Under the pieces are notes generated by a model. That model ran no database searches. It was not told where the DNA came from and was given only the letters and a program-made list of their open reading frames with translations. Of a stretch of 64,000 nucleotides of DNA, positions 1 to 64,000 are shown in pieces (position 1 is the stretch's first letter; every line of letters begins with the position of its first letter). The translations under genes were made by a program, and so were the position numbers. The stretch comes from Parasphingorhabdus cellanae (GTDB lineage: Bacteria > Pseudomonadota > Alphaproteobacteria > Sphingomonadales > Sphingomonadaceae): NCBI RefSeq assembly GCF_017498565.1, contig NZ_CP071794.1, positions 1,178,001-1,242,000 of the forward strand. Reading direction: 5' to 3'.

Positions 1-885
1 GGTCTCAGAAAGACGAGCTGGTAAATGCTCATTGACGGCCTTGCTGAGCGAAACACGCGGTTGTTCGCGCTTCAATTGGGTCAACCAATCCGGCTTGAGA
101 TCGGGCAGAAAGTCGACGCTAATCGGCTCGCCATGCCGCCAATAAGACGAAATCTGCAATATCGCCGGACCGGACAGGCCTTTATGCGTAAATAACGCCG
201 CTTCGCGAAAGGCGGTTTTGCCGCAGCTGGCGATTATCGGAGCAGATACACCGGACAGCGAACGAAATAGCGTTTCTTCACCGCCGAGAGTTAAAGGAAC
301 CAGGGCCGGACGCGGCTCCACAACCTTTAGACCAAATTGCCGGGCAATATCATAGGCAAAGCTGGTTGCACCCATTTTGGGTATCGACGGGCCCCCGGTG
401 GCAATGACCAATGATGGCGCTGTCGCAGCTTCATTGCCATAATCAACATGATAGGAGCCATCGTTGTGGCGGATATCCGTCACCGATTGGCCCAATGACA
501 AGGTGACTGCGTCTTCAGGGCACTCGTCCATCAACATAGCAACGATCTGCTTTGCCGAACCGTCGCAAAATAGCTGACCCAAAGTCTTTTCGTGCCAAGC
601 AATGTTATGGCGGTCGACCAGCGCGATGAAATCTGGCGCCGTATATCGGCTGAGGGCTGATTTGGCGAAATGCTTGTTAGCCGAAAGAAACCGGTCAGCG
701 GCCGTATTGATATTGGTAAAATTGCAACGACCACCGCCGGAAATCAGAATCTTCTTCCCTGGTTGATCGGCATGGTCAATCAACAGCACCTTGCGGCCTC
801 GCTGGCCAGCGATAGCGGCACACATCAGGCCAGCGCCGCCGGCGCCAAGAATGATGGCATCATATCGGAGTGAAGTTTGACGCAT
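1..885 (-). CDS. HI0933/YhiN-family FAD-dependent oxidoreductase (C-terminus cut off)
   Basis: The reading frame is open from an ATG at 885 to the window edge (295 codons); the C-terminus lies outside. The N-terminus has a dinucleotide-binding GAGGAGL motif, followed by GKKILISGGGRCNFTN, the signature of the HI0933/YhiN flavoprotein family, and an ATGGPSIPKMGATS stretch typical of the same family. Members bind FAD; some have been called aminoacetone oxidases, but the physiological reaction is generally unknown. It is transcribed in the same direction as the glycoside hydrolases upstream but is separated from them by 136 bases, so it is probably not part of that locus. Family assignment is firm, reaction is not. 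Confidence 0.9.
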   Translation of the reverse strand, partial: MRQTSLRYDAIILGAGGAGLMCAAIAGQRGRKVLLIDHADQPGKKILISGGGRCNFTNINTAADRFLSANKHFAKSALSRYTAPDFIALVDRHNIAWHEKTLGQLFCDGSAKQIVAMLMDECPEDAVTLSLGQSVTDIRHNDGSYHVDYGNEAATAPSLVIATGGPSIPKMGATSFAYDIARQFGLKVVEPRPALVPLTLGGEETLFRSLSGVSAPIIASCGKTAFREAALFTHKGLSGPAILQISSYWRHGEPISVDFLPDLKPDWLTQLKREQPRVSLSKAVNEHLPARLSET

Positions 886-1021
886 ATTCGGAAAGCCATT
901 CTACGCCAAAGCTAATATTAGCAAACGAAATTTGCTTTTGGGACCGCCCTAGTCGCTAAGCCTTGCCCAACTTTCTGTTTTCCTCTTGCAAAGCTCCTGA
1001 TCAAAATTTCTTTGATACAGA

Positions 1022-4000
1022 CTATCGTCTCGCTGCTGCTGCCCTTTTACTCTCACCCTCAACGCGATACAGTTTGACCGGATCAACCAAGCCGAGCCGG
1101 ACCAGATCATTTTCATAGACTGACATGTGCTCAGCAAATTTATCGCCAGCCAGCGCGCGACCGACCAGAGCATTTCTTTGCGGAGGTCGCACTGACACTG
1201 TGATCGTATTTTTTCCAGCGCGAACGGCGTCCGAAATATCGACCAAAAACGGATGGACCGATGCTCGACCTACAGCCTTGCCATTGACCAAGATGGTCGC
1301 AACGCCCTCAACCCGCCCGAGGTCAATCACATAGCTTTGGTCAGCGTTCATCGGCTGGAGCATGAAATCGTTGCGATAAACGAGGGGACCAGCTGCATAT
1401 TTCAAATCCTCGTCAGTCCGCAGGTCGATCATTCCGCCATCGATTTTTCTTTCGACGTCACCAAATTTCATCGTCCATCGGTCCAGCGCCTGTACTTTGG
1501 TACTATCGTCGCGAACCAATCGAGAGAGCGGCCGGCCCGTCTCTGCCAATATCTGCGGCGTTGAAATCAGGAATACCGATTCTAACGAGCCCAAAGCCAG
1601 TGGCAATCCGCCCGAATTGTCTCTATCCGCGCGCCAAACATGTCCGCCCATCGGGTCGAACCAATATCGGTTGAGGCCGTCATCGCCAGCGACATGAACA
1701 ACGCTGGCAGCATCATCTAGCGAGAGATTAGTGAAAAAATCCACAGTCTCCCGCACGCCGGTAGTCCGGCGGACGCGGCGCACATTTGCATTGCCGGTCA
1801 CTGTCAATGATCCTGCCAGGTCATCGACCAGCTGGCTATGCGTTGATACGACCTGATCGCGGCTCAGCTTGGCAATGCGCATCCGCACCGCCTCATCACC
1901 CGTCTTTGCATCCTTAAATCCGCTCTGTCGCGTGGGCATCTGGCCGAAAAAGCGCAGTTCAGTGCCCTGTTTTTTAAGCGATTCCAAAGCCTTGACGGTC
2001 GAAAGCTCCATCTGATCGGTTTCGAAAACCACAACCGCAGCGATATCGTTTTCGATGTCATTATCTGCACCATTTCCCGATCCACGCCCGCGCGTCTCCA
2101 GTGCGTGACTATTTGTCCAGGCCCAAGTGACACCGCGCCGATCAAGTTCTCGCGTCAATGCCGATGCCCTTGACAACCAAGCCAATCGTGGATCAGCTTC
2201 ATCTTCCGGTACTTTAAGAAAGGGAAGGTCGGTAAGGTCGATACCGGGCTTCTCGCGCGCCGGTCTTCCCGCATCGGGCATGTAACCTTCGAACAGAAAA
2301 TCATCGGTCACCCCGGGCATCTCATCAAAAAATGACGGAAAGCCAAGCCACGGATAATAGATAAAAACATCGACCTCCGGGCGTCCTGATTGCAGCAGTT
2401 TCTGGGTTCGGCTCAGATATGTATTCAGCTGGGGCTGGGCATCCCACATAATACTGCCTTGCCCGTAATTTTCACTGAAGTGGCTAAAATTACCCGGACC
2501 TGAAAACGGATGCCACGGTATATCGCCGAATAGGTCTTTATAGGGCTGATCTTTTAAGTCATAGGGTATGCCGTGATAAATGATCTGGTTCACGCCTGAT
2601 GCAAATAGCAGGTCGGCCGCCGCTTTCACCTGCCTTGGCGCAATGGTGTAATCGCGTTCAATCCAGACAAAAGATTCTGCTGTAATTAAAGGGCGATCAT
2701 ATAGAGCCCCTGCCGACGCAGCCATCTTCATGAACGCGGTCGACCCGCCCGCATAAAGCTGTTCGATTTCCGGGATATGATTGGCTCCCAGTGCCCGGAT
2801 CACGTCGAGGTCCATACCATAGCTTTGCCCGCGTGAATGCAAGCCCCGTGCCTCCGCCCAGTTTGCCGACGTTTGTAAAAATCGCTCGACGACCAGGTCA
2901 GACAAGGTCTGCTGATAGTCATGCCGAACGCGCTCGTCTGTATCTGAAAGTGTATATCTTGGGGTCGCCTCAATATGCGCGACATCCCGCAGGAAGAAAT
3001 TATCAGCCACATCAACGAGCACGACCGGAAGATGGGGCCGCAAGTCATATCCCCGGCGTTTCTCGAACTCCGTAAGAATATCATGCGCAGCCAAGCGGTC
3101 GACCTTGAACTCAAGACTATCGTTGAAAAAACCCTTAAATGCTTTGCCATAATGATCCTGCAAACCCGTGCGGTTTCCGAACGCCCAATTATAATGTCCG
3201 ACAACCTGATCACGCCGAAAATGATCAAGGACGAAACCGGGCGTATCATGTGCTCCCAAAGTCGGCGCCTCGCCAGAGGGCAATATATAGGTTGCGACAA
3301 TGGTCCAGTCTCCGGCGGGTGCATCCCATTCGAGAATATCGCCAGTGACATGGCCATCGAGAACTATCGCAGTCTCACTATCGAGCGTGATTGTGTCAGT
3401 CACGTCCAAGAGATTATCGGAATGCTGACCGCCCGTTCGCCGCATTGCCACCGCACTTAAAAAAGTTGCTTGATCACTCGGAAAATCGGCTACCTCCAGT
3501 CCGAAGAAAACCTCCGCAAGACCAAGGAGGTAGGCGTTCAGACCTGCTTCGGGCCCCGGCAGGCTGGTGCGGACAGTTTGCCCGCCCTTCACATCCAAAT
3601 GCCCGCTGGCCAGACTGTGCAAGCCGTCCTCAAGCAAGACTTGTGGACCGCCCGCTGGCCAACCACTCAAGTGGTTCAGATACACTTCCATCCCGAGCCG
3701 CTCTGCACAGGCCATAGTAGCCGACATAGTGCGATAATAATCGTCTTTCGCAAAAGAGTTGATCTTCGCACGGACGGCTTCGTCCTCGATCGGTTCAAGG
3801 CCAATATTGAAAGACTGGATTTCCACGCCGCCGATTCCACGAGCATCCATCACGCGCAATTCCTCGCACGCTTGCTTAGCGTCAACATCCCCTCCGGGCC
3901 ACCACCACCGGGCCCAAGGGCGGGCGGCAGGATCAATCGCCGCTAAAGTCTGCAAGTCCAGTTGGCGGGGGCGGAGCGGCGTGTATTTGATATCAGCTGG

Positions 4001-4174
4001 TGCCGGTTCGCCAGCATAGCTGCTGATACTAGGGACGCCTTCCAACGCCGTCGGCGGCTCCCAAGCATTGCTGAGAGCATTTTGTAAATATGCATAACCG
4101 CCGATCGCGGCGATCGCTATTAAACCAACGAGTGCCAGCGCAGTATAGCTACCCCATTTCAACACACGTTTCAT
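1022..4174 (-). CDS. GH106-like alpha-L-rhamnosidase, membrane-anchored or exported
   Basis: 1050 residues. Residues about 7-30 form one hydrophobic segment after a basic start (MKRVLKWG), so the protein is exported or tethered to the inner membrane. The motif RWWWPGG at 89-95 and the overall length resemble GH106 alpha-L-rhamnosidases and related large glycosyl hydrolases. The C-terminal 120 residues read like a galactose-binding jelly roll (ILVNGKAVGRA, HPFLVDISDAVRAGKN). GH106 enzymes remove terminal alpha-L-rhamnose from glycosides or polysaccharides. Start chosen because GGGGAG lies six bases before ATG at 4174. It is the last gene of a GH2-SDR-GH106 run, 51 bases after the SDR. The linkage cleaved cannot be told from sequence. 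Confidence 0.85.
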   Translation of the reverse strand: MKRVLKWGSYTALALVGLIAIAAIGGYAYLQNALSNAWEPPTALEGVPSISSYAGEPAPADIKYTPLRPRQLDLQTLAAIDPAARPWARWWWPGGDVDAKQACEELRVMDARGIGGVEIQSFNIGLEPIEDEAVRAKINSFAKDDYYRTMSATMACAERLGMEVYLNHLSGWPAGGPQVLLEDGLHSLASGHLDVKGGQTVRTSLPGPEAGLNAYLLGLAEVFFGLEVADFPSDQATFLSAVAMRRTGGQHSDNLLDVTDTITLDSETAIVLDGHVTGDILEWDAPAGDWTIVATYILPSGEAPTLGAHDTPGFVLDHFRRDQVVGHYNWAFGNRTGLQDHYGKAFKGFFNDSLEFKVDRLAAHDILTEFEKRRGYDLRPHLPVVLVDVADNFFLRDVAHIEATPRYTLSDTDERVRHDYQQTLSDLVVERFLQTSANWAEARGLHSRGQSYGMDLDVIRALGANHIPEIEQLYAGGSTAFMKMAASAGALYDRPLITAESFVWIERDYTIAPRQVKAAADLLFASGVNQIIYHGIPYDLKDQPYKDLFGDIPWHPFSGPGNFSHFSENYGQGSIMWDAQPQLNTYLSRTQKLLQSGRPEVDVFIYYPWLGFPSFFDEMPGVTDDFLFEGYMPDAGRPAREKPGIDLTDLPFLKVPEDEADPRLAWLSRASALTRELDRRGVTWAWTNSHALETRGRGSGNGADNDIENDIAAVVVFETDQMELSTVKALESLKKQGTELRFFGQMPTRQSGFKDAKTGDEAVRMRIAKLSRDQVVSTHSQLVDDLAGSLTVTGNANVRRVRRTTGVRETVDFFTNLSLDDAASVVHVAGDDGLNRYWFDPMGGHVWRADRDNSGGLPLALGSLESVFLISTPQILAETGRPLSRLVRDDSTKVQALDRWTMKFGDVERKIDGGMIDLRTDEDLKYAAGPLVYRNDFMLQPMNADQSYVIDLGRVEGVATILVNGKAVGRASVHPFLVDISDAVRAGKNTITVSVRPPQRNALVGRALAGDKFAEHMSVYENDLVRLGLVDPVKLYRVEGESKRAAAARR

Positions 4175-4225
4175 CGGCGCTCCCCTATCAACAGAAATTG
4201 AGATACTAGAAATATTGGCAGCATC

Positions 4226-5044
4226 TTAAGCCGCGAATCGATCCGAGGCGGCGCTCGCGGCATAATCGGACAAGAGGTCCTCCATGCGATCCTCGACCGC
4301 TGTCATCAATTCCGAATGCGTAAATATATGGAAGCGATTGGCTTCAATTGAATCCGCCGTCCAGTCGGCGACAACCGCAGGATTCAAGCCGCCCTCGACT
4401 AGTGCCTTAAAGGTATCCGGCTCGTCGCCGTCGGCTCCCTTGTCAGCCGAGGGGCGGTTCGCGCCGCTATTGTGAATATTGGTACGCACAAAAGCCGGAC
4501 TGAGGACGCTGACACCGATATTGAAGATTGCGAGTTCAAGCTTGAGGCATTCCGAATAACCTACCACGGCAAATTTTGTCGCGGAATAAGGCGACATATA
4601 AGGTGCTGCGATATGTCCGGCTATTGATGCGGTATTGATAATGTGGCCGCCGGTCTTCTGGCTCTGAATAATCGGAACAAATGTCTCAATACCGTGGACA
4701 ACGCCCATGAGATTGACATCGATCGCCCAGCGCCAATCCTCAATTGATATCTCCCCGGCGATCCCGCCAGCGCCAACGCCCGCGTTATTAAAGAGCAAAT
4801 GGACTTCGCCATAAGTTGACACAGTTTTTTCAGCAGCCTGTTCGACACTGGCGAGATTGGCGACATCACATGAAATTGCGGTCGCCTGCGAGCCAAGTTC
4901 GCTTTGCGCGGCGTCTAGCGCTTGCTCGTCGATATCCGCAATTGCAACACGCGCGCCTCGCGAGATCAACGTCTTCGCCAATGCCAGCCCAATGCCGGAC
5001 GCACCCCCTGTGATGAAAGCAACCTTGCCCTGTATCTCTGTCAT
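4226..5044 (-). CDS. SDR-family NAD(P)-dependent oxidoreductase
   Basis: 272 residues, classical short-chain dehydrogenase/reductase layout: cofactor motif TGGASGIG at 12-19, NNAG at 86-89, N111, and the catalytic set S140, Y153, K157 (YSATK). The aspartate in VAIADID after the second strand suggests preference for NAD over NADP (inference). Substrate is unknown; classical SDRs oxidise or reduce hydroxyl/keto groups on sugars, steroids and many others. Only three bases separate it from the GH2 gene upstream, whose tail carries its ribosome site (AAGGA), so the two are co-transcribed. In this locus it may oxidise a released sugar or the aglycone. Confidence 0.92.
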   Translation of the reverse strand: MTEIQGKVAFITGGASGIGLALAKTLISRGARVAIADIDEQALDAAQSELGSQATAISCDVANLASVEQAAEKTVSTYGEVHLLFNNAGVGAGGIAGEISIEDWRWAIDVNLMGVVHGIETFVPIIQSQKTGGHIINTASIAGHIAAPYMSPYSATKFAVVGYSECLKLELAIFNIGVSVLSPAFVRTNIHNSGANRPSADKGADGDEPDTFKALVEGGLNPAVVADWTADSIEANRFHIFTHSELMTAVEDRMEDLLSDYAASAASDRFAA

Positions 5045-5047
5045 TTT

Positions 5048-7507
5048 TCAGTCCTTTTTTCCGCTGTCGAGGCGATAGATGTCTTTTCGCATTGTAATAA
5101 TTCGGAATGGCGGGTCGGGAATTGCCTTGCCAACATGGTCGTAACCAATCTTGCGCCGCCCATAGACGGGATCAAAGGCACCCGACGGAGACGTAAGCCG
5201 CGCCACAAATAGAAGACGACTGGTCTGGGGAATATCGAGCTCTATTTTGACATCTCTTCTACTGACCGGTTCGAGAACCAAGTCCATTGGTTCGGAGCGT
5301 GACAGAACCCGGCCATTGGCATCTATCGCCAAAACCTCTGCGACAACCGGCTCAGGATTATAGTCGTCGTTCAACAATATGAGCGGCACAGAAGCGCGTT
5401 TCCCTCGCGGATAGGACGCCTCATCCCAAGCACGAAGATAGATGAGCTGCGGTGCGAAAGCGCTACGCGCATAACGGGCCCAGCGCGGCTCCAATTTGAG
5501 ATTTTTCACGTCAATGAAGCTGTCACAGGTTTTGCTGGTCGATTTCACTTCCCAGCTTTCGGGAATATCGGCTGCGTCATCACATTTTGACAGATATACA
5601 AAATGCTGGACTCCGGCATAGCCACGCATCGCTCGCCAATAGGCTGCAAGCTCCGACATTATATAGGCATATCCTTCCAGATATTCCTGCGGCGTCAGCG
5701 TTTTGCCTTCTGCAATATTGTCAAAAGACAGCTTGCCCAGTTCGGTCGGGCGGCCGCGATGCGTAACCCATAAAAATCCATATTCGTTATTGATAAACGG
5801 ATGCTCAGGCGCACCGGAATAGGTTGCGAAGGGCCCCCAGGTGGCTTGCGGCGGCTGCCCCTTCATGGTTGTGAAATCATCCAGCGTATAGCGGCGATCA
5901 TTCATGTTGAGCGCGCCGCCCGCGTTCAACTTATAGGGGTGTTCCTCAATCGGATCATTGGGCCCGACCGGGGGTCTGTAACCGCCATTTTCCCATTGGC
6001 GCGTCGGGTCAATATCGCGCATCCGCTGAATAACATCATCCGATATTGGGTTGTGATTTTCATTCGCCGCATCCCACCAGCCGATCGACGCATGGTTCCA
6101 GTTTTCACTCACCCATCCGCGAAACTCTTTTTCAAGCTCCGCCGCCGACCATTTGGAGGATTCTGTATTACGAACCACGGACCAGAAGCTATATTCATCG
6201 GCGACAATGAAACCGATTTCATCCGCCAGATCATACCAGAAATTCGGCATACGTCCGGTGTGATTGCGAAAAGAATTCCAATGGAAATCCTTGGGATGGC
6301 CGCTCAACAATTCGCGTACCCATGCCTTGTCCCACGGCAATTGCCCGCGCTGCGCATCTTCAAAAAAGCGGTGGAGGCCGATATTCGTGCCGCGCAGATA
6401 ATAAAGTTTGTTGTTAAGATAAAAGCCTTTGTCCGCGCCGCTGCGCCACTCAACCTTGCGCATGCCAAATCTTTTGACCCGGTCGTCGCTTGGTTCAACC
6501 ACATCGCCCTCGCCCGCCCGGCCCAGCTGCGCATGCACCTGATAGAGAAACGGGTTTTCCGGTGACCAGAGTTCATAATCCTGCATGGCAACCGTCTGCT
6601 CAACCAGTTTTGTTTCACCGGCAGGAATAGTCACATTCATTTCACTACGCAGCGGCCTTGCTGTATCGCCATCTTTCCATGGGCGAACATCCTGAACCAC
6701 CACAGCATCATAAGGCTGCGCACCACCATTGCGGATCAAGGTTTTGATTTTGACCCGGTCATTATCAATTTCGGGTTCAATTTTGACATTGGCAATCGAT
6801 GCCTGCTCGGTCAGCACCAGGCTTACCGTGTCCCATAATCCGGGATACCATCTTTCCTTTTCATCATCATCGCCGGCGGGGACAAAGCTGGGCAGCTGAC
6901 TACGGTCTGCACCCAGTCGCACGACCAGCTCATTGGTCTGGCCATATTTAATTGCATCGGAGGCGTTATATTCGGACAGGGAAAATGTGGTAAAATGTTC
7001 GCCCAATGGCTTACCATTCAGCCAGACTTTAACGCCGTTTTTGGCTTTATGAAGGCATAGAAATGCCTGCGCGGATCCTTTTTCAGGGGCCTTAAATTCG
7101 GTGCGATACCAGAATACATCGCGCTGCCCGCTTTCTATGCCCATTTCGGTAAAGGCCGGACGCGCATCTGTAATCAATCCGGGCACGGGCGCTTTATGCG
7201 CATAGCTTGTCGGCAGCGTCTCCGACATTTCGCTTTCGGCAACATCCCAAGTGCCGTCCAGCATCATCGTACGGCGGGTTTGCTCCCCCCAATCAACATG
7301 GCTGCTTTGACACGCGGCGACTGGATAAGATCCTTCGACCGTTGCCTCATAATCGTCTCCAGGTTCAAATGTGGTCAGCCATGCTGAAATGCTTTCATTG
7401 GAAAGCATGCTGGTCACGATCATGCCGCGATTAAACCAAATGACAACGCCCAGAACGACAATGACTAACAGGAAAATAAAAAGAAATTTACCGATTTTTT
7501 TCAACAT
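5048..7507 (-). CDS. Glycoside hydrolase family 2 protein
   Basis: 819 residues. An N-terminal hydrophobic helix (about 6-25) anchors or exports it. A sugar-binding jelly roll follows (about 80-230; FWYRTEFKAP, VKVWLNGKPLGEH), then an immunoglobulin-like domain (to about 345) and the TIM barrel beginning at FGMRKVEWR. Candidate acid/base is E483 in WDAANENHN; candidate nucleophile is E575 in FINNEYGFLW; both fit the GH2 Asn-Glu pattern. GH2 covers beta-galactosidase, beta-glucuronidase, beta-mannosidase and others, and I cannot choose between them. It is the first gene of the GH2-SDR-GH106 operon; GAGG lies five bases before ATG. A TGGAC half of the local operator lies about 28 bases upstream. 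Confidence 0.88.
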   Translation of the reverse strand: MLKKIGKFLFIFLLVIVVLGVVIWFNRGMIVTSMLSNESISAWLTTFEPGDDYEATVEGSYPVAACQSSHVDWGEQTRRTMMLDGTWDVAESEMSETLPTSYAHKAPVPGLITDARPAFTEMGIESGQRDVFWYRTEFKAPEKGSAQAFLCLHKAKNGVKVWLNGKPLGEHFTTFSLSEYNASDAIKYGQTNELVVRLGADRSQLPSFVPAGDDDEKERWYPGLWDTVSLVLTEQASIANVKIEPEIDNDRVKIKTLIRNGGAQPYDAVVVQDVRPWKDGDTARPLRSEMNVTIPAGETKLVEQTVAMQDYELWSPENPFLYQVHAQLGRAGEGDVVEPSDDRVKRFGMRKVEWRSGADKGFYLNNKLYYLRGTNIGLHRFFEDAQRGQLPWDKAWVRELLSGHPKDFHWNSFRNHTGRMPNFWYDLADEIGFIVADEYSFWSVVRNTESSKWSAAELEKEFRGWVSENWNHASIGWWDAANENHNPISDDVIQRMRDIDPTRQWENGGYRPPVGPNDPIEEHPYKLNAGGALNMNDRRYTLDDFTTMKGQPPQATWGPFATYSGAPEHPFINNEYGFLWVTHRGRPTELGKLSFDNIAEGKTLTPQEYLEGYAYIMSELAAYWRAMRGYAGVQHFVYLSKCDDAADIPESWEVKSTSKTCDSFIDVKNLKLEPRWARYARSAFAPQLIYLRAWDEASYPRGKRASVPLILLNDDYNPEPVVAEVLAIDANGRVLSRSEPMDLVLEPVSRRDVKIELDIPQTSRLLFVARLTSPSGAFDPVYGRRKIGYDHVGKAIPDPPFRIITMRKDIYRLDSGKKD

Positions 7508-7530
7508 GACGCCTCGTAATTATTCGCCAT

Positions 7531-7541
7531 CAAATGGACTA
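7531..7541. promoter_or_regulatory. Half-site of the locus operator before the GH2 operon
   Basis: The right half TGGACTA(T) is identical to the site before the TonB receptor gene; the left half is not conserved. It lies about 28 bases before the GH2 start codon. Weak alone, credible only because four better copies sit before neighbouring genes. Confidence 0.4.
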
Positions 7542-7660
7542 TGTATAATGCTGTCCGCCCGCTGCTTTCTGCAAAGCAGGGATGTGGTGGAGGCCAGGCC
7601 TCCACCACCGGGGAAGAAACATATCTGTTTCGAGGGAACAAACATTATGGTGTCATCTGA

Positions 7661-10078
7661 CTAATATCGAAAGCTCAGCCGCGCGCCCCATGTCCGCTGC
7701 GCTTCAAATGTACGGAATTGCGCATAGCCACCTTCATCAAACGGCATAGGCACGATGGCAGCAACGAAATTCTGGTTCGTGAGGTTGCGCCCGAAAAGCG
7801 ACATTGTTGCCTTGCCATCCCAGAATGTCACGCCAATTTGTGCATCAACTAAAGTATAGGCATCGATCCGGCTTTGCGGGTCATTGGACACCAGGCTTAA
7901 ACTGTCATCACGATATTGAAAGCCGCCTTGAATGTAGGCATTAACGGCATCGTTGATCCGAAAATCATAACGCGCAAAACCGTTAAGCGTCCATTCCGGC
8001 GCGTTGGCCAGCCGCGCGCCAGACAGGTCCTGCGCTTCAGTGGTGGCAAGATTATCAGGATCGTCTGGATCAATCCTGACCTGCACACATCCTTGTGCCT
8101 CTGTTTGCAGACTATAGCATGGTGCCTGCTCGAAGCTCTTATATTTGGCGTCGTTGTAAGACACAGCGCCAGAGAGCGTTAGTCCATCCACAGGCACGAT
8201 CGTCAGATCAGCTTCGATGCCTTTCGATACAGCCTTGGCGGCATTAGAAAGGGAAACAACCAACGTACCGTCAGGACCGCGAACAAGAGATTGCGCCTGC
8301 AAATCTTCAATTTCCGTATAATATCCGGTGATACCAGCCTGCAAACGATTATTGACGCTGCGATACCGAAGACCGACTTCAAATTGGAGCGGCTTTTCCG
8401 GTCGGGCAATCGGTAATCCGACTTCAGTAAATTCCTCACCGGTGACCAGTGCTGCAGATTTATAGCCCTGTGTTACCGTGGCGAATATATTGAAATCATC
8501 GGTAAAGTCGTATTTTGCACCCGCCCGCCACGTGATCGCGTTGTCATCATTTTCAACGGTTGCCCGATTCCCGTCAAGAACCCGAAGCAGAAACGGCCCA
8601 ATAATGAAGGGTGAAACCGATGTTGGAGTTTGCGATAGAAGCTGGCTCGCCTCAAGCTCTGAGCGCAAAAAACGCACCCCGCCGATTAACGAAAACTGCG
8701 GCGTTACTGCATATTCCCCTTGGCCAAAGATCGCGTAATTTTGCTCCTCAAAATCGGATGCAAAATCTGTTCCGGTCAAGGCAAACGGGGGCAGGATTGG
8801 CGGCAATATCCCGGGAGCCAGCGAACGGAGATTAAGGCCCGCTGTACCCACCTGCCGATTAAATTGGTCGATTTGCTGCGAGAAATAATAGGCGCCCAGC
8901 GTATAGGTCAGCTTGCGGTCCCGGGGTGAGGACAATCGAAATTCCTGACTGAATTGCGACTGCTGTTGCGCGCCCGAGTTGATCAATAGGAACGGCTGCG
9001 GGATAAGATCTGCATCTTCCTCAGAAAATGTATCCCAATCGCGCCAAGCCGTTAGCGAAACAAAATCATGCTCCCCCAGTGATGCTGTGAGTTCAGCAGA
9101 AATACCGGTAACTTCACTTTCTGCCACCCAATTACCATCGGAAGCAATCTGCCTGTTTTTTGGCCCCGGCACGATGCCAGCTCTCAACGATTCCAGACCA
9201 ATTGCATTAAACGCCCCAGGCCCCAATTGTGGCAATAACCCAGTACCTGGTAGATCAGGAGATAATTGCCGGTATGTTAGCCCGCCGGGGGTATTGTCCC
9301 GACGCGAATGATCGACGTTCAACAAAAAATCCACCGTATCGCTGATTTCGAAATTCACTTTTGCGCGGAATCCATATTCGTTGCGATCCGCCAGATCGCT
9401 TTGCGGTGCATCAGGGTTTATATTTTCAATATAGCCATCGCGCGTGTTGCGATATCCGGATATCCGGGCGGTAATCCCATCGGTAACTGGTCCAGATATC
9501 GCGCCGGAGAGATTGACCTCGTCGAAAGAGCCGTAAGCGACATTCATTTCCGCCGTAAGGTCATTTGTCGGGCCTTTGGTGATTACCGAAAGAACCCCAC
9601 CTGAAGCATTTTTGCCGAACAAGGTTCCTTGCGGCCCGCGCAAAACCTCCACACGCTCGACGTCGGAAAAGTCGAAAATTCCTGCGCCTGTCCGTCCAAT
9701 CGTAACACCGTCGATTGACAGCGCTACGCTTGCTTCGACGCCAATATTGAATACGCCAACGCCGACACCGCGAACAGTCAACGCAGACTGACGTGCGTTG
9801 ATCCCACCGCTAAATGTCACGCCGGGTGCGACATATTGCAGTTGTTCAAAACTATCGATCTGGCGATCCTGCAATTGCTCGCCAGAAACCACAGTTGTGG
9901 AAATCGGCACGTCCTGAAGATCCTCTTCGACCTTCTGAGCGGTTACGATAATCGTTTTGATGCCAGAGGTCTCTTCATCGTTACCCTCCTGCGTTTGCGA
10001 AAACGCCGGTTGAGAACAAATGAAAGCCCCCAATGCGATCGATGACGTGAATACCAGCCTTTTGCTCTGACGAACCAT
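7661..10078 (-). CDS. TonB-dependent outer-membrane receptor
   Basis: 805 residues from the ATG at 10078, chosen because GGGAGG lies six bases before it and a signal peptide follows at once (residues 1-27, ending PAFSQ). A TonB box-like stretch (TIIVTAQK, about 42-49) precedes the plug domain (VPISTTVVSGEQL, RVEVLRGPQGTLFGKNASGG); the rest is a beta-barrel with alternating aromatic strands and the usual C-terminal aromatic residue (RLSFRY). The plug matches the large sphingomonad receptor group used for glycosides, aromatics and other non-siderophore substrates (inference). It probably carries the substrate across the outer membrane. It has its own promoter region with an operator copy, in tandem with the GPH transporter gene. 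Confidence 0.95.
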   Translation of the reverse strand: MVRQSKRLVFTSSIALGAFICSQPAFSQTQEGNDEETSGIKTIIVTAQKVEEDLQDVPISTTVVSGEQLQDRQIDSFEQLQYVAPGVTFSGGINARQSALTVRGVGVGVFNIGVEASVALSIDGVTIGRTGAGIFDFSDVERVEVLRGPQGTLFGKNASGGVLSVITKGPTNDLTAEMNVAYGSFDEVNLSGAISGPVTDGITARISGYRNTRDGYIENINPDAPQSDLADRNEYGFRAKVNFEISDTVDFLLNVDHSRRDNTPGGLTYRQLSPDLPGTGLLPQLGPGAFNAIGLESLRAGIVPGPKNRQIASDGNWVAESEVTGISAELTASLGEHDFVSLTAWRDWDTFSEEDADLIPQPFLLINSGAQQQSQFSQEFRLSSPRDRKLTYTLGAYYFSQQIDQFNRQVGTAGLNLRSLAPGILPPILPPFALTGTDFASDFEEQNYAIFGQGEYAVTPQFSLIGGVRFLRSELEASQLLSQTPTSVSPFIIGPFLLRVLDGNRATVENDDNAITWRAGAKYDFTDDFNIFATVTQGYKSAALVTGEEFTEVGLPIARPEKPLQFEVGLRYRSVNNRLQAGITGYYTEIEDLQAQSLVRGPDGTLVVSLSNAAKAVSKGIEADLTIVPVDGLTLSGAVSYNDAKYKSFEQAPCYSLQTEAQGCVQVRIDPDDPDNLATTEAQDLSGARLANAPEWTLNGFARYDFRINDAVNAYIQGGFQYRDDSLSLVSNDPQSRIDAYTLVDAQIGVTFWDGKATMSLFGRNLTNQNFVAAIVPMPFDEGGYAQFRTFEAQRTWGARLSFRY

Positions 10079-10128
10079 TTCCATCCTCCCTGATTGGATG
10101 CTTCGCACCCTAATTGATTTCAATAATC

Positions 10129-10140
10129 GTCCATTTGGAC
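10129..10140. promoter_or_regulatory. Operator copy A (GTCCATTTGGAC) before the TonB receptor
   Basis: Inverted repeat GTCCA-TT-TGGAC, about 51 bases before the receptor start codon. Same core as sites at 11768 and 11846. A degenerate relative (GTCCGATTGTAT) follows at 10180-10191. Likely bound by one of the two TetR proteins of the locus. Confidence 0.7.
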
Positions 10141-10283
10141 TATTTGTCAACACACAAAATCGGCCACTGCAAAAAAATCGTCCGATTGTATGGTTTTTAG
10201 ATAGTGTTTGCGAAGCAATCTCCATGATGGTGATCATGGCAACTGCGATATTGGCTTTAATATGGGCACCGAAGCTCCCCGCT

Positions 10284-11693
10284 TTACCCGTCGCTGGTCG
10301 GCCCTGCCCCGGACGGTCGCTTTCTATCAGCAATTTCACGCACAATCTTGGCATGCTTGTCCTGATTAAGGTCGAAACGCGAAGCCAGAAAAAGACAGAT
10401 AATATAGAATCCCATGGGCACCAGCGACACCAGATAGCGAAGCCCCTGCTCCGCCTCAGCTGTTTGCACTTCATTTGCACGATATCCGATCAGATCAAGC
10501 CCAACGCCCAATATTCCGGTGGCAATGCCCAAGGACATTTTTTGCCCAAATGCCATCAGCCCATATATCACGCCTTCGGCACGCACGCCGGTTTTCCATT
10601 CGCCATATTCGACCGTGTCCGGCATGGCAGAAGAGATCGCAAGATATACAGCCCCGACCCCAACAGCCCCCAGCACCATGAAGGGAAGGACAACAGCTGG
10701 TCCAAAATCGATCAGTGTGTAAAGCGCGATATTGACCAGAATAGTTATGACAAAGGCCGTGAGAAGCACGAATTTCTTGCCTCGCAATTTTGAGACCCAA
10801 CTCCAGAACGGCACGGCCAATCCGATGATCAGCGCATAGCTGCCCACAAACAGGCCCATTAAATGTTCCCCGTCCAGATTATATTTCAGGAAATATAATC
10901 CCGATTTCCCAGCAATTGTGCCTGCACTGCCGCCAATGAATATAATCGTGAATAACAGCCAGAAAGCAGAGTTTTTGGACAGCATATGGAAAATATCTCT
11001 AAGGCTGGGCAATGGTTCATTCTGCTCCTCTTCACTTTCCCGCTCCCGCGTTACAGCAAAGCAGATCAGAATTGCGATGACTGATACAACCGCATAAAGG
11101 ACGGCCGTCTGACCAAAGCCGGCAGCCAGATCACCGTCCCCCAATGCTTTGGACAGGTCCAGCGTCAGGCCGCCGATCAATGCACCGGAAAGCGTGGCAA
11201 ATAACAAACGCCATACGGCAAGCGAGCTGCGCTCATCCGCATTTTTACTCAGCCGCGCGATCAGCGCTTGATAAGGAATGGCAACTACGGTGTAACAAGT
11301 GCGGAACAATAAATGGGTGGCGGCGACAAATACGATCAGCTCCGTCCCCTCCAGATCCGGGTGATAAAACATCAGCGCCAAAGACAGAGCCAGCGGCACG
11401 CAACCAAACAGCATATAGGGACGATAGCGGCCCCAGCGTGTCCTGGTCCAACTGGCCAATATACCAATGGCCGGATCGGTAATCGCATCCCATATCATTG
11501 CCCCCATGATAATGGTCCCAGCCACTGTGTTTGGCAGTCCGACCGCTTCGGTATAATAATATAGGACAAAAAGATTGGTGACGTTCCAACCAATTGACAC
11601 ACCGAAGTCGCCAAAACCAAACGCAATCCGCGAGCCCAGAGTCGTGCTGGTCGCATTGGGATCAGCGCGGTTGTTATCAATTTTTTCCGTCAT
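10284..11693 (-). CDS. GPH-family (MelB-like) sugar:cation symporter, MFS
   Basis: 469 residues with about twelve hydrophobic segments. The N-terminal half has D69-A-I-T-D73-P and RWGRYRP at 86-92, matching the conserved Asp pair and basic loop of the glycoside-pentoside-hexuronide family. These symporters move sugars or glycosides across the inner membrane with H+ or Na+. It lies between the receptor gene and a divergently transcribed esterase-GH3 unit; the 236-base gap with the latter contains two operator copies, one for each direction. It would take up the mono- or oligosaccharides released in the periplasm. Substrate not determinable here. Confidence 0.93.
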   Translation of the reverse strand: MTEKIDNNRADPNATSTTLGSRIAFGFGDFGVSIGWNVTNLFVLYYYTEAVGLPNTVAGTIIMGAMIWDAITDPAIGILASWTRTRWGRYRPYMLFGCVPLALSLALMFYHPDLEGTELIVFVAATHLLFRTCYTVVAIPYQALIARLSKNADERSSLAVWRLLFATLSGALIGGLTLDLSKALGDGDLAAGFGQTAVLYAVVSVIAILICFAVTRERESEEEQNEPLPSLRDIFHMLSKNSAFWLLFTIIFIGGSAGTIAGKSGLYFLKYNLDGEHLMGLFVGSYALIIGLAVPFWSWVSKLRGKKFVLLTAFVITILVNIALYTLIDFGPAVVLPFMVLGAVGVGAVYLAISSAMPDTVEYGEWKTGVRAEGVIYGLMAFGQKMSLGIATGILGVGLDLIGYRANEVQTAEAEQGLRYLVSLVPMGFYIICLFLASRFDLNQDKHAKIVREIADRKRPSGAGPTSDG

Positions 11694-11767
11694 GGATATA
11701 GTCGCAAATCACCGCGCAGCGCGGTGCTCCCTGTATCAGGCATCACATCCTCAATATTATTTTATTA

Positions 11768-11779
11768 GTCCATTTGGAC
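11768..11779. promoter_or_regulatory. Operator copy B (GTCCATTTGGAC) before the GPH transporter
   Basis: Inverted repeat GTCCA-TT-TGGAC, flanked by A/T to give an extended AGTCCATTTGGACT. About 75 bases before the transporter start, within the divergent promoter region shared with the esterase gene. Confidence 0.75.
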
Positions 11780-11845
11780 TACTTTCAGATTAGTGCGGTT
11801 CCGTCAACGCACAATCGTACAAGATAAGCAATATTCTCCTTTTAC

Positions 11846-11857
11846 GTCCAATTGGAC
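11846..11857. promoter_or_regulatory. Operator copy C (GTCCAATTGGAC, perfect palindrome)
   Basis: Perfect 12-base palindrome, extended to CGTCCAATTGGACG. About 73 bases before the GTG start of the esterase gene and 67 bases from copy B, so the divergent region has one operator per promoter. Confidence 0.75.
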
Positions 11858-11929
11858 GATTTTAGTTGCGCGCACGCAATTGATGAGCGAAAAGGCAGCA
11901 AGAATAATCGCTTGGAAGGATGTTTGAAC

Positions 11930-13711
11930 GTGCGCATTGCTGCAGCAATTACCCTATGCCTTGGCCTGGCAGCCTGCGGAAATCCGTCTGAGGCTGCCAC
12001 AGAGCCTAAGCCAGATGTGGGCACCCAACTGACCCTAAATCAAGGATCGTTAATTGGCTTCAAGGCAGAAAATGGCGCGCATGTCTGGCTTGGCATTCCG
12101 TTTGCCGAATCGACTGCAGGTCAAAATCGTTGGCGCGCACCGCGCCCCGTTTCCGCGTGGGATGGCATCAGGCCCGCAACCACATTCGCCCCATCCTGCC
12201 CCCAATTTTCGCGGGAAGAATCCGATGCTGGAGAACTGATCGGGTCGGAAGACTGCCTGTATTTGAATGTCTATGCACCACCAGATGCGCAAGGCCGCGA
12301 CCTTCCAGTCATGATTTGGATCCACGGCGGGGCCAATGTCTGGGGAGCTGCCAGTGAGCGCGATGGATCGAAACTGGCCGTCGACCAGAATGTAATTCTG
12401 GTCACTGTTCAGTATCGGCTCGGACCGCTCGGTTTTTTTGCGCATGAAGCGCTACGTGATACGGCTGACAAGCCGCTTGACCGGGCGGCGAACTTTGCCC
12501 TTCTAGATCTGATCGCCAGCCTGAAATGGGTTGGTAGAGAAATAGCGACATTTGGTGGCAATCCAGACAATGTCACGATTTTCGGCGAGAGCGCCGGTGG
12601 TCAGAATATTGCCGCTCTAATTGGCTCTCCATTGGCGAAAGGGTTGTTTCACAAGGCCATCATGCAATCAGGAGGCTTTGATAGCGCTTCCCTGGACCAG
12701 GCTGAATTTGCAAATAGTGACTTCTACAATCCATCGTCGGTGGTGATAGACAAGCTGGGGTACCGGGATTTTGGCAGCAAAGAGACTGCCAAGGCGCTCA
12801 GAAAAACGTCCTTGGCTGATTTATTCGCTACCTATGCAACCAAAGCAGAAGCGGCAAAGCCGCGCCTCCGATATAATGATGGGACTCCGGAATTTCCTAA
12901 TATCCCGGCTGTTATTTCTGATGGTGTAACCCTGCCCAAAGCTCCGCTTCGATCGCTGCTGTCTGATCAGGAGACATTTAACAGCGTGCCAATGATCATG
13001 GGCACCACCAGAGATGAGCTTAAAGCACTTTTTCAGGCTGATCCAAAACTTGTTAAGAAACGGCTTGGGCTTTTTCCTGCTGCGCGAAACCAGCGTCGCT
13101 ATGATTTGATATCGGAATATACCAGCCGTTTGTGGAGGATCCATGCTGTAGATCAGCCGGCAGCCATCATATCTCGCGCAGGCCATAATGAAATATGGGC
13201 TTATCGGTTCGACTGGGATGAGAGCGGATCAGTCGGAATGACCGATCTCGCCAAGTTACTCGGCGCTTCACACGGTTTCGAGGCCCCGTTTATTTTTGGT
13301 ACATTCGACGTTTTCACCGACAATTCAAAATATCTCTTCCCTCCGAAAAATGCCGAAAGCCGTAACGCTTTAAGTGCGACAATGATGGAATATTGGGCAT
13401 CCTTTGCGCGTGGCGGGCAACCCCTGGCCCAAACAGGGCCAGAATGGCCGCGCTATACGGAGAATGAATCTCAGCCTAAAATCATGCGCTTTGACAGCGA
13501 AGAAGACAAAGGCATATCCGTCCTGACCGGCGCTGACTCCATGGATAAATGGATTAGCGATCTGCAAAATGATCAGAAGGTATCCCGAGCTGACAGATGT
13601 GCGATCCTTGATGTTCTGACGACATATCGGGACGGGAACGTAATTCCACCGCCCGCCCGTGTCCAGATAGATGCACTACGGAAATCGAGGTGCACGGCCG
13701 GACAACAATAG
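11930..13711 (+). CDS. Type-B carboxylesterase, predicted lipoprotein
   Basis: 593 residues from a GTG at 11930, chosen because GGAAGGA lies nine bases upstream and the product then starts with a lipoprotein signal (VRIAAAITLCLGLAAC; Cys16). Alpha/beta-hydrolase type-B esterase features: the EDCLYLNVY block, oxyanion WIHGGAN, and nucleophile elbow FGESAGG with Ser221; the acidic residue and a late His (GASHGFEAPFIFG) complete the probable triad. The family hydrolyses carboxylic esters of varied alcohols. Followed 46 bases later by the GH3 gene in the same direction, so likely one operon. It may remove acyl decorations from a glycoside (inference). Confidence 0.92.
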   Translation: MRIAAAITLCLGLAACGNPSEAATEPKPDVGTQLTLNQGSLIGFKAENGAHVWLGIPFAESTAGQNRWRAPRPVSAWDGIRPATTFAPSCPQFSREESDAGELIGSEDCLYLNVYAPPDAQGRDLPVMIWIHGGANVWGAASERDGSKLAVDQNVILVTVQYRLGPLGFFAHEALRDTADKPLDRAANFALLDLIASLKWVGREIATFGGNPDNVTIFGESAGGQNIAALIGSPLAKGLFHKAIMQSGGFDSASLDQAEFANSDFYNPSSVVIDKLGYRDFGSKETAKALRKTSLADLFATYATKAEAAKPRLRYNDGTPEFPNIPAVISDGVTLPKAPLRSLLSDQETFNSVPMIMGTTRDELKALFQADPKLVKKRLGLFPAARNQRRYDLISEYTSRLWRIHAVDQPAAIISRAGHNEIWAYRFDWDESGSVGMTDLAKLLGASHGFEAPFIFGTFDVFTDNSKYLFPPKNAESRNALSATMMEYWASFARGGQPLAQTGPEWPRYTENESQPKIMRFDSEEDKGISVLTGADSMDKWISDLQNDQKVSRADRCAILDVLTTYRDGNVIPPPARVQIDALRKSRCTAGQQ

Positions 13712-13757
13712 CGCATCGTCTCCATCTCCTCCAGCAACCAGCAACAGAATTGAAATC

Positions 13758-15827
13758 ATGACCACATCTAAAGCCGATCATGCCCTTATTGAAAAAGAAC
13801 TGGACGACCTCATTCCGACTCTAAGTCTGAAAGAGAAAGTCGCGATGATGTCGGGAAAGGATTTTTACAAATATTATTTCACTATCGATAATCGGCAATT
13901 CGGTGTGCGCGCTTATAATGCAGGCGGCGGCTGCGAGCAGCTTGACTTGGCGCCGCTCAGCTATGCAGACGGGCCGCGAGGCGTGCGTATGCCTGACGGC
14001 ACGACCTGTTTCCCCGTATCGATGGCGCGCGGCGCGAGTTGGGATGTCGATCTGGAACGACGGATAGGTGTGGCCATGGGTGTCGAAGCCCGGGCTCTTG
14101 GACTGACACTGCTGAGCAACGTGTGCATAAATCTATTGCGACACCCGGCTTGGGGTCGGTCGCAAGAGACTTATAGCGAAGACCCCTATCATCTCGGCGA
14201 AATGGGCGCTGCCTTGGCAGAGGGCACGCAGTCGCAAAATGTCATGGCTACCGTCAAACATTTTGCCCTTAACAGTATTGAAAACGCACGGTTCAAAGTC
14301 GACGTGACGGTAAATGAACGAGTGCTACGCGAAGTTTATCTCCCCCATTTCAAGCGGGTGGTGGACGCAGGGTGCGCGACAGTGATGTCTGCCTATAATC
14401 AGGTCAATGGTCACTATTGCGCGCATAATGAGCATTTGTTGCGCGACATTCTGAAAAGGGAATGGGGTTTCGAAGGCTTTGTTCATTCCGATTGGGTAAA
14501 GGGCGTCTATGGCGCTGATGCTGCGGAAGCCGGACTCGATATCGAAAATCCCGAACCTACTTTTTTCGGTGAGGATCTGGTTTACGCGGTAAAAAGCGGC
14601 GAAACAGACGAGTCTGTTGTTGACGAAGCGGTTCGCCGTATCTTGCGCATGCAGCTCAGATTTTCCCGGGCGACCGATCCGCAAAGCTATTCCAAGAACG
14701 ACATAGGCTGTTCGGCACATGCAGAGCTGGCACAGGAAGCCGCCGAGAAAAGCATGGTGCTGTTAAAAAATGACGATGCGCTTCCGCTCGCCAGAGATGG
14801 CTCTCGAATAGCCGTGCTTGGCAAGCTAGCGGACAAGATCAACTTAGGTGATCATGGCTCATCGAACGTTACGCCGCCCTATGCGATCACACCTTTTGCC
14901 GGCATTGAAAAACATGTTGCAAAGGACGTCGATCTGCAATCTGACTTCACTGGCGACCCGGCCAGTTCGGCAACTCTCGCGGCCAATAGCGATGTCGCCA
15001 TAGTGGTCGTCGGCTATACCTATTTTGATGAAGGCGAATTTATTCCCGGAGATGTTGCCCTGGAGGAGGTCAAAAACGAGGAAGAAGCGCATCGCGGCGG
15101 CGATCGCAATTCACTGCGGCTTCCGCCTGCAGATGTTGAGCTCATTCGTTCCGTTGCCGAAACGGAAACAAAGATGATCGTCTGCGTGATGGGCGGCGGT
15201 GCCATCATGATGGATGAGTGGTCCGAGCTGGCCGATGCGATCCTTATGATCTGGTATCCTGGTATGGAAGGCGGGACTGCTTTGGCACGAATCCTGTTCG
15301 GGGATGTCTCGCCTTCGGGGAAATTACCTTTTGCCATTCCGGCCGACGAGAGCGATTTGCCTTTCTTCGACAAGCATGCCGATGACATTAGCTACGGGAT
15401 GTATCACGGCTACACATTGTTTGACCGAAACGACATCACTCCGGCACTGCCATTTGGCTTTGGCCTGTCTTACACAAAATTTACTTATGGAGAACCGTCA
15501 ATTGAAAGGACGGGAGAACAGGTTCATATTCGGGTCGAGATAACGAATAGCGGGGCCATGACAGGCGCCGAGATCGCTCAATTATATGTCGGCTTCGAGA
15601 ACAGCAAGATTGACCGGCCAAAGAAACTGCTGCGCGGCTTCGAACGACTGGAACTGGCTCCAGGAGAAAGCGCAATTGCCGCATTCACGCTCGATCGCAC
15701 GGCATTTACCCATTATGATGAGGAGACGAACAACTGGCGCCTCGATCCAGTGCCGTTTGATATATTTGTCGGTTCATCCTCAACCGCATTGACAAGCTGT
15801 CCCGCTCAATTGATCTGGCCTGAATAG
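13758..15827 (+). CDS. Glycoside hydrolase family 3 (beta-glucosidase type)
   Basis: 689 residues from ATG at 13758; an in-frame upstream extension overlaps the esterase end and is ignored. Domain order: GH3 N-terminal barrel with ADGPRGVR and KHFALNS motifs, nucleophile D245 in VHSDWVKG, C-terminal alpha/beta sandwich (EKSMVLLKNDDALPL), and a fibronectin-III-like end (EITNSGAMTGAEIAQLYVGF). No signal peptide is seen, so it may act in the cytoplasm on imported sugar or glycoside. GH3 members of this layout are mostly beta-glucosidases, also beta-xylosidases or arabinosidases. Second gene of the operon beginning with the esterase. Confidence 0.93.
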   Translation: MTTSKADHALIEKELDDLIPTLSLKEKVAMMSGKDFYKYYFTIDNRQFGVRAYNAGGGCEQLDLAPLSYADGPRGVRMPDGTTCFPVSMARGASWDVDLERRIGVAMGVEARALGLTLLSNVCINLLRHPAWGRSQETYSEDPYHLGEMGAALAEGTQSQNVMATVKHFALNSIENARFKVDVTVNERVLREVYLPHFKRVVDAGCATVMSAYNQVNGHYCAHNEHLLRDILKREWGFEGFVHSDWVKGVYGADAAEAGLDIENPEPTFFGEDLVYAVKSGETDESVVDEAVRRILRMQLRFSRATDPQSYSKNDIGCSAHAELAQEAAEKSMVLLKNDDALPLARDGSRIAVLGKLADKINLGDHGSSNVTPPYAITPFAGIEKHVAKDVDLQSDFTGDPASSATLAANSDVAIVVVGYTYFDEGEFIPGDVALEEVKNEEEAHRGGDRNSLRLPPADVELIRSVAETETKMIVCVMGGGAIMMDEWSELADAILMIWYPGMEGGTALARILFGDVSPSGKLPFAIPADESDLPFFDKHADDISYGMYHGYTLFDRNDITPALPFGFGLSYTKFTYGEPSIERTGEQVHIRVEITNSGAMTGAEIAQLYVGFENSKIDRPKKLLRGFERLELAPGESAIAAFTLDRTAFTHYDEETNNWRLDPVPFDIFVGSSSTALTSCPAQLIWPE

Positions 15828-15856
15828 CGCTCTTGGTGCTTTCGGGTTGGATGTCC

Positions 15857-17632
15857 TCAATCGGCCATCGAAACAACGGGTAATTCGACCGACCCAACAT
15901 AAACAGTCTGTTTTGCTATTTTGGGTTCAGCTTGCGCACTCCATAATCCGCTCCGATTAAAGTGGGCCGCAAAAGCAGGCGCGTTTGATGACGATATGTC
16001 GAGCCGAATCCGACTTCCGGCGGTTAGCGTCCAGTCAATCGGCGTCATCCGAAAGTTGAGACCAACACGGTCGCCAGGTTGATATTCCGTTTCAAGCGCA
16101 TCTCCGTCCCGAGCGGACAAAGCCAGAATATCATCCCGGATGTTCAAGATTCGCCCGTCCTCAAATATTTCAGAGATCCGAACGAAAAAAGCTGTGTCCT
16201 GAGCATTGCTCGATACCTCCAGATCTGTGAACACGGGACCGGCTAGTCGCTGGGCTTTCTCAAATGGCACGGAAATAAAGGACAAAACGTCATCGCGCTC
16301 GCAGACTGTGGTTCCTTGCGAAGCCACTGCGGGCGGCGCAACCGAGGCATTAAGCATATAGGCACCGCCCACTGTTGGCGCAGGAGACGCGGGATCATAT
16401 GTGAATGTTGCTGCGGGATGACCGGGAATCACTTTATCTCCAGTCACAAGAATTCCGCCACAACGGGATGCTTTGTCCAGCCGCGAAAGCTGCAATGTTG
16501 TCGGCTGACTTACCGGCGGCCAAGCTGACGATTTTGCCCAACGATCAACGCCGTTGCGATAGTAAAGAACGCCCGGGGACAAATAGTCCGGCAGCGGTTT
16601 TCCGCGCAGATGGTGGTCAAGCCAACCCAGCGCAGAACGAAAATATTGCGCGGATGTATCCTCAACCCTCAGATCCCCCGTCTGTCCGGCATGTTCGCCA
16701 GGTTGGATGAGAAGGGTACTTTGCGCTCGCGTTGGTAGCTCGGCAAAGCGTTCGAGCGTGCCTTCAAGGAAAAAATCATGCCACCCGGCAACCCAAAGGA
16801 CAGGAACGTCAATGCTACGATGCGCCCTTCGCAATTGCTTGTATTCCGCGCGTTGCCAATAGCTGTCGCTTCGGAGCGGATGGCTGATAAAATGGCGATA
16901 AGCAGGCCACGCAGCACCAAAAAGCGTGGAATCGACATTCAGAGCCGGCCGCGCTGGCACGACTTGGTTTTGCCAGATATTAACCGCATCATCACGCTTG
17001 CTGGCTGGCATGAACAACTCGGTTGACCATAGCCCTGTCACGCCTTGCGCAAAATGACCCCCCCGATAGACAATATCATATACATCACCATGCCCCAGCA
17101 TCGGGATGATCGTTTTTACCTCCGGCGGCAAACGATCTACGACGGCCCATTGAGACACCGCGAGATAGGAAAACCCGATCATCGCGATGTTGCCGTTCTG
17201 CCAATCCTGATCGACCAGCCAGTCCAGCGCCGCCTTGCCATCTTTCGCTTCGTTGACAAAGGGATGCCACTGCCCTTCGGAAGCGAACCTGCCGCGGACA
17301 TCCTGATGGACACAGGCATAGCCGTAACGCACTAAAGGGTGACAGAAGAGATGCTTGTTGAAGCTGTACGCATCGCGGACCAGCACTGTTGGCCATGGCC
17401 CTTCCCCCTCCGGCAGAAAGACTTCGGTCTGAAGCATCACGCCGTCGTCCATTTTCACTCGGTAGTCGAACGTGCGCCCCGCTTCATGAGTATAGGCAGG
17501 CTTATCGCCCAGATAAGGCGCAACGCCCTGCTCCACCAAATGTTCGAGGATAGCAGAGCCAAAAACAAGCAACATCACAGTGAATGCAGCCACAAAAATA
17601 GCAGTCCATTTAGCGATTGTACGCCAAGCCAT
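15857..17632 (-). CDS. S15/CocE-NonD family alpha/beta hydrolase, membrane-anchored
   Basis: 591 residues from the ATG at 17632, which has GGGAGA seven bases upstream; the longer frame to 17725 would run through an operator. One N-terminal transmembrane helix (about 8-28). The catalytic domain shows the S15/CocE elbow MIGFSYLAV with Ser155, an Asp in WVAGWHDFFLEG, and a His in PGEHAG. A C-terminal jelly-roll domain (from about residue 420) is typical of the X-Pro dipeptidyl-peptidase/cocaine-esterase clan. Such enzymes cleave esters or acyl-proline peptides. Convergent with GH3 (29-base gap), divergent from a TetR gene. It may be a second esterase for the same substrate. Confidence 0.88.
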   Translation of the reverse strand: MAWRTIAKWTAIFVAAFTVMLLVFGSAILEHLVEQGVAPYLGDKPAYTHEAGRTFDYRVKMDDGVMLQTEVFLPEGEGPWPTVLVRDAYSFNKHLFCHPLVRYGYACVHQDVRGRFASEGQWHPFVNEAKDGKAALDWLVDQDWQNGNIAMIGFSYLAVSQWAVVDRLPPEVKTIIPMLGHGDVYDIVYRGGHFAQGVTGLWSTELFMPASKRDDAVNIWQNQVVPARPALNVDSTLFGAAWPAYRHFISHPLRSDSYWQRAEYKQLRRAHRSIDVPVLWVAGWHDFFLEGTLERFAELPTRAQSTLLIQPGEHAGQTGDLRVEDTSAQYFRSALGWLDHHLRGKPLPDYLSPGVLYYRNGVDRWAKSSAWPPVSQPTTLQLSRLDKASRCGGILVTGDKVIPGHPAATFTYDPASPAPTVGGAYMLNASVAPPAVASQGTTVCERDDVLSFISVPFEKAQRLAGPVFTDLEVSSNAQDTAFFVRISEIFEDGRILNIRDDILALSARDGDALETEYQPGDRVGLNFRMTPIDWTLTAGSRIRLDISSSNAPAFAAHFNRSGLWSAQAEPKIAKQTVYVGSVELPVVSMAD

Positions 17633-17709
17633 ATCGCCTTCTCCCTGAACAACGGCGCACATTGAAAGGGAGCAGATTAGCCAAGTAATAGAGGACGTCA
17701 ATATTATTA

Positions 17710-17721
17710 ATCCAATTGGAC
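17710..17721. promoter_or_regulatory. Operator copy D (ATCCAATTGGAC)
   Basis: TCCAATTGGA palindrome with the outer GC pair of the consensus kept on the right side only. It lies 78 bases before the S15 hydrolase and 109 bases before the TetR gene, in their divergent region, so it could serve both promoters and autoregulate the TetR gene. Confidence 0.7.
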
Positions 17722-17829
17722 GCATTGACCTGATCAGTGACTCGCTCTAACTTGATGATATTGAGATTGGCACAAGTTTCCGGACAATCGGTAGCCTTAG
17801 CGTTTTTCAATTCGGGGATTAATGAACAG

Positions 17830-18516
17830 ATGAACAAAACAAAGATTGCAGCTATGGAACCGTCCGATCCAAACACAGACAGCCTCAATCACCGTGTGCC
17901 TGTGCAGGCGCGATCAAAGCAAAAACGCTCCGAAATCTTGCATCAAGCGCGCATCATCTTCGCCGAACGAGGATGTGATGCGGCCAATGTCCGCGACATC
18001 GCTGCTGCGGCAAAGACCACCCACTCCATGATCCGATATCATTTCGGTACAAAGGATCAGCTTTGGCGTGAATCGGTCAGGGACATGTTCGAACTTTTGG
18101 ATGAAGCGCTAGCGCTGGATGATCAGTCATCTGCCACTTTAAGCGGGCTAGAAGGGTTCAAGGCCTATTTGCAACGCTACATCCGCTATAGCGCCGCGCA
18201 TCCGGAGCACGCCAGAATCATGATCATGGAGTCTGTGCGCGGTGGTGACAGATTGGACTGGATTGTCGAAACGTTCATTCGTCCGCTTCATGAGAATCTG
18301 AGTGAACGGTTTGAAACAAGTGGTGGCATACAAGGCATGCCCGACATGCATCCTATCTCATTCGTATATATTCTGACTGCCGCCTGTCAGATGCCCTTCG
18401 TTCTCGCTCAGGAGGCAAAGGCACTTTACGGGATCAATACTTTGGAAGATGAGATGGTCGAAACGCATATCGAATCTGTAATGAACCTCTTTTTTCAAGA
18501 TCGCGCCATCAGTTAA
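17830..18516 (+). CDS. TetR/AcrR-family transcriptional regulator, first of two
   Basis: 228 residues from ATG at 17830; an in-frame GTG at 17737 lacks a ribosome site. The N-terminal helix-turn-helix (ILHQARIIFAERGCDAANVR then DIAAAAKTTHSMIRYHFGTK) is typical TetR; the ligand domain begins near residue 75 and includes RYSAAHPEHARIMIMES, resembling the TetR_C group seen in AcrR-like regulators. Position beside operator copy D, divergent from the S15 hydrolase, makes it the first candidate for the regulator of the whole locus. The ligand would be a pathway compound (inference). Confidence 0.92.
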   Translation: MNKTKIAAMEPSDPNTDSLNHRVPVQARSKQKRSEILHQARIIFAERGCDAANVRDIAAAAKTTHSMIRYHFGTKDQLWRESVRDMFELLDEALALDDQSSATLSGLEGFKAYLQRYIRYSAAHPEHARIMIMESVRGGDRLDWIVETFIRPLHENLSERFETSGGIQGMPDMHPISFVYILTAACQMPFVLAQEAKALYGINTLEDEMVETHIESVMNLFFQDRAIS

Positions 18517-18581
18517 AATTGCCGTGCAGCACTTGGAAAATGGGTTTGCGAGCTTGCCGACACAAGCCTAATGGTTGACGC

Positions 18582-19205
18582 ATGAAGCAACGCTCTACGG
18601 AAAGCACACGGGTTCGTTTGATTGAAGCGGCAATGATTCTATTCGCCCGCAACGGTCTTGATGGCGTCTCCCTGCGGGCTGTAAACCAAGCGGCCAAAGC
18701 CAAGAATTCTGGGGCTACCCACTATCATTTTAAAAACCGGCTTGGACTGATCCGCGCTATGGTCGAGCATATCAACACCGCGACGCCAGAAGAGGTTGAG
18801 CTAATAGTCGGCGGCTTACCGATTAACGGCGATAAACAGCTAGAAGCAATCGCCCGTTTTTTCGGTCCCGTGCTGGTCGTACGTTACGCTCGGCCTAAAG
18901 GAGAAGAAAGCCTCGGATTTCTATCCCAGCTACTGCAGAGCGATGATCCCGATATTCAGGATATCTGGGAACAGGTTTTTGGCAACAGTGACGATATAAA
19001 TCCCCAGTTGATTTTTGACGCTTTTCCAGATCAAGATCCAACCAGCGTCAAACGCCGTCTGATTTATTCAACGCTGAACATTGTGCACGGACTGGCTAAT
19101 GACAGTGGGCTGCATCGAACCATGTTTGGTGATCTGTCAATGGCCGACGGCCCAGAGGCGCTGGTCGACCTGCTGAAATATATCAGGGGCGGACTAGGCA
19201 ACTGA
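18582..19205 (+). CDS. TetR/AcrR-family transcriptional regulator, second of two
   Basis: 207 residues. HTH at the N-terminus (VRLIEAAMILFARNGLDGVS, then YHFKNRLGLIRAMV). The C-terminal domain is unlike that of the preceding TetR, so this is not a simple duplication. It starts 65 bases after the first TetR gene and probably shares its transcript. The end overlaps the convergent monooxygenase gene by 12 bases. It could control the monooxygenase/SCP2 genes, which lack the palindromic operator, or act with the first TetR; sequence does not decide. Confidence 0.9.
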   Translation: MKQRSTESTRVRLIEAAMILFARNGLDGVSLRAVNQAAKAKNSGATHYHFKNRLGLIRAMVEHINTATPEEVELIVGGLPINGDKQLEAIARFFGPVLVVRYARPKGEESLGFLSQLLQSDDPDIQDIWEQVFGNSDDINPQLIFDAFPDQDPTSVKRRLIYSTLNIVHGLANDSGLHRTMFGDLSMADGPEALVDLLKYIRGGLGN

Positions 19206-20705
19206 TTGTTTTGCCTGCTTTTCCTTCGTAACGGCTTCTGTCAACTCCGCGCGCTGGCGAAACTGCATGACACCATCGTCAAGCTTGCCAAAACGCAGCT
19301 GCCTGATGTCGAGCGCATAGTTCTGGGCAAGTTTCCAGGGCCAGCGGGAACCTTGTTTGGGTAGAAAGTGGCTCGCTCTCTGAACATAGCCGGACGTGAA
19401 GTTGATGGCATTTTCGCGGTCCATGTTCGGGTCGTTCAGCATTGGCGCACATTCAACATATTGCCTCTTGTCCATATAGGTCATGAGCCTGCCAATATAT
19501 TCAGAGACCAGATCCGCTTTTAAGGTCCATGACGAGTTAGTATAGCCTGTTGTAACCGCAAGATTTGGGACTCCTCCAAACATCATGCCTTTGTAGGTCA
19601 TCAAATCACCGGACACGATCGGTTTGCCATCCCGCGAGAGTTTCGCACCACCGAAAACATTGAGTTTCAGCCCAGTTGCCAGCACGATAATATCAGCATG
19701 CAACATTTCGCCCGATGCCAGCATAATACCGTCCTCGGTAAAGTGAGCGATATGGTCGCTGACCACCGACGCGCGTTTCTCCCTTATTGCTGTGAACAAG
19801 TCTCCATCTGGCACCACGCAAACGCGCTGATCCCAGGGGTCGTAAGACGGTGTGAAATGCTGCGTCACAATTTCACGCGGCAAATGCTTTCTCATTTCCT
19901 TAAGCAAAAACTTTTTCGCCCGTTCGGGATAGCGCCGCGCCAAGCGATAGGAGACCAGATTCGCAAGCACATTTCGCCAGCGTGTCAGCGCATAAGCGAG
20001 CTTTCCCGGAAGCCATTTACGGAGACGATTTGCAAAAGCGTCCTTTGCTTCCAGTTTGACGACGTAAGACGGTGTGCGTTGGAGCATGACGACATGGCCA
20101 GCCGTTTCAGCCATCGCAGGGACTACAGTAATTGCGGTTGCGCCCGAGCCGATCACAACGACCCGTTTCCCTGCATAATCCAGGTCTTGCGGCCAGAATT
20201 GTTGATGAACAATTTGCCCCTTGAACTTATCTTGACCATCAAAGCTTGGCGTATGGCCTTCGTCATAGTCATAATAGCCTGAGCATAAATGCAAAAAATT
20301 GCAGGTCCAAGTTTCAGTCTGTGACGTTATCCCGTTCTGGATGGCGAGAGTCCAGATTGCGCGAGCGCTGTCATAATCCGCTGAGAGCACTGATCGATGA
20401 AAGGCGATCTGCTCACGCAGCGCCAGTTCATCTACAGTCTCATGCAGATAGGCCATAATATCGGGGCCGTCAGCAATCGCTTTTGCGCCCACCCACGGTT
20501 TGAATGCGAAGCCAAGAGTATGCATATCGCTGTCGGACCGGATACCAGGATATTTGAACAAATCCCATGTTCCGCCGATGTCAGCGCGTCGTTCCAATAT
20601 TGCAAATGACCGATGCGGGCTGCGCTTTTGAAGATAATGAGCCGCGCTTATCCCGGATAAGCCCGCGCCGACAATCAGATTGTCAAAATGTTTGGTGTTT
20701 TCCAT
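19194..20705 (-). CDS. Flavin-containing (Baeyer-Villiger type) monooxygenase
   Basis: 503 residues from ATG at 20705, with GGAGAG seven bases upstream; a longer frame would need a TTG. Two Rossmann motifs, GAGLSG at 13-18 (FAD) and GSGATA at 186-191 (NADPH), flank the Baeyer-Villiger fingerprint FKGQIVHQQFW at 161-171 (FxGxxxHxxxW). The family inserts oxygen next to ketones (esters/lactones) or oxidises heteroatoms with NADPH and O2; this subgroup resembles EthA/cyclohexanone-type enzymes. An SCP2-domain gene precedes it by 67 bases in the same direction. In this locus it may act on a ketone made by the SDR from a terpenoid or steroid aglycone (speculative). Confidence 0.92.
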   Translation of the reverse strand: MENTKHFDNLIVGAGLSGISAAHYLQKRSPHRSFAILERRADIGGTWDLFKYPGIRSDSDMHTLGFAFKPWVGAKAIADGPDIMAYLHETVDELALREQIAFHRSVLSADYDSARAIWTLAIQNGITSQTETWTCNFLHLCSGYYDYDEGHTPSFDGQDKFKGQIVHQQFWPQDLDYAGKRVVVIGSGATAITVVPAMAETAGHVVMLQRTPSYVVKLEAKDAFANRLRKWLPGKLAYALTRWRNVLANLVSYRLARRYPERAKKFLLKEMRKHLPREIVTQHFTPSYDPWDQRVCVVPDGDLFTAIREKRASVVSDHIAHFTEDGIMLASGEMLHADIIVLATGLKLNVFGGAKLSRDGKPIVSGDLMTYKGMMFGGVPNLAVTTGYTNSSWTLKADLVSEYIGRLMTYMDKRQYVECAPMLNDPNMDRENAINFTSGYVQRASHFLPKQGSRWPWKLAQNYALDIRQLRFGKLDDGVMQFRQRAELTEAVTKEKQAKQSVA

Positions 20706-20772
20706 GACTGGACTCTCCAATAATTTTATGGATCACACATCTCCAAGGCCATCCGCCCCTGAATGTGTCGTG

Positions 20773-21084
20773 TCATGATTTCGCAAACAGGTTCCCCAGT
20801 TTTCCGGCCAAAACCATATTGCCCTTCACGGCTAACTTGCCGGTCATAACGGCGCGAATACCATCGACTTCGCCCTTCATGATTCCAGCAAAAGTTTCAG
20901 CAGAACAAACCATTGTTGCGTCTGCAGGGTCATCAGCAGAGGTAATGCTGGCGGGCGCCGATGTCCCATCGAAATATATCGTGCCTGAATCCCCCATATC
21001 GACTTTGATTGTTCCGCCGATGGTTGCATCCTCGATAAGATGCGGCTTGATGCTGGCAATGATCTGGTCGGCCACTTCACTCAT
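20773..21084 (-). CDS. SCP2 sterol-binding domain protein
   Basis: 103 residues, a single SCP2 domain: IGGTIKVDMGDSGTIYFDG, DPADATMVCSAETFAGIMKG, AVMTGKLAVKGN. SCP2 domains bind sterols, fatty acyl-CoA or other lipids in a hydrophobic tunnel; free-standing bacterial ones are poorly characterised. AGGAG lies six bases before ATG. It is placed directly before the monooxygenase gene, which fits a role presenting a hydrophobic substrate to it (inference). Confidence 0.92.
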   Translation of the reverse strand: MSEVADQIIASIKPHLIEDATIGGTIKVDMGDSGTIYFDGTSAPASITSADDPADATMVCSAETFAGIMKGEVDGIRAVMTGKLAVKGNMVLAGKLGNLFAKS

Positions 21085-21445
21085 TTTTATCTCCTAAGGT
21101 TGGTACAGGCGATCGCGTTTACAGTCAGACAATATCGCCGCGTGGAGAGGCCTCATAACCGGGTCAATTTCAAAAGTAAATCATTTGATTTAATATTAGA
21201 TGAGACAGTTTTTACGGCTAACTTCCCAAAACAAGAAGATCTCAAAAGAAGTTCGAGACAGGCCCCGACGATAGACGCCAAGTATAATCGTGTCATATGA
21301 GGTTGGGGATATGGTTACTGGAACCGCACAAACTTGCTACAGTTAGACAAAAGGGTGCAAGTACCGCGCCGCGCCGGGCGCTTGCTTAATGCTGCGGGAA
21401 TTTTTTAGGCCACCCATCCTTCGGATCGGTTCTTATCCTGAAAAT
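21085..21445. other. Intergenic stretch with no gene recognised
   Basis: This 361-base stretch lies between the SCP2 gene and tRNA-Ala. It holds the SCP2 ribosome site and presumably its promoter. An 86-codon frame on the + strand overlaps the SCP2 start and looks like chance. A GC-rich inverted repeat near 21356-21385 (GCAAG/CTTGC outer pair) is too imperfect to call. No copy of the locus operator was seen here. Confidence 0.5.
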
Positions 21446-21521
21446 TGGTGGAGCCTAGCGGGATCGAACCGCTGACCTCTTCGCTGCCAGCGAAGCGCTC
21501 TCCCAGCTGAGCTAAGGCCCC
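21446..21521 (-). tRNA. tRNA-Ala (GGC anticodon)
   Basis: 76 bases including encoded CCA. Acceptor GGGGCCT pairs with AGGCTCC; D arm AGCTCAGCTGGGAGAGC; anticodon arm TTCGCTGGCAGCGAA gives anticodon GGC; T arm AGCGGTTCGATCCCGCT. Reads GCC codons. Confidence 0.97.
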
Positions 21522-21590
21522 TTATGCGGCGCGTTTAGTCCAAGCGCGCCGCTTATTGCAAGTCCCAATTGAGACTCGCGGCAATCAAAC

Positions 21591-21917
21591 CTAAGTTTCG
21601 GCGTTATCGTCGTCGTCGCCTTTGCCTTTGGTGACACCCAAATCATCATCGCCGCCGAGATCGACTTCATTATCTGGTGAAGGCTCATCATCGTCGATGT
21701 TCACGTCCAAATCATCGTCCGCCACTTCGTCTTCTTTTTTGGCGTCTTTCTTCGGCGCTTCTTCAAACGGCATAGGCTGTTTGGATTTCAAGCCTGGTTC
21801 GGGCGTCCATGTTTCACCGCATTCGATGCAATTGACCGGGTCTTCTTTACCCAAATCGTAAAAACGTGTTCCGCATTTTGGGCAGGTTCTCTTCGTGCCC
21901 CATTCTGGCTTCACCAT
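21591..21917 (-). CDS. TIGR02300 / FYDLN-acid family protein
   Basis: 108 residues from ATG at 21917; a longer frame to 21986 adds 23 residues outside the family. Starts MVKPEWGTKRTCPKCGTRFY-DL, with two CxxC pairs (zinc ribbon) and the FYDL signature, then a long acidic tail rich in Asp/Glu. The family is widespread in alphaproteobacteria and of unknown function. Divergent from aroA, a common arrangement in this class. Confidence 0.93.
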   Translation of the reverse strand: MVKPEWGTKRTCPKCGTRFYDLGKEDPVNCIECGETWTPEPGLKSKQPMPFEEAPKKDAKKEDEVADDDLDVNIDDDEPSPDNEVDLGGDDDLGVTKGKGDDDDNAET

Positions 21918-22097
21918 GGCTGGTTCCAAATCCTTATTTGTCAGTAATATATAACGACCGCTCGCAAGATTTACGGAATCGATCAATCAATTTTGCCGCG
22001 CCTTGCCATAGCTTAGCCGCGCTGTCAAAAGCCGTTTCACATCCTAAAACGAATCATGCGCGATTCAAACGCGTGCGACCGCATGAAAAGCCTGTAA

Positions 22098-23465
22098 ATG
22101 ACCAGCAAACCAAAAGATCAAACGACAAGTGGTGCTAAGCCGGCGTCTTTCGCACCGGTCGGCCCTTTGACCGGTCAAATAACCGTACCGGGCGACAAAT
22201 CCATTTCCCACCGCTCGCTGATTCTCTCTGCCCTCGCCATTGGCAAGAGCGAGATTACTGGCTTGCTGGAAGGGGAAGATGTGCTGGCCACCGCCGCTGC
22301 GCTGCGCGCAATGGGTGCAAAAATCGAGAAGAAGGATACCGTCTGGACGGTGCATGGCGTTGGTGTTGGCGGATTGTTGCAACCGGAAACCGCGATTGAC
22401 TTGGGTAATAGCGGAACGTCCGTACGCCTTCTTATGGGGCTGGTTGCTTCGCATGATATTAGCGTCACTTTTACGGGTGACGCGAGCCTCTCCAAACGTC
22501 CGATGGGCCGTGTGATAGACCCGCTTTCGCAAATGGGAGTTAATTTTACGGCGCGAACCTCTGTGGACGGCAAGGCTTGCCTACCACTAACCGTACGCGG
22601 GCTTTGCCCAGCGGTGCCTCTGGAATATCGCCTGCCGGTGGCATCCGCACAAGTTAAATCAGCAATCCTGCTCGCTGGACTAAATACGCCGGGTGTCACA
22701 CGCGTGATCGAACCAGTGCTTACCCGTGATCACAGCGAAACCATGCTTAAAGGCTTTGGCGCAGACCTCACGGTCGAAACGAACAAGGAAGGCAGCCGGA
22801 TCATTTCGCTGATAGGTGAAGCCGAGTTGTCACCGCAAAAGATCAAGGTGCCTGGGGATCCATCCTCCGCAGCCTTTCCGATCGTAGCGGCCTTGCTGGT
22901 CCCCGGTTCGGATATTGTGGTCGAGAATGTCGGCATTAATCCAACCCGCGCCGGCCTGTTCAACATATTGCAGCAAATGGGCGGCAATATCAGCTTCAAG
23001 AAAAAACGTGCCGTTGGCGGAGAGCCAGTTGCCGATATTCATGTGAAGCACAGCAAACTAACCGGTATTGATGTCCCGGCGGATATCGCGCCCAGCATGA
23101 TTGATGAATTTCCGATCCTGTTCATTGCCTCTGCACTGGCAGACGGAACAACAACGACCAGCGGACTACATGAACTGCGCGTCAAGGAATCTGATCGATT
23201 GCACCAGATGGCCACAGGGCTCGGTCTGTTGGGCGTGGACGTGACCGAGAAGGAAGACGGTTTGGTCATCACTGGAAGCGGCGGTGAACCATTAACTGGT
23301 GGCAAGAAAATAAAACCCATTGAAACAGCTCTTGATCACCGGATCGCGATGAGTTTCGCGGTGGCCGGGCTGGCGACCGCTTCAGGCCTGACAATAGATG
23401 ATATTACGCCTGCCGAAACAAGCTTTCCTGGCTTTGCCGATCTCATGAAAGAGCTGGCATCCTGA
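22098..23465 (+). CDS. aroA: 3-phosphoshikimate 1-carboxyvinyltransferase (EPSP synthase)
   Basis: 455 residues. Transfers the enolpyruvyl group of phosphoenolpyruvate to shikimate-3-phosphate, sixth step of the shikimate pathway, cytoplasmic. N-terminal PGDKSISHR is the phosphate-binding signature; DLGNSGTSVRLLMG and KESDRLHQM are also conserved. The residue pattern near LDLGNSGTS and the longer N-terminus suggest a class II-like enzyme, common in alphaproteobacteria (inference). Its stop shares one base with the next start, opening an operon with a small membrane protein and cmk. Confidence 0.97.
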   Translation: MTSKPKDQTTSGAKPASFAPVGPLTGQITVPGDKSISHRSLILSALAIGKSEITGLLEGEDVLATAAALRAMGAKIEKKDTVWTVHGVGVGGLLQPETAIDLGNSGTSVRLLMGLVASHDISVTFTGDASLSKRPMGRVIDPLSQMGVNFTARTSVDGKACLPLTVRGLCPAVPLEYRLPVASAQVKSAILLAGLNTPGVTRVIEPVLTRDHSETMLKGFGADLTVETNKEGSRIISLIGEAELSPQKIKVPGDPSSAAFPIVAALLVPGSDIVVENVGINPTRAGLFNILQQMGGNISFKKKRAVGGEPVADIHVKHSKLTGIDVPADIAPSMIDEFPILFIASALADGTTTTSGLHELRVKESDRLHQMATGLGLLGVDVTEKEDGLVITGSGGEPLTGGKKIKPIETALDHRIAMSFAVAGLATASGLTIDDITPAETSFPGFADLMKELAS

Positions 23466-23725
23466 TGCTGGGTGATTTCTCCGCCAATGTGATCGGCATA
23501 TTGGGCAGCATATTGATTGTCTCGGCTTATGCATACAATGTCTATGCCCAGGACGTGAACCCATTTGTCTATAACGGCATGAACCTGATCGGGGCACTTT
23601 TGCTCACGGTTTCGCTATTGGTGCATTTCAATCTCGCGTCTTTGCTACTTGAAATTGTCTGGATCGCTATTGCCGTCGGCGGCTTGTGGAAAGCCTATCA
23701 GGGGCAAACGGAGCAGCGGCCATGA
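23465..23725 (+). CDS. CBU_0592-like small membrane protein
   Basis: 86 residues with three likely transmembrane segments (about 7-25, 37-56, 60-78) and a conserved-looking SAYAYNVYAQ and NLIGALLLTVSLL. It resembles the CBU_0592 family of uncharacterised membrane proteins. It overlaps aroA by one base and cmk by four (ATGA), so it is translationally coupled to both. Function unknown. Confidence 0.88.
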   Translation: MLGDFSANVIGILGSILIVSAYAYNVYAQDVNPFVYNGMNLIGALLLTVSLLVHFNLASLLLEIVWIAIAVGGLWKAYQGQTEQRP

Positions 23726-24366
23726 TTATCGCCGTCGATGGTCCCACCGCCTCTGGCAAAGGCACGATCTCCAAGGAATTGGCGAAGCATTTCAACCTAC
23801 CCTTTCTCGATACAGGCCTGCTCTATCGCGCGGTCGGTTGGACATTGCGAGAGCAACGCGGAAATGCGGATAATCCGGAACACGCGCTCCGGGCTTGTAC
23901 ATTCGATGGCGCATTGCTGAACGAACCAGGCCTGCGCAGCGAAGCAGTCGGCGGCCTCGCAAGCCGTGTCTCGGTTCATCCCGAGGTACGCAGCGCGCTC
24001 GACAAGCGCCAGAAAGACTTTGCCTATCAGTCGGCGGGCGCTGTTCTGGATGGCCGCGATATCGGAACGGTCATCGCGCCAGATGCTGACGTAAAGCTGT
24101 TCGTCACCGCTTCATCAGAAGCGCGTGCCGTTCGCCGTTTCGAAGAAATGAAGCGCCGCGGGGAAAAGGTGAACTTCGATGATATCCTCGCCGATATCCT
24201 GAAACGCGACGAACGCGACCGCAGCCGTGTCACCGCACCGCTTAAACCCGCGGGAGATGCGGACTTGCTTGATACGACCGATTTGACTATAGGCGACGCC
24301 ATTCAACAGGCAATTGCCTTGGTGAATGCGAAGATAAGCCGCCGGCGCGACAAAGATCCGGCATAG
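23722..24366 (+). CDS. cmk: Cytidylate kinase
   Basis: 214 residues from the ATG at 23722, preceded by GGAG at eight bases. Phosphorylates CMP and dCMP with ATP. P-loop GPTASGKGT at about 7-15; conserved VLDGRDIGTVIAPDADVKLF and an RDERDRSR lid motif. The in-frame start 12 codons earlier lies inside the preceding gene and lacks a ribosome site. Gene order aroA-cmk-rpsA is typical of proteobacteria. Confidence 0.97.
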   Translation: MIIAVDGPTASGKGTISKELAKHFNLPFLDTGLLYRAVGWTLREQRGNADNPEHALRACTFDGALLNEPGLRSEAVGGLASRVSVHPEVRSALDKRQKDFAYQSAGAVLDGRDIGTVIAPDADVKLFVTASSEARAVRRFEEMKRRGEKVNFDDILADILKRDERDRSRVTAPLKPAGDADLLDTTDLTIGDAIQQAIALVNAKISRRRDKDPA

Positions 24367-24572
24367 CAAAAAAGCAATGTGCAAGACGGAACGGTGAACA
24401 ACCGCTCTGGCTTTGGCGCAGCTTTTTCTATTTCTGGCCAAACCTTCCATTCGCCGGATTTGGTAGTTTTCTGTGTGATATGGCTGTCACATGCGGTGGC
24501 GGTCATGTTTTGGTCCAAGACCAGCGGAACCAACCGCTTGGCCCGAAAAAATATCTGTTAAGGAACTCTTAT

Positions 24573-26276
24573 ATGGCCTCTACGGCATTTCCCAGTCGCG
24601 ACGATTTCGCGGCACTATTAAACGAATCAATTGGCGGTGAAGATCAAGGCTTTGAAGGCCGCGTGGTTAAAGGCACCGTTGTCGGCATCGAAAATGACAT
24701 GGCTGTCATCGATGTAGGATTGAAATCAGAAGGCCGTGTGGCGCTGCGCGAATTCGCCGCTCCCGGTCAAAAAGCCGAACTCAATGTTGGCGATGAAGTC
24801 GAAGTTTATGTCGACCGGATCGAAAATGTGAACGGCGAAGCCATGCTGTCCCGCGACCGCGCCCGCCGCGAAGCCAGCTGGGACAAGCTTGAAAAAGAAT
24901 ATGACGAAGGCAACCGGGTTGACGGTATTATCTTCGGACGCGTCAAAGGCGGCTTCACGGTTGATCTTGACGGCGCCGTAGCCTTCCTGCCCGGCAGCCA
25001 GGTTGATGTCCGCCCCGTGCGCGACGTGACCCCGCTGATGGACATTTCACAGCCTTTCCAGATCCTCAAAATGGACCGCAAGCGTGGCAATATTGTAGTA
25101 TCTCGCCGCGCCATCCTCGAAGAGACCCGCGCTGAACAGCGTTCGGGTCTGATCGAATCGCTGGCTGAAGGCCAAGTAACCGAAGGTGTTGTGAAAAACA
25201 TCACCGATTATGGTGCGTTTGTTGACCTGGGCGGCATTGATGGCCTGCTCCACGTCACCGATCTCAGCTACAAGCGGGTTAATCATCCAAACGAGATGAT
25301 CAACATCGGCGATACGCTGAAAGTTCAGATCATCAAGATCAACAAAGACACGCAGCGTATCTCGCTCGGCATGAAACAGCTTGAGAGCGATCCTTGGGAT
25401 GCTGCTTCCGAGAAATATGCCGTTGGCACGAAACTGACCGGTTCGGTTACCAACATCACCGAATATGGTGCTTTCGTTGAGCTCGAAGCCGGCATTGAAG
25501 GCCTTGTCCACGTTTCCGAAATGAGCTGGACCAAGAAAAACGTACATCCTGGCAAAATCGTCTCCACCTCTCAGGAAGTGGATGTGATCGTTCTGGAAGT
25601 CGATACCGAGAAACGCCGTATTTCGCTGGGTCTCAAACAGGCTCAGTCCAACCCATGGACCGACTTTGCCGATACGCATCCTGTCGGCAGCACGGTTGAA
25701 GGCGAAGTCAAGAACGCGACCGAATTCGGTCTATTCATCGGTCTGGAAGGCGACGTGGACGGAATGGTTCACATGTCTGACATCGCGTGGGGCATTTCCG
25801 GCGAAGACGCACTCAACCTCCACCACAAGGGTGAACAGGTAAAAGCGATCGTTCTCGACATTGATGTAGAGAAAGAGCGGATTTCCCTCGGCATGAAGCA
25901 GCTTGAAAAAGGTGCTCCTGCGGTTGGCGGAACCGACACAGGCGGTCTCAAGAAAGGGTCTGTTACCACCGTTACCGTGCTTGAAGTTCGCGATGGCGGT
26001 CTTGAAGTGCAAGTCGGCGACGATGGCGCAACTGGCTTCATTAAACGGACCGACCTCGGCCGCGACCGTGATGAGCAACGCCCTGACCGTTTCCAGGTTG
26101 GCCAGAAAGTTGATGCTATGGTTATCGGTTTCGATCGTTCCAAAAAGCCAAACTTCTCGATCAAAGCCCATCAGCTCGCTGAGGAGAAACAGGCTGTCGA
26201 ACAGTTTGGCTCTACCGATTCGGGAGCAAGCCTCGGCGACATTCTTGGCGAAGCGCTCAAGAAGAAGGACGACTAA
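24573..26276 (+). CDS. rpsA: 30S ribosomal protein S1
   Basis: 567 residues from ATG at 24573 (AGGA eight to nine bases upstream). Six S1/OB-fold repeats can be read, e.g. GVVKNITDYGAFVDLGGIDG and GSVTNITEYGAFVELEAGIEG, the later ones ending in RISLG(M/L)KQ. S1 brings mRNA to the small subunit. A 206-base leader separates it from cmk; S1 often represses its own translation, but no specific structure was resolved here. A strong terminator follows. Confidence 0.98.
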   Translation: MASTAFPSRDDFAALLNESIGGEDQGFEGRVVKGTVVGIENDMAVIDVGLKSEGRVALREFAAPGQKAELNVGDEVEVYVDRIENVNGEAMLSRDRARREASWDKLEKEYDEGNRVDGIIFGRVKGGFTVDLDGAVAFLPGSQVDVRPVRDVTPLMDISQPFQILKMDRKRGNIVVSRRAILEETRAEQRSGLIESLAEGQVTEGVVKNITDYGAFVDLGGIDGLLHVTDLSYKRVNHPNEMINIGDTLKVQIIKINKDTQRISLGMKQLESDPWDAASEKYAVGTKLTGSVTNITEYGAFVELEAGIEGLVHVSEMSWTKKNVHPGKIVSTSQEVDVIVLEVDTEKRRISLGLKQAQSNPWTDFADTHPVGSTVEGEVKNATEFGLFIGLEGDVDGMVHMSDIAWGISGEDALNLHHKGEQVKAIVLDIDVEKERISLGMKQLEKGAPAVGGTDTGGLKKGSVTTVTVLEVRDGGLEVQVGDDGATGFIKRTDLGRDRDEQRPDRFQVGQKVDAMVIGFDRSKKPNFSIKAHQLAEEKQAVEQFGSTDSGASLGDILGEALKKKDD

Positions 26277-26309
26277 AACCTACAGGCAAAAGCCCGATAT
26301 GGTTTCAAG

Positions 26310-26344
26310 AAAAAGCCCGCTCTCGGAAACGAGGCGGGCTTTTT
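26310..26344 (+). terminator. Rho-independent terminator of rpsA
   Basis: AAAAAGCCCGC pairs perfectly with GCGGGCTTTTT; the inner CTC/GAG extends the stem with one bulge. The T-run is part of the 3' arm. It lies 33 bases after the rpsA stop. Confidence 0.93.
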
Positions 26345-26535
26345 CATTTGCTACTGACTAGGATGCGGCCAATGCGTCCCGGTTCAAGACGTATTACAAT
26401 GTAAAATCCAAAGCCCATTGAAAACATGTAAATTTTCTGTCAGTATCACTTAATATCGCGCTGCAGATCAAACGCATATGCACAACGCGAACAGCTTAAA
26501 TTCCGTGGTCGCCCCACGATCGGAAAGGCACGCTC

Positions 26536-26817
26536 ATGATACGTTCTGAATTGCTCGAAAAACTGGCCGAAGAAAATCCCGATCTGAAACCAGACGAGAT
26601 TGAGAAGATTGTTGACTTGTTTTTCAATCAGATAAGCCAAAAATTGGCTGAAGGTGGACGTGTTGAATTGCGTGGTTTTGGCGCTTTCTCGACCCGCGAA
26701 CGAAAGCCGCGCATTGGTCGCAACCCGCGCACTGGGGAGTCAGTCGACGTCCCGGCCAAACGCGTTCCCTATTTCAAACCGGGCAAAGAAATTCGCGAGC
26801 AGCTCAACAAGAACTGA
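26536..26817 (+). CDS. ihfB: Integration host factor beta subunit
   Basis: 93 residues, full length. MIRSELLEKLAEENPDL start, GRVELRGFGAFSTRERKPR and the DNA-inserting arm with RIGRNPRTGE are diagnostic of the HU/IHF family beta subunit. With IhfA it bends DNA by about 160 degrees at sites used in transcription, recombination and replication. GGAAAGG precedes the start. It stands alone after the rpsA terminator. Confidence 0.96.
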   Translation: MIRSELLEKLAEENPDLKPDEIEKIVDLFFNQISQKLAEGGRVELRGFGAFSTRERKPRIGRNPRTGESVDVPAKRVPYFKPGKEIREQLNKN

Positions 26818-26944
26818 CCATATGTCCGAAACTGTCAAATCATTGACAGCTCATCAAAAAATATCAAATTAGGCATCTCAGGCCTTGACCTGCTACGCGC
26901 AATGATGCTTGTCGCATATTCCAACGCAAGTTGGATCTACCGGT

Positions 26945-27031
26945 GCGGACGTGGCGAAATGGTAGACGCAGCAGACTTAAAATCTGCTATCCGAAATGGG
27001 TGTGCGGGTTCGAGTCCCGCCGTCCGCACCA
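26945..27031 (+). tRNA. tRNA-Leu (UAA anticodon)
   Basis: 87 bases with long variable arm and encoded CCA. Acceptor GCGGACG pairs with CGTCCGC; anticodon arm GCAGACTTAAAATCTGC gives TAA; T arm TGCGGGTTCGAGTCCCGCC. Reads UUA (and UUG by wobble). Confidence 0.97.
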
Positions 27032-27054
27032 GTTTTAAATTTATATCAAGGATA

Positions 27055-27131
27055 TGGTGCGCCCGACAGGAATCGAACCTGTGGCCCCCAGATTAGGAAT
27101 CTGATGCTCTATCCGACTGAGCTACGGGCGC
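27055..27131 (-). tRNA. tRNA-Arg (CCU anticodon)
   Basis: 77 bases including CCA. Acceptor GCGCCCG pairs with CGGGCGC; anticodon arm CAGATTCCTAATCTG gives CCT; T arm ACAGGTTCGATTCCTGT. Faces tRNA-Leu across 23 bases. Reads AGG. Confidence 0.96.
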
Positions 27132-27171
27132 GTGGCAGCTTTTTAGCCGCTGCATCATTGATAGACCAGCG

Positions 27172-27678
27172 TCAATTTTGTGATTCCGGGGGATTAACTG
27201 GAAGCGGTAGCGGCATTATCTCCACACCTTCTTCCTCCAATTCAGCAACGTCATCCTTAGAGGCCGTACCGTGGATCGGACTCGCATCTTTTTCGCCATA
27301 GTGAATCGCTCTGGCCTGTTCAGAAAAATCTGCCCCGACCCATTTTGATTTTTCGAGTATCTTCGCTTGGGCTTTCGCTAACTTACCGACCAATTCGCTA
27401 TATTCGGGAGAAATTTCCGTCGCATTGCTTATTGGCTGTTTATTCTCGGTTTCACCCGATACATCCATTTGATTCGCTGAAGACGTGGCGGCGCTGGAAC
27501 GCTGATTCGCTTTTATGCCAACATTAGGTGCCATCACCGCTTTTTCGATGGCGGCGCTGCCGCAGATCGGACAATCAATCAGGCCAGCTCGCAGTTGGTC
27601 TTCATAATCACGCGAAGAACCAAACCAGCCTTCAAACAGATGCTCGCCATCGCGGCAGATAAGATCAAATACTATCAT
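27172..27678 (-). CDS. DUF1178 family protein
   Basis: 168 residues. N-terminus MIVFDLICRDGEHLFEGWF and CPICGS are the DUF1178 pattern: one short zinc-ribbon-like N-terminal part with two Cys pairs, a low-complexity middle, and a conserved C-terminal part (SKWVGADFSEQARAIHYGE). Function unknown. Starts inside the last four bases of the nitrilase gene (ATGA), and the comF-grxC-nitrilase-DUF1178 order recurs in alphaproteobacteria. Confidence 0.92.
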   Translation of the reverse strand: MIVFDLICRDGEHLFEGWFGSSRDYEDQLRAGLIDCPICGSAAIEKAVMAPNVGIKANQRSSAATSSANQMDVSGETENKQPISNATEISPEYSELVGKLAKAQAKILEKSKWVGADFSEQARAIHYGEKDASPIHGTASKDDVAELEEEGVEIMPLPLPVNPPESQN

Positions 27679-28514
27679 GAAGAAGCTTTTGGGGAGGTAA
27701 ATGAGCGGCGATTAGAGATTGCTGGAATACGATTCCGTATCTCACCAATATCAGCCAAGTCTATGTCGCAAAACCCAACACCGGGATTGGATCCCATGTC
27801 GAGCAAGGCGTGTCCCCACGGACTGATCACCATGGAATGGCCATAAGTTGCCCGACCATCTTGATGCAAACCTGATTGCGCCGCTGCGACTACAAAAACG
27901 CCTGCCTCAATGGCACGAGCCCGCAACAATATCTCCCAATGGGCTTTGCCAGTGGGGACGGTAAAAGCAGCTGGTATTGAGAGAATATCCGCACCTGCAT
28001 CAGTCAAAGCTGCATAGAGCGTAGGAAACCTGAGATCATAGCAAATGGAGAGACCGATGGTCGCGTTACCAACGGGCGCAACAATCGCTTCGGATCCGCC
28101 CTGATAGGCAGCGGATTCGCGCCATGTCTCACCAGTATCTAGATCAACATCGAACAGGTGGATTTTATCGTAGCGCGCGCTGATCTGTCCAGCTGGGTCG
28201 ATCAGGAATGATCGGTTAACCCATTTGGCCTCATCATCTGCATCAAGCCTTATGGCCAGTGAACCAATCGCGACCCATATTTTTTTGCGGGCAGCAGAAT
28301 CACGGGCTTCCTGAAGAACCAAATCATCCTGTTCTTGGCGTATGTTCGATTTCGCACGGCCTCGGTCACGATCGACCAAGCCCGTCATTTCAGGCGTAAA
28401 CAGGATTTCAGCTCCCTGCCCTGCGGCCTCATTTATATGATTACGTAACGATAATGCATTGGCAGCGGGATCTATGCTGCTGCACATCTGGGCCAAGGCA
28501 ATACGACTGGGCAA
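27675..28514 (-). CDS. Carbon-nitrogen hydrolase (Nit/omega-amidase-like)
   Basis: 279 residues. Nitrilase-superfamily catalytic triad visible: E42 in FTPEMTG, K117 in RYDKIHLFDVD, C158 in LSICYDLRFP. The DVD after KIHLF and the spacing match the Nit1/Nit2 branch, whose members act on amides such as deaminated glutathione or alpha-ketoglutaramate. Repair of deaminated glutathione would fit the adjacent glutaredoxin gene (inference). Adjoins grxC with no gap and overlaps DUF1178 by four bases. Confidence 0.92.
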   Translation of the reverse strand: MPSRIALAQMCSSIDPAANALSLRNHINEAAGQGAEILFTPEMTGLVDRDRGRAKSNIRQEQDDLVLQEARDSAARKKIWVAIGSLAIRLDADDEAKWVNRSFLIDPAGQISARYDKIHLFDVDLDTGETWRESAAYQGGSEAIVAPVGNATIGLSICYDLRFPTLYAALTDAGADILSIPAAFTVPTGKAHWEILLRARAIEAGVFVVAAAQSGLHQDGRATYGHSMVISPWGHALLDMGSNPGVGFCDIDLADIGEIRNRIPAISNRRSFTSPKASS

Positions 28515-28772
28515 TTATCCGGCCAAGAGCGCGTCCAATTTTCCAGCATCATTTAAAGATGCAAGATCATCAGAACCGCCAATATGGTGATCGTTGATAA
28601 ATATCTGCGGTACTGTTGTCCTTCCTCCAGCCCGTTGAATCATCTCCTCACGCTTAGGCCCACCCATAGTGATGTCGGTTTCCTCAAAAGCCGCACCCTT
28701 TTCTTTCAGCAATGCTTTTGCCCGAAAACAATATCCACAAGTGAATTTGGTGTAAATTTCAACTTTAGCCAT
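28515..28772 (-). CDS. grxC: Glutaredoxin 3
   Basis: 85 residues from ATG at 28772 (GGA eight bases upstream); four extra residues of the longer frame are ignored. Dithiol active site C12-G-Y-C15, TVPQIFINDHHIGGSDDL is the GrxC cis-proline and glutathione-binding region. Reduces disulfides and mixed glutathione disulfides. Middle of the comF-grxC-nitrilase-DUF1178 run. Confidence 0.96.
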   Translation of the reverse strand: MAKVEIYTKFTCGYCFRAKALLKEKGAAFEETDITMGGPKREEMIQRAGGRTTVPQIFINDHHIGGSDDLASLNDAGKLDALLAG

Positions 28773-28859
28773 TAAAAATTCCAATGTTACCCGGTTGCCT
28801 TGCAGATGGTCCCGATCAGATGATAAATCAACTCCGCTAGCTCAAGTTCCTCACTTTAG

Positions 28860-29600
28860 TCAGGCCTTATCGTAATCTGTCAAAACTCTCGCCCAACAGA
28901 AAACCAGTACTTTCGCGGCGCCAGATTTTTTCAGCAATTTGGCACATGCATTGGCTGTCGATCCTGTCGTATAGACGTCATCGACCAGAATGATTGTTTT
29001 TCCTGCGATACTGCCTACCATTTTTGGTGATATCCAAAATGCGCGATTGACGATGGTACGGCGTTTTTTCACGGACATCGACCGCAATGGCGGCGTGGCG
29101 TTTTTGCGGGTGAGAATGTCGCTGGTCATATCTAGACCGCTTTGTTTTGAAAGCGCCCGCCCAATCAGCACCGATTGATTATAACCGCGCGACCAAAGAC
29201 GCCAGCGATGCAAGGGCACGGGAACTATAAGAGCATCGGCCGGTACTTCATGCAGAAATCGAACCATATGTTGCCCGATTAGTTCGGCCAACCCAAGACG
29301 CGCTCCATATTTCAACCGCATGGGCAATAAACTGCTTTTATCGTCATAGGCCGCCACAGATCGCACGCCGTCATGCTCCGGTCGTTCTTTCAAACAAGAC
29401 GCGCACTGCGCATCCTTTCCTTGAGCAAAAGCAAATGGTTTGCCGCATGATGAGCACCAAGGCTCATCCAAGAAATCCAAATCTTGCCAGCACGACAAAC
29501 AAAACCGATTATCGGCCTCAACGGTGACGCCGCATATCGGGCAACGCGGCGGCAGTGCGAATTCAACGGCCGTTTTTAGTAGAGTCGACAAAAACCTCAT
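28860..29600 (-). CDS. ComF-family phosphoribosyltransferase-like protein
   Basis: 246 residues from ATG at 29600; the frame extends to 29720 but that part overlaps the divergent methyltransferase. Four Cys pairs at the N-terminus (C20/C23, C34/C37, C49/C52, C66/C69) form zinc knuckles; the C-terminal phosphoribosyltransferase fold has the PRPP loop IILVDDVYTTGST. ComF proteins are needed for DNA uptake in Haemophilus and Bacillus; their role in non-competent alphaproteobacteria is unclear. Confidence 0.93.
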   Translation of the reverse strand: MRFLSTLLKTAVEFALPPRCPICGVTVEADNRFCLSCWQDLDFLDEPWCSSCGKPFAFAQGKDAQCASCLKERPEHDGVRSVAAYDDKSSLLPMRLKYGARLGLAELIGQHMVRFLHEVPADALIVPVPLHRWRLWSRGYNQSVLIGRALSKQSGLDMTSDILTRKNATPPLRSMSVKKRRTIVNRAFWISPKMVGSIAGKTIILVDDVYTTGSTANACAKLLKKSGAAKVLVFCWARVLTDYDKA

Positions 29601-29640
29601 TAGCTCTTGTCGCCCGTTCTTCCGGAAGGCACAAGACCAT

Positions 29641-30510
29641 ATGGAAAATCCAGATGAACCCAAGGAGTTATTTGATCGCGCGCGCCGCCGCCGCTTTCGT
29701 GACCGTGCTTTTTTTCGCACCCGAGGGAATGATTTTATAGGTCAAATTATGTCCGAAGAAATATTGGGCAGGCTCTCTCTGATAAAGCGCGACTTTAAAA
29801 AATGCTTGGTGATTGGGCAGTCCGGGCATGCACTGCGGCTCGCATTAGAAGATGCCGACATTGAGACAATAGTTGCCGATTCCGGCTTTGCTTCAGTGGC
29901 CGCAGCACATGGCATTCAATGTGACGAAGATCGCTTGCCTTTTGCTGATCATAGCTTTGACCTTGTCATTAATATGGGAACGCTAGACAGTGTAAACGAT
30001 CTCCCCGGAGCTTTGGCATTAACCCGGCGGATTTTAAAACCAGACGGGCTGCTGCTGGCCGCATTCATCGGGGCAGAGAGCTTGACCACTCTGAAATCTC
30101 TGTTGATGCAAGCTGAAGGTGATCGTGTTGTGTCCCATGTACACCCCCAAATTGACATACGAACAGTCGGCGATCTTGTCTCCCGTGTTGGCTTGGCTTT
30201 ACCGGTTGTAGACAGCGATGGCTTTGATCTGCGCTACCGGGAATTTGACAAGCTGATCAAAGATGTCAGGGATATCGGCGGCGGTAATATACTAAATGAT
30301 AACATTCGCCCTCTCTCACGAACCGTTTATGAGCAGGCCAAGGCAATGTTTCAAAACCAAGCTGATGCAACGGGAAAGACAACCGAACATATGGAGCTAA
30401 TTTATCTATGCGGATGGGCCCCTCATCCTGAACAACCGGTTCCTGCGCGCCGTGGTAGTGGTCAGGTGTCGCTTAAAACAGCACTCAACAAACCGGCGAC
30501 CGATTCATAA
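29641..30510 (+). CDS. SAM-dependent methyltransferase, NDUFAF5/BioC-like
   Basis: 289 residues from ATG at 29641. The N-terminus has LFDRARRRRFRDRAF, then a class I methyltransferase fold: CLVIGQSGHA (motif I region, poor in glycine), LPFADHSFDLVINMGTLD (motif IV) and ILKPDGLLLAAFIG (motif V). The arrangement with the Arg-rich start resembles the NDUFAF5 branch, which hydroxylates an arginine of complex I, and BioC. Substrate not determinable. Divergent from comF with a 40-base gap; its end overlaps the convergent NUDIX gene by six bases. Confidence 0.88.
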   Translation: MENPDEPKELFDRARRRRFRDRAFFRTRGNDFIGQIMSEEILGRLSLIKRDFKKCLVIGQSGHALRLALEDADIETIVADSGFASVAAAHGIQCDEDRLPFADHSFDLVINMGTLDSVNDLPGALALTRRILKPDGLLLAAFIGAESLTTLKSLLMQAEGDRVVSHVHPQIDIRTVGDLVSRVGLALPVVDSDGFDLRYREFDKLIKDVRDIGGGNILNDNIRPLSRTVYEQAKAMFQNQADATGKTTEHMELIYLCGWAPHPEQPVPARRGSGQVSLKTALNKPATDS

Positions 30511-30915
30511 CGCCACCAACAACTGTTCAACCAGCGGCTGATCGGCAGGTGGCATATCCAGATGCTTCAATTCCTGAACAGGAAGCCACTGCATGGCTGC
30601 GGCTTCCAAATTTACAGCCTGACCTGTCCACTCATGGCACGTGTAGAGGAGGAGGAGGAGATGTTTGCTACCAAGGGGCTCGCTGGCAAATGCCACCGGG
30701 CTTAAAGCTTTCGTTTTAACGACCAGCCCCAGCTCTTCGTCAAGTTCACGAATAAGTGCATCTTCTGGAGTTTCACCAGCTTCTACCTTTCCGCCAGGAA
30801 ATTCCCACAGACCAGCCATTGGCTTTCCTTCCGGTCGCTGCTGAACCAGAATATTGTTCTTTTGATCAACCAGAGCAGCGGCGACCACAAACAGGTATGT
30901 CGGATTATTTTCCAC
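30505..30915 (-). CDS. MutT-like NUDIX hydrolase (8-oxo-dGTP diphosphatase type)
   Basis: 136 residues if started at GTG 30915; a TTG at 30975 would add 20 residues. Neither has a clear ribosome site, so the start is uncertain. NUDIX box GGKVEAGETPEDALIRELDEELG is complete (GX5EX7REUXEEXGU), and the N-terminal VAAALVDQKNNILVQQRPEG and LWEFPGG are MutT-like. It would hydrolyse oxidised nucleotides to protect replication fidelity. The comF/methyltransferase/mutT neighbourhood is common in alphaproteobacteria. Confidence 0.9.
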   Translation of the reverse strand: MENNPTYLFVVAAALVDQKNNILVQQRPEGKPMAGLWEFPGGKVEAGETPEDALIRELDEELGLVVKTKALSPVAFASEPLGSKHLLLLLYTCHEWTGQAVNLEAAAMQWLPVQELKHLDMPPADQPLVEQLLVAL

Positions 30916-31011
30916 TTTTTTTTGCGATGTAAGGATTTTGTTAATCCCTTTCTGTGAAAAAAGCCCTGTTCGCAACTTAGCAGAACCTTAGAAGTGTTGA
31001 AGGGGGATATA

Positions 31012-31182
31012 ATGAGTTTTTTTAAAAAGTTATATCGTTCTGAACAGGGGGCGACGGCAGTAGAATACGGTTTGATTTTGGCGCTCATCGCAATTGCTAC
31101 AATTGTAGCAATTAGCAATGTGGCAAATACAACCGGTAATATGTGGAATGACGTTGCCGATGAGGTTGTCACCAATTCCTAA
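31012..31182 (+). CDS. Flp/Fap-type pilin subunit, first of two
   Basis: 56 residues from ATG at 31012; AGGGGG lies five bases upstream. Short basic leader, then the type IVb prepilin cleavage/assembly motif EQGATAVEYGLILALIA and one hydrophobic helix. Flp pilins are processed by a TadV-type peptidase and assembled by the Tad machinery; no tad genes are in the window. 42% or more of the helix region matches the second pilin by eye, so the two are paralogues. Confidence 0.92.
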   Translation: MSFFKKLYRSEQGATAVEYGLILALIAIATIVAISNVANTTGNMWNDVADEVVTNS

Positions 31183-31296
31183 GCCGCCGTTGCACGTTAA
31201 ACATTCTTAAAGGTTTCTAGCATAGTGTGTTGAATATCGGCCCTGAATTTGGGTTTGATTGGGTAAGTGAAGTTTGTCAAATATAGGAGACCAGAC

Positions 31297-31461
31297 ATGA
31301 AACTCGTACGTAAAATGTTTAAGAACGAAGAAGGCGCGACCGCCATTGAATATGGTTTGATTGCTGCTTTGATTGCTGTTGCAGCTATTGTTGCAATGGG
31401 TCAGCTGGGTAACACACTCGGCAACACTTTCAACGAAGTGAATGACGAAATGGCTGGTTAA
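31297..31461 (+). CDS. Flp/Fap-type pilin subunit, second of two
   Basis: 54 residues from ATG at 31297 with AGGAGA six bases upstream. Leader MKLVRKMFKNEEG, then ATAIEYGLIAALIAVAAIV, the Flp signature and helix. Cleavage would follow the Gly of EEG. Follows the first pilin by 114 bases; a strong terminator comes 24 bases after the stop, so this is the end of the pilin unit. Confidence 0.94.
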   Translation: MKLVRKMFKNEEGATAIEYGLIAALIAVAAIVAMGQLGNTLGNTFNEVNDEMAG

Positions 31462-31485
31462 TCTTCGGATTAATCTAGAAATTTG

Positions 31486-31518
31486 GACGGCAGCCTGCAA
31501 AGGCTGCCGTCTTTTTTT
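31486..31518 (+). terminator. Rho-independent terminator of the pilin unit
   Basis: Perfect 11-bp stem GACGGCAGCCT / AGGCTGCCGTC with a GCAA tetraloop, then seven T. Confidence 0.97.
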
Positions 31519-31542
31519 GTGCCAATGACAATTGGCCGCAAA

Positions 31543-33054
31543 TCAATAGGTAACGATCTTTACCTTTTGGCCGACACGAAGACCGTCATTGGAACGCAAG
31601 CGATTTAAGACCAAGAACCGGTCCTTCGAATAGCTGGTATAAGCCATTTTGCGTGATAGACTATCGATTGTATCCCCACTTCTTACTGTTACCACATCAA
31701 TTTTGCGTGGTTTGATGGCAGCAGCTTCAGCTGATGTCAGTCGTTTGACGCTGTCATACATCGGCGTAAAGACTGAGGCACGGCCAGCTGGTGCCAAAGT
31801 TGCAAAATGAAAAGCGCTGGATTTTGAAAATTCATAGGCAAATATTGTCACATCGATCTGACCGCTTTTGCCATTTACCCGTCCAATTGCATAAGATGCA
31901 GGTAAACCATTGACAGTTGTTCGCTGAATATCTCCATAGGAAATAGCCTGGCCCTGCCCCGACAGCTGCCGAAAAGCAGAATCAATATAGCTTGCCATAT
32001 TGCCGTTATAAGCTGCCGTGGTAAACTGCCCTTGTCCCGCAGAACCGCTTATTGTGACCGCTCGAGCACCATTTTGCATTTTGAAGCCATTGGGTACCGC
32101 AAATTTCAATCGCAAGTCAGGATGCAGAAAGTCATTACCTTGAATAACGCCTTGCTTCGGATCATCCCCATACATGACGCCATCTACGTTGGCCAAAAAC
32201 GCATCGCGATTGCGCTTTCCACTTGAAACGCCCAATTTTTGAGCATTTCTTGCAGCACGTGAGACACGCTGCGCAGGATCAGGGTGGGTGCTGGCCCATT
32301 CCGGTACCGAGCGAGCATCTCGGCCAGCGGCACGCGCATCAATAGCCGATTGTGCAGCCAGTGACTCCAGCATTGTCGACAAAGCCTGGGGATCATAACC
32401 AGCAGATGCGAGATATCGGATGCCGAGGTCGTCGGCCTCATATTCCTGTTTCCTAGAATATCTTAGGGTAAGCAGCTGACTGCCAGTTCCGAAGACTTCT
32501 TGCCCCAGCTTACCCAACGCAGAGTCACCCAATAAAATGGCGGCTCCGATTTGGCCCAAAGCGCCCAAAATACTGTTCCGTTGCGCAGCTTTCTGGCGCT
32601 TCTGGCCATGACGAGCAGCAACATGACCCACTTCGTGACCAAGAACGCCGGCCATTTCAGCTTCGTCATTCATCAATGCCATAAGTTGACGAGTAAGATA
32701 AACATATCCGCCGGGAATCGCGAAAGCGTTGTTCACCGGACTGTTGAGCAAGGTAACGGTAAAGTCGCTACGAGCATCGCCCAGTCCAGATTGCACGGCA
32801 ATATCCTGACCGACGCGAACGACATAAGCGGTTTGAGGGCCGGAATAAATGCCTCCAAATTCCTGTAATAGTTGCGGATGTGCCTCTGAACCTTTTTTCT
32901 TGTCTTCGGCTGAAATCGATCTTGCTGGTCCCCCTTGCGCGGAGGCCCCGTTGCTGGCGGACTCAACCGACCCCGCATCAGCACCAGTACCACCGCAAGC
33001 TGTCAATGACAGTATCGCAACGGTAGACAGAATTGTTTTGCTATTCATTTTCAT
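31543..33054 (-). CDS. M48-family metallopeptidase with C-terminal LysM, lipoprotein
   Basis: 503 residues from ATG at 33054 (GGAGGAGAG just upstream). Lipobox LSLTAC gives Cys20, so it should be lipid-anchored in the periplasm. Zinc site H140-E-V-G-H144 with the third ligand likely in KQEYEADDLG. The C-terminal 50 residues (VRSGDTIDSLSRKM, VGQKVKIVTY) form a LysM domain that binds peptidoglycan. This BepA/LoiP-like layout suggests quality control of outer-membrane or envelope proteins (inference). Convergent with the pilin unit. Confidence 0.94.
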   Translation of the reverse strand: MKMNSKTILSTVAILSLTACGGTGADAGSVESASNGASAQGGPARSISAEDKKKGSEAHPQLLQEFGGIYSGPQTAYVVRVGQDIAVQSGLGDARSDFTVTLLNSPVNNAFAIPGGYVYLTRQLMALMNDEAEMAGVLGHEVGHVAARHGQKRQKAAQRNSILGALGQIGAAILLGDSALGKLGQEVFGTGSQLLTLRYSRKQEYEADDLGIRYLASAGYDPQALSTMLESLAAQSAIDARAAGRDARSVPEWASTHPDPAQRVSRAARNAQKLGVSSGKRNRDAFLANVDGVMYGDDPKQGVIQGNDFLHPDLRLKFAVPNGFKMQNGARAVTISGSAGQGQFTTAAYNGNMASYIDSAFRQLSGQGQAISYGDIQRTTVNGLPASYAIGRVNGKSGQIDVTIFAYEFSKSSAFHFATLAPAGRASVFTPMYDSVKRLTSAEAAAIKPRKIDVVTVRSGDTIDSLSRKMAYTSYSKDRFLVLNRLRSNDGLRVGQKVKIVTY

Positions 33055-33178
33055 CGGACTCTCCTCCTGCATGTTATATATCACACCGCCATCTAGCGGA
33101 AGGGCAGCCCGTGTAAAACCGCGTCACCACGACGGAACGAATGCACCAACAGTGATTTTCAATATAACCGTTGCAGGT

Positions 33179-34126
33179 TCAAAGGGTTCCGATTTTCAGA
33201 AATTTTTCGCGGCGCATCGCTCTCAACTCTCTGCGGTCCAGAGCAGTTAAGTCCTCGATTTCTTCGGCTATGGCCTTTCCCAAATTGGCGATACACAAAC
33301 CAGTGTCCCGGTGCGCGCCGCCGATCGGCTCTTTTACTATCCGATCAATAACACCCAGTTTTTTCAGGTTTTGCGCAGTAATTTTCATCGCATCTGCCGC
33401 GATGTCAGCCTTGTCGCCGGTGCGCCATAAGATCGACGCGCAGCCTTCTGGCGAAATGACCGAATAAACCGCATGTTCCAACATCAATACGCGTTCTGCC
33501 GCAGCCAGTGCTACTGCGCCGCCGGAACCGCCTTCGCCGACAATAACAGCAACCATTGGTACACCCAATGACAGGCATTTTTCTGTCGAACGTGCGATGG
33601 CTTCGGCTTGCCCGCGTTCTTCTGCTGAAACGCCGGGAAATGCACCTGATGTGTCGACCAAAGTCACAACCGGCAAAGAAAACCGATCCGCTATATCCAT
33701 CAGTCTTATAGCTTTTCGATACCCTTCCGGTTTTCCCATGCCAAAATTGTGACGCAATCGACTTTCAGTATCGTCGCCCTTTTCATGACCAATAACGATC
33801 AAACGTTGGCCACCCATTTTCGCAAAACCGCCGAGAATTGCCTGATCATCGCCAAAATTGCGGTCGCCACCAAGTGGAATGAATTCGTCAAATAAACCAG
33901 CGACAAAATCCTTAAAATGCGGACGCTCTGGATGGCGAGCCACCTGTGTCTTTTGCCAGGGCGTCAAGTTCGAATATGTATCGCGAAGCATTTTTGCTGA
34001 TTTGGTCTGCAGTTTCGTGATTTCGGACTCGATGTCGAGAGAACCCTCATCCGCTGTCTCACGAAGTTCAATGATCCGCGATTCAAGTGCTGCAATGGGT
34101 TTTTCAAAATCAAGAAAAGATGTCAT
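33179..34126 (-). CDS. accA: Acetyl-CoA carboxylase carboxyltransferase subunit alpha
   Basis: 315 residues, typical length. N-terminal [40 protein letters not shown], and the crotonase-like core [17 protein letters not shown] and [15 protein letters not shown] are diagnostic. With AccD it transfers carboxyl from carboxybiotin to acetyl-CoA to make malonyl-CoA for fatty acid synthesis. It follows the Xer recombinase gene by 31 bases in the same direction. Confidence 0.97.
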
Positions 34127-34157
34127 CTTATTCGGTTAGAACCGCTAGACAAAAACG

Positions 34158-35057
34158 TCAACGCGAGAGATCATGACGACCGAGAGGGTGCCGGCTGTTT
34201 ACAAGCTCGACTAGGCGAGCGCTGTCCACATGTGTGTATATCTGAGTTGTACTGATATCGCTGTGGCCCAACAACGTTTGCAATGCCCGAAGATCAGCGC
34301 CCCCTTCCAATAAATGCGTGGCGAACGCATGGCGCAGAACATGGGGACTTAGCTTCGTTGGATTAATGTCTGATTTGACTGCGAGATCCTTGATAATCTG
34401 AAACAATCTTATCCGGCTGAGATGACCTGCCCGTGATGGGAACAGATATTTTTCATCTGGCTCGACATATGCAGTCCATCTCTTGACGGCGTGGCGCGCA
34501 CGATCAGAAATCGGAACCAGTCGTTCCTTTCCGCCTTTGCCGTTGATGATCAAGAATGGGCGATCCGCCATCGCAGATTTACGCGGTAACGATACTAGTT
34601 CACTGGCCCTGAGACCGGAACCATATAGCAGTTCGACAAGAGCCGCCAGCCGCACATCTTTTGGTAGAACCTTAGCGGATTCCAACGCGGATTCGATCGT
34701 CTCGAAAAGTCTCGCAATTTCTTCATGAGACAAAATTTTTGGCAGCGAACGCTGTCCTGCGGGGCGCGGAAGTCCATTGGAGGGATCGTCCTGACGGAAA
34801 CCTTCCTCGACCAGAAAACCAAAAAACCGGCGCAAAGACGAAGACTTGCGGGAAACGCTATTATTTTTCAAATCACTCCAAGCGCTGATAATATCCTGCA
34901 ATCCGTCTCGATCTACGTCCCAAAGCGAACCCCTTTTTATACCTGATGCTTGTTCAAGATCGGATCGATAGGCTGACAATGTATTGGGAGAAGCGCCACT
35001 TTCTGCCGCCATCATCTCTAGGAAACGTTCAATATAGGCGGGGTCACTACTCGTCAT
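34158..35057 (-). CDS. xerD: Tyrosine recombinase, XerC/XerD type
   Basis: 299 residues, the usual Xer length. Catalytic residues visible: R150 (GSGLRASE), H239 and R242 (SPHVLRHAFATHLLEGG), H265 (LLGHSDISTTQIYTHV) and nucleophile Y274. Xer recombinases resolve chromosome dimers at dif together with FtsK. The position beside accA/aroK fits the housekeeping XerD of alphaproteobacteria rather than an integrase, but XerC versus XerD is uncertain. Confidence 0.88.
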   Translation of the reverse strand: MTSSDPAYIERFLEMMAAESGASPNTLSAYRSDLEQASGIKRGSLWDVDRDGLQDIISAWSDLKNNSVSRKSSSLRRFFGFLVEEGFRQDDPSNGLPRPAGQRSLPKILSHEEIARLFETIESALESAKVLPKDVRLAALVELLYGSGLRASELVSLPRKSAMADRPFLIINGKGGKERLVPISDRARHAVKRWTAYVEPDEKYLFPSRAGHLSRIRLFQIIKDLAVKSDINPTKLSPHVLRHAFATHLLEGGADLRALQTLLGHSDISTTQIYTHVDSARLVELVNSRHPLGRHDLSR

Positions 35058-35114
35058 ATTTCAAAGATAGCGATGGCCATACACAATGGGAAGTCCAGCG
35101 TGATCGAGTGATTG

Positions 35115-36971
35115 TTATATCCGTGTCAAAGCTTCGGCAGCGATCATCCGGGCTTCCGGTTCCATGCCTACCTGTTTCAACGAGCGGGTGATGTAAAACA
35201 AATGGAGGGGCGACATCGCGTTCCAGCCTCGTCCTTGCATACCAACGGCCGTTAACAGAGCGACGGTGCCAGCTTGCCCGCGCCGCGCTGCGGACTGGAT
35301 CGCTCTGGTCCACTTAGTGCTACCGTCGAGATCAAATTCTAGATCGTTGGCAAGACTCTCGATCGTTGCGGAATCTGCACGACCCAGTCCTGCAACCGAA
35401 GCCAGCAAGAATTTACTCCTCAACTGGTCAGCGCTTTCATCATTATCTGCAAATTCGTCAAGCGCAGCACTGTCGATTGTAACGGCTGGCTCTGGTGCCC
35501 CTACGGCCAGCAAAGCCCAACCATTGCTACCAGATGCAACCTGCGTGGACCAACGTGCGGCATTCCTGTCCAGGCCGGCCGACAGCATTGATGCAATCAA
35601 GTCTGCACTACCGTCATCCACATTTGCCGATGCTGGGATTCTAGCGGCCGCGCGTGCGGTCAATATTTTAGCCGAATAGGAGGTCAATGCTCCATTTGAA
35701 CGCGTCCACAAGGTACGCATCGCCTCAAGCCGTCCGATCGCAGTCGGATTTGTATATGCTTGCCTTAGAGTTGAGGCCCGTGCCTTTAAATCATCACTCG
35801 CTTCTGGGTCATCGTAGGTCGCGGCATATAGATCAACCATCGCCCTATTCGACAAAGTTCCGATTGCCGCCGCTGTATCTGAAGCCGTCATCCTCGAATC
35901 GCGCGAGAGCATCGGTGCCCGCGCCCGCCAACCCTGAACATGCCGACCGGCTTGCTCATATAGTCGGTCCGGCGGCTCAACGCCGGTGGCAGCACCTAAG
36001 CCGAAGCGCCAGTTATTAAAAAACTCAATGTCGTCCCACTTAATGGTAACCGCACGGCGGCCCTGAAAACCAGCGCCCACCGTTTTTTCAGCGAGCAGAT
36101 AGTCGATACCAGTTGCGACTTTTTTCCGTTGCGCTTCGTTTAAAAGCGCCGATGCACGGCTTTGTTCACCGGAAAAAGAAGCGCAAATGGGGCGAAACAT
36201 GATCCAAGTCGGCGCATCGCTGACATTGGCTCCGCCCTGAATATAGGGGCAGATTCCCGCCGGGTCAGCGGTTGCCAAATGCGCTTGCATGGCGACTTCA
36301 TATAATCGCGGCGTAAAATTCCCGCCATCAACCTTTAGCACGAGTGAACGAGCAGCATCCGCTTCACCCATTAGCAAGAGTCGCCATGCACGCTCGGCAA
36401 CCCAGTCCGCTGGATTTACATTTTCCGGACTGTTCACTTTGCTCAACAGGGTCCGGCGAAGCAAAATGGACGCCCAGCGAGATATTATCGGTCCGTTCAG
36501 ATTTTCGATAAGATTGGTCAGATATTGACCGCCTTCTTCCCCAAAACCATCCGGTGCAATGCCGCCTGCCTCCTCAGTCAATACACCAATTTGCGCCAGC
36601 GAGCGGCGGGCACTTGTCGGCAGATAATATTGCGGTTGCAGAGCATCATCGAGTTCGCTCAAATCACTATTTTCATCTAAGTCCAAAATAGATGAAGGCG
36701 AACCGCTAGCAACACCTGTCACAGAATCAGGGTCACTAACAACAGGACCGATAGCAGGAGCGGGTGTTGGACGGCTGTTAACCGGGCCAGGTGCCGGTGT
36801 TGGAGCTGGTGTTGGGGCCGGGCTAGGCGCTGGTGTCGGCGCGGGTTGAGGGTCTCCGAAACCAGGCGGCAACAGAGACTCTGGCGAGCTTTGGCCCAAA
36901 ACGGGCAAGGACAGTGCCAGAGCGGCAACACCAGCTGTGGCGAGAGAAATATGTTTCAAGTGAGAGCGCAT
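35115..36971 (-). CDS. Secreted proline-rich hypothetical protein
   Basis: 618 residues. Signal peptide at about 1-26 (HISLATAGVAALALSLPVLG), then a low-complexity linker of about 30-85 rich in Pro-Ala-Thr with repeated PAPTP units, then about 500 residues of mostly helical, alanine-rich sequence without a family I recognise. It reads like stacked helical repeats (TPR-like spacing), but no clear consensus. It lies between the Xer gene and aroK on the opposite strand, three bases after a 44-residue membrane peptide gene, so the two are likely coupled. Function unknown; presumably periplasmic. Confidence 0.8.
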   Translation of the reverse strand: MRSHLKHISLATAGVAALALSLPVLGQSSPESLLPPGFGDPQPAPTPAPSPAPTPAPTPAPGPVNSRPTPAPAIGPVVSDPDSVTGVASGSPSSILDLDENSDLSELDDALQPQYYLPTSARRSLAQIGVLTEEAGGIAPDGFGEEGGQYLTNLIENLNGPIISRWASILLRRTLLSKVNSPENVNPADWVAERAWRLLLMGEADAARSLVLKVDGGNFTPRLYEVAMQAHLATADPAGICPYIQGGANVSDAPTWIMFRPICASFSGEQSRASALLNEAQRKKVATGIDYLLAEKTVGAGFQGRRAVTIKWDDIEFFNNWRFGLGAATGVEPPDRLYEQAGRHVQGWRARAPMLSRDSRMTASDTAAAIGTLSNRAMVDLYAATYDDPEASDDLKARASTLRQAYTNPTAIGRLEAMRTLWTRSNGALTSYSAKILTARAAARIPASANVDDGSADLIASMLSAGLDRNAARWSTQVASGSNGWALLAVGAPEPAVTIDSAALDEFADNDESADQLRSKFLLASVAGLGRADSATIESLANDLEFDLDGSTKWTRAIQSAARRGQAGTVALLTAVGMQGRGWNAMSPLHLFYITRSLKQVGMEPEARMIAAEALTRI

Positions 36972-36974
36972 GAC

Positions 36975-37109
36975 TTAGTTCGGCTCTTCTAAAACAACAG
37001 GCTTTTCAAAAGGTTTCAGGTCCTGCTCCACATCCATGGAAGCCAAGAAAAACATCGCGCCAATGACGACAATCAGAAAGACAATCAGAAAAACCAAGTT
37101 CCGCGGCAT
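36975..37109 (-). CDS. 44-residue single-helix membrane peptide
   Basis: 45 codons including stop, ATG at 37109. Product begins MPRNLVFLIVFLIVVIGAMF, one transmembrane helix after a basic end, then an acidic soluble tail (MDVEQDLKPFEKPVVLEEPN). Its stop is three bases before the start of the secreted proline-rich protein. No strong ribosome site is seen. The size is below usual gene-calling cutoffs; the hydrophobic helix with positive-inside residues argues for a real product. Confidence 0.65.
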   Translation of the reverse strand: MPRNLVFLIVFLIVVIGAMFFLASMDVEQDLKPFEKPVVLEEPN

Positions 37110-37202
37110 CTTTGTTCTACTAACTCTCTTTTTACCAAATTTACAACTGCAAGCGCATTGGGTTTTGCACTCGTTCGCTTCCTATGTATAGCCTTTGCCT
37201 CA

Positions 37203-37778
37203 ATGGACAAAAACATGAAAGACCCTTTTGACCGATCCACCGAAGAATCCGGTGGGGAGTGTGGTATATTAATCGACAAACCACTGGTTTTGATCGGTTT
37301 AATGGGCGTCGGCAAGACAACTGTCGGGCGTCGGCTTGCGAAAAGGCTGAATTTGCCCTTTATTGATGCCGACGAGGAAATTGAAAAAGCAGCCGATCTC
37401 AAGATCGCCGAAATTTTTGACCGATTTGGCGAGGACTATTTTCGCGATGGAGAGCGGCGAGTCATCGCGCGCCTTATCGACGATGGTCGGCAGATAATAG
37501 CCACGGGCGGCGGCGCGTTTATGAACGAAGAAACGAGAAAGCTTATATTGTCCAAAGCAACGGCAATATGGCTCGATGCGGATATTGATATTCTAGTCAG
37601 TCGCGTGGCCCGGCGCGATACACGACCTTTACTCAAAAATGGCGATCCAGAAACGATCCTGCGCGATCTCGCCGCCAAGAGAAATCCCGTATATGCGTTG
37701 GCCCACCTCCATGTCACCGGTAATGATGCCCCGCATGAATTGACCGTCGACAACATCGTGAAAGCCCTGCGCAAATGA
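37203..37778 (+). CDS. aroK: Shikimate kinase
   Basis: 191 residues from ATG at 37203 (37215 is the alternative). P-loop GLMGVGKTTVGRRLAKR, shikimate-binding DADEEIE and GGGAFM, and an RPLL lid motif. Phosphorylates shikimate with ATP, fifth step of the shikimate pathway. The start of aroB overlaps its stop by four bases, giving the classical aroK-aroB operon. Confidence 0.97.
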   Translation: MDKNMKDPFDRSTEESGGECGILIDKPLVLIGLMGVGKTTVGRRLAKRLNLPFIDADEEIEKAADLKIAEIFDRFGEDYFRDGERRVIARLIDDGRQIIATGGGAFMNEETRKLILSKATAIWLDADIDILVSRVARRDTRPLLKNGDPETILRDLAAKRNPVYALAHLHVTGNDAPHELTVDNIVKALRK

Positions 37779-38875
37779 CTCGAATACCTGTCGATCTTGC
37801 TGGCAATGGGTATGATATCCTTGTGGAATCGGGCGCGTTAAATACCATCGCAGATCACCTCGAACCTCATCTCAAAAATAATCGAGCGTTCGTGATAACG
37901 GACTCGAATGTTGCGGCCAAATGGCTGGAACCATTGCAGATGAATTTGCAGAATTCCGGGATTAAAGTGATCAGTCATGTTCTGCCTGCCGGCGAACAAA
38001 CCAAAAGCTGGAAAGTGCTTGAGCAATTGACCGATTGGTTATTGGATAATGGCACCGAACGATCTGACACACTGATTGCTTTAGGCGGTGGCGTCATTGG
38101 TGATCTTACTGGTTTTACTGCCTCAATCCTGAAACGCGGTTGTCGGTTTATCCAGATCCCTACCAGCCTGCTCGCGCAAGTTGACAGCAGCGTCGGCGGG
38201 AAAACCGCTATTAACAGCCGTGCTGGCAAGAACCTGATCGGTCGTTTCAACCAACCGCAATTTGTCCTCATTGATCCGCTGGTGCTTGGCACATTGTCTG
38301 ACCGGGAATTACGCGCTGGCTATGCGGAAGTTGTCAAATATGGCTTGATCAACAATGCGCCTTTTTTCGACTGGTGCGAGGAAAATGGCTCCGCCTTGTT
38401 AAATCGCGACCCCGAGGCTTTGAGCTATGCCATAAGCCAAAGCGTCCAAGCCAAAGCCGGAATCGTTGCGGATGACGAGAAGGAACTCAGCGGCCGCCGC
38501 GCGTTACTCAATCTGGGTCATACATTCGGCCATGCGCTAGAAGCTGAAACCGGTTACTCGAGCAAACTGGTTCATGGCGAGGGCGTGGCAGCAGGTATGG
38601 CATTGGCCTTTCATTATTCTGAAAGGCGTGGTCATTGTGGTGCAGCCGATGCGCGCCGTGTAGCCGCTCATTTGAAAGATTCAGGACTACCATACAGCTT
38701 GAAAAGCGCTTCGATCGATGCTTCGGGTGAGCAGTTGGTTCAACATATGCTGCATGACAAGAAGATGACCGCGGGGAACCTGCCCTTTCTGTTGGCCAAT
38801 GGCATCGGACAGACTTTTCTTGCGGATGACGTTGAATTGAAGGACGTCGCCATGTTTCTCGATCAGGCTGAATAG
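37775..38875 (+). CDS. aroB: 3-dehydroquinate synthase
   Basis: 366 residues. NAD and Zn binding motifs: GGGVIGDLTGFTASILKRG, PTSLLAQVDSSVGGKTAINS, and metal ligands in NLGHTFGHALE and KLVHGEGVA. Converts DAHP to 3-dehydroquinate. Overlaps aroK by four bases; convergent with the antiporter gene after nine bases. Confidence 0.97.
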   Translation: MTRIPVDLAGNGYDILVESGALNTIADHLEPHLKNNRAFVITDSNVAAKWLEPLQMNLQNSGIKVISHVLPAGEQTKSWKVLEQLTDWLLDNGTERSDTLIALGGGVIGDLTGFTASILKRGCRFIQIPTSLLAQVDSSVGGKTAINSRAGKNLIGRFNQPQFVLIDPLVLGTLSDRELRAGYAEVVKYGLINNAPFFDWCEENGSALLNRDPEALSYAISQSVQAKAGIVADDEKELSGRRALLNLGHTFGHALEAETGYSSKLVHGEGVAAGMALAFHYSERRGHCGAADARRVAAHLKDSGLPYSLKSASIDASGEQLVQHMLHDKKMTAGNLPFLLANGIGQTFLADDVELKDVAMFLDQAE

Positions 38876-38884
38876 GGTTAGTCT

Positions 38885-40654
38885 CTAATCCCCCTTATTT
38901 GAATCGCCAAGGCCAAAACCAATATGTTTTCCAGCAAGCATATCGCCAGCAGCGCGCTGTGCCTCCAGGCGATCGCAGTCCATCTGCCTGAATTCCCTAT
39001 CAACCTCATCAATTAGCGATTCATCAACGTCGATCGCCATCATCGCCTGACGAGCCAGATGGATGGCAGATTCGAAAACTTCCCGCTTCGCCCCGGCGAT
39101 ACCCGCTTTTTTAACCTCCAGCAGATGAACGCGATCATAGGCGCGAACAAACAGCTTTGCTTTAGGGAAGGACATTGCAATCATTTCCAAAGCCTCCGCA
39201 GTCAAGCCTGTGCCATCCATGCAGAAGACAATTGCGGCGCATTGGTCACCGCCCGCGCCGCGCAAAAGATCTACACGAGTTCCATCACCATAGAAAACCT
39301 TGCGGCCAAATTTCTGACTCACGTCAATTTGCTGCGGCTTGATGTCAATGATCGTCACGGGAACATGTGCGCCGCTGAGCATCTGGGCCACAGTCTGTCC
39401 AAAACGGCCGTGACCAACAACAATGACAGATGACTCTTCCGCAAGCGAAGGATCATCAAGATCGACTTCACCTTCTGTACGGGCCACATTGAAACGTTCG
39501 ACGATCAACATCAATAAGGGTGTTGTTGCCATGGAAACCGTAATCACAGCGCCAAAAAGGCTACTGGCTTCCGGTTGGATCAGCAGCGCTTGCTCAGCCT
39601 CAGCAAACAAGACAAAACCAAATTCTCCGCCCTGGCTAAGCAGCATGCCCATGCCCAGCGCAGGCAGCGTATCCATTCCGAACAATTTACCCAGACAGAA
39701 TATGATGAGAATTTTTGTGGCGACCAGCGCAATGGCGGCACCGAACACAAATGCTGTATTTTCCGCAATTACATCGACATCTAGCATCATGCCGACGGCC
39801 AGAAAGAACAACCCCAAAAGCAAAGATCGGAAGGGATCAATATCCGCCTCCAATTCGTGGCGATAGGGGGAATTGGCGAGCATCACACCAGCGATAAACG
39901 CGCCAAGCGCAGGTGACAGACCGATCAATTCCATCAAAGCGGCACTGCCGAACACGGCTACCAGTCCTGCGACTATGAAGAGTTCACGCTCGGCAATCTT
40001 CCCTATGAGCTCTAACACAGGCTGTAGCACGTATCGTCCAGCCAATATCAAACCACCGATTGCAGCAACGCCAAGTATAGCGGTCATCCAACCAGACAGC
40101 GCTCCCGGCTCATCGGGTGCTCTCGACAAAACTCCAACAATGGTCAGGAGCGGAATGATCGACAAATCCTGAAACAACAGGATCGAAAATGCTTTCTCTC
40201 CGGTTGGTGTGTTGAGCCGCCCTGAGGATTGGAGCATTGGCAGCACCTGTGCCGTAGATGACAGCGCGAGCGGCAGGCCAATTGCAATCGCGGCGGCGAA
40301 GGTGAAATTTGTTGTCGCCATGATCAGCAGGAACAGCGCCAATCCACAGAATGCAACTTGACTCATTCCCAGTCCGAATATCGCTTGGCGTAACCGCATA
40401 AGACGGGCGGGTGCCAGTTCCAGTCCAACGAGAAACAGGAGCAAAATGATCCCTATCTCGGAAAATTCGAGAATGGTCTCACCCTCGCTAATCAGGCCAA
40501 ATCCTTGGGGACCAATAAGGATGCCAGCGATCAGATATCCGAGAACCGCCCCGATACCGAATTTGCGGAAGAGGAGTACCAATATCAAAGCAGCCCCGAG
40601 CATGATGAAACCGCCCAGCAGCAGATCACCCATATGTGCTTCCGCGCCTTCCAT
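38885..40654 (-). CDS. Kef-type monovalent cation:proton antiporter (CPA2) with RCK domain
   Basis: 589 residues. About twelve transmembrane segments occupy residues 8-385, including GYLIAGILIGPQGFGL and the ion-site region LGAFIAGVMLANSPYRHE. A TrkA-N/RCK Rossmann domain follows (VIVVGHGRFGQTVAQML, to about 545). KefB/KefC exporters move K+ out in exchange for H+, gated by glutathione conjugates; glutaredoxin and GST genes elsewhere in the window are consistent but not linked. Starts just after the IscU-like stop. Confidence 0.93.
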   Translation of the reverse strand: MEGAEAHMGDLLLGGFIMLGAALILVLLFRKFGIGAVLGYLIAGILIGPQGFGLISEGETILEFSEIGIILLLFLVGLELAPARLMRLRQAIFGLGMSQVAFCGLALFLLIMATTNFTFAAAIAIGLPLALSSTAQVLPMLQSSGRLNTPTGEKAFSILLFQDLSIIPLLTIVGVLSRAPDEPGALSGWMTAILGVAAIGGLILAGRYVLQPVLELIGKIAERELFIVAGLVAVFGSAALMELIGLSPALGAFIAGVMLANSPYRHELEADIDPFRSLLLGLFFLAVGMMLDVDVIAENTAFVFGAAIALVATKILIIFCLGKLFGMDTLPALGMGMLLSQGGEFGFVLFAEAEQALLIQPEASSLFGAVITVSMATTPLLMLIVERFNVARTEGEVDLDDPSLAEESSVIVVGHGRFGQTVAQMLSGAHVPVTIIDIKPQQIDVSQKFGRKVFYGDGTRVDLLRGAGGDQCAAIVFCMDGTGLTAEALEMIAMSFPKAKLFVRAYDRVHLLEVKKAGIAGAKREVFESAIHLARQAMMAIDVDESLIDEVDREFRQMDCDRLEAQRAAGDMLAGKHIGFGLGDSNKGD

Positions 40655-40657
40655 CTT

Positions 40658-41098
40658 CTAAGCTGCCTCGCTTGCAGATGTAGCTGCTTTGAAGGCAGCA
40701 AGAATCGCGTCATAGGGCAATAATATCGCTGCGTGGCGACCTTTGTGCTCTTTCGCGGCCATCAGGTGCTCCATATTCGCCCAATCGCCGGGACTGTCGT
40801 TCACACCTTCCAAAAAACCGGCAAGCTGCTGTCTTGTATCGGCGATTTCGTCAGCACTCTTGCTGACCGCTTCTGTCGCAAGTATCGCGGCAGAAGCTTG
40901 GCCTAAAGCACAGGCGTTCACCTCTATGCCCAATTTTGCAATCTTCCTGTCGTCAGACAATAGAATATCCGCAGCAACGCGGCTGCCGCATGCGCGTGAT
41001 CGGACCTCGGCTGTTCCATCAGCCTTGTCGAGCCTGGACTGATGCGGGATCGAAACCGCCAGTCGCAGGATTTCACGGGTATAAAGTGCTGCGCTCAT
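40658..41098 (-). CDS. IscU/SufU-like iron-sulfur scaffold-family protein
   Basis: 146 residues. RSRACGSRVAADI and VNACALGQASAAIL carry two Cys in positions like the IscU/NifU-N fold; a third ligand Cys is not obvious, so it may not hold a cluster in the usual way. Annotated widely in sphingomonads as an Fe-S assembly scaffold. Starts inside the last four bases of cvpA, so the two are coupled. Role in cluster assembly is inference. Confidence 0.8.
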   Translation of the reverse strand: MSAALYTREILRLAVSIPHQSRLDKADGTAEVRSRACGSRVAADILLSDDRKIAKLGIEVNACALGQASAAILATEAVSKSADEIADTRQQLAGFLEGVNDSPGDWANMEHLMAAKEHKGRHAAILLPYDAILAAFKAATSASEAA

Positions 41099-41607
41099 TC
41101 TGCTGCCTCCGCCATTTCCCGGCGCTCTTCAACAAATTCAACCAGCGCATCGCCACTGGCATTAAGCAGTGGATAAGTTCGGGAATCTGCGATCCATTCC
41201 GGCCGCGCCTCTCCTGCACCATAGATGCTGTCGTAAACTAGCACCACCAGCAGATACGCGAGCGTTGCGCCAATCAATCCTTTGACCATCCCAAAACCAA
41301 ATCCAAGCACACGATCAATTGGTCCAAGTAGTGATTTGCGTGACTTCCGACCAATTGATTTAGCAATCCACCGGCCCAAAGCATAGGTTACGATAACAAT
41401 AGATCCGAACGCCAAGACCGAAGCCCCGCCCTCATTGCCAATCGGGGCAATTAGAAAATCCGTTACTGGCGCGTGCAAAAACCGCACGGAAAAAATGACG
41501 AGCACCCAAGCGATCAGAGACAGCGTTTCCTGCACAAAGCCGCGCATGAAGCCGAACACAGCAGCGCCGCCCATTAGCAACAATACGAAAATATCAAGAC
41601 CAGTCAT
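41095..41607 (-). CDS. cvpA: CvpA-family membrane protein
   Basis: 170 residues, four hydrophobic segments, starting MTGLDIFVLLLMGGAAVFGF and FVQETLSLIAWV, the CvpA pattern. In E. coli CvpA is needed for colicin V production and for envelope integrity; the molecular function is unknown. Follows radA by nine bases, a frequent pairing. Confidence 0.92.
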   Translation of the reverse strand: MTGLDIFVLLLMGGAAVFGFMRGFVQETLSLIAWVLVIFSVRFLHAPVTDFLIAPIGNEGGASVLAFGSIVIVTYALGRWIAKSIGRKSRKSLLGPIDRVLGFGFGMVKGLIGATLAYLLVVLVYDSIYGAGEARPEWIADSRTYPLLNASGDALVEFVEERREMAEAAE

Positions 41608-41616
41608 AAAGACTAG

Positions 41617-42981
41617 CTAATCGCGGCTAAGCATATGGTCAACGAGATTGGCAAGCGTCCCAAAGTTCACAGTATTCACACCCGTCGGAGCAGGTTCTTT
41701 TGAGGCTGGAATGAGCGCCCGGCCAAAGCCAAGTTTCGAGGCTTCTTTAAGCCGGAGCGCCGTGTTGGACACGGGACGAATCTCACCAGAAAGCGCTATT
41801 TCACCAAAAATCACAGCATCGCTTGGCATCGGTTTTTCAGCATGGGCGGAAATCAAGGCCGCCGCCACCGCCAAATCAGCCGCTGGATCGGTCAGCCGAT
41901 AACCACCAGCCACATTCAAATATACTTCTGCCCCAGAGAAACTCAGCCCGCATCGTGCTTCCAACACAGCCAATATCATCGCTAGACGAGAGCTGTCCCA
42001 ACCAACAACCGAGCGGCGCGGGGTTGCTCCACTTGCCAGCCGAACAGTCAAAGCCTGTATTTCAACCAATACCGGGCGGGTTCCTTCAAGCGCAGGAAAA
42101 ACAGTCGCACCAGTTACCTCTTCACTGCGGTCAGTAAGAAACAGCGCGGAAGGATTTTGAACCTCGCTGAGTCCCATTTCTTCCATAGCAAAAACGCCGA
42201 TTTCATCGGTCCCGCCAAAGCGGTTCTTTATTGATCTTAATATCCGATATTGATGGCTACGCTCGCCCTCAAAGCTCATCACCGTGTCGACCATATGTTC
42301 CAACACGCGTGGCCCGGCGATATTACCGTCTTTGGTCACATGACCGACCAACATGATCATCGTGCCATGTTCTTTGGCAAATTTTATGAGTTCCTGCGAC
42401 GATGCGCGCACCTGACTAACCGTTCCGGGAGCCCCTTCGATAAGGTCGCTATGCATGGTCTGGATCGAATCAATCACAACAAAATCCGGCGCATCTTTGC
42501 CTAGCGTCGTCAGTATATCACGAACCGATGTAGCCGAGGCCAATTTGACTGGCGCCTTACCCAGACCCAGCCGGCGAGCCCGCAAGCGCACTTGATCTGC
42601 GGCTTCTTCACCGGAAATATAGGCCACTGAGCACCCCGCATCAGCGAGCCGTGCAGAAACCTGAAGCAAAAGCGTCGATTTCCCGATTCCCGGATCGCCA
42701 CCCATCAGCGTTGCCGAACCGGCGACAAGTCCACCGCCAACCGCGCGATCAAATTCTTCTATCCCTGTCTTCTTGCGCTCTGGCAGTTGGATTTCCGAAT
42801 CCAGCCCGACCAGCCGAACTTCCCGGCCGCCACTCTGCAAATTGTGCTTAGCCGCGAATATAGTGTCGCCCGCCTCTTCAACCAGCGTATTCCACTCGCC
42901 ACAATCTGCGCATTGCCCCTCCCAGCGATGCGAGATAGATCCACAATTTTGGCAGACATATTTTTTCTTCGGCTTCGCCAT
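41617..42981 (-). CDS. radA: DNA repair protein RadA
   Basis: 454 residues from ATG at 42981. N-terminal C4 zinc finger (CQNCGS, CADC), RecA-like core with Walker A GGDPGIGKST, the RadA-specific KNRFG motif, and a Lon-like C-terminal domain (GEIALSGEIRPV). RadA drives branch migration in homologous recombination. It heads the radA-cvpA-IscU-like run. Confidence 0.97.
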   Translation of the reverse strand: MAKPKKKYVCQNCGSISHRWEGQCADCGEWNTLVEEAGDTIFAAKHNLQSGGREVRLVGLDSEIQLPERKKTGIEEFDRAVGGGLVAGSATLMGGDPGIGKSTLLLQVSARLADAGCSVAYISGEEAADQVRLRARRLGLGKAPVKLASATSVRDILTTLGKDAPDFVVIDSIQTMHSDLIEGAPGTVSQVRASSQELIKFAKEHGTMIMLVGHVTKDGNIAGPRVLEHMVDTVMSFEGERSHQYRILRSIKNRFGGTDEIGVFAMEEMGLSEVQNPSALFLTDRSEEVTGATVFPALEGTRPVLVEIQALTVRLASGATPRRSVVGWDSSRLAMILAVLEARCGLSFSGAEVYLNVAGGYRLTDPAADLAVAAALISAHAEKPMPSDAVIFGEIALSGEIRPVSNTALRLKEASKLGFGRALIPASKEPAPTGVNTVNFGTLANLVDHMLSRD

Positions 42982-43085
42982 CACACTCTTCTACTAGAAC
43001 AAATATAGAACGTTATAGTTTTCCGCGGCTTTTTCAACTGCTTTCCTGCTTGCGTGATTCCCTTCACCCTGCCACTCTTGAAACA

Positions 43086-45440
43086 ATGCGCCAGAAGGAA
43101 CTCAGACTCGCTCTTATCTGCTATGGCGGCGTAAGTCTTGCCATCTACATGCATGGTATAACCAAGGAAATCTGGAAGCTCGCAAAAGCCAGCCGGGATT
43201 TCCACGATGGTGAGAAAAATGGTACATGCAGTCGCGGAACCTATTATGATATATTGGCGTGGATCGAGCAGGAAACCGCGGTAAAGCTGCGGATATTGCC
43301 TGATATTATCGCCGGTGCCAGCGCAGGCGGGATAAACGGAATTTTCCTGTCCCAAGCGATCATCGCGGGTGAATCACTCGAACCGCTGACCGATATGTGG
43401 CTGGAAACAGCCGATGTCGATACGCTGCTCGATCCGGACGCGAGACCGCTATCGCGCTTTTCGAAATTCTGGGCAGAACCTATTGCCTGGATGGCGCTGG
43501 GCCGCAAAGGCGGAGCGGTGGAACAGACCGTCTCCAAAGAAGCGCGTGAAGAGGTAAAAATGAAGCTTTCCCGCTTCGTTCGCGCCCGCTGGTTTGCACC
43601 ACCTTTTGGCGGAAAGGTATTTTCCGGCCTGATCATGGACGCGCTGGCGACGATGAAAAAGACGGAACGCGGCCCCAAATTACTGCCACCAGGCCAGCCG
43701 CTCGATTTATTTGTGACAGTGACCGACTTTGTTGGTCATCCGGAGAAGCTACAACTCCATAGTCCGCCGGAGGCTTTGGAGATGGAACACAGAATCACAA
43801 TCAGTTTTTCGACCCGAGGGACAAATCGCAAAGATATTGCTGATCCTGCGGAACTGGTCTTTGCTGGCCGCGCAACCGCCAGCTTTCCGGGTGCCTTTCC
43901 ACCCTTCACTGTCACGGAACTGGACAGCATATTAGCGGACCGTGATTATGTCTGGGCCAATCGCTCCAAATTCCTGAAACGCATTTTACCCAATCAAAGC
44001 CGGGCCGGAACCGCTGATGATACGGTGCTGATTGATGGCTCGGTACTGGCCAACGCGCCTTTTGCGCAAGCCATTGAAGCGCTTAAAAACCGGCCCGCCA
44101 AGCGCGAAGTCGATCGGCGGTTTGTCTATATCGACCCACGGCCGGATCTCGACGTCGCCAAAAGCGACCGGGCGCTACAGCGTTTGCAGGCAGCGCAAGA
44201 GGCGGAAGATGAGAGCCTGCCCGGTTTCTTCTCCACCATTTTTGGAGCGATTTCGAATATCCCGCGCGAGCAGCCTATTCGCGACAATCTTGACGATATT
44301 TCGCGGCGATCCAATCGAATCATCCAGATGCGTCAAATAACCGACAATTTGCGCGGCGAAGTCGAGCAGAATGTCGAGGCTATTTTCGGTAGGACCCTGT
44401 TCCTCGACAAGCCGACAGCTGCGCGATTGGCTGCATGGCGGCGCAAGTCCCGGGACAAAGCGGGCAAGCTTGCGGGCTTTTCCTACAGCGCTTACGGCCA
44501 CCTTAAACTCGCGACTGTGCTCGAAGATATTACCCATACGGTCAGGCGGGCCAAGGCCGACGCGAATATCCACAATCATCAGGCTATGCGGGAAGCGTTA
44601 TGGAAAGAACTGCGCCAAAGAGGCTTTGAAAATATCGCGAAAAAAGGCGGCGCCGGGCCATCGAAAATGGCGGCTGATTTCTTCCGGGAACATGATTTGG
44701 GCTATCGCATCCGCAGGTTGCGGTTTTTAGCACGCCGGTTTGCCGAAGATCTGGATAGCGCACATCCCGATGACTATGCGGTGATAGAGCAAATGCATGA
44801 TGTGATTTACGATTGCCTGTCTCTCTACATCGAGCGGGAAACGATCGAATATCTCGGCGATGATTTTGTTGCGCTGGCCATCCAAGCAGAGGATCATCCA
44901 TCTGCCATGCTGGACAGTCTGGCTAAGGCGCGAGACCTTGTTTCCGCCGATGCCCTGGTCGATGCCAAGCTAGCCGAAGCAATGGCGGGATTGCCCAAGG
45001 CGGAGCGACGTTCAATGCTGCTCGCGTTTCTCGGTTTCCCGTTTTATGACGTCGCCACCCTGCCCCTTTTGCAAGGCGAAGGCCTGGACGAGTTTGACCC
45101 AATTAAAGTCGACCGTATTTCGCCTGAAGACGCCAAGTCGATCCGTAAAGGCGGCGTGGCATCAACATTAAAAGGTATCGAATTCAATAACTTTGGTGCT
45201 TTCTTTAGCAGAAGCTATCGAGAGAATGACTATCTCTGGGGTCGGCTGCACGGAGCGGAACGGATGATTGACATCGTCCTGTCCACTCTCCCTGAAGCCA
45301 AACGCCCCGACGCAATCAAAACACTGGACTTTAAAAAGACACTCTTCCGCGCGATTATTGACGAAGAAGAAAAACGGCTCACCAAAGTTGGCCCGCTAAT
45401 TACGTCGCTGCGCAAAGAGGTTAATCGCGCGACCCCTTGA
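43086..45440 (+). CDS. Patatin-like phospholipase/acylhydrolase
   Basis: 784 residues from ATG at 43086 (a TTG at 43050 is the longer option). Patatin catalytic dyad visible: Ser79 in GASAGGING and Asp317 in LIDGS; the glycine-rich oxyanion region is LICYGGVSLAIYMHG. Residues beyond about 420 are a long alpha-helical extension without a recognised domain; this DUF3376-containing long patatin type occurs in actinobacteria and alphaproteobacteria. It probably cleaves acyl chains from lipids. No signal peptide or clear transmembrane helix, so cytoplasmic or peripheral. Divergent from radA. Confidence 0.92.
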   Translation: MRQKELRLALICYGGVSLAIYMHGITKEIWKLAKASRDFHDGEKNGTCSRGTYYDILAWIEQETAVKLRILPDIIAGASAGGINGIFLSQAIIAGESLEPLTDMWLETADVDTLLDPDARPLSRFSKFWAEPIAWMALGRKGGAVEQTVSKEAREEVKMKLSRFVRARWFAPPFGGKVFSGLIMDALATMKKTERGPKLLPPGQPLDLFVTVTDFVGHPEKLQLHSPPEALEMEHRITISFSTRGTNRKDIADPAELVFAGRATASFPGAFPPFTVTELDSILADRDYVWANRSKFLKRILPNQSRAGTADDTVLIDGSVLANAPFAQAIEALKNRPAKREVDRRFVYIDPRPDLDVAKSDRALQRLQAAQEAEDESLPGFFSTIFGAISNIPREQPIRDNLDDISRRSNRIIQMRQITDNLRGEVEQNVEAIFGRTLFLDKPTAARLAAWRRKSRDKAGKLAGFSYSAYGHLKLATVLEDITHTVRRAKADANIHNHQAMREALWKELRQRGFENIAKKGGAGPSKMAADFFREHDLGYRIRRLRFLARRFAEDLDSAHPDDYAVIEQMHDVIYDCLSLYIERETIEYLGDDFVALAIQAEDHPSAMLDSLAKARDLVSADALVDAKLAEAMAGLPKAERRSMLLAFLGFPFYDVATLPLLQGEGLDEFDPIKVDRISPEDAKSIRKGGVASTLKGIEFNNFGAFFSRSYRENDYLWGRLHGAERMIDIVLSTLPEAKRPDAIKTLDFKKTLFRAIIDEEEKRLTKVGPLITSLRKEVNRATP

Positions 45441-45453
45441 TCACTAGCCCTTA

Positions 45454-46401
45454 TTAGTGGTGATCGCCTTCTTCATGAGCCGGCATTTCAAGGCTTTTAT
45501 ACACGGCCTCGACAAAGGCATCGCCCTTGATAAACGCGTCTTCATTGGTGTCCCATTGTGCCGCAGGCTTCATCGCCTGAATCTGTTCCAGCGTCTTGCC
45601 TTCACCGCGCGCTTTTTCAACCGCTTCAATGACGGTTTTCAGCATATCGCGATAATCCATCAAATCCGCCTTGGTAGCCATCGGACCATGACCGGGAATG
45701 ATCTGGGTATTATCGTCTACCATGGTCAGCGCCTTTTCGGCCGCTGCCAAGACGCCCATCGCATTGCCGCCACTGTTCAGATCAATAAATGGCAAGGTCA
45801 CTTTGTTAAAATAGAGGTCACCCATGTGGATCACATTGGCTTTTTTCCAAAAGATAATGCTGTCACCGTCGGTATGCGCATGTTTCATATGCTTCACATA
45901 CACCTCATCGCCATTGAGATGTAACTTGATACCATCATGATAGGTCACAACAGGAAGCGCTTCTTTCGGCGACGCTGGATCATTACCCCGACCGCTTTTC
46001 TGCTCACCTGCCATACGCTCGCGAACATGGTCATGCGCCATGATCAACGCACCCGCCTTGCCGAAATTCTCGTTTCCGCCGCTATGGTCACCATGCCAGT
46101 GGGTATTGATCAGATATTTAACCGGCTCCGCACCCAGTGCCCCGATGGCGGTCTGAATCTTGGGTGTTAGCGGCGCGAACTGATCATCAATAAGCACGGT
46201 GCCATCTGGACCATAAGAAACACCAATATTACCGCCTGCGCCAAAAAGTACCGCCACACCGTCAGCAAGCTGCTCGGTTTTAATCTCAACCTTGGCAAAA
46301 CGATCCGATTCCTGCGCATTACTCTCGGCACAGGCTGTTAGCGCTAATGGGGATGCGGCCAACAATGCCAGCGAAATTGTCTTGGTCAATACGGTTTTCA
46401 T
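45454..46401 (-). CDS. MBL-fold hydrolase, predicted lipoprotein
   Basis: 315 residues with lipobox LALTAC (Cys24), so probably exported and lipid-anchored. Zinc motif H101-W-H103-G-D105-H106 and the later HAHTDGDSIIF and IIPGHGP ligands are intact. Related exported proteins in alphaproteobacteria are called subclass B3-like or MBL hydrolases; a beta-lactamase or quorum-quenching activity cannot be claimed. Convergent with the patatin gene after 13 bases. Confidence 0.93.
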   Translation of the reverse strand: MKTVLTKTISLALLAASPLALTACAESNAQESDRFAKVEIKTEQLADGVAVLFGAGGNIGVSYGPDGTVLIDDQFAPLTPKIQTAIGALGAEPVKYLINTHWHGDHSGGNENFGKAGALIMAHDHVRERMAGEQKSGRGNDPASPKEALPVVTYHDGIKLHLNGDEVYVKHMKHAHTDGDSIIFWKKANVIHMGDLYFNKVTLPFIDLNSGGNAMGVLAAAEKALTMVDDNTQIIPGHGPMATKADLMDYRDMLKTVIEAVEKARGEGKTLEQIQAMKPAAQWDTNEDAFIKGDAFVEAVYKSLEMPAHEEGDHH

Positions 46402-46420
46402 CAGGGGTTTCTCCTAGGAT

Positions 46421-47047
46421 TTACGGCCTTGTAACCGATCTTTGGCTTTTGGCAAAGAACATCAAATGCACCAGCCGGCCGGCCTCCGGCGATGTTCCGA
46501 AAGCCGCACCGCTATTGTGGAACAGCCATGGGCTGAACAGGATCAGGCGGTTGAACCGCATCGGCACCAACATGGTCCGCTTCCATTTGGCTTTATGCAA
46601 CGTGTCGCGATTCACGACATCTTCAATCAGCGCATTGATGTCTGCATAGCCCGCCTTGGTGATGGCAAGCGGATCGCTGGGAACCCGTTCCAGTCCGGTA
46701 CGCTTATGACGAAAAAATTCTGTGCCGCCTTTGCAATGTTCCGGCAGCGAGAGATATAATATTCCGGAATAAAAGGCCGGATCAATATGTACCCCGCTGC
46801 GCCCCTTATCACCCTTTAGCGTGATGCGGCAGTGTCCGTGACTGGTGCCGGGGGCCTGCTCCACGGGCGCATTGATCATCGCTGACACACGGTCATCCAG
46901 TCCCTGAATATCCAGCGGCATTGTCGAGATATGACCGGGATAGTTCCCGTTTTTACGGGATGGGTCATAGTCTAGCGCCAACGCCGCTTTGCGTGCCGCA
47001 AGCGGATCAGACAGAAAATCATCAATGATCAAAAGCGATGGTAGCAT
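46421..47047 (-). CDS. DUF6445 protein, 2-oxoglutarate/Fe(II)-oxygenase-like
   Basis: 208 residues. Jelly-roll iron ligand pattern H87-x-D89 (SGVHIDP) with distal H177 (LFHNSG) and R191. DUF6445 proteins often accompany tryptophan halogenase-like genes and TonB receptors, but none is next to this one. Substrate unknown. It follows the MBL gene with the same orientation, 19 bases apart, so the two may be co-transcribed. Confidence 0.85.
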   Translation of the reverse strand: MLPSLLIIDDFLSDPLAARKAALALDYDPSRKNGNYPGHISTMPLDIQGLDDRVSAMINAPVEQAPGTSHGHCRITLKGDKGRSGVHIDPAFYSGILYLSLPEHCKGGTEFFRHKRTGLERVPSDPLAITKAGYADINALIEDVVNRDTLHKAKWKRTMLVPMRFNRLILFSPWLFHNSGAAFGTSPEAGRLVHLMFFAKSQRSVTRP

Positions 47048-47239
47048 CGTCAGCGCCTGAAGAATATTGGCGTTAAGTTTACAAAGTGTACAAGGTCCAT
47101 TGGGGGGCCGTTATTTCGAGATAGGAAATCAATAATGGTCTATATCTCCCTGATAAACATTAGCTAAAATTAGAGTCTCTCTTATTTCCGATTATCAATT
47201 TTCGTTATCACAAGCGCCCGCTTGTAGGACAGGGCTTTA

Positions 47240-47878
47240 TTATTGTTTCTCTGTTTCCCACTGCGTCTGGATCAGACTCGGCCGCTTGCCGGTTTTGTTG
47301 AGCCAATGCCGCAGCGGCAAAAGCTGCCCGATCAGATTATTGCCTTCGGACGTCATTTGGACAGGGCGCAATATGCAATAGATGAAAATATCGGCCAAGG
47401 AAAAATCAGATCCGGCAAAATAAGGGGCTTCCTCAACGCGCTGACATATAACCCCAAGATGCTCGGCAATCTCGGGCAATGCGGCCTCGATAATATCCGA
47501 TCGTAACGGAGTTTTTAGAAACCGGTGAGCGAGGCGCGGCATCAGCAAACCGTGTTCCGCTACAGGAAACAGATAATTGTTCGCGACAGAAATCCAACGA
47601 TCCATTTCTGCACGGGCTATATGGTCATTCGGCTGCAACGCGCCGCCATTATGGGCGTTATCAATATATTGGCAGATCGCGACACTTTCATAAAGATTGA
47701 GGCCATCAATCTCTACTGTCGGTACTTTGCGAAAGGGGTGGCGTCGCCGATTTTCGGGACTGCCCGCTGGCGTCGCTGTAATCGTCCAACTTATCCCCGC
47801 TTCTTCCGCGACCGTCTGCACAATACGGCTATAAGTCGAGATGATCGTGCCGTGGATGTGGAGGGTTGGTTGGGCCAT
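47240..47878 (-). CDS. Glutathione S-transferase family protein
   Basis: 212 residues. N-terminal thioredoxin-like fold (IHGTIISTYSRIVQTVAEEA, KVPTVEIDGLNLYESVAICQ with cis-Pro and Glu-Ser glutathione contacts) and helical C-terminal domain. The Tyr/Ser near residue 16 would be catalytic. Substrate unknown. Starts 13 bases after the acyl-CoA-dehydrogenase-like gene on the same strand, likely co-transcribed. Confidence 0.93.
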   Translation of the reverse strand: MAQPTLHIHGTIISTYSRIVQTVAEEAGISWTITATPAGSPENRRRHPFRKVPTVEIDGLNLYESVAICQYIDNAHNGGALQPNDHIARAEMDRWISVANNYLFPVAEHGLLMPRLAHRFLKTPLRSDIIEAALPEIAEHLGVICQRVEEAPYFAGSDFSLADIFIYCILRPVQMTSEGNNLIGQLLPLRHWLNKTGKRPSLIQTQWETEKQ

Positions 47879-47890
47879 TGGCTTACAAGC

Positions 47891-49075
47891 CTATAACATC
47901 GCCATGTCTACAGGCTGTTCCAGCAATACGCGTCCAGCCAGTTCGAATACGGCGGGAGCAGTTGCAATATGCTGTGTGGCAACATGTGCATCACGAAACC
48001 GGCGTTGCAGGCTGCTGCTGGAATAGACCGCGCCGCCACCCCCTAATGTATAGGCAGTCTTGCAAACATCCGCAGAGGTTTCGGTGGCGTGCGCGCAGGC
48101 GAGACGCAAATCTGCCCGAGCCTGCGTGGAAATATCACCATCACTCTTTGCTTCCTGCCAAGCCTTGCCAACCGCGCTCTCCAGGAAAGCAAACGCGCCG
48201 CTTAGCTGGGCCGTGGCCCGGGCAATATCGACTTGAACGGTCGCCCGCTGAGCCATGCTGCGGCCTCCGCCTGGCGTTTTCTTGGAAATAGCGATTTGCC
48301 TCACTTCTTCCAGCGCAGCCCGCGCATTGCCCAATGCAACCGAAGACACGCCAAGAGCCAATAGACCAAAGAGCGGGAATTTATAAAGCGCGCCGCCGTC
48401 GCGTGGCCGGTCAGAAACAAAGGAAACACTGCGGTCTTTGGGGATCTTTACATCTTTGACGCTGAAATCACCCGACCCTGTCCCTTTCATGCCCGCGACA
48501 TGCCAGCTATCGATGAATGTCGCTTGTTCTGCGGGAAAGAACAGCATGCGATGATAGGGTGCGCCGTTTTCGAATTTCTGTAGCTCGCCATCCTTGAAGA
48601 TCATTGCACCGCCGCCAAGCCAACTGCAATTGGCCGAGCCGGAACCCCATTGCCACTGCCCGGACAGCAGATAGTGATCGCCTTTATCCTCCGCCTTACC
48701 CATCGGCGCGAACACTCCGCCGGTAATAATATCGTCAGGTCCAAAGATTTCCGCTGCAGGACTTTCGTCCATATAGGCCGCTCCCAACGTCGTCGTAACC
48801 GCGATCATCGCGCACCAGCCGGCGCTGGCATCCGCCTCGGCCATGGTTACAATCAATTGCATGAAGTCGAGCGGCGGCAATTCCAAACCACCCAATGCCG
48901 ATGGTTTGGACAGATTAAACGCGCCCGCTTCGGCCATCTTCGCGGCAAGGTCAGCCGGCAGACGCCGCGCCTGTTCCGTATCAGGCGCGCGGTCGGCAAT
49001 TTCCGGGAGCAGCTTTAATATTGCCGCGCCGGTATGCCCGCCAATATCGCTAATGTCATACTGCAAACTCGCCAT
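47891..49075 (-). CDS. Acyl-CoA dehydrogenase-like flavoprotein (hydroxylase branch)
   Basis: 394 residues with the acyl-CoA dehydrogenase fold. The N-terminal part (AAILKLLPEIADRAPDTEQ), FAPMGKAEDKGDHYLLSGQW and the C-terminal helical bundle fit the group-D flavin monooxygenase/HpaB-HsaA-like set rather than a true dehydrogenase; the usual catalytic Glu is not evident. Such enzymes use reduced flavin to hydroxylate phenols or oxidise steroid rings. No flavin reductase gene is adjacent. Paired with a GST. Confidence 0.87.
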   Translation of the reverse strand: MASLQYDISDIGGHTGAAILKLLPEIADRAPDTEQARRLPADLAAKMAEAGAFNLSKPSALGGLELPPLDFMQLIVTMAEADASAGWCAMIAVTTTLGAAYMDESPAAEIFGPDDIITGGVFAPMGKAEDKGDHYLLSGQWQWGSGSANCSWLGGGAMIFKDGELQKFENGAPYHRMLFFPAEQATFIDSWHVAGMKGTGSGDFSVKDVKIPKDRSVSFVSDRPRDGGALYKFPLFGLLALGVSSVALGNARAALEEVRQIAISKKTPGGGRSMAQRATVQVDIARATAQLSGAFAFLESAVGKAWQEAKSDGDISTQARADLRLACAHATETSADVCKTAYTLGGGGAVYSSSSLQRRFRDAHVATQHIATAPAVFELAGRVLLEQPVDMAML

Positions 49076-49152
49076 CTAAGAATCTCCGTTTATCACCGCC
49101 AGCATAAGAGTTACTATTTGTTGATCCAGCAAAAACATATACGGAAGATACC

Positions 49153-50697
49153 ATGCGTATAATTACACTTCTGGGTTTTGTTTTATTGCTGGTTGGCTGC
49201 GGCAGCGATGCAGATACAGACAGCATGCCGGGGCCGGATCAAATTGTGCGCTTGTCCGATTCAGAGATAAAGGGCCTCGACCCGCAGAAAATTTCTGATC
49301 TGTCCTCGTTACGCGTTGCCGCCGACCAGTTTGAAGGACTGACTCGGCTTGATGCGGCCGGAAATGCCGAGCCGGGTTTGGCGGGAGACTGGAGCGTTTC
49401 CGATGATGGGCTGCAATGGACGTTCCGATTGCGTGACGGGCTAGAGTTTTCTGACGGCACAGCCTTTGACGCTACCCTTTTTCCGCAAATCTGGACCCGT
49501 CTGCTGGCATCAGAAACAGCGTCCCCAACCAAGGCGCTATTCGAGAATATCGCGTCAGTGAGCGCAAAAGACCAGGCTTTCGTTGTGGTGACGTTAAGAG
49601 CACCTGCACCATCGCTGACTATTTTACTGGCCCATCCGGCGATGGCGGCCTTGCCGCTACACCGTATAGACGAGGCCGGAGACAAATGGACCAGTGAGCG
49701 TCCCATGACTGTCAGCGGGCCTTATCAACTGGCCACATGGCAGCTTAACGATCACGCCCGAATGACCCGTAACCCGGAATGGCACGATGAACCGGCACCC
49801 ACTGCCACTATCATCTGGAAACCGATGGATGACAGCCTGTCAGCCATGCGGCTATTCCTGTCGGGCGGCGCTGATATAGCCGCTGATTATCCTGCAAGTC
49901 GGCACAAATGGCTGGTCGAAAACCACCCTGACCTTGCGCATAGCGTGCCGTATCTCGGCAGCTATTATTTCGCATTCAATACCCGCAAAGCACCGTTTGA
50001 CGATAGCCGCGTCCGCACCGCACTGTCGATGGCAGTAGAACGAAAGTGGATTGCAGAAAAGGTCATTGGAATTGGGAATGTTCCGGCATGGAATCTTTTA
50101 CCACCCGAGCTAACCGGCGGCATCAGCGCTAAGCCCATCTGGGCCGATTGGGATCGGGAACGGCGGCTGGTCGCGGCACGGCAATTGTTGGCAGAAGCGG
50201 GATATGGACCGGCCAAAGCTTTGACCTTTGAAATTCGCTTTAACAGTTCAGCCGAGCATCGCCGCGTTTCGGTCGCTCTGGCCGCTATGTGGAAAGATCT
50301 GAATGTACAAGCGAGCCTGTTCAACAGCGAAGCCGCGCTGCATTTTGCTGCCCTCCGGCAGCATGATTTTGCTCTTGCCCGGTCTGGCTGGATTGCCGAT
50401 CTGCCGATACCCGAAAACTTCCTCACCGTTCATCAAATGGCCAATGGCTCCGGAAATTATTCGGGATATGATAGCGCCGCCTATGACGCTGTGGTTGCGC
50501 AAGCAATGATAACGGTCGATCCGGACAAGCGAAACAGCCTCATGCGTTTGGCAGATCAAACGCTTGTTAACGACATGCCGATCTTGCCGCTTTATTTCTA
50601 TGTTACCCGTTCTTTGGTGAGCAAACGTATCGAAGGATGGCAGGATAATATTTCCAATGTGCATCCCAGCCGCACTCTGCGTATAAGCAGGAAATGA
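49153..50697 (+). CDS. Peptide/oligopeptide ABC transporter binding lipoprotein, first of two
   Basis: 514 residues, lipobox LLVGC (Cys16). Family 5 solute-binding protein features: RLSDSEIKGLDPQK, EPGLAGDWSVSDDGLQWTFRLRDG and the late conserved YFAFNTRKAPFDDSRVRTALSMA. Such proteins bind peptides, nickel or sugars and pass them to ABC permeases. No permease or ATPase gene is adjacent. The next gene overlaps by four bases and encodes a distant paralogue. Confidence 0.94.
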   Translation: MRIITLLGFVLLLVGCGSDADTDSMPGPDQIVRLSDSEIKGLDPQKISDLSSLRVAADQFEGLTRLDAAGNAEPGLAGDWSVSDDGLQWTFRLRDGLEFSDGTAFDATLFPQIWTRLLASETASPTKALFENIASVSAKDQAFVVVTLRAPAPSLTILLAHPAMAALPLHRIDEAGDKWTSERPMTVSGPYQLATWQLNDHARMTRNPEWHDEPAPTATIIWKPMDDSLSAMRLFLSGGADIAADYPASRHKWLVENHPDLAHSVPYLGSYYFAFNTRKAPFDDSRVRTALSMAVERKWIAEKVIGIGNVPAWNLLPPELTGGISAKPIWADWDRERRLVAARQLLAEAGYGPAKALTFEIRFNSSAEHRRVSVALAAMWKDLNVQASLFNSEAALHFAALRQHDFALARSGWIADLPIPENFLTVHQMANGSGNYSGYDSAAYDAVVAQAMITVDPDKRNSLMRLADQTLVNDMPILPLYFYVTRSLVSKRIEGWQDNISNVHPSRTLRISRK

Positions 50698-52211
50698 TCT
50701 TTGCCAGCCGCGCCAATTGTTTATCTATGCTCGCTCTTGTCGCGGCGTCATTTAGCCTTGCGGCCTGCGGGTTAGCCGAGGATGAAGACCGCGCCAGAGT
50801 CACGGTAATCGAAGATGAAGAATGGGTGATCAAGCCAATTGGAATAGATCTGACCTACGCTTCGGCCATTGCCCGGTCCGCGATAGCAAAAGGGCTGGTC
50901 GGCTTTGACGAACAAGGACGTGTGGTGCCATCGCTCGCCGCTCGCTGGATCGTAACCGATGATGGTATGAGCTATATTTTCCGGCTGAATGATGGGCAAT
51001 GGAATGATGGCCGCCCTGTTACCGCCGAACGGGTGGCAACATTGCTGCGCGAACGCATTGGCGAGCTCAGCAAAAGCCGATTAGGCCCGGATCTGCTGAG
51101 CATTGATGAAATCGTCCCGATGACTGGCCGCGTAATCGAAATCCGACTCACGTCCGCCCACCCCAATTTCCTGCAGCTCATGGCCCAACCTGAATTGGGC
51201 CTGTTTCGTGCCGGAAATGGCGCAGGTCCGATGAGCCGATTGGACAATCAAAGCACCTACACGCTGGGTGTTATGAATCCGCCGCAACTGGATGATGATG
51301 AAACCGAAGATGACGAACAACCTGCGGACGAAGCGGTCGCAGACGACCCGCGCCGCGTCACCCTGCGCAGTGAAAGCGCGGCCAGGGCGGTCGCCCGCTA
51401 CACGGCAGGCTATACCGATGTGGTGTTGAACGGGAAGTTCCATCACCTTCCGTTGGTCGATGAAGCGGGCGTCAGCACCAATGATCTTCGGCTGGATCCA
51501 GTAGCGGGCCTGTTTGGATTTCAATTCTTGCGCGCCAATGGCTTTTGGGCCGTGCCAAGAAACCGTGAAATACTGGCGATGGCGATCGACCGGCCAGCGC
51601 TTTTGACCTCCTTTCCCAACGTGACCGCGTGGCAAAGCCGTCAGAAAATCATTCCCGAAGCCCTGGATGTCGATGGCATTGATGCGCGGCCGGGCTGGGC
51701 CAGCATGACTATGCAAGATCGCCAGGCCTTTGCCCGCGAGCATGTTGCACGCTGGGAAGCCTTGGAAGGGCCGGTCCTTCCTCTGACCATTTCGTTGCCC
51801 GACGCGGCGGGCGCAGACATTTTGTTCTTGCGCGTCCAATCCGACCTGCGGCGCGTCGGACTTGATGCGGTTCAAGTTGGTCCCGATCAACCGGCCGACA
51901 TACGTTTGGTGGACGAGATCGCCGCTTATGATAGCGCCAAATGGTTCCTATATCGGCTGACCTGCTCGCAAATGTCCGTTTGTCTGAACGATGCAGATAC
52001 AAAAATTGCCGAGGCCGAGGGCGCGATCAACCTGCAAGTAAAGGCACGGCTATATGCCGAAGCGGAGGAAATGCTGGTTCAGCATTATAGCTTCATTCCC
52101 CTGGCCGTGCCGGTGCGGTGGTCGATTAGCAGGCCCAGCCAGCAAGGCTTGGCGGTCAATCCGCGCGGTTGGCATCCATTGAATCTGTTGGTCGGAATCC
52201 CTATATCTTGA
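50694..52211 (+). CDS. Peptide-binding-protein-like lipoprotein, second of two
   Basis: 505 residues, lipobox SLAAC (Cys25). The same fold is readable (VVPSLAARWIVTDDGMSYIFRLNDG; NREILAMAIDRPALL). A very acidic insertion (residues about 195-220, rich in Asp/Glu) and weaker conservation suggest altered binding. It overlaps the preceding gene by ATGA, so both are made together. Without permeases nearby they could be scavengers, chemoreceptor partners or regulatory ligands. Confidence 0.9.
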   Translation: MIFASRANCLSMLALVAASFSLAACGLAEDEDRARVTVIEDEEWVIKPIGIDLTYASAIARSAIAKGLVGFDEQGRVVPSLAARWIVTDDGMSYIFRLNDGQWNDGRPVTAERVATLLRERIGELSKSRLGPDLLSIDEIVPMTGRVIEIRLTSAHPNFLQLMAQPELGLFRAGNGAGPMSRLDNQSTYTLGVMNPPQLDDDETEDDEQPADEAVADDPRRVTLRSESAARAVARYTAGYTDVVLNGKFHHLPLVDEAGVSTNDLRLDPVAGLFGFQFLRANGFWAVPRNREILAMAIDRPALLTSFPNVTAWQSRQKIIPEALDVDGIDARPGWASMTMQDRQAFAREHVARWEALEGPVLPLTISLPDAAGADILFLRVQSDLRRVGLDAVQVGPDQPADIRLVDEIAAYDSAKWFLYRLTCSQMSVCLNDADTKIAEAEGAINLQVKARLYAEAEEMLVQHYSFIPLAVPVRWSISRPSQQGLAVNPRGWHPLNLLVGIPIS

Positions 52212-52242
52212 CTATGATAATGATGAACAAGCGGGAGGGCTT

Positions 52243-52665
52243 ATGGCGATTTCGGAAGAACAGTTAAAGCGCTTGGCCGAACAATTGCCAGATGTAAGCC
52301 GCGACCCGCAAGCGGTGCGAACTCGTGTCGAAGCCATGGAAAAGGTGCTAGAACGCGCATTTATCATTCCGGGCATTAACAAGCCCATCGGTGTCGATTC
52401 TCTGGTCGGCCTGATCCCCGTTGTCGGCGATGTCGTTACGGCCGTTATGGGCGCCTATATCGTTTGGGAAGCCCGCAATCTGGGCATGTCGAAATGGCAA
52501 TTGACCCGCATGGCGACCAATGTAGGCATAGATACCGCTTTGGGTGCAATCCCGCTCGCTGGCGACGTTTTTGACTTCATCTGGCGCTCCAACAGCCGTA
52601 ATTTACGGATCATCCGTAAGCACCTTGATAAACATCATCCGGGAACCCGAACGCTGGAAGGTTAA
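52243..52665 (+). CDS. DUF4112 protein
   Basis: 140 residues. DUF4112 pattern: LEKVLERAFIIPGINKPIG, GLIPVVGDVVTAVMGAYI, MATNVGIDTALGAIPLAGDV. Two hydrophobic stretches suggest membrane association. Function unknown. Convergent with RNase T2, overlapping by four bases at the stops. Confidence 0.92.
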   Translation: MAISEEQLKRLAEQLPDVSRDPQAVRTRVEAMEKVLERAFIIPGINKPIGVDSLVGLIPVVGDVVTAVMGAYIVWEARNLGMSKWQLTRMATNVGIDTALGAIPLAGDVFDFIWRSNSRNLRIIRKHLDKHHPGTRTLEG

Positions 52666-53396
52666 GCGCCGCGCCAGATTTTCACCGGTTTATCGCCTTT
52701 CAATGCACGCATATTGCCCGGACAACGCTGGGGCCTAAAACTTTTTCCTAGGCACAGTCGCACTTCTTCCAGCCAACCGCGCCGATTAACTTTCAGACGG
52801 ATCATGTCAGCACCTAGCCCCTCATTCGCCGCTACAAATGCGCTGCGTAAACCTTCGACAGTTAGCGGCTTGCGTGAAAGCCGGTCCATATTGGGAAATT
52901 CCACCGCATCGAACATAATTTTTGAAATCCGGAAATAAGTCTCCGGCCGCTGCGTCATACAGGTTCCATGCTTGGCCCATTCCTTGGCCATAAGCCGGAT
53001 CGAGGGCATCATACAGAAATTACGCCGCACAAGCGCTGGTGACAGGGGCTTGGTCGCGCGGCACCATTGGGGATAGCTATTCCCCTGCGCATCCGGCCAC
53101 AGCCCATGGAGGATGAAACCAAAGCTGCCATCATCTCCACCACATTGGCTTTTGTCGCGCCGACTATCCTTGCGCAAGCGGCAATATTCCGGTGACCAGC
53201 TTATCGCGAGCGTATAGCCGGATACCGGTGTAATCCGGCGTGGTTCTTTGGCTGGTTTGCTAACTGGCGCGGCGGGTTGGGTTAGCACGGGCGCGCGGCA
53301 TTGATAGGCTTGGGCGTGGGCGGGGGTGATCGCCAACAATGACAATATAAGCATGGAAGCGAGGAAAGTCAGTATTTCGTGGCGGATCATTTTCAT
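52662..53396 (-). CDS. Ribonuclease T2 family protein, secreted
   Basis: 244 residues from ATG at 53396, with a signal peptide ending near AHAQA. Both T2 active-site boxes are present: H97 in FILHGLWPD and E139/H143 in KEWAKHGTC; conserved Cys pairs support a periplasmic enzyme. RNase T2 enzymes cut single-stranded RNA non-specifically. The start is one base after the stop of the first of three small membrane proteins, so it is coupled to it. Confidence 0.94.
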   Translation of the reverse strand: MKMIRHEILTFLASMLILSLLAITPAHAQAYQCRAPVLTQPAAPVSKPAKEPRRITPVSGYTLAISWSPEYCRLRKDSRRDKSQCGGDDGSFGFILHGLWPDAQGNSYPQWCRATKPLSPALVRRNFCMMPSIRLMAKEWAKHGTCMTQRPETYFRISKIMFDAVEFPNMDRLSRKPLTVEGLRSAFVAANEGLGADMIRLKVNRRGWLEEVRLCLGKSFRPQRCPGNMRALKGDKPVKIWRGA

Positions 53397-53397
53397 C

Positions 53398-53868
53398 TCA
53401 GTCAAAGACCGTATCAATATCAACATGCTTCCTATCGAACCAGTTAATCGCATCTTTTCGAAATAAGAAATGAGTTGCAAAAAGGTTCACAAAAACACCC
53501 ATCACATACAAGGCGGTCATGTTTTCAGGCCACGCCATGGCTTCCCATCTAACGTTTGTCAGGTTTGAATCCTGCAAGGCTGGTACCAATACGGCTCCGA
53601 TATCGAAAAGCAGAATAATGGCTCCGATTCCGGCCAAGATGATTTGCGTCCATCGCGCCCACGACTTGGCTTTTACCGCAAGAAAATACCATATGATGAA
53701 AGAGACACCGACAATCAGCCCCCAAACCAAGATATAGCTAGATGCCTCCCAACCGACATCTTCCAAGAGCATAGGCCAAGTGACATATTCATTGAAAAGC
53801 TCCATCGCCAGAGACAGAAAATAAAACCGTTCAAACCACAGAATAGACTTGGGGCGCGATTGTCTCAT
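53398..53868 (-). CDS. Four-helix membrane protein, paralogue 1
   Basis: 156 residues. Begins with RPKSILWFERFYFLSLAMEL and ends with LFRKDAINWFDRK; four hydrophobic segments lie between. Same start and end signature as the next two genes. The next gene downstream (RNase T2) begins right at its stop. Family not recognised by name. Confidence 0.85.
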   Translation of the reverse strand: MRQSRPKSILWFERFYFLSLAMELFNEYVTWPMLLEDVGWEASSYILVWGLIVGVSFIIWYFLAVKAKSWARWTQIILAGIGAIILLFDIGAVLVPALQDSNLTNVRWEAMAWPENMTALYVMGVFVNLFATHFLFRKDAINWFDRKHVDIDTVFD

Positions 53869-53915
53869 AACAATCGCAGCCCTACCCCCATATCAGCGCC
53901 ATGATCCAGTGCTTT

Positions 53916-54353
53916 TTATGTCGCCACGGCTTTGCCGGCAAACCATTGTTTGGCGTCGCGCCGGAACAACATATAAATTGCTGCCGCTTTCAAGGCGAGG
54001 ATGGTGAACAGGATGGTCAGGCCGAGTGTCCGATAATTATCAATCGTTGCAAGAGACCAGATGACGCCGATCAAAAACATCACAATCAGCAACCATTTGC
54101 CGATATTGGAGGCTTTGCGCGCGATCTTGAACCAAAGCCACAGGTTGATAAGAAAGGGGAATATGATGATTGTATAAGTGGCGAAAGCGTTCATACCGTC
54201 GCTACCGTCTCCCTGATCCATCACCATCGACCAGGTGTCCCAGTTCAGAATGATATTGAGAACATTCAGCGCAAGCGCGCCAAGAAAAAGCTGTTCGAAC
54301 CTGATGATGGAATTTGGTCGCAATATGGCCTCCGGACTTTGTCTAGAACCCAT
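53916..54353 (-). CDS. Four-helix membrane protein, paralogue 2
   Basis: 145 residues. RPNSIIRFEQLFLGALALNV near the start and YMLFRRDAKQWFAGKA at the end frame four hydrophobic segments. The sequence between the signatures differs from its paralogues, as expected for transmembrane helices. Unknown function. Confidence 0.85.
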   Translation of the reverse strand: MGSRQSPEAILRPNSIIRFEQLFLGALALNVLNIILNWDTWSMVMDQGDGSDGMNAFATYTIIIFPFLINLWLWFKIARKASNIGKWLLIVMFLIGVIWSLATIDNYRTLGLTILFTILALKAAAIYMLFRRDAKQWFAGKAVAT

Positions 54354-54434
54354 GCTTCCCTAGGAAAGGGTTAGTCAGAATTTGTAGCAAATCCAACCAT
54401 TAGCTGCGCCTTGGTCCGATTTTGTCAAACGCAA

Positions 54435-54860
54435 TCACTCAAACGTTTTTTCCAGATCGACTGTCTTTTCACCGGCAAACCACTTCTTTGCGTCGGGCCG
54501 GAAGAGCATATAAACGGCTATCGCCTGCATGGCCATCGTCACCAGTGATATTGCGATCGCAAGGCCATTGAGCTGGCCCAGCGAAAAGGGAATCGATATC
54601 AATCCGATGGCAAAGAAAATTGTGATGATCCATTTGGCAACGCCTACCGCCTTGCGCGCGGCCAAAAACCATAGCAATAGCGAAATGGCGAGACCAACAA
54701 CAGTCGAAATGACCAGAAATCCGGACCCAAGCATGGCAACATTCGGATCTGCCTGAAGCATCGCCGTCGCATTATCCCAATTCAGGATATTGCCGACCAG
54801 ACCAATGCCCAGGGCGCCCAGATAAAAGCGTTCAAATTGAATGATAGATGTCGGTCGCAT
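54435..54860 (-). CDS. Four-helix membrane protein, paralogue 3
   Basis: 141 residues. RPTSIIQFERFYLGALGIG and VYMLFRPDAKKWFAGE frame four hydrophobic segments, closest to paralogue 2. It is the first gene of the run, 82 bases from paralogue 2. Unknown function. Confidence 0.86.
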   Translation of the reverse strand: MRPTSIIQFERFYLGALGIGLVGNILNWDNATAMLQADPNVAMLGSGFLVISTVVGLAISLLLWFLAARKAVGVAKWIITIFFAIGLISIPFSLGQLNGLAIAISLVTMAMQAIAVYMLFRPDAKKWFAGEKTVDLEKTFE

Positions 54861-54895
54861 GATCTTCTCCCTCGCAGATTGCTTACTAGTTTAGA

Positions 54896-55756
54896 CTACG
54901 CCTGCGTAAAGTCCAACCCGATATCCGCCGCTGGTGCGGACTGCGTCAGTCGGCCAACGGAGATAAAATCAACACCCGTATCCGCCTTGTCGAAAATCGT
55001 GTCCAGTGTCACGCCGCCGGATGCTTCCGTCACCACGCGGCCGCCGATCAGCGTCACCGCCCCGCGCAAGGTGGCGGGTTCCATATTGTCGAGCAACAAA
55101 TGCGTCGCGCCCGCGGCCAGCGCCGGTTCAATCTGATCAACCCGGTCCACTTCGACGATAATCCGTTCAATTCCCGCATCAACAGCGCGCTTCACCGCTT
55201 CGCTGATATCTCCTGCCACCGCGACATGATTATCTTTGATCATCGCCGCGTCCCACAGGCCCATGCGGTGGTTCTGTGCCCCGCCCATGCGCGTGGCATA
55301 TTTTTCCAGTACGCGCAGGCCGGGTATAGTCTTGCGCGTGTCGAGTAAGGTGCAGCCGGTGCCGACAATCTTGCGCACATATTCATTGGTCATGCTGGCT
55401 ATGCCGGTGAGATGCTGCACCGTGTTAAGCGCGCTGCGTTCCGCCGTCAGCATTGCTCGGCCCTTGCCCTTCAAGCGCATAATATCAGTGCCAGCCTCAA
55501 CCGCTTCTCCTTCCGCCGCGAGGATTTCAATCTCCACATCAGGGTCAAGCGACCGAAAAAACGCCTCGGCAATCGGCAGGCCCGCGATAACCGCGTCGTG
55601 GCGGCTATCCATCACGCCGGTGAAGATGGCGTTTTCGGGGATCACGGCTTCGGATGTGACATCGCGACCGCCAGAATCAAACGGCGCGCCGAGGTCTTCG
55701 GCCAGAGTGGAAGCGACAAAAGCGTCGAGATCGAAGCAGTCTAGGGTGAAGGTCAC
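54896..55756 (-). CDS. nadC: Nicotinate-nucleotide pyrophosphorylase (carboxylating)
   Basis: 286 residues. Makes nicotinate mononucleotide from quinolinate and PRPP. Conserved RSALNTVQHLTGIASMT, LLDTRKTIPGLRVLEKYA, KDNH and EVDRVDQIEPAL are diagnostic. It overlaps the preceding GST gene by four bases (ATGA). Confidence 0.97.
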   Translation of the reverse strand: MTFTLDCFDLDAFVASTLAEDLGAPFDSGGRDVTSEAVIPENAIFTGVMDSRHDAVIAGLPIAEAFFRSLDPDVEIEILAAEGEAVEAGTDIMRLKGKGRAMLTAERSALNTVQHLTGIASMTNEYVRKIVGTGCTLLDTRKTIPGLRVLEKYATRMGGAQNHRMGLWDAAMIKDNHVAVAGDISEAVKRAVDAGIERIIVEVDRVDQIEPALAAGATHLLLDNMEPATLRGAVTLIGGRVVTEASGGVTLDTIFDKADTGVDFISVGRLTQSAPAADIGLDFTQA

Positions 55757-56373
55757 TGTAATCTTCGACTTTCTGCCAACGCCTTTTCAAAGGCAGGCCT
55801 TGAAGTAAGTTGTTTAAGAAATTGAACAGTATAAGGATGTGCGTCGGACAAGATGCCAAGCATTTTCGCCGACCAAAGTGTAAAGCCCATCATTATGTCC
55901 GCACCGGTCAACTGATCTCCAGCCAGGAACGCTTGTTTGGAAACCACTTGCTCCACCTTATCCAAAATATGATTGGCAGAACCACGGACGGCGTTGATAA
56001 TGGCTTGATGCTTTTCCGCATCGTCGCGATAAACCGTCAACCAAACAGTCGTGTTTATTGGCTGAGCCGCAGTTCCTTCCGAAAAGTGTAACCAATGAAG
56101 GTAACTAGCACGGTTTAGAGAACCTACCGGGGGTTCCAGCCTGCCGTTACCATATTGCTCCAATATATATTGGACAATCGCCCCTGACTCCGACAACGCA
56201 ACGTCACCATCTTCGATATATGGGAAATTTCCAGCCGGTGTGTGTTGCGCAAAACCTTTGTCGCCATCGCGATTAAAAGCAACCGGGACTATTTCATGTG
56301 CGATTTCTAGTTCTTCAAGAAGCCATTTTATTCTGATTGAGCGGGTAAGTGGTGCGAAGTATAACTTCAACAT
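55753..56373 (-). CDS. Glutathione S-transferase family protein between nadA and nadC
   Basis: 206 residues; begins MLKLYFAPLTRSIRIKWLLE, with cis-Pro NFPYIEDGDVALSESGAIV, the GST N-fold, and a helical C-domain. Substrate unknown. It is five bases after nadA and overlaps nadC, so it is inserted into the NAD pathway operon; a link to NAD synthesis is not obvious. Confidence 0.93.
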   Translation of the reverse strand: MLKLYFAPLTRSIRIKWLLEELEIAHEIVPVAFNRDGDKGFAQHTPAGNFPYIEDGDVALSESGAIVQYILEQYGNGRLEPPVGSLNRASYLHWLHFSEGTAAQPINTTVWLTVYRDDAEKHQAIINAVRGSANHILDKVEQVVSKQAFLAGDQLTGADIMMGFTLWSAKMLGILSDAHPYTVQFLKQLTSRPAFEKALAESRRLQ

Positions 56374-56378
56374 TGATT

Positions 56379-57392
56379 TTAATCTTCATGCGCCAAATCA
56401 GCCGGCCCCAAATCGCCCTGCCCTACGGTAGCACTCGCCATTTCCATCATCTTGTCGATCGACTTGCGGGCTTGCAGGCGTAGCTCCTCATCCATTTCGA
56501 TGCGGGGTTCCAGATCGCGCAGCGCGACGTAAAGTTTCTCCATCGTGTTGAGCGCCATATAGGGGCAGATATTGCAATTGCAGTTGCCGTCCGCACCGGG
56601 CGCGCCGATGAAATTCTTTTCCGGCACCGCTTTTTCCATCTGGTGAATGATATGCGGCTCGGTCGCGATGATGATCGTATCGCCTTCAAATTCCTTGGCA
56701 TATTTCAGGATCGCGCTGGTTGATCCCACCATATCGGCATGGTCCAAAATATAGGCCGGGCATTCGGGATGAGCGGCCACAGGGGCATCGGGATGCTGGG
56801 TTTGCAGTTTCAGCAGTTCCGTCTCGCTGAACGCCTCATGGACGATACAGACACCGGGCCACAGCAGCATGTCACGGCCGGTTTTCTTGGCGATATAGCC
56901 GCCGAGATGCTTGTCCGGGCCAAAGATGATCTTCTGATCCTTTGGAATTTGCGAGAGAATATGCTCGGCAGACGAGCTGGTCACGATAATATCGGACAGC
57001 GCCTTCACCTCGGCCGAGCAGTTAATATAGGTCAGCGCGATATGGTCGGGATGTTCGTCGCGAAACGCCTTGAACTTGTCCGGTGGACAGCTGTCTTCCA
57101 GACTGCAACCCGCGTCCATATCCGGTAATACAACAATCTTCTCCGGCGACAGGATTTTCGCTGTTTCCGCCATGAATTTCACGCCGCAAAAAGCAATCAC
57201 ATCGGCATCGGTTTCCGCCGCCTTGCGGGATAGTTCGAGGCTATCACCGACAAAATCGGCAATATCCTGAATTTCCGGTTTCTGATAATAATGAGCGAGG
57301 ATAATCGCGTTGCGTTCTTTTTTCAGGCGATGGATTTCTTCGACCACATCTACGCCGGCAAGCGAGCCACCAATTCCACCACGTGCGTCCAT
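56379..57392 (-). CDS. nadA: Quinolinate synthase A
   Basis: 337 residues, starts after GGGAAAG. 4Fe-4S enzyme that condenses iminoaspartate with dihydroxyacetone phosphate to quinolinate. AHYYQKPEIQDIADFVGDSL, PDMDAGCSLED, HPECP and NCNICPYMALN carry the expected motifs and cluster Cys. nadB is not next to it; iminoaspartate must come from a gene outside the window or from aspartate dehydrogenase. Confidence 0.97.
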   Translation of the reverse strand: MDARGGIGGSLAGVDVVEEIHRLKKERNAIILAHYYQKPEIQDIADFVGDSLELSRKAAETDADVIAFCGVKFMAETAKILSPEKIVVLPDMDAGCSLEDSCPPDKFKAFRDEHPDHIALTYINCSAEVKALSDIIVTSSSAEHILSQIPKDQKIIFGPDKHLGGYIAKKTGRDMLLWPGVCIVHEAFSETELLKLQTQHPDAPVAAHPECPAYILDHADMVGSTSAILKYAKEFEGDTIIIATEPHIIHQMEKAVPEKNFIGAPGADGNCNCNICPYMALNTMEKLYVALRDLEPRIEMDEELRLQARKSIDKMMEMASATVGQGDLGPADLAHED

Positions 57393-57446
57393 TGTCTTTC
57401 CCTTTAAATAACTTACAGCCGCTATGCCACGAGGCAGCGGCGAAGA

Positions 57447-58529
57447 TCAATCATCGATGCGGAATTTCATGATCCGTGCTGTCACGGCCTGATCTGCATC
57501 CATTCCACCCATGATATAGTAGTTCTCACCCGATTTTGCGAGGGCGCGATGATCCATGCTGGGTTCGGCGAGCTTAGCAAGCTCGGTCCACTGATCCGCC
57601 TTCAGATCATAGCCAAAAACCCGCTCCGTCGGTTTCGCAGGGACACCATCATAGCCGATGCCATTGTAATTATAGGGATTGTCACCGCCGCCAGCGAACA
57701 GGATCATGCCGCGATCACCATCGCCCATGGCCGCCATCCGGTATTGCGGGCCACCGGGATGGGCATCAACCGCGCGCCAGGTAATCCGCTCCGGGTCACC
57801 GGGATCGATATCGCCTCGCCAAGCAAAAGGGGCAGCGGCAAATTTGCGTTTACCGTCAACTAGCCCGGCAACAGCCACACCATCGGCGATGATCATGCTG
57901 TGATTGGCAAGCCCGCCAGCATGGCCGAATACCGGCTTCCCGGGAAACTCAGTTGCTACGCTCCATGTATTAAATTCCGTATCATATAACTGGACAAGGC
58001 TGACATTGCCCTCATCATGCCAGCCGGAAACCAAATATATATAGCGCCCGCGATAAGGCAGTGCGACCATGTCATCAACCGGGGTCGGCATATCGGCGAG
58101 GCGCTTATAGTCTTTGGTCTTCGGATCAAAGGCGAAGACTTCCGGCGTTGAGACTTCATCGCCATTTTCGGCCACAGTATAACCGCCAAAGAGATAGACT
58201 TTGCCTGCCAAGGTGACGGCGGAGCTGGCCAGACGTCCTTCATCCACCGGCACCGGAGCAATTTCTTCGCATTCCTTGATGCTGATGATGCAGGCAAAAG
58301 CCGCATTGCTGGTATCTTGCCAGCTCTTGCCCGATTTTAAACCGTTGAAGCTATAAAGCGTCGGTCCATCAGGGCCTTCCGCCAAGGCGACAGCGTTGTT
58401 ACTGATCGGGATGGGAAGCTCAAATTCTGCCACCGATGAAACGGGTGGTTCCGCAAGCTCCTGCCCACAACCGATCAAGGCCACAATTGCGCCCAAACCA
58501 ATCAAACCCTTGCCCCAATATCCCGTCAT
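57447..58529 (-). CDS. Kelch-repeat lipoprotein
   Basis: 360 residues with lipobox VALIGC (Cys21). Repeats of the kelch type are readable (AGKVYLFGGYTVAENGDEV, GRYIYLVSGWHDEGN, ENYYIMGGMDAD), giving a beta-propeller. Likely an exported binding or sialate-mutarotase-like protein; the role is unknown. Starts inside the last four bases of the DUF4230 gene. Confidence 0.88.
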   Translation of the reverse strand: MTGYWGKGLIGLGAIVALIGCGQELAEPPVSSVAEFELPIPISNNAVALAEGPDGPTLYSFNGLKSGKSWQDTSNAAFACIISIKECEEIAPVPVDEGRLASSAVTLAGKVYLFGGYTVAENGDEVSTPEVFAFDPKTKDYKRLADMPTPVDDMVALPYRGRYIYLVSGWHDEGNVSLVQLYDTEFNTWSVATEFPGKPVFGHAGGLANHSMIIADGVAVAGLVDGKRKFAAAPFAWRGDIDPGDPERITWRAVDAHPGGPQYRMAAMGDGDRGMILFAGGGDNPYNYNGIGYDGVPAKPTERVFGYDLKADQWTELAKLAEPSMDHRALAKSGENYYIMGGMDADQAVTARIMKFRIDD

Positions 58530-59242
58530 TCTGCCCCCTGCTTTTCCTTGTCCGCCAGCACATCTTTGATCGACCGGGATACATCCCAGCGATCCGTATT
58601 AGCTGCGCCCCGCTCAAACGCAAAGAACGCATCGACCTTGGCGTCTAGTCCAGCAGCACGCAGCGGCAGGACAAAGCTGCTCTCCACTGCTCGCCTTGCG
58701 GCATCGCGCGCCAAACGCATCTGCAGCGGGTTTTTCGCCTGCTTCGCGAGTTCTGCCACACCTTTTTTGCGATTGGCCTGATCGAGGGTTTTCTCGGCAT
58801 CAGTCAAAGCCATCAATATCCCGCCATCATCATAGCTTTGAATACGGTCAATCTGCACCTCTGGTCGGGCGATTTCAATAGGCGGCATTTCCACGGACAA
58901 TGTCCTCGTCGTTTCATCCCAGCGAACATTTTCGGCATCCAGCTTGGCGAGATCAACCTCGTAACGCACCGATCCTGGCATGATCAGCGTCTTACGCGCC
59001 GACAGCCCCATGCGGCTCACTGTGGTCGTCACCGTCGCATTATAGCTGGCCGTGAAAACTGTAAGGCGGTTCTGTTCCCGCAACCCGTCGAGGCTCGCGC
59101 TAGCAATTGATACCGGATCGGGCGTGAAGTTGCTTTCAAACTTTGATAGCAACAGCCAGGATAAGGCGCCTAAGATCACCAACACTCCTGCCATAATTGC
59201 CAAGGGAATGGCGACGCGGCGGTTCACGAAGACATTTTCCAT
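58526..59242 (-). CDS. DUF4230 membrane-anchored protein
   Basis: 238 residues with one N-terminal transmembrane helix (about 11-31). NRLTVFTASYNATVTT, PGSVRYEVDLAKLDAENVRW and MPPIEIARPEVQIDRI match DUF4230, of unknown function. Its start lies 19 bases inside the MBL gene, and its stop overlaps the kelch gene, so the three genes are tightly coupled. Confidence 0.9.
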   Translation of the reverse strand: MENVFVNRRVAIPLAIMAGVLVILGALSWLLLSKFESNFTPDPVSIASASLDGLREQNRLTVFTASYNATVTTTVSRMGLSARKTLIMPGSVRYEVDLAKLDAENVRWDETTRTLSVEMPPIEIARPEVQIDRIQSYDDGGILMALTDAEKTLDQANRKKGVAELAKQAKNPLQMRLARDAARRAVESSFVLPLRAAGLDAKVDAFFAFERGAANTDRWDVSRSIKDVLADKEKQGAE

Positions 59243-60102
59243 ATATCACCGTCAACCGCTACAATCTCGCGATTCTGCAGGTCGATCAGATGCGCCCGCA
59301 CGGACTGACCAGCTGCGCCCTTTAACCGTGGATCAAGGCCCTTATACATTTGCGTCACCATATCGGGGATGACCGATGCGCCGCTTTCGAGTATTTTGAG
59401 TATCTGGCGTTCACGCTGCTTGCGGTGCCCCATCATGCCGCGCACCAGTTGCTGCGGTTTGTCGACCTTTTTGCCATGGGCCGGATAATAGACCTTGTCT
59501 TCGCGCTCATAAAGCTTTTGTAGGCTCGCCATATAATCGGCCATATCGCCATCTGGCGGGACAATGACACTGGTCGACCATGCCATCACATGATCACCGG
59601 TAAACAAAGCGCCCGATTCCTGCACCGATAGGCAGAGATGATTAGATGTATGCCCTGGCGTTGCTACCGCTTCCATGGTCCAGCCGTCACCAGCCAGGGT
59701 TTCGCCATCCGCCAGCACCCGGTCGGGACTATAGCTTTTATCGAAACTCTCGTCGGCGCGCGGACCATCATCATCGAGCACCAAAGGCGCACAGCCAATA
59801 ATCGGCGCGCCAGTGCGTTCGGACAATGGCGCGGCCGCCGGACTGTGATCCCTATGGGTATGCGTGCACATAATCGCGCTAATTTTGGCATCGCCAACCG
59901 CCGCCATGATCGCATCGATATGGTCGTCCAGCGCCGGGCCTGGATCGATGACAGCGCGGTCACTCTTATTACCCACAACATAAGTCTGCGTGCCGGTATA
60001 GGTATAAGGGCTGGGATTGCCCGCGAGCACGCGCGCGACCAAGGGTTCCATTTGTTCGGATAGGCCGGTTGGGAAGCTGCTCGGGTCAAATTCTTTGTTC
60101 AT
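59224..60102 (-). CDS. MBL-fold hydrolase, LACTB2-like
   Basis: 292 residues from ATG at 60102. Zinc site H81-T-H83-R-D85-H86, distal GHTSNHLCL and FTGDHVM, and a C-terminal winged-helix-like part (HRKQRERQILKILESG), the LACTB2 layout. Human LACTB2 cuts single-stranded RNA; bacterial members are uncharacterised. No signal peptide, so cytoplasmic. Confidence 0.93.
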   Translation of the reverse strand: MNKEFDPSSFPTGLSEQMEPLVARVLAGNPSPYTYTGTQTYVVGNKSDRAVIDPGPALDDHIDAIMAAVGDAKISAIMCTHTHRDHSPAAAPLSERTGAPIIGCAPLVLDDDGPRADESFDKSYSPDRVLADGETLAGDGWTMEAVATPGHTSNHLCLSVQESGALFTGDHVMAWSTSVIVPPDGDMADYMASLQKLYEREDKVYYPAHGKKVDKPQQLVRGMMGHRKQRERQILKILESGASVIPDMVTQMYKGLDPRLKGAAGQSVRAHLIDLQNREIVAVDGDIWKMSS

Positions 60103-60159
60103 GGTCAAGATGTGGCATATTCAGGCCATAAAACAACCACCAATATCATCGCAAAATCA

Positions 60160-60186
60160 GGAGCGAACCGCAAATGGGGCCGCTCC
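60160..60186 (-). terminator. Possible terminator after the M56 gene
   Basis: GGAGCG pairs with CGCTCC around a 15-base loop that can partly pair; read on the minus strand it is followed by TGATTTTG. Weak T-run, so uncertain. Confidence 0.3.
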
Positions 60187-60215
60187 CGATCTTGTGACGA
60201 TAGGTTTAAGAGGGT

Positions 60216-62351
60216 TCAGGTCATCGAAAGCTGGGCCTTGAGGTTTTTGATCTCTTGATCAAAATTCTCGATTTTCAGCAGATGTTTAACGTCTTTGCTG
60301 TTACATTCTACCGCCTTAGCCCGCTTTTTTTCAAGCTTTTTCAGCGTGATCTGTAAGGTCATTTTCCGATCCTTGTCGGAGCAGCCAATAACGCTTGCCC
60401 ATGCTCGGTCATTCATTGTGCTTTGTCCGGCAAAAGCGATTTCTTTGTTCATGGCGGTACAATCGAGCTTTGCACTTTTGGAACTTTTCGAGCGACTTGA
60501 ACTGGTCACAGCGGCGCGAAAATTGGGTTTAAAGGCAATTTGGGTGACATCCCAAATTCTTGCCGCTACGCTTTTGGCCTCGCGCGCTTCTTGCTCAGCC
60601 TCACGAGCAGCTTCTCGCGCTTCACGTTGAGCCTCGCGAGCTTCACGCTGAGCCTCGCGAGCTTCCGCACGCGCTTCTCTTTCTGCTTCCCGCGCTTCAT
60701 TGCGAGCCTCACGAGCGGCAGTACGCACTTCCCGCGCAGCTTCACGAAGCGCTTGCTCGACCTCACGCTCGGCTTCAAGGCGATCTTGTTGCGCTTCGCG
60801 CTTCGCTTCACGTACTTCCTGTGCATGCTCACGCGCAGCTTCTTCCGCCTCAAGGCGCGATTCTTCGGCTTCCTTGACCATTTCCTGAATTTCGCTTTTG
60901 CTCAGTTTCCTGTTGGTGCGCAATATCACAGTCCGGCCGTTATATTGGATCTTGTGAACATGTTCATTGCCATTGGCGCGGACTTTGGCCCAATCTTTTT
61001 CACCGCTTAGCATGGTGATATTGATCGTGCCTTTAGACTTATCATGCGCAACAAAATCAAGATTCGCCGGGGCAACAGGTGGTACCGGTGGAACGGGAGG
61101 AACCGGCGCGATTGGCGTCCAAGCCGTATCTTTATTGTCAACGGAAGAACCAATTTTCCTGAGCTTTTTTGCAATTTCTTTCTTTTTCAGCTTACGCTTT
61201 GACTGAAACTCGAAATTACCATCTTCATTGGCCACGGTATATTTATAGCCGCCTGCGATTTTCTCGGCGACAACAACGCCATTGCGCCCAACATCGACAC
61301 TGGTGCTTCCGGAGCGGATTTTGACGCGATTATTTTTGCCACCGGTATTAATCGAGACATTGCGATCATCAATCACATCGCTGTCAACAATATCATTAAA
61401 GGCAGCGCCATCTTCATGCGGATGCGCTTCTGCTTCCACGGCGTAGGTAACTGTTGCCGTTAGTGGCAAGGCAACTACGGTGCCGGCGCCCACCATCAAC
61501 GCACCCATGTGCTTGCGGAAGGGTGATTTTTCAGACTGGCCGAGCATTTTCAGCCGGTCCTTGATTTTGTTCTTCTGATTCAACGGACTGGCAAGACCAA
61601 GCTTATGTCCTGATACTGATTTTGCGATAGTACGACCATAAACAGCGCGCATGTCACGGCCGTTATTTTTCAAAATACGGGCATCACAGGCGGTCTCCTG
61701 ATCCTGACGAAATGCAATCCACGCCAACCAAGCTACCGGGCTGAACCAGTGCAGCGACAAGATCAGAAGACCGACAAAATTCGCGGCCAGATCACCGGAT
61801 TCATGATGGGCAATTTCGTGTTCCAGCGCCAATTCACGTTCGCGCGGCGCGTAATCGCGAAAGAAATTTGTCGGAACAGCAATATATTTCTTGAACAATC
61901 CAAAAGCCAGTGGTCCACCGACTGCAGCGGTTTCAAGTATCTTGATCCTTCCATGGTGACCGACCAAACGGCCATCCGAAACGATATCTTCGCGAAACTG
62001 AAAATAGGCTGCCAATTTGCTGATAAACAGCATCCCGGCTCCGCCTAGCCAAACAACCAGAGCAATCATCATCCAATCGACAGACGCCAGAGCGCCGACT
62101 GCCGCCGTTTCTGTAGGAGCAACCATTGCGATTTCCGAGAGTATCGGCGCTGCGGCCGCCGCTTCACCGGCTTCAACAGGTGCCGGCGCTTGCAATGTCA
62201 GTGTGGGCATAAACAGCCGTGCCAATGGCAGTGCCCATAAAAGATAAGCGATATGCGCGCCAAAAAAATGGGCCACCGGCTTACGGATTATCAGCACCAG
62301 TGCCATGAGCAACGTCATCGACACCATCGTGTCTATCATCCAGTTGGTCAT
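60216..62351 (-). CDS. BlaR1/MecR1-type M56 metallopeptidase sensor with coiled-coil
   Basis: 711 residues. Four N-terminal transmembrane helices frame the M56 zinc site H178-E-I-A-H182 (LEHEIAHHESGD). In BlaR1 this protease is triggered by an outer domain and relieves BlaI repression. Here no penicillin-binding domain follows; instead come a short Pro-Val-rich repeat (about 417-427), an ILRTNRKLSKSEIQEM region and a very charged Glu/Ala/Arg coiled coil (about 488-593). So the signal is unlikely to be a beta-lactam. The start overlaps the blaI-like stop by four bases. Confidence 0.92.
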   Translation of the reverse strand: MTNWMIDTMVSMTLLMALVLIIRKPVAHFFGAHIAYLLWALPLARLFMPTLTLQAPAPVEAGEAAAAAPILSEIAMVAPTETAAVGALASVDWMMIALVVWLGGAGMLFISKLAAYFQFREDIVSDGRLVGHHGRIKILETAAVGGPLAFGLFKKYIAVPTNFFRDYAPRERELALEHEIAHHESGDLAANFVGLLILSLHWFSPVAWLAWIAFRQDQETACDARILKNNGRDMRAVYGRTIAKSVSGHKLGLASPLNQKNKIKDRLKMLGQSEKSPFRKHMGALMVGAGTVVALPLTATVTYAVEAEAHPHEDGAAFNDIVDSDVIDDRNVSINTGGKNNRVKIRSGSTSVDVGRNGVVVAEKIAGGYKYTVANEDGNFEFQSKRKLKKKEIAKKLRKIGSSVDNKDTAWTPIAPVPPVPPVPPVAPANLDFVAHDKSKGTINITMLSGEKDWAKVRANGNEHVHKIQYNGRTVILRTNRKLSKSEIQEMVKEAEESRLEAEEAAREHAQEVREAKREAQQDRLEAEREVEQALREAAREVRTAAREARNEAREAEREARAEAREAQREAREAQREAREAAREAEQEAREAKSVAARIWDVTQIAFKPNFRAAVTSSSRSKSSKSAKLDCTAMNKEIAFAGQSTMNDRAWASVIGCSDKDRKMTLQITLKKLEKKRAKAVECNSKDVKHLLKIENFDQEIKNLKAQLSMT
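60575..60890 (-). repeat. Degenerate Arg-Glu-Ala repeat inside the M56 gene
   Basis: About 100 residues built from EAR/REA units of 4 or 7 residues (e.g. AREAQREAREAQREAREAAR). At DNA level the units GCTTC(A/C)CG(C/A)GC and GCCTCGCGAG recur. It encodes a long charged helix and also creates long open frames on the other strand. Confidence 0.85.
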
Positions 62352-62722
62352 CCCTTCAACTCCCTCAAAAGCTCTTCGATTTCCCTTATATCGTCATCGC
62401 TTAGCTCATCAGCCTCGGCCAAATGAGCGACCAACGGTGTGACTTTCCCTCCGAACAGACGGTCAACAAATTTACGTGAAACACCAGCCAGATAAGTATC
62501 CCGCTCAACCAGTGGTGAATATAAAAAACGCCGTCCATCACGCTCGGTGCCGATAACAGCTTTGGCAGCGAGACGGGACAGCAAGGTTTTAACAGTTTGC
62601 AGCGACCAGCCTTTGGCATCGGCAACACGGTCAGCCACTTCGGTAGCGGTCAGCGGTGCCGTTTGCCAAAGCACCTCCATAATCTCATGTTCGGCATCAC
62701 TGATACGTTCGACCATATCCAA
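62348..62722 (-). CDS. BlaI/MecI/CopY-family transcriptional repressor
   Basis: 124 residues, the usual size. Winged helix at the N-terminus (ISDAEHEIMEVLWQTAPLTA, then VADAKGWSLQTVKTLLSRLA) and the dimerisation region with YLAGVSRKFVDRLFGG. In known systems it represses its own operon until the partner M56 protease acts. Two TACA-N2-TGTA boxes lie upstream. Overlap with the M56 gene supports a co-regulated pair. Confidence 0.95.
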   Translation of the reverse strand: MDMVERISDAEHEIMEVLWQTAPLTATEVADRVADAKGWSLQTVKTLLSRLAAKAVIGTERDGRRFLYSPLVERDTYLAGVSRKFVDRLFGGKVTPLVAHLAEADELSDDDIREIEELLRELKG

Positions 62723-62773
62723 TTTCTCCCAAATGAAATTGCGAAATTTGAATGAACAAGACTCGCTACTGAC

Positions 62774-62783
62774 TACAGCTGTA
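62774..62783. promoter_or_regulatory. BlaI-type operator box 1 (TACAGCTGTA)
   Basis: Matches TACA-N2-TGTA, the core recognised by BlaI/CopY repressors; extended to a perfect 14-base palindrome ACTACAGCTGTAGT. 52 bases before the repressor start. Confidence 0.8.
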
Positions 62784-62794
62784 GTTTCATCGAC

Positions 62795-62804
62795 TACAAA
62801 TGTA
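62795..62804. promoter_or_regulatory. BlaI-type operator box 2 (TACAAATGTA)
   Basis: Second TACA-N2-TGTA box, 21 bases (two helical turns) from the first, preceded by the same GAC. An inverted TGTAA-TT-TTACA element follows at 62809-62820. Two in-phase boxes would let two repressor dimers bind side by side. Confidence 0.8.
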
Positions 62805-62954
62805 AATGTGTAATTTTACATTTGCGGCAGACCGTGATTGCATTTCAATCTACGGAAAATGTAACTGGTGCCCACTTGTTGTCGAAAAAATTTACAGAAA
62901 CCGAGAAGTTAACGCAGCTTTAACCATCTAAGTGTTTAAAAGTTATAACATGAA

Positions 62955-63131
62955 GAAAACTGGCACACGCAGTGCAGGGTTGTTGGTGTTCCTATGTTTC
63001 ACACCCATGAAACGCAAAATGAGGGGGACAGCGTACTGGTCTCCGCCGTCCCCTCTCATTAATTATTCTAGACAGCCCACGACCAATACCCACATTTAAA
63101 CGGCTCGGATCTCCTAATCCGGGCCGTTTTT
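62955..63131 (+). ncRNA. Candidate structured small RNA with its own terminator
   Basis: No coding gene precedes the terminator at 63099 on this strand, so an RNA gene is a reasonable reading. Hairpins: GTTTCA/TGAAAC at 62996-63013; AATGAG(G)GGGAC/GTCCCCTCTCATT at 63017-63060; terminator. GGTTGTTGGT at 62978-62987 can pair with ACCAATACCC at 63082-63091, closing a multi-loop. A TATAAC at 62944-62949 is a possible -10; the -35 is weak. Unidentified; similarity to known sRNAs could not be tested. Confidence 0.4.
63099..63131 (+). terminator. Rho-independent terminator without a preceding gene
   Basis: Twelve-bp stem AACGGCTCGGAT/ATCCGGGCCGTT with one G-T pair, six-base loop, then TTTTT. It closes the candidate RNA. 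Confidence 0.88.
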
Positions 63132-63209
63132 CATTATCGGCATAGGTTCTTGGAACATTTTTGCTGTAGGGCCGTTTTCTAGCAGCAGACAACCGACGGG
63201 GTAAATGAA

Positions 63210-63620
63210 TTGGGACAAGAACAAAAGAGCAGCAACGATCTTGCAGAAGATCGTACGGATCTCGCCGAAGACCGCACAGATTGGGCAGAGGATCGCACCG
63301 TACTGGCCAATGAACGGACATTTGCAGGATGGATGCGCACTGGTTTGGCCGCCGCTGGTATCGGGTTGGGGTTCAATGCCTTATTTGGGAAGCTGCAGCC
63401 TTTCTGGCTTCCGCGGGCGATTGCCAGCTTGTTCATTCTGATAGGAATTTTCATTTTCTACATGGCCCAGCGTAATGGCTGCCGCGTACAAGACAGACTG
63501 AGCAGCCATGATGCTACCCCAATGAAGGGAATGAATTTAAAACTGATCGCCGCTGCAATGGCGTTCGGTAGCTTCTGCCTGGGCGTCGGAATGTGGCTTA
63601 TCGAAATGCCAGACAGCTAA
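63210..63620 (+). CDS. DUF202 membrane protein with heptad repeat start
   Basis: 136 residues from TTG at 63210, with GGGG eight bases before it. N-terminus has three to four copies of L/W-A-E-D-R-T-D (11-30), then NERTFAGWMRTGLA, the DUF202 signature, and two to three transmembrane helices. DUF202/YidH proteins are uncharacterised. Convergent with the glutaredoxin gene. Confidence 0.88.
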   Translation: MGQEQKSSNDLAEDRTDLAEDRTDWAEDRTVLANERTFAGWMRTGLAAAGIGLGFNALFGKLQPFWLPRAIASLFILIGIFIFYMAQRNGCRVQDRLSSHDATPMKGMNLKLIAAAMAFGSFCLGVGMWLIEMPDS

Positions 63621-63647
63621 GCCAGCCGCTGCCACTAAAACCACTGT

Positions 63648-63983
63648 TTAATTCGCGGCTGGTGCGACCTTTTTCTCAGCCATCAATTCGCCCAGTTCGC
63701 CTGCTTCATACATTTCCATCATGATGTCGCTGCCGCCGACAAATTCACCTTTGACATATAGCTGCGGAATGGTCGGCCAATCCGAAAACTCTTTAATGCC
63801 CTGGCGTATTTCCATGTCCTGCAGGACATCGACGGATTCAAAGCCGACACCGAGATGTTCCAGGATTGCAACTGCTTTGCTGGAAAATCCGCATTGCGGA
63901 AACAACGGCGTGCCCTTCATGAACAGGACCACATCGTTGGACGTGACCATTGTGTCAATTTTTGCATTCACTGCGTCGTTCAT
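63648..63983 (-). CDS. grxD: Monothiol glutaredoxin, Grx4 family
   Basis: 111 residues from ATG at 63983, which has AGGAGA six bases upstream; the ATG at 63989 is too close to that site. Active site C31-G-F-S, KGTPLFPQCGFS, and WPTIPQLYVKGEFVGGSDI are diagnostic. Grx4 binds a 2Fe-2S cluster with glutathione and a BolA partner and takes part in iron-sulfur trafficking. A bolA gene often lies upstream in alphaproteobacteria and may be outside the window. Confidence 0.96.
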   Translation of the reverse strand: MNDAVNAKIDTMVTSNDVVLFMKGTPLFPQCGFSSKAVAILEHLGVGFESVDVLQDMEIRQGIKEFSDWPTIPQLYVKGEFVGGSDIMMEMYEAGELGELMAEKKVAPAAN

Positions 63984-64000
63984 CTTCATTCTCCTTTGCA

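Follow-up and report, generated by a model that had tools for sequence, protein, structure and literature searches.

Predicted palindromic operators and a candidate TetR-type repressor in a glycoside-scavenging locus of Parasphingorhabdus cellanae

RutR of E. coli, a TetR-family regulator with a YcdC-type C-terminal domain, has a palindromic consensus of roughly 16 bp according to the accessible part of its source (PMC10891134). The sphingomonad Sphingobium sp. RC1 has gene groups for saponin degradation in which GH3 and GH106 genes lie near each other and activity on steroidal saponins is reported, with the word 'putative' for GH106; unlike the locus described below, these groups also hold GH39 and GH78 genes and, in the main text, TetR, TonB and MFS are absent as words, which leaves no regulator to compare (PMC10653915). 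PheR was considered as a TetR parallel and rejected, as the available part of its source describes an IclR-type regulator (PMC13273656). Among the matches listed in a literature search that covered few subscription journals, no title dealt with TetR-type control of such loci in sphingomonads or Hyphomonas, which is weak evidence of novelty. Our impression is that TetR-type proteins are uncommon among the carbohydrate regulators known from these bacteria.

Here we analyse a stretch of 64 kb from P. cellanae (the window) that carries a glycoside locus and two adjacent TetR-family genes, TetR1 and TetR2 (Table 1). We judge the locus to be a real TetR regulon of known kind. In the reading that we consider highly probable, TetR1 would be a dimeric repressor of a scavenging system, predicted to act through four 12-bp dyads (O1 to O4) and to be released by a ligand derived from the substrate. 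TetR1 and RutR have the TetR family in common and resemble each other weakly at the C-terminus: TetR_C_3 scores 24.3 bits in TetR1, just under the cut-off of 25, and RutR models score TetR1 at 45 and 32 bits. TetR1 is not a RutR equivalog by TIGR03613 (45 bits against a cut-off of 368), and there is no rut operon near it, its neighbours from 1.0 to 20.7 kb being glycoside, ester and transport genes. The RutR box is TTGACCANNTGGTCAA, which has CCA-NN-TGG in common with the predicted TetR1 operator and different outer bases. The receptor of the window is not SusC-like in the sense of the Bacteroidota SusC/SusD locus (TIGR04056, 47 bits against a cut-off of 368). The glycoside loci of TetR1 relatives in Sphingomonadaceae and Hyphomonas are like the window in that most have a TonB receptor, a GPH transporter and a GH3 enzyme together with TCC-N4-GGA dyads; they differ from it in their outer bases, mostly ATCC or TTCC, and in TetR1 identity, which is about 35-52%.

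Table 1. Positions in the 64 kb window of the genes, predicted operators and other sites
Feature	Positions	Strand	Remarks
GH106 alpha-L-rhamnosidase	1022..4174	-	PF17132, 148 bits
Short-chain dehydrogenase (SDR)	4226..5044	-	Nearest solved relatives include C-alpha-dehydrogenases
GH2 glycoside hydrolase	5048..7507	-	TetR1 locus of H. atlantica has a 59% relative
Half-site ATGGAC	7534..7539	.	Letters present; named by the first-pass annotation
TonB-dependent receptor	7661..10078	-	PF00593, PF07715
Likely receptor promoter	10122..10150	-	TTGACA 10150-10145, 17-base spacer holding O1, ATTATT 10127-10122
Predicted operator O1	10129..10140	.	GTCCATTTGGAC, precedes TonB-dependent receptor gene; same place in G420, G421
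Degenerate second site	10180..10191	.	GTCCGATTGTAT, 39 bases upstream of O1; absent from the first-pass annotation
GPH-family sugar:cation symporter	10284..11693	-	PF13347; TIGR00792 above cut-off
Predicted operator O2	11768..11779	.	GTCCATTTGGAC, precedes GPH transporter gene; conserved in G420, G421
Predicted operator O3	11846..11857	.	GTCCAATTGGAC, precedes carboxylesterase-GH3 pair; conserved in G420, G421
Type-B carboxylesterase	11930..13711	+	PF00135; GTG start at 11930 and lipoprotein-like N-terminus, both read from sequence; query from this start gives a 73% match in the locus comparison
GH3 glycoside hydrolase, beta-glucosidase/arabinopyranosidase-like	13758..15827	+	Below NCBIfam equivalog cut-offs
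CocE/NonD-type ester hydrolase	15857..17632	-	PF02129; TIGR00976 above cut-off
Predicted operator O4	17710..17721	.	ATCCAATTGGAC, palindromic, between divergent CocE-like hydrolase and TetR1 genes; conserved
TetR1 (TetR family), predicted to read O1-O4	17830..18516	+	N-terminal helix-turn-helix, PF00440, 41.5 bits (cut-off 24); co-occurrence with operator type
TetR2, second TetR-family protein	18582..19205	+	PF00440

Taken together, the GH106, GH2 and GH3 enzymes, the two ester hydrolases and the SDR related to C-alpha-dehydrogenases suggest as substrate a glycoside that carries rhamnose and ester groups and whose aglycone can be oxidised. With GH106 the locus has the alpha-L-rhamnosidase gene expected where rhamnosides are used. 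Farther along the window, an ORF of 618 aa at 35115-36971 has no Pfam match at E<=0.001.

A first-pass annotation had proposed that a single palindromic operator stands before every unit of this locus, and a scan of all 64 kb bore out its full sites. The dyad GTCCAWTTGGAC was found at 10129, 11768 and 11846, and the one-base variant ATCCAATTGGAC at 17710, where the outer letters are mixed (ATCC on one side, GTCC on the other). Beyond O1-O4 there is no further place with 0 or 1 mismatch to the palindrome, as the annotation had also held; when up to 2 mismatches were allowed on both strands, the window gave 23 matches against a shuffle mean of 10.1, and 0/100 shuffles reached 23. Measured to the likely starts, as read from the sequence, the operators lie 50 bases from the TonB receptor gene, 74 from the transporter and 72 from the carboxylesterase, with O4 at 77 from the CocE-like hydrolase and 108 from TetR1. 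Full operators head the receptor, transporter, esterase-GH3, CocE and TetR1 units, and for these the proposal stands. 'Every unit' is too strong, because GH2-SDR-GH106, co-oriented with the receptor gene and lying downstream of it, has no full operator of its own, and the window scan found none for the flavin monooxygenase (19.2-20.7 kb). The half-site near 7535, which the annotation had counted in, did not survive as an operator: it is not kept in one same-genus relative (G421), and in the other (G420) the space between the receptor and GH2 genes is too short for it, so that it is no evidence for an operator and probably reflects chance. Most of the degenerate second site GTCCGATTGTAT, on the upstream side of the receptor operator, is retained in all three genomes, and the site is a possible auxiliary operator.

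The idea of a local regulon also held. The pattern RTCCAWWTGGAY occurs at 7 places in the 3.78 Mb genome, 4 of them within this 7.6 kb, against 1 place for a reversed control pattern; it is thus rare elsewhere in the genome and not spread over many unrelated promoters. A degenerate genome scan with 1 mismatch was uninformative because the pattern is then too loose (128 forward matches; the control pattern gave 54). Two genomes of the same genus, G420 (TetR1 88%) and G421 (TetR1 85%), carry the whole locus, with all four operator sites in place and 4/5 and 4/7, respectively, of their genomic copies within it. O4 starts a run of 22 identical alignment columns across the three genomes, and the distance from O2 to O3, 78 bases in the window, is 76 and 78 in the two relatives. 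The locus is accessory within the genus: a TetR1 match at E<=1e-35 was found in 4/32 genomes, the window's included, and one of these is only 38%.

These counts bear on whether a distant global regulator could own the palindrome, with TetR1 a bystander. TetR proteins can indeed adjoin genes outside their control, but we regard this explanation as extremely unlikely, since the genome holds just three other copies, two of which fall within long ORFs, and since a dyad of related form turns up again next to TetR1 relatives, both in other genera and in Hyphomonas, its outer base following the TetR1 helix (see below). The remaining outside copy follows, at 25 bases, an ORF that we take to be carA-like, and is itself covered by mechanically called ORFs on both strands.

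At the receptor gene the operator overlaps the likely promoter. The stretch TTGACAAATAGTCCAAATGGACGA, comprising the -35 element and the operator, is identical in the three genomes, and the -10 hexamer differs (ATTATT in the window, AATATC in the other two). As O1 lies inside the TTGACA-N17-ATTATT spacer, its position is that of a repressor site. We propose that a TetR1 dimer binds the dyad (G/A)TCCAWWTGGAC at four places; it would occupy the -35/-10 interval of the receptor promoter and would also bind at similar distances before the transporter, the carboxylesterase-GH3 pair, the CocE hydrolase and its own gene. Bound there, it would keep off a system that scavenges a glycoside bearing rhamnose and probably ester groups, until a substrate-derived ligand, probably either a small glycoside or an aglycone set free from it, released the promoters together. 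TetR1 might instead bind as an activator, or as a repressor at some promoters and an activator at others. The sequence shows a possible TetR1 promoter (TTGACC from 17726) with O4 on its upstream side, which makes autorepression of TetR1 less clear, and in the MFS-esterase gap each operator is also ~150 bases from the opposite gene. However, O1 fills the spacer of a promoter whose -35 and operator are invariant among the three genomes, and a dimer bound there should block polymerase; we therefore consider an activating role unlikely.

The first-pass annotation had named the TetR protein encoded from 17830 as its first candidate, and the comparison of loci favours the same choice: operators of this type recur beside TetR1 relatives where TetR2 was not found. 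TetR1 is the likely, best-supported reader of the operators, its binding being predicted. In Hyphomonas atlantica (L041) a TetR1 relative (57%) is divergent from a GH2 relative (59%), and between the two lie GTCCAATTGGAC and GTCCGTTTGGAC, one of them in the same TTGACAAATAGTCCAAWTGGACGA context; the 20.7 kb examined around this TetR1 hold no TetR2. It is conceivable that TetR2 (18582) reads the operators and that TetR1 regulates something else, given that TetR2 adjoins TetR1 and is conserved beside it in both same-genus loci. Among the labelled locus stretches, however, those of the window, G420 and G421 alone gave a TetR2 match at E<=1e-8, and in the others the operator type accompanies TetR1 relatives; moreover, neither the window scan nor the three-genome comparison revealed an operator in the TetR1-TetR2 gap, and neither an operator nor a target came to light for TetR2. 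We judge a leading role for TetR2 very unlikely and retain TetR1 as the predicted reader. On the other side of TetR1, the H. atlantica locus encodes a DeoR-type regulator, L-rhamnose isomerase (RhaI), a RhaD aldolase-dehydrogenase, a sugar kinase and LldD (L041 7389-18055). With these L-rhamnose catabolism genes near TetR1, a rhamnose-bearing substrate fits. A search with the Hyphomonas RhaD aldolase-dehydrogenase fusion as query gave 20 matches in 5/5 genomes, the window's included, all of them to the dehydrogenase half only.

To describe the wider operator family we counted all dyads with 5-base arms and gaps of 0-10 in the promoter windows of 14 diverged TetR1-family loci. TCC-N4-GGA came first in this open count: the promoter windows (50.8 kb) held 13 in 9 loci, and 214 kb of other sequence held 9; the runner-up, GGC-N6-GCC, gave 9 in 8 loci against 25 elsewhere. 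The pattern RTCCRNNYGGAY was then fixed before being tried on held-out loci. For 11 sphingomonad loci, the promoter windows (40.6 kb) held 10 matches in 7 loci, against 7 elsewhere (170.5 kb) and 2 in 55.7 kb of control promoter windows (p=0.0045; 13 control regions from 8/10 genomes), and the best of 29 permuted half-sites reached 4. For 14 loci of the genus Hyphomonas, the promoter windows (49.9 kb) held 8 matches in 6 loci, one of these matches (in L127) not being at a labelled gene, against 2 elsewhere (228.8 kb) and 2 in 78.1 kb of control promoter windows (p=0.010; 17 control regions from 10/13 genomes), the best permuted half-site reaching 2. Both p-values are optimistic and overstate independence, because loci within the sets are kin and genera already used in finding the pattern recur: the 11 sphingomonad loci all come from the genera of G330 or G205, both in the first set, and H. 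atlantica supplied one near and one held-out locus. In an open count of the 14 Hyphomonas loci, TCC-N4-GGA was again first, with 21 in 11 loci against 10 elsewhere.

The pre-fixed pattern thus appeared in promoter windows of 13/25 held-out loci (7/11 sphingomonad, 6/14 Hyphomonas). Under a looser rule, settled after both held-out tests (TCC-N4-GGA plus one outer pair, promoters taken from labelled genes), this became 22/25. By the same rule a dyad precedes receptor, transporter, hydrolase or TetR1 genes in 35 of 43 loci, the window included: 4/4 near loci (the window among them), 9/14 diverged, 10/11 sphingomonad and 12/14 Hyphomonas. TCC-N4-GGA ranks first among trinucleotides in each of the four sets, the runners-up being present in 2, 5, 5 and 7 loci. 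Two loci on the same contigs as G420 and G421 (L039, L040) were not counted twice, and L029 and L030 (TetR1 about 30-35%) stand outside the 43; in L030 ATCCGTTTGGAT precedes the receptor, and in L029 no such dyad was found. Scores from a position-weight matrix are no independent evidence, as it was built from the sites that it scored.

We classed the 35 loci by the outer base that their main dyads carry before TCC (dyads of further kinds occur in some of them) and compared this base with residue 66 of the TetR1 recognition helix, the position after the invariant His65. GTCC goes with Ser in 4/4 loci, ATCC with Gly or Ala in 22/23 (the exception, L025, has Ser) and TTCC with Thr in 8/8. In two genomes an ATCC locus and a TTCC locus occur together, and the residues match in both genomes: G1160 (L116 Ala, L120 Thr) and G1154 (L079 Gly, L080 Thr). 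In the 8 loci of 43 with no dyad at the tested promoters (L038, L054, L057, L058, L059, L076, L121 and L127), residue 66 is G, S, G, A, A, A, P and G, respectively. Among these, L038 (Gly66) has GTCCAAATGGAT near the receptor, with mixed outer bases, in L059 (Ala66) ATCCAATTGGAT precedes an unlabelled gene, and L054 (Ser66), left out of the code table, has AACCAATTGGTT (AACCA-N2-TGGTT). By hand alignment, residue 66 presumably corresponds to Pro39 of Tn10 TetR, an operator-specificity position.

In a tree of the TetR1 family built without residues 53-77, TTCC/Thr falls in a 7-row clade (100/99), and L120, also TTCC/Thr, stands apart on a long branch and groups with GH106-type loci (98/94). An AU test against a single TTCC clade, chosen after the tree had been seen, gave p 0.037. 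The tree totals 3 operator changes and 4 residue changes, with 2 independent pairs for Thr/TTCC, 2 to 3 for Gly-Ala/ATCC and none in the opposite direction; these events are too few for a paired test to reach significance. We tentatively propose, at slightly less than an even chance of being right, that a TetR clan acts via the one scaffold TCC-N4-GGA to control TonB-receptor/GPH/GH3 systems that scavenge glycosides in Sphingomonadaceae and Hyphomonas, and that its specificity evolves mainly by residue 66 (Ser to G, Gly/Ala to A, Thr to T), which would insulate paralogous loci within one cell. The clan-wide operator scaffold with its one-residue covariation is the part worth testing. If the residue-66 rule is true, it would offer a natural series in which a repressor family changes DNA specificity and promoters and targets stay alike; a regulator, its operators and a rule over 43 loci that would predict the operator from the protein sequence make regulons and inducers directly testable.

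The combination of GH106, GH3, GPH and carboxylesterase genes and a TetR1 relative is found again in loci of Hyphomonas and of other sphingomonads (L127, L120, L078 and L053). At the promoters tested for its labelled genes, L127 (H. atlantica) lacks an operator dyad. A flavin monooxygenase match is present in all four.
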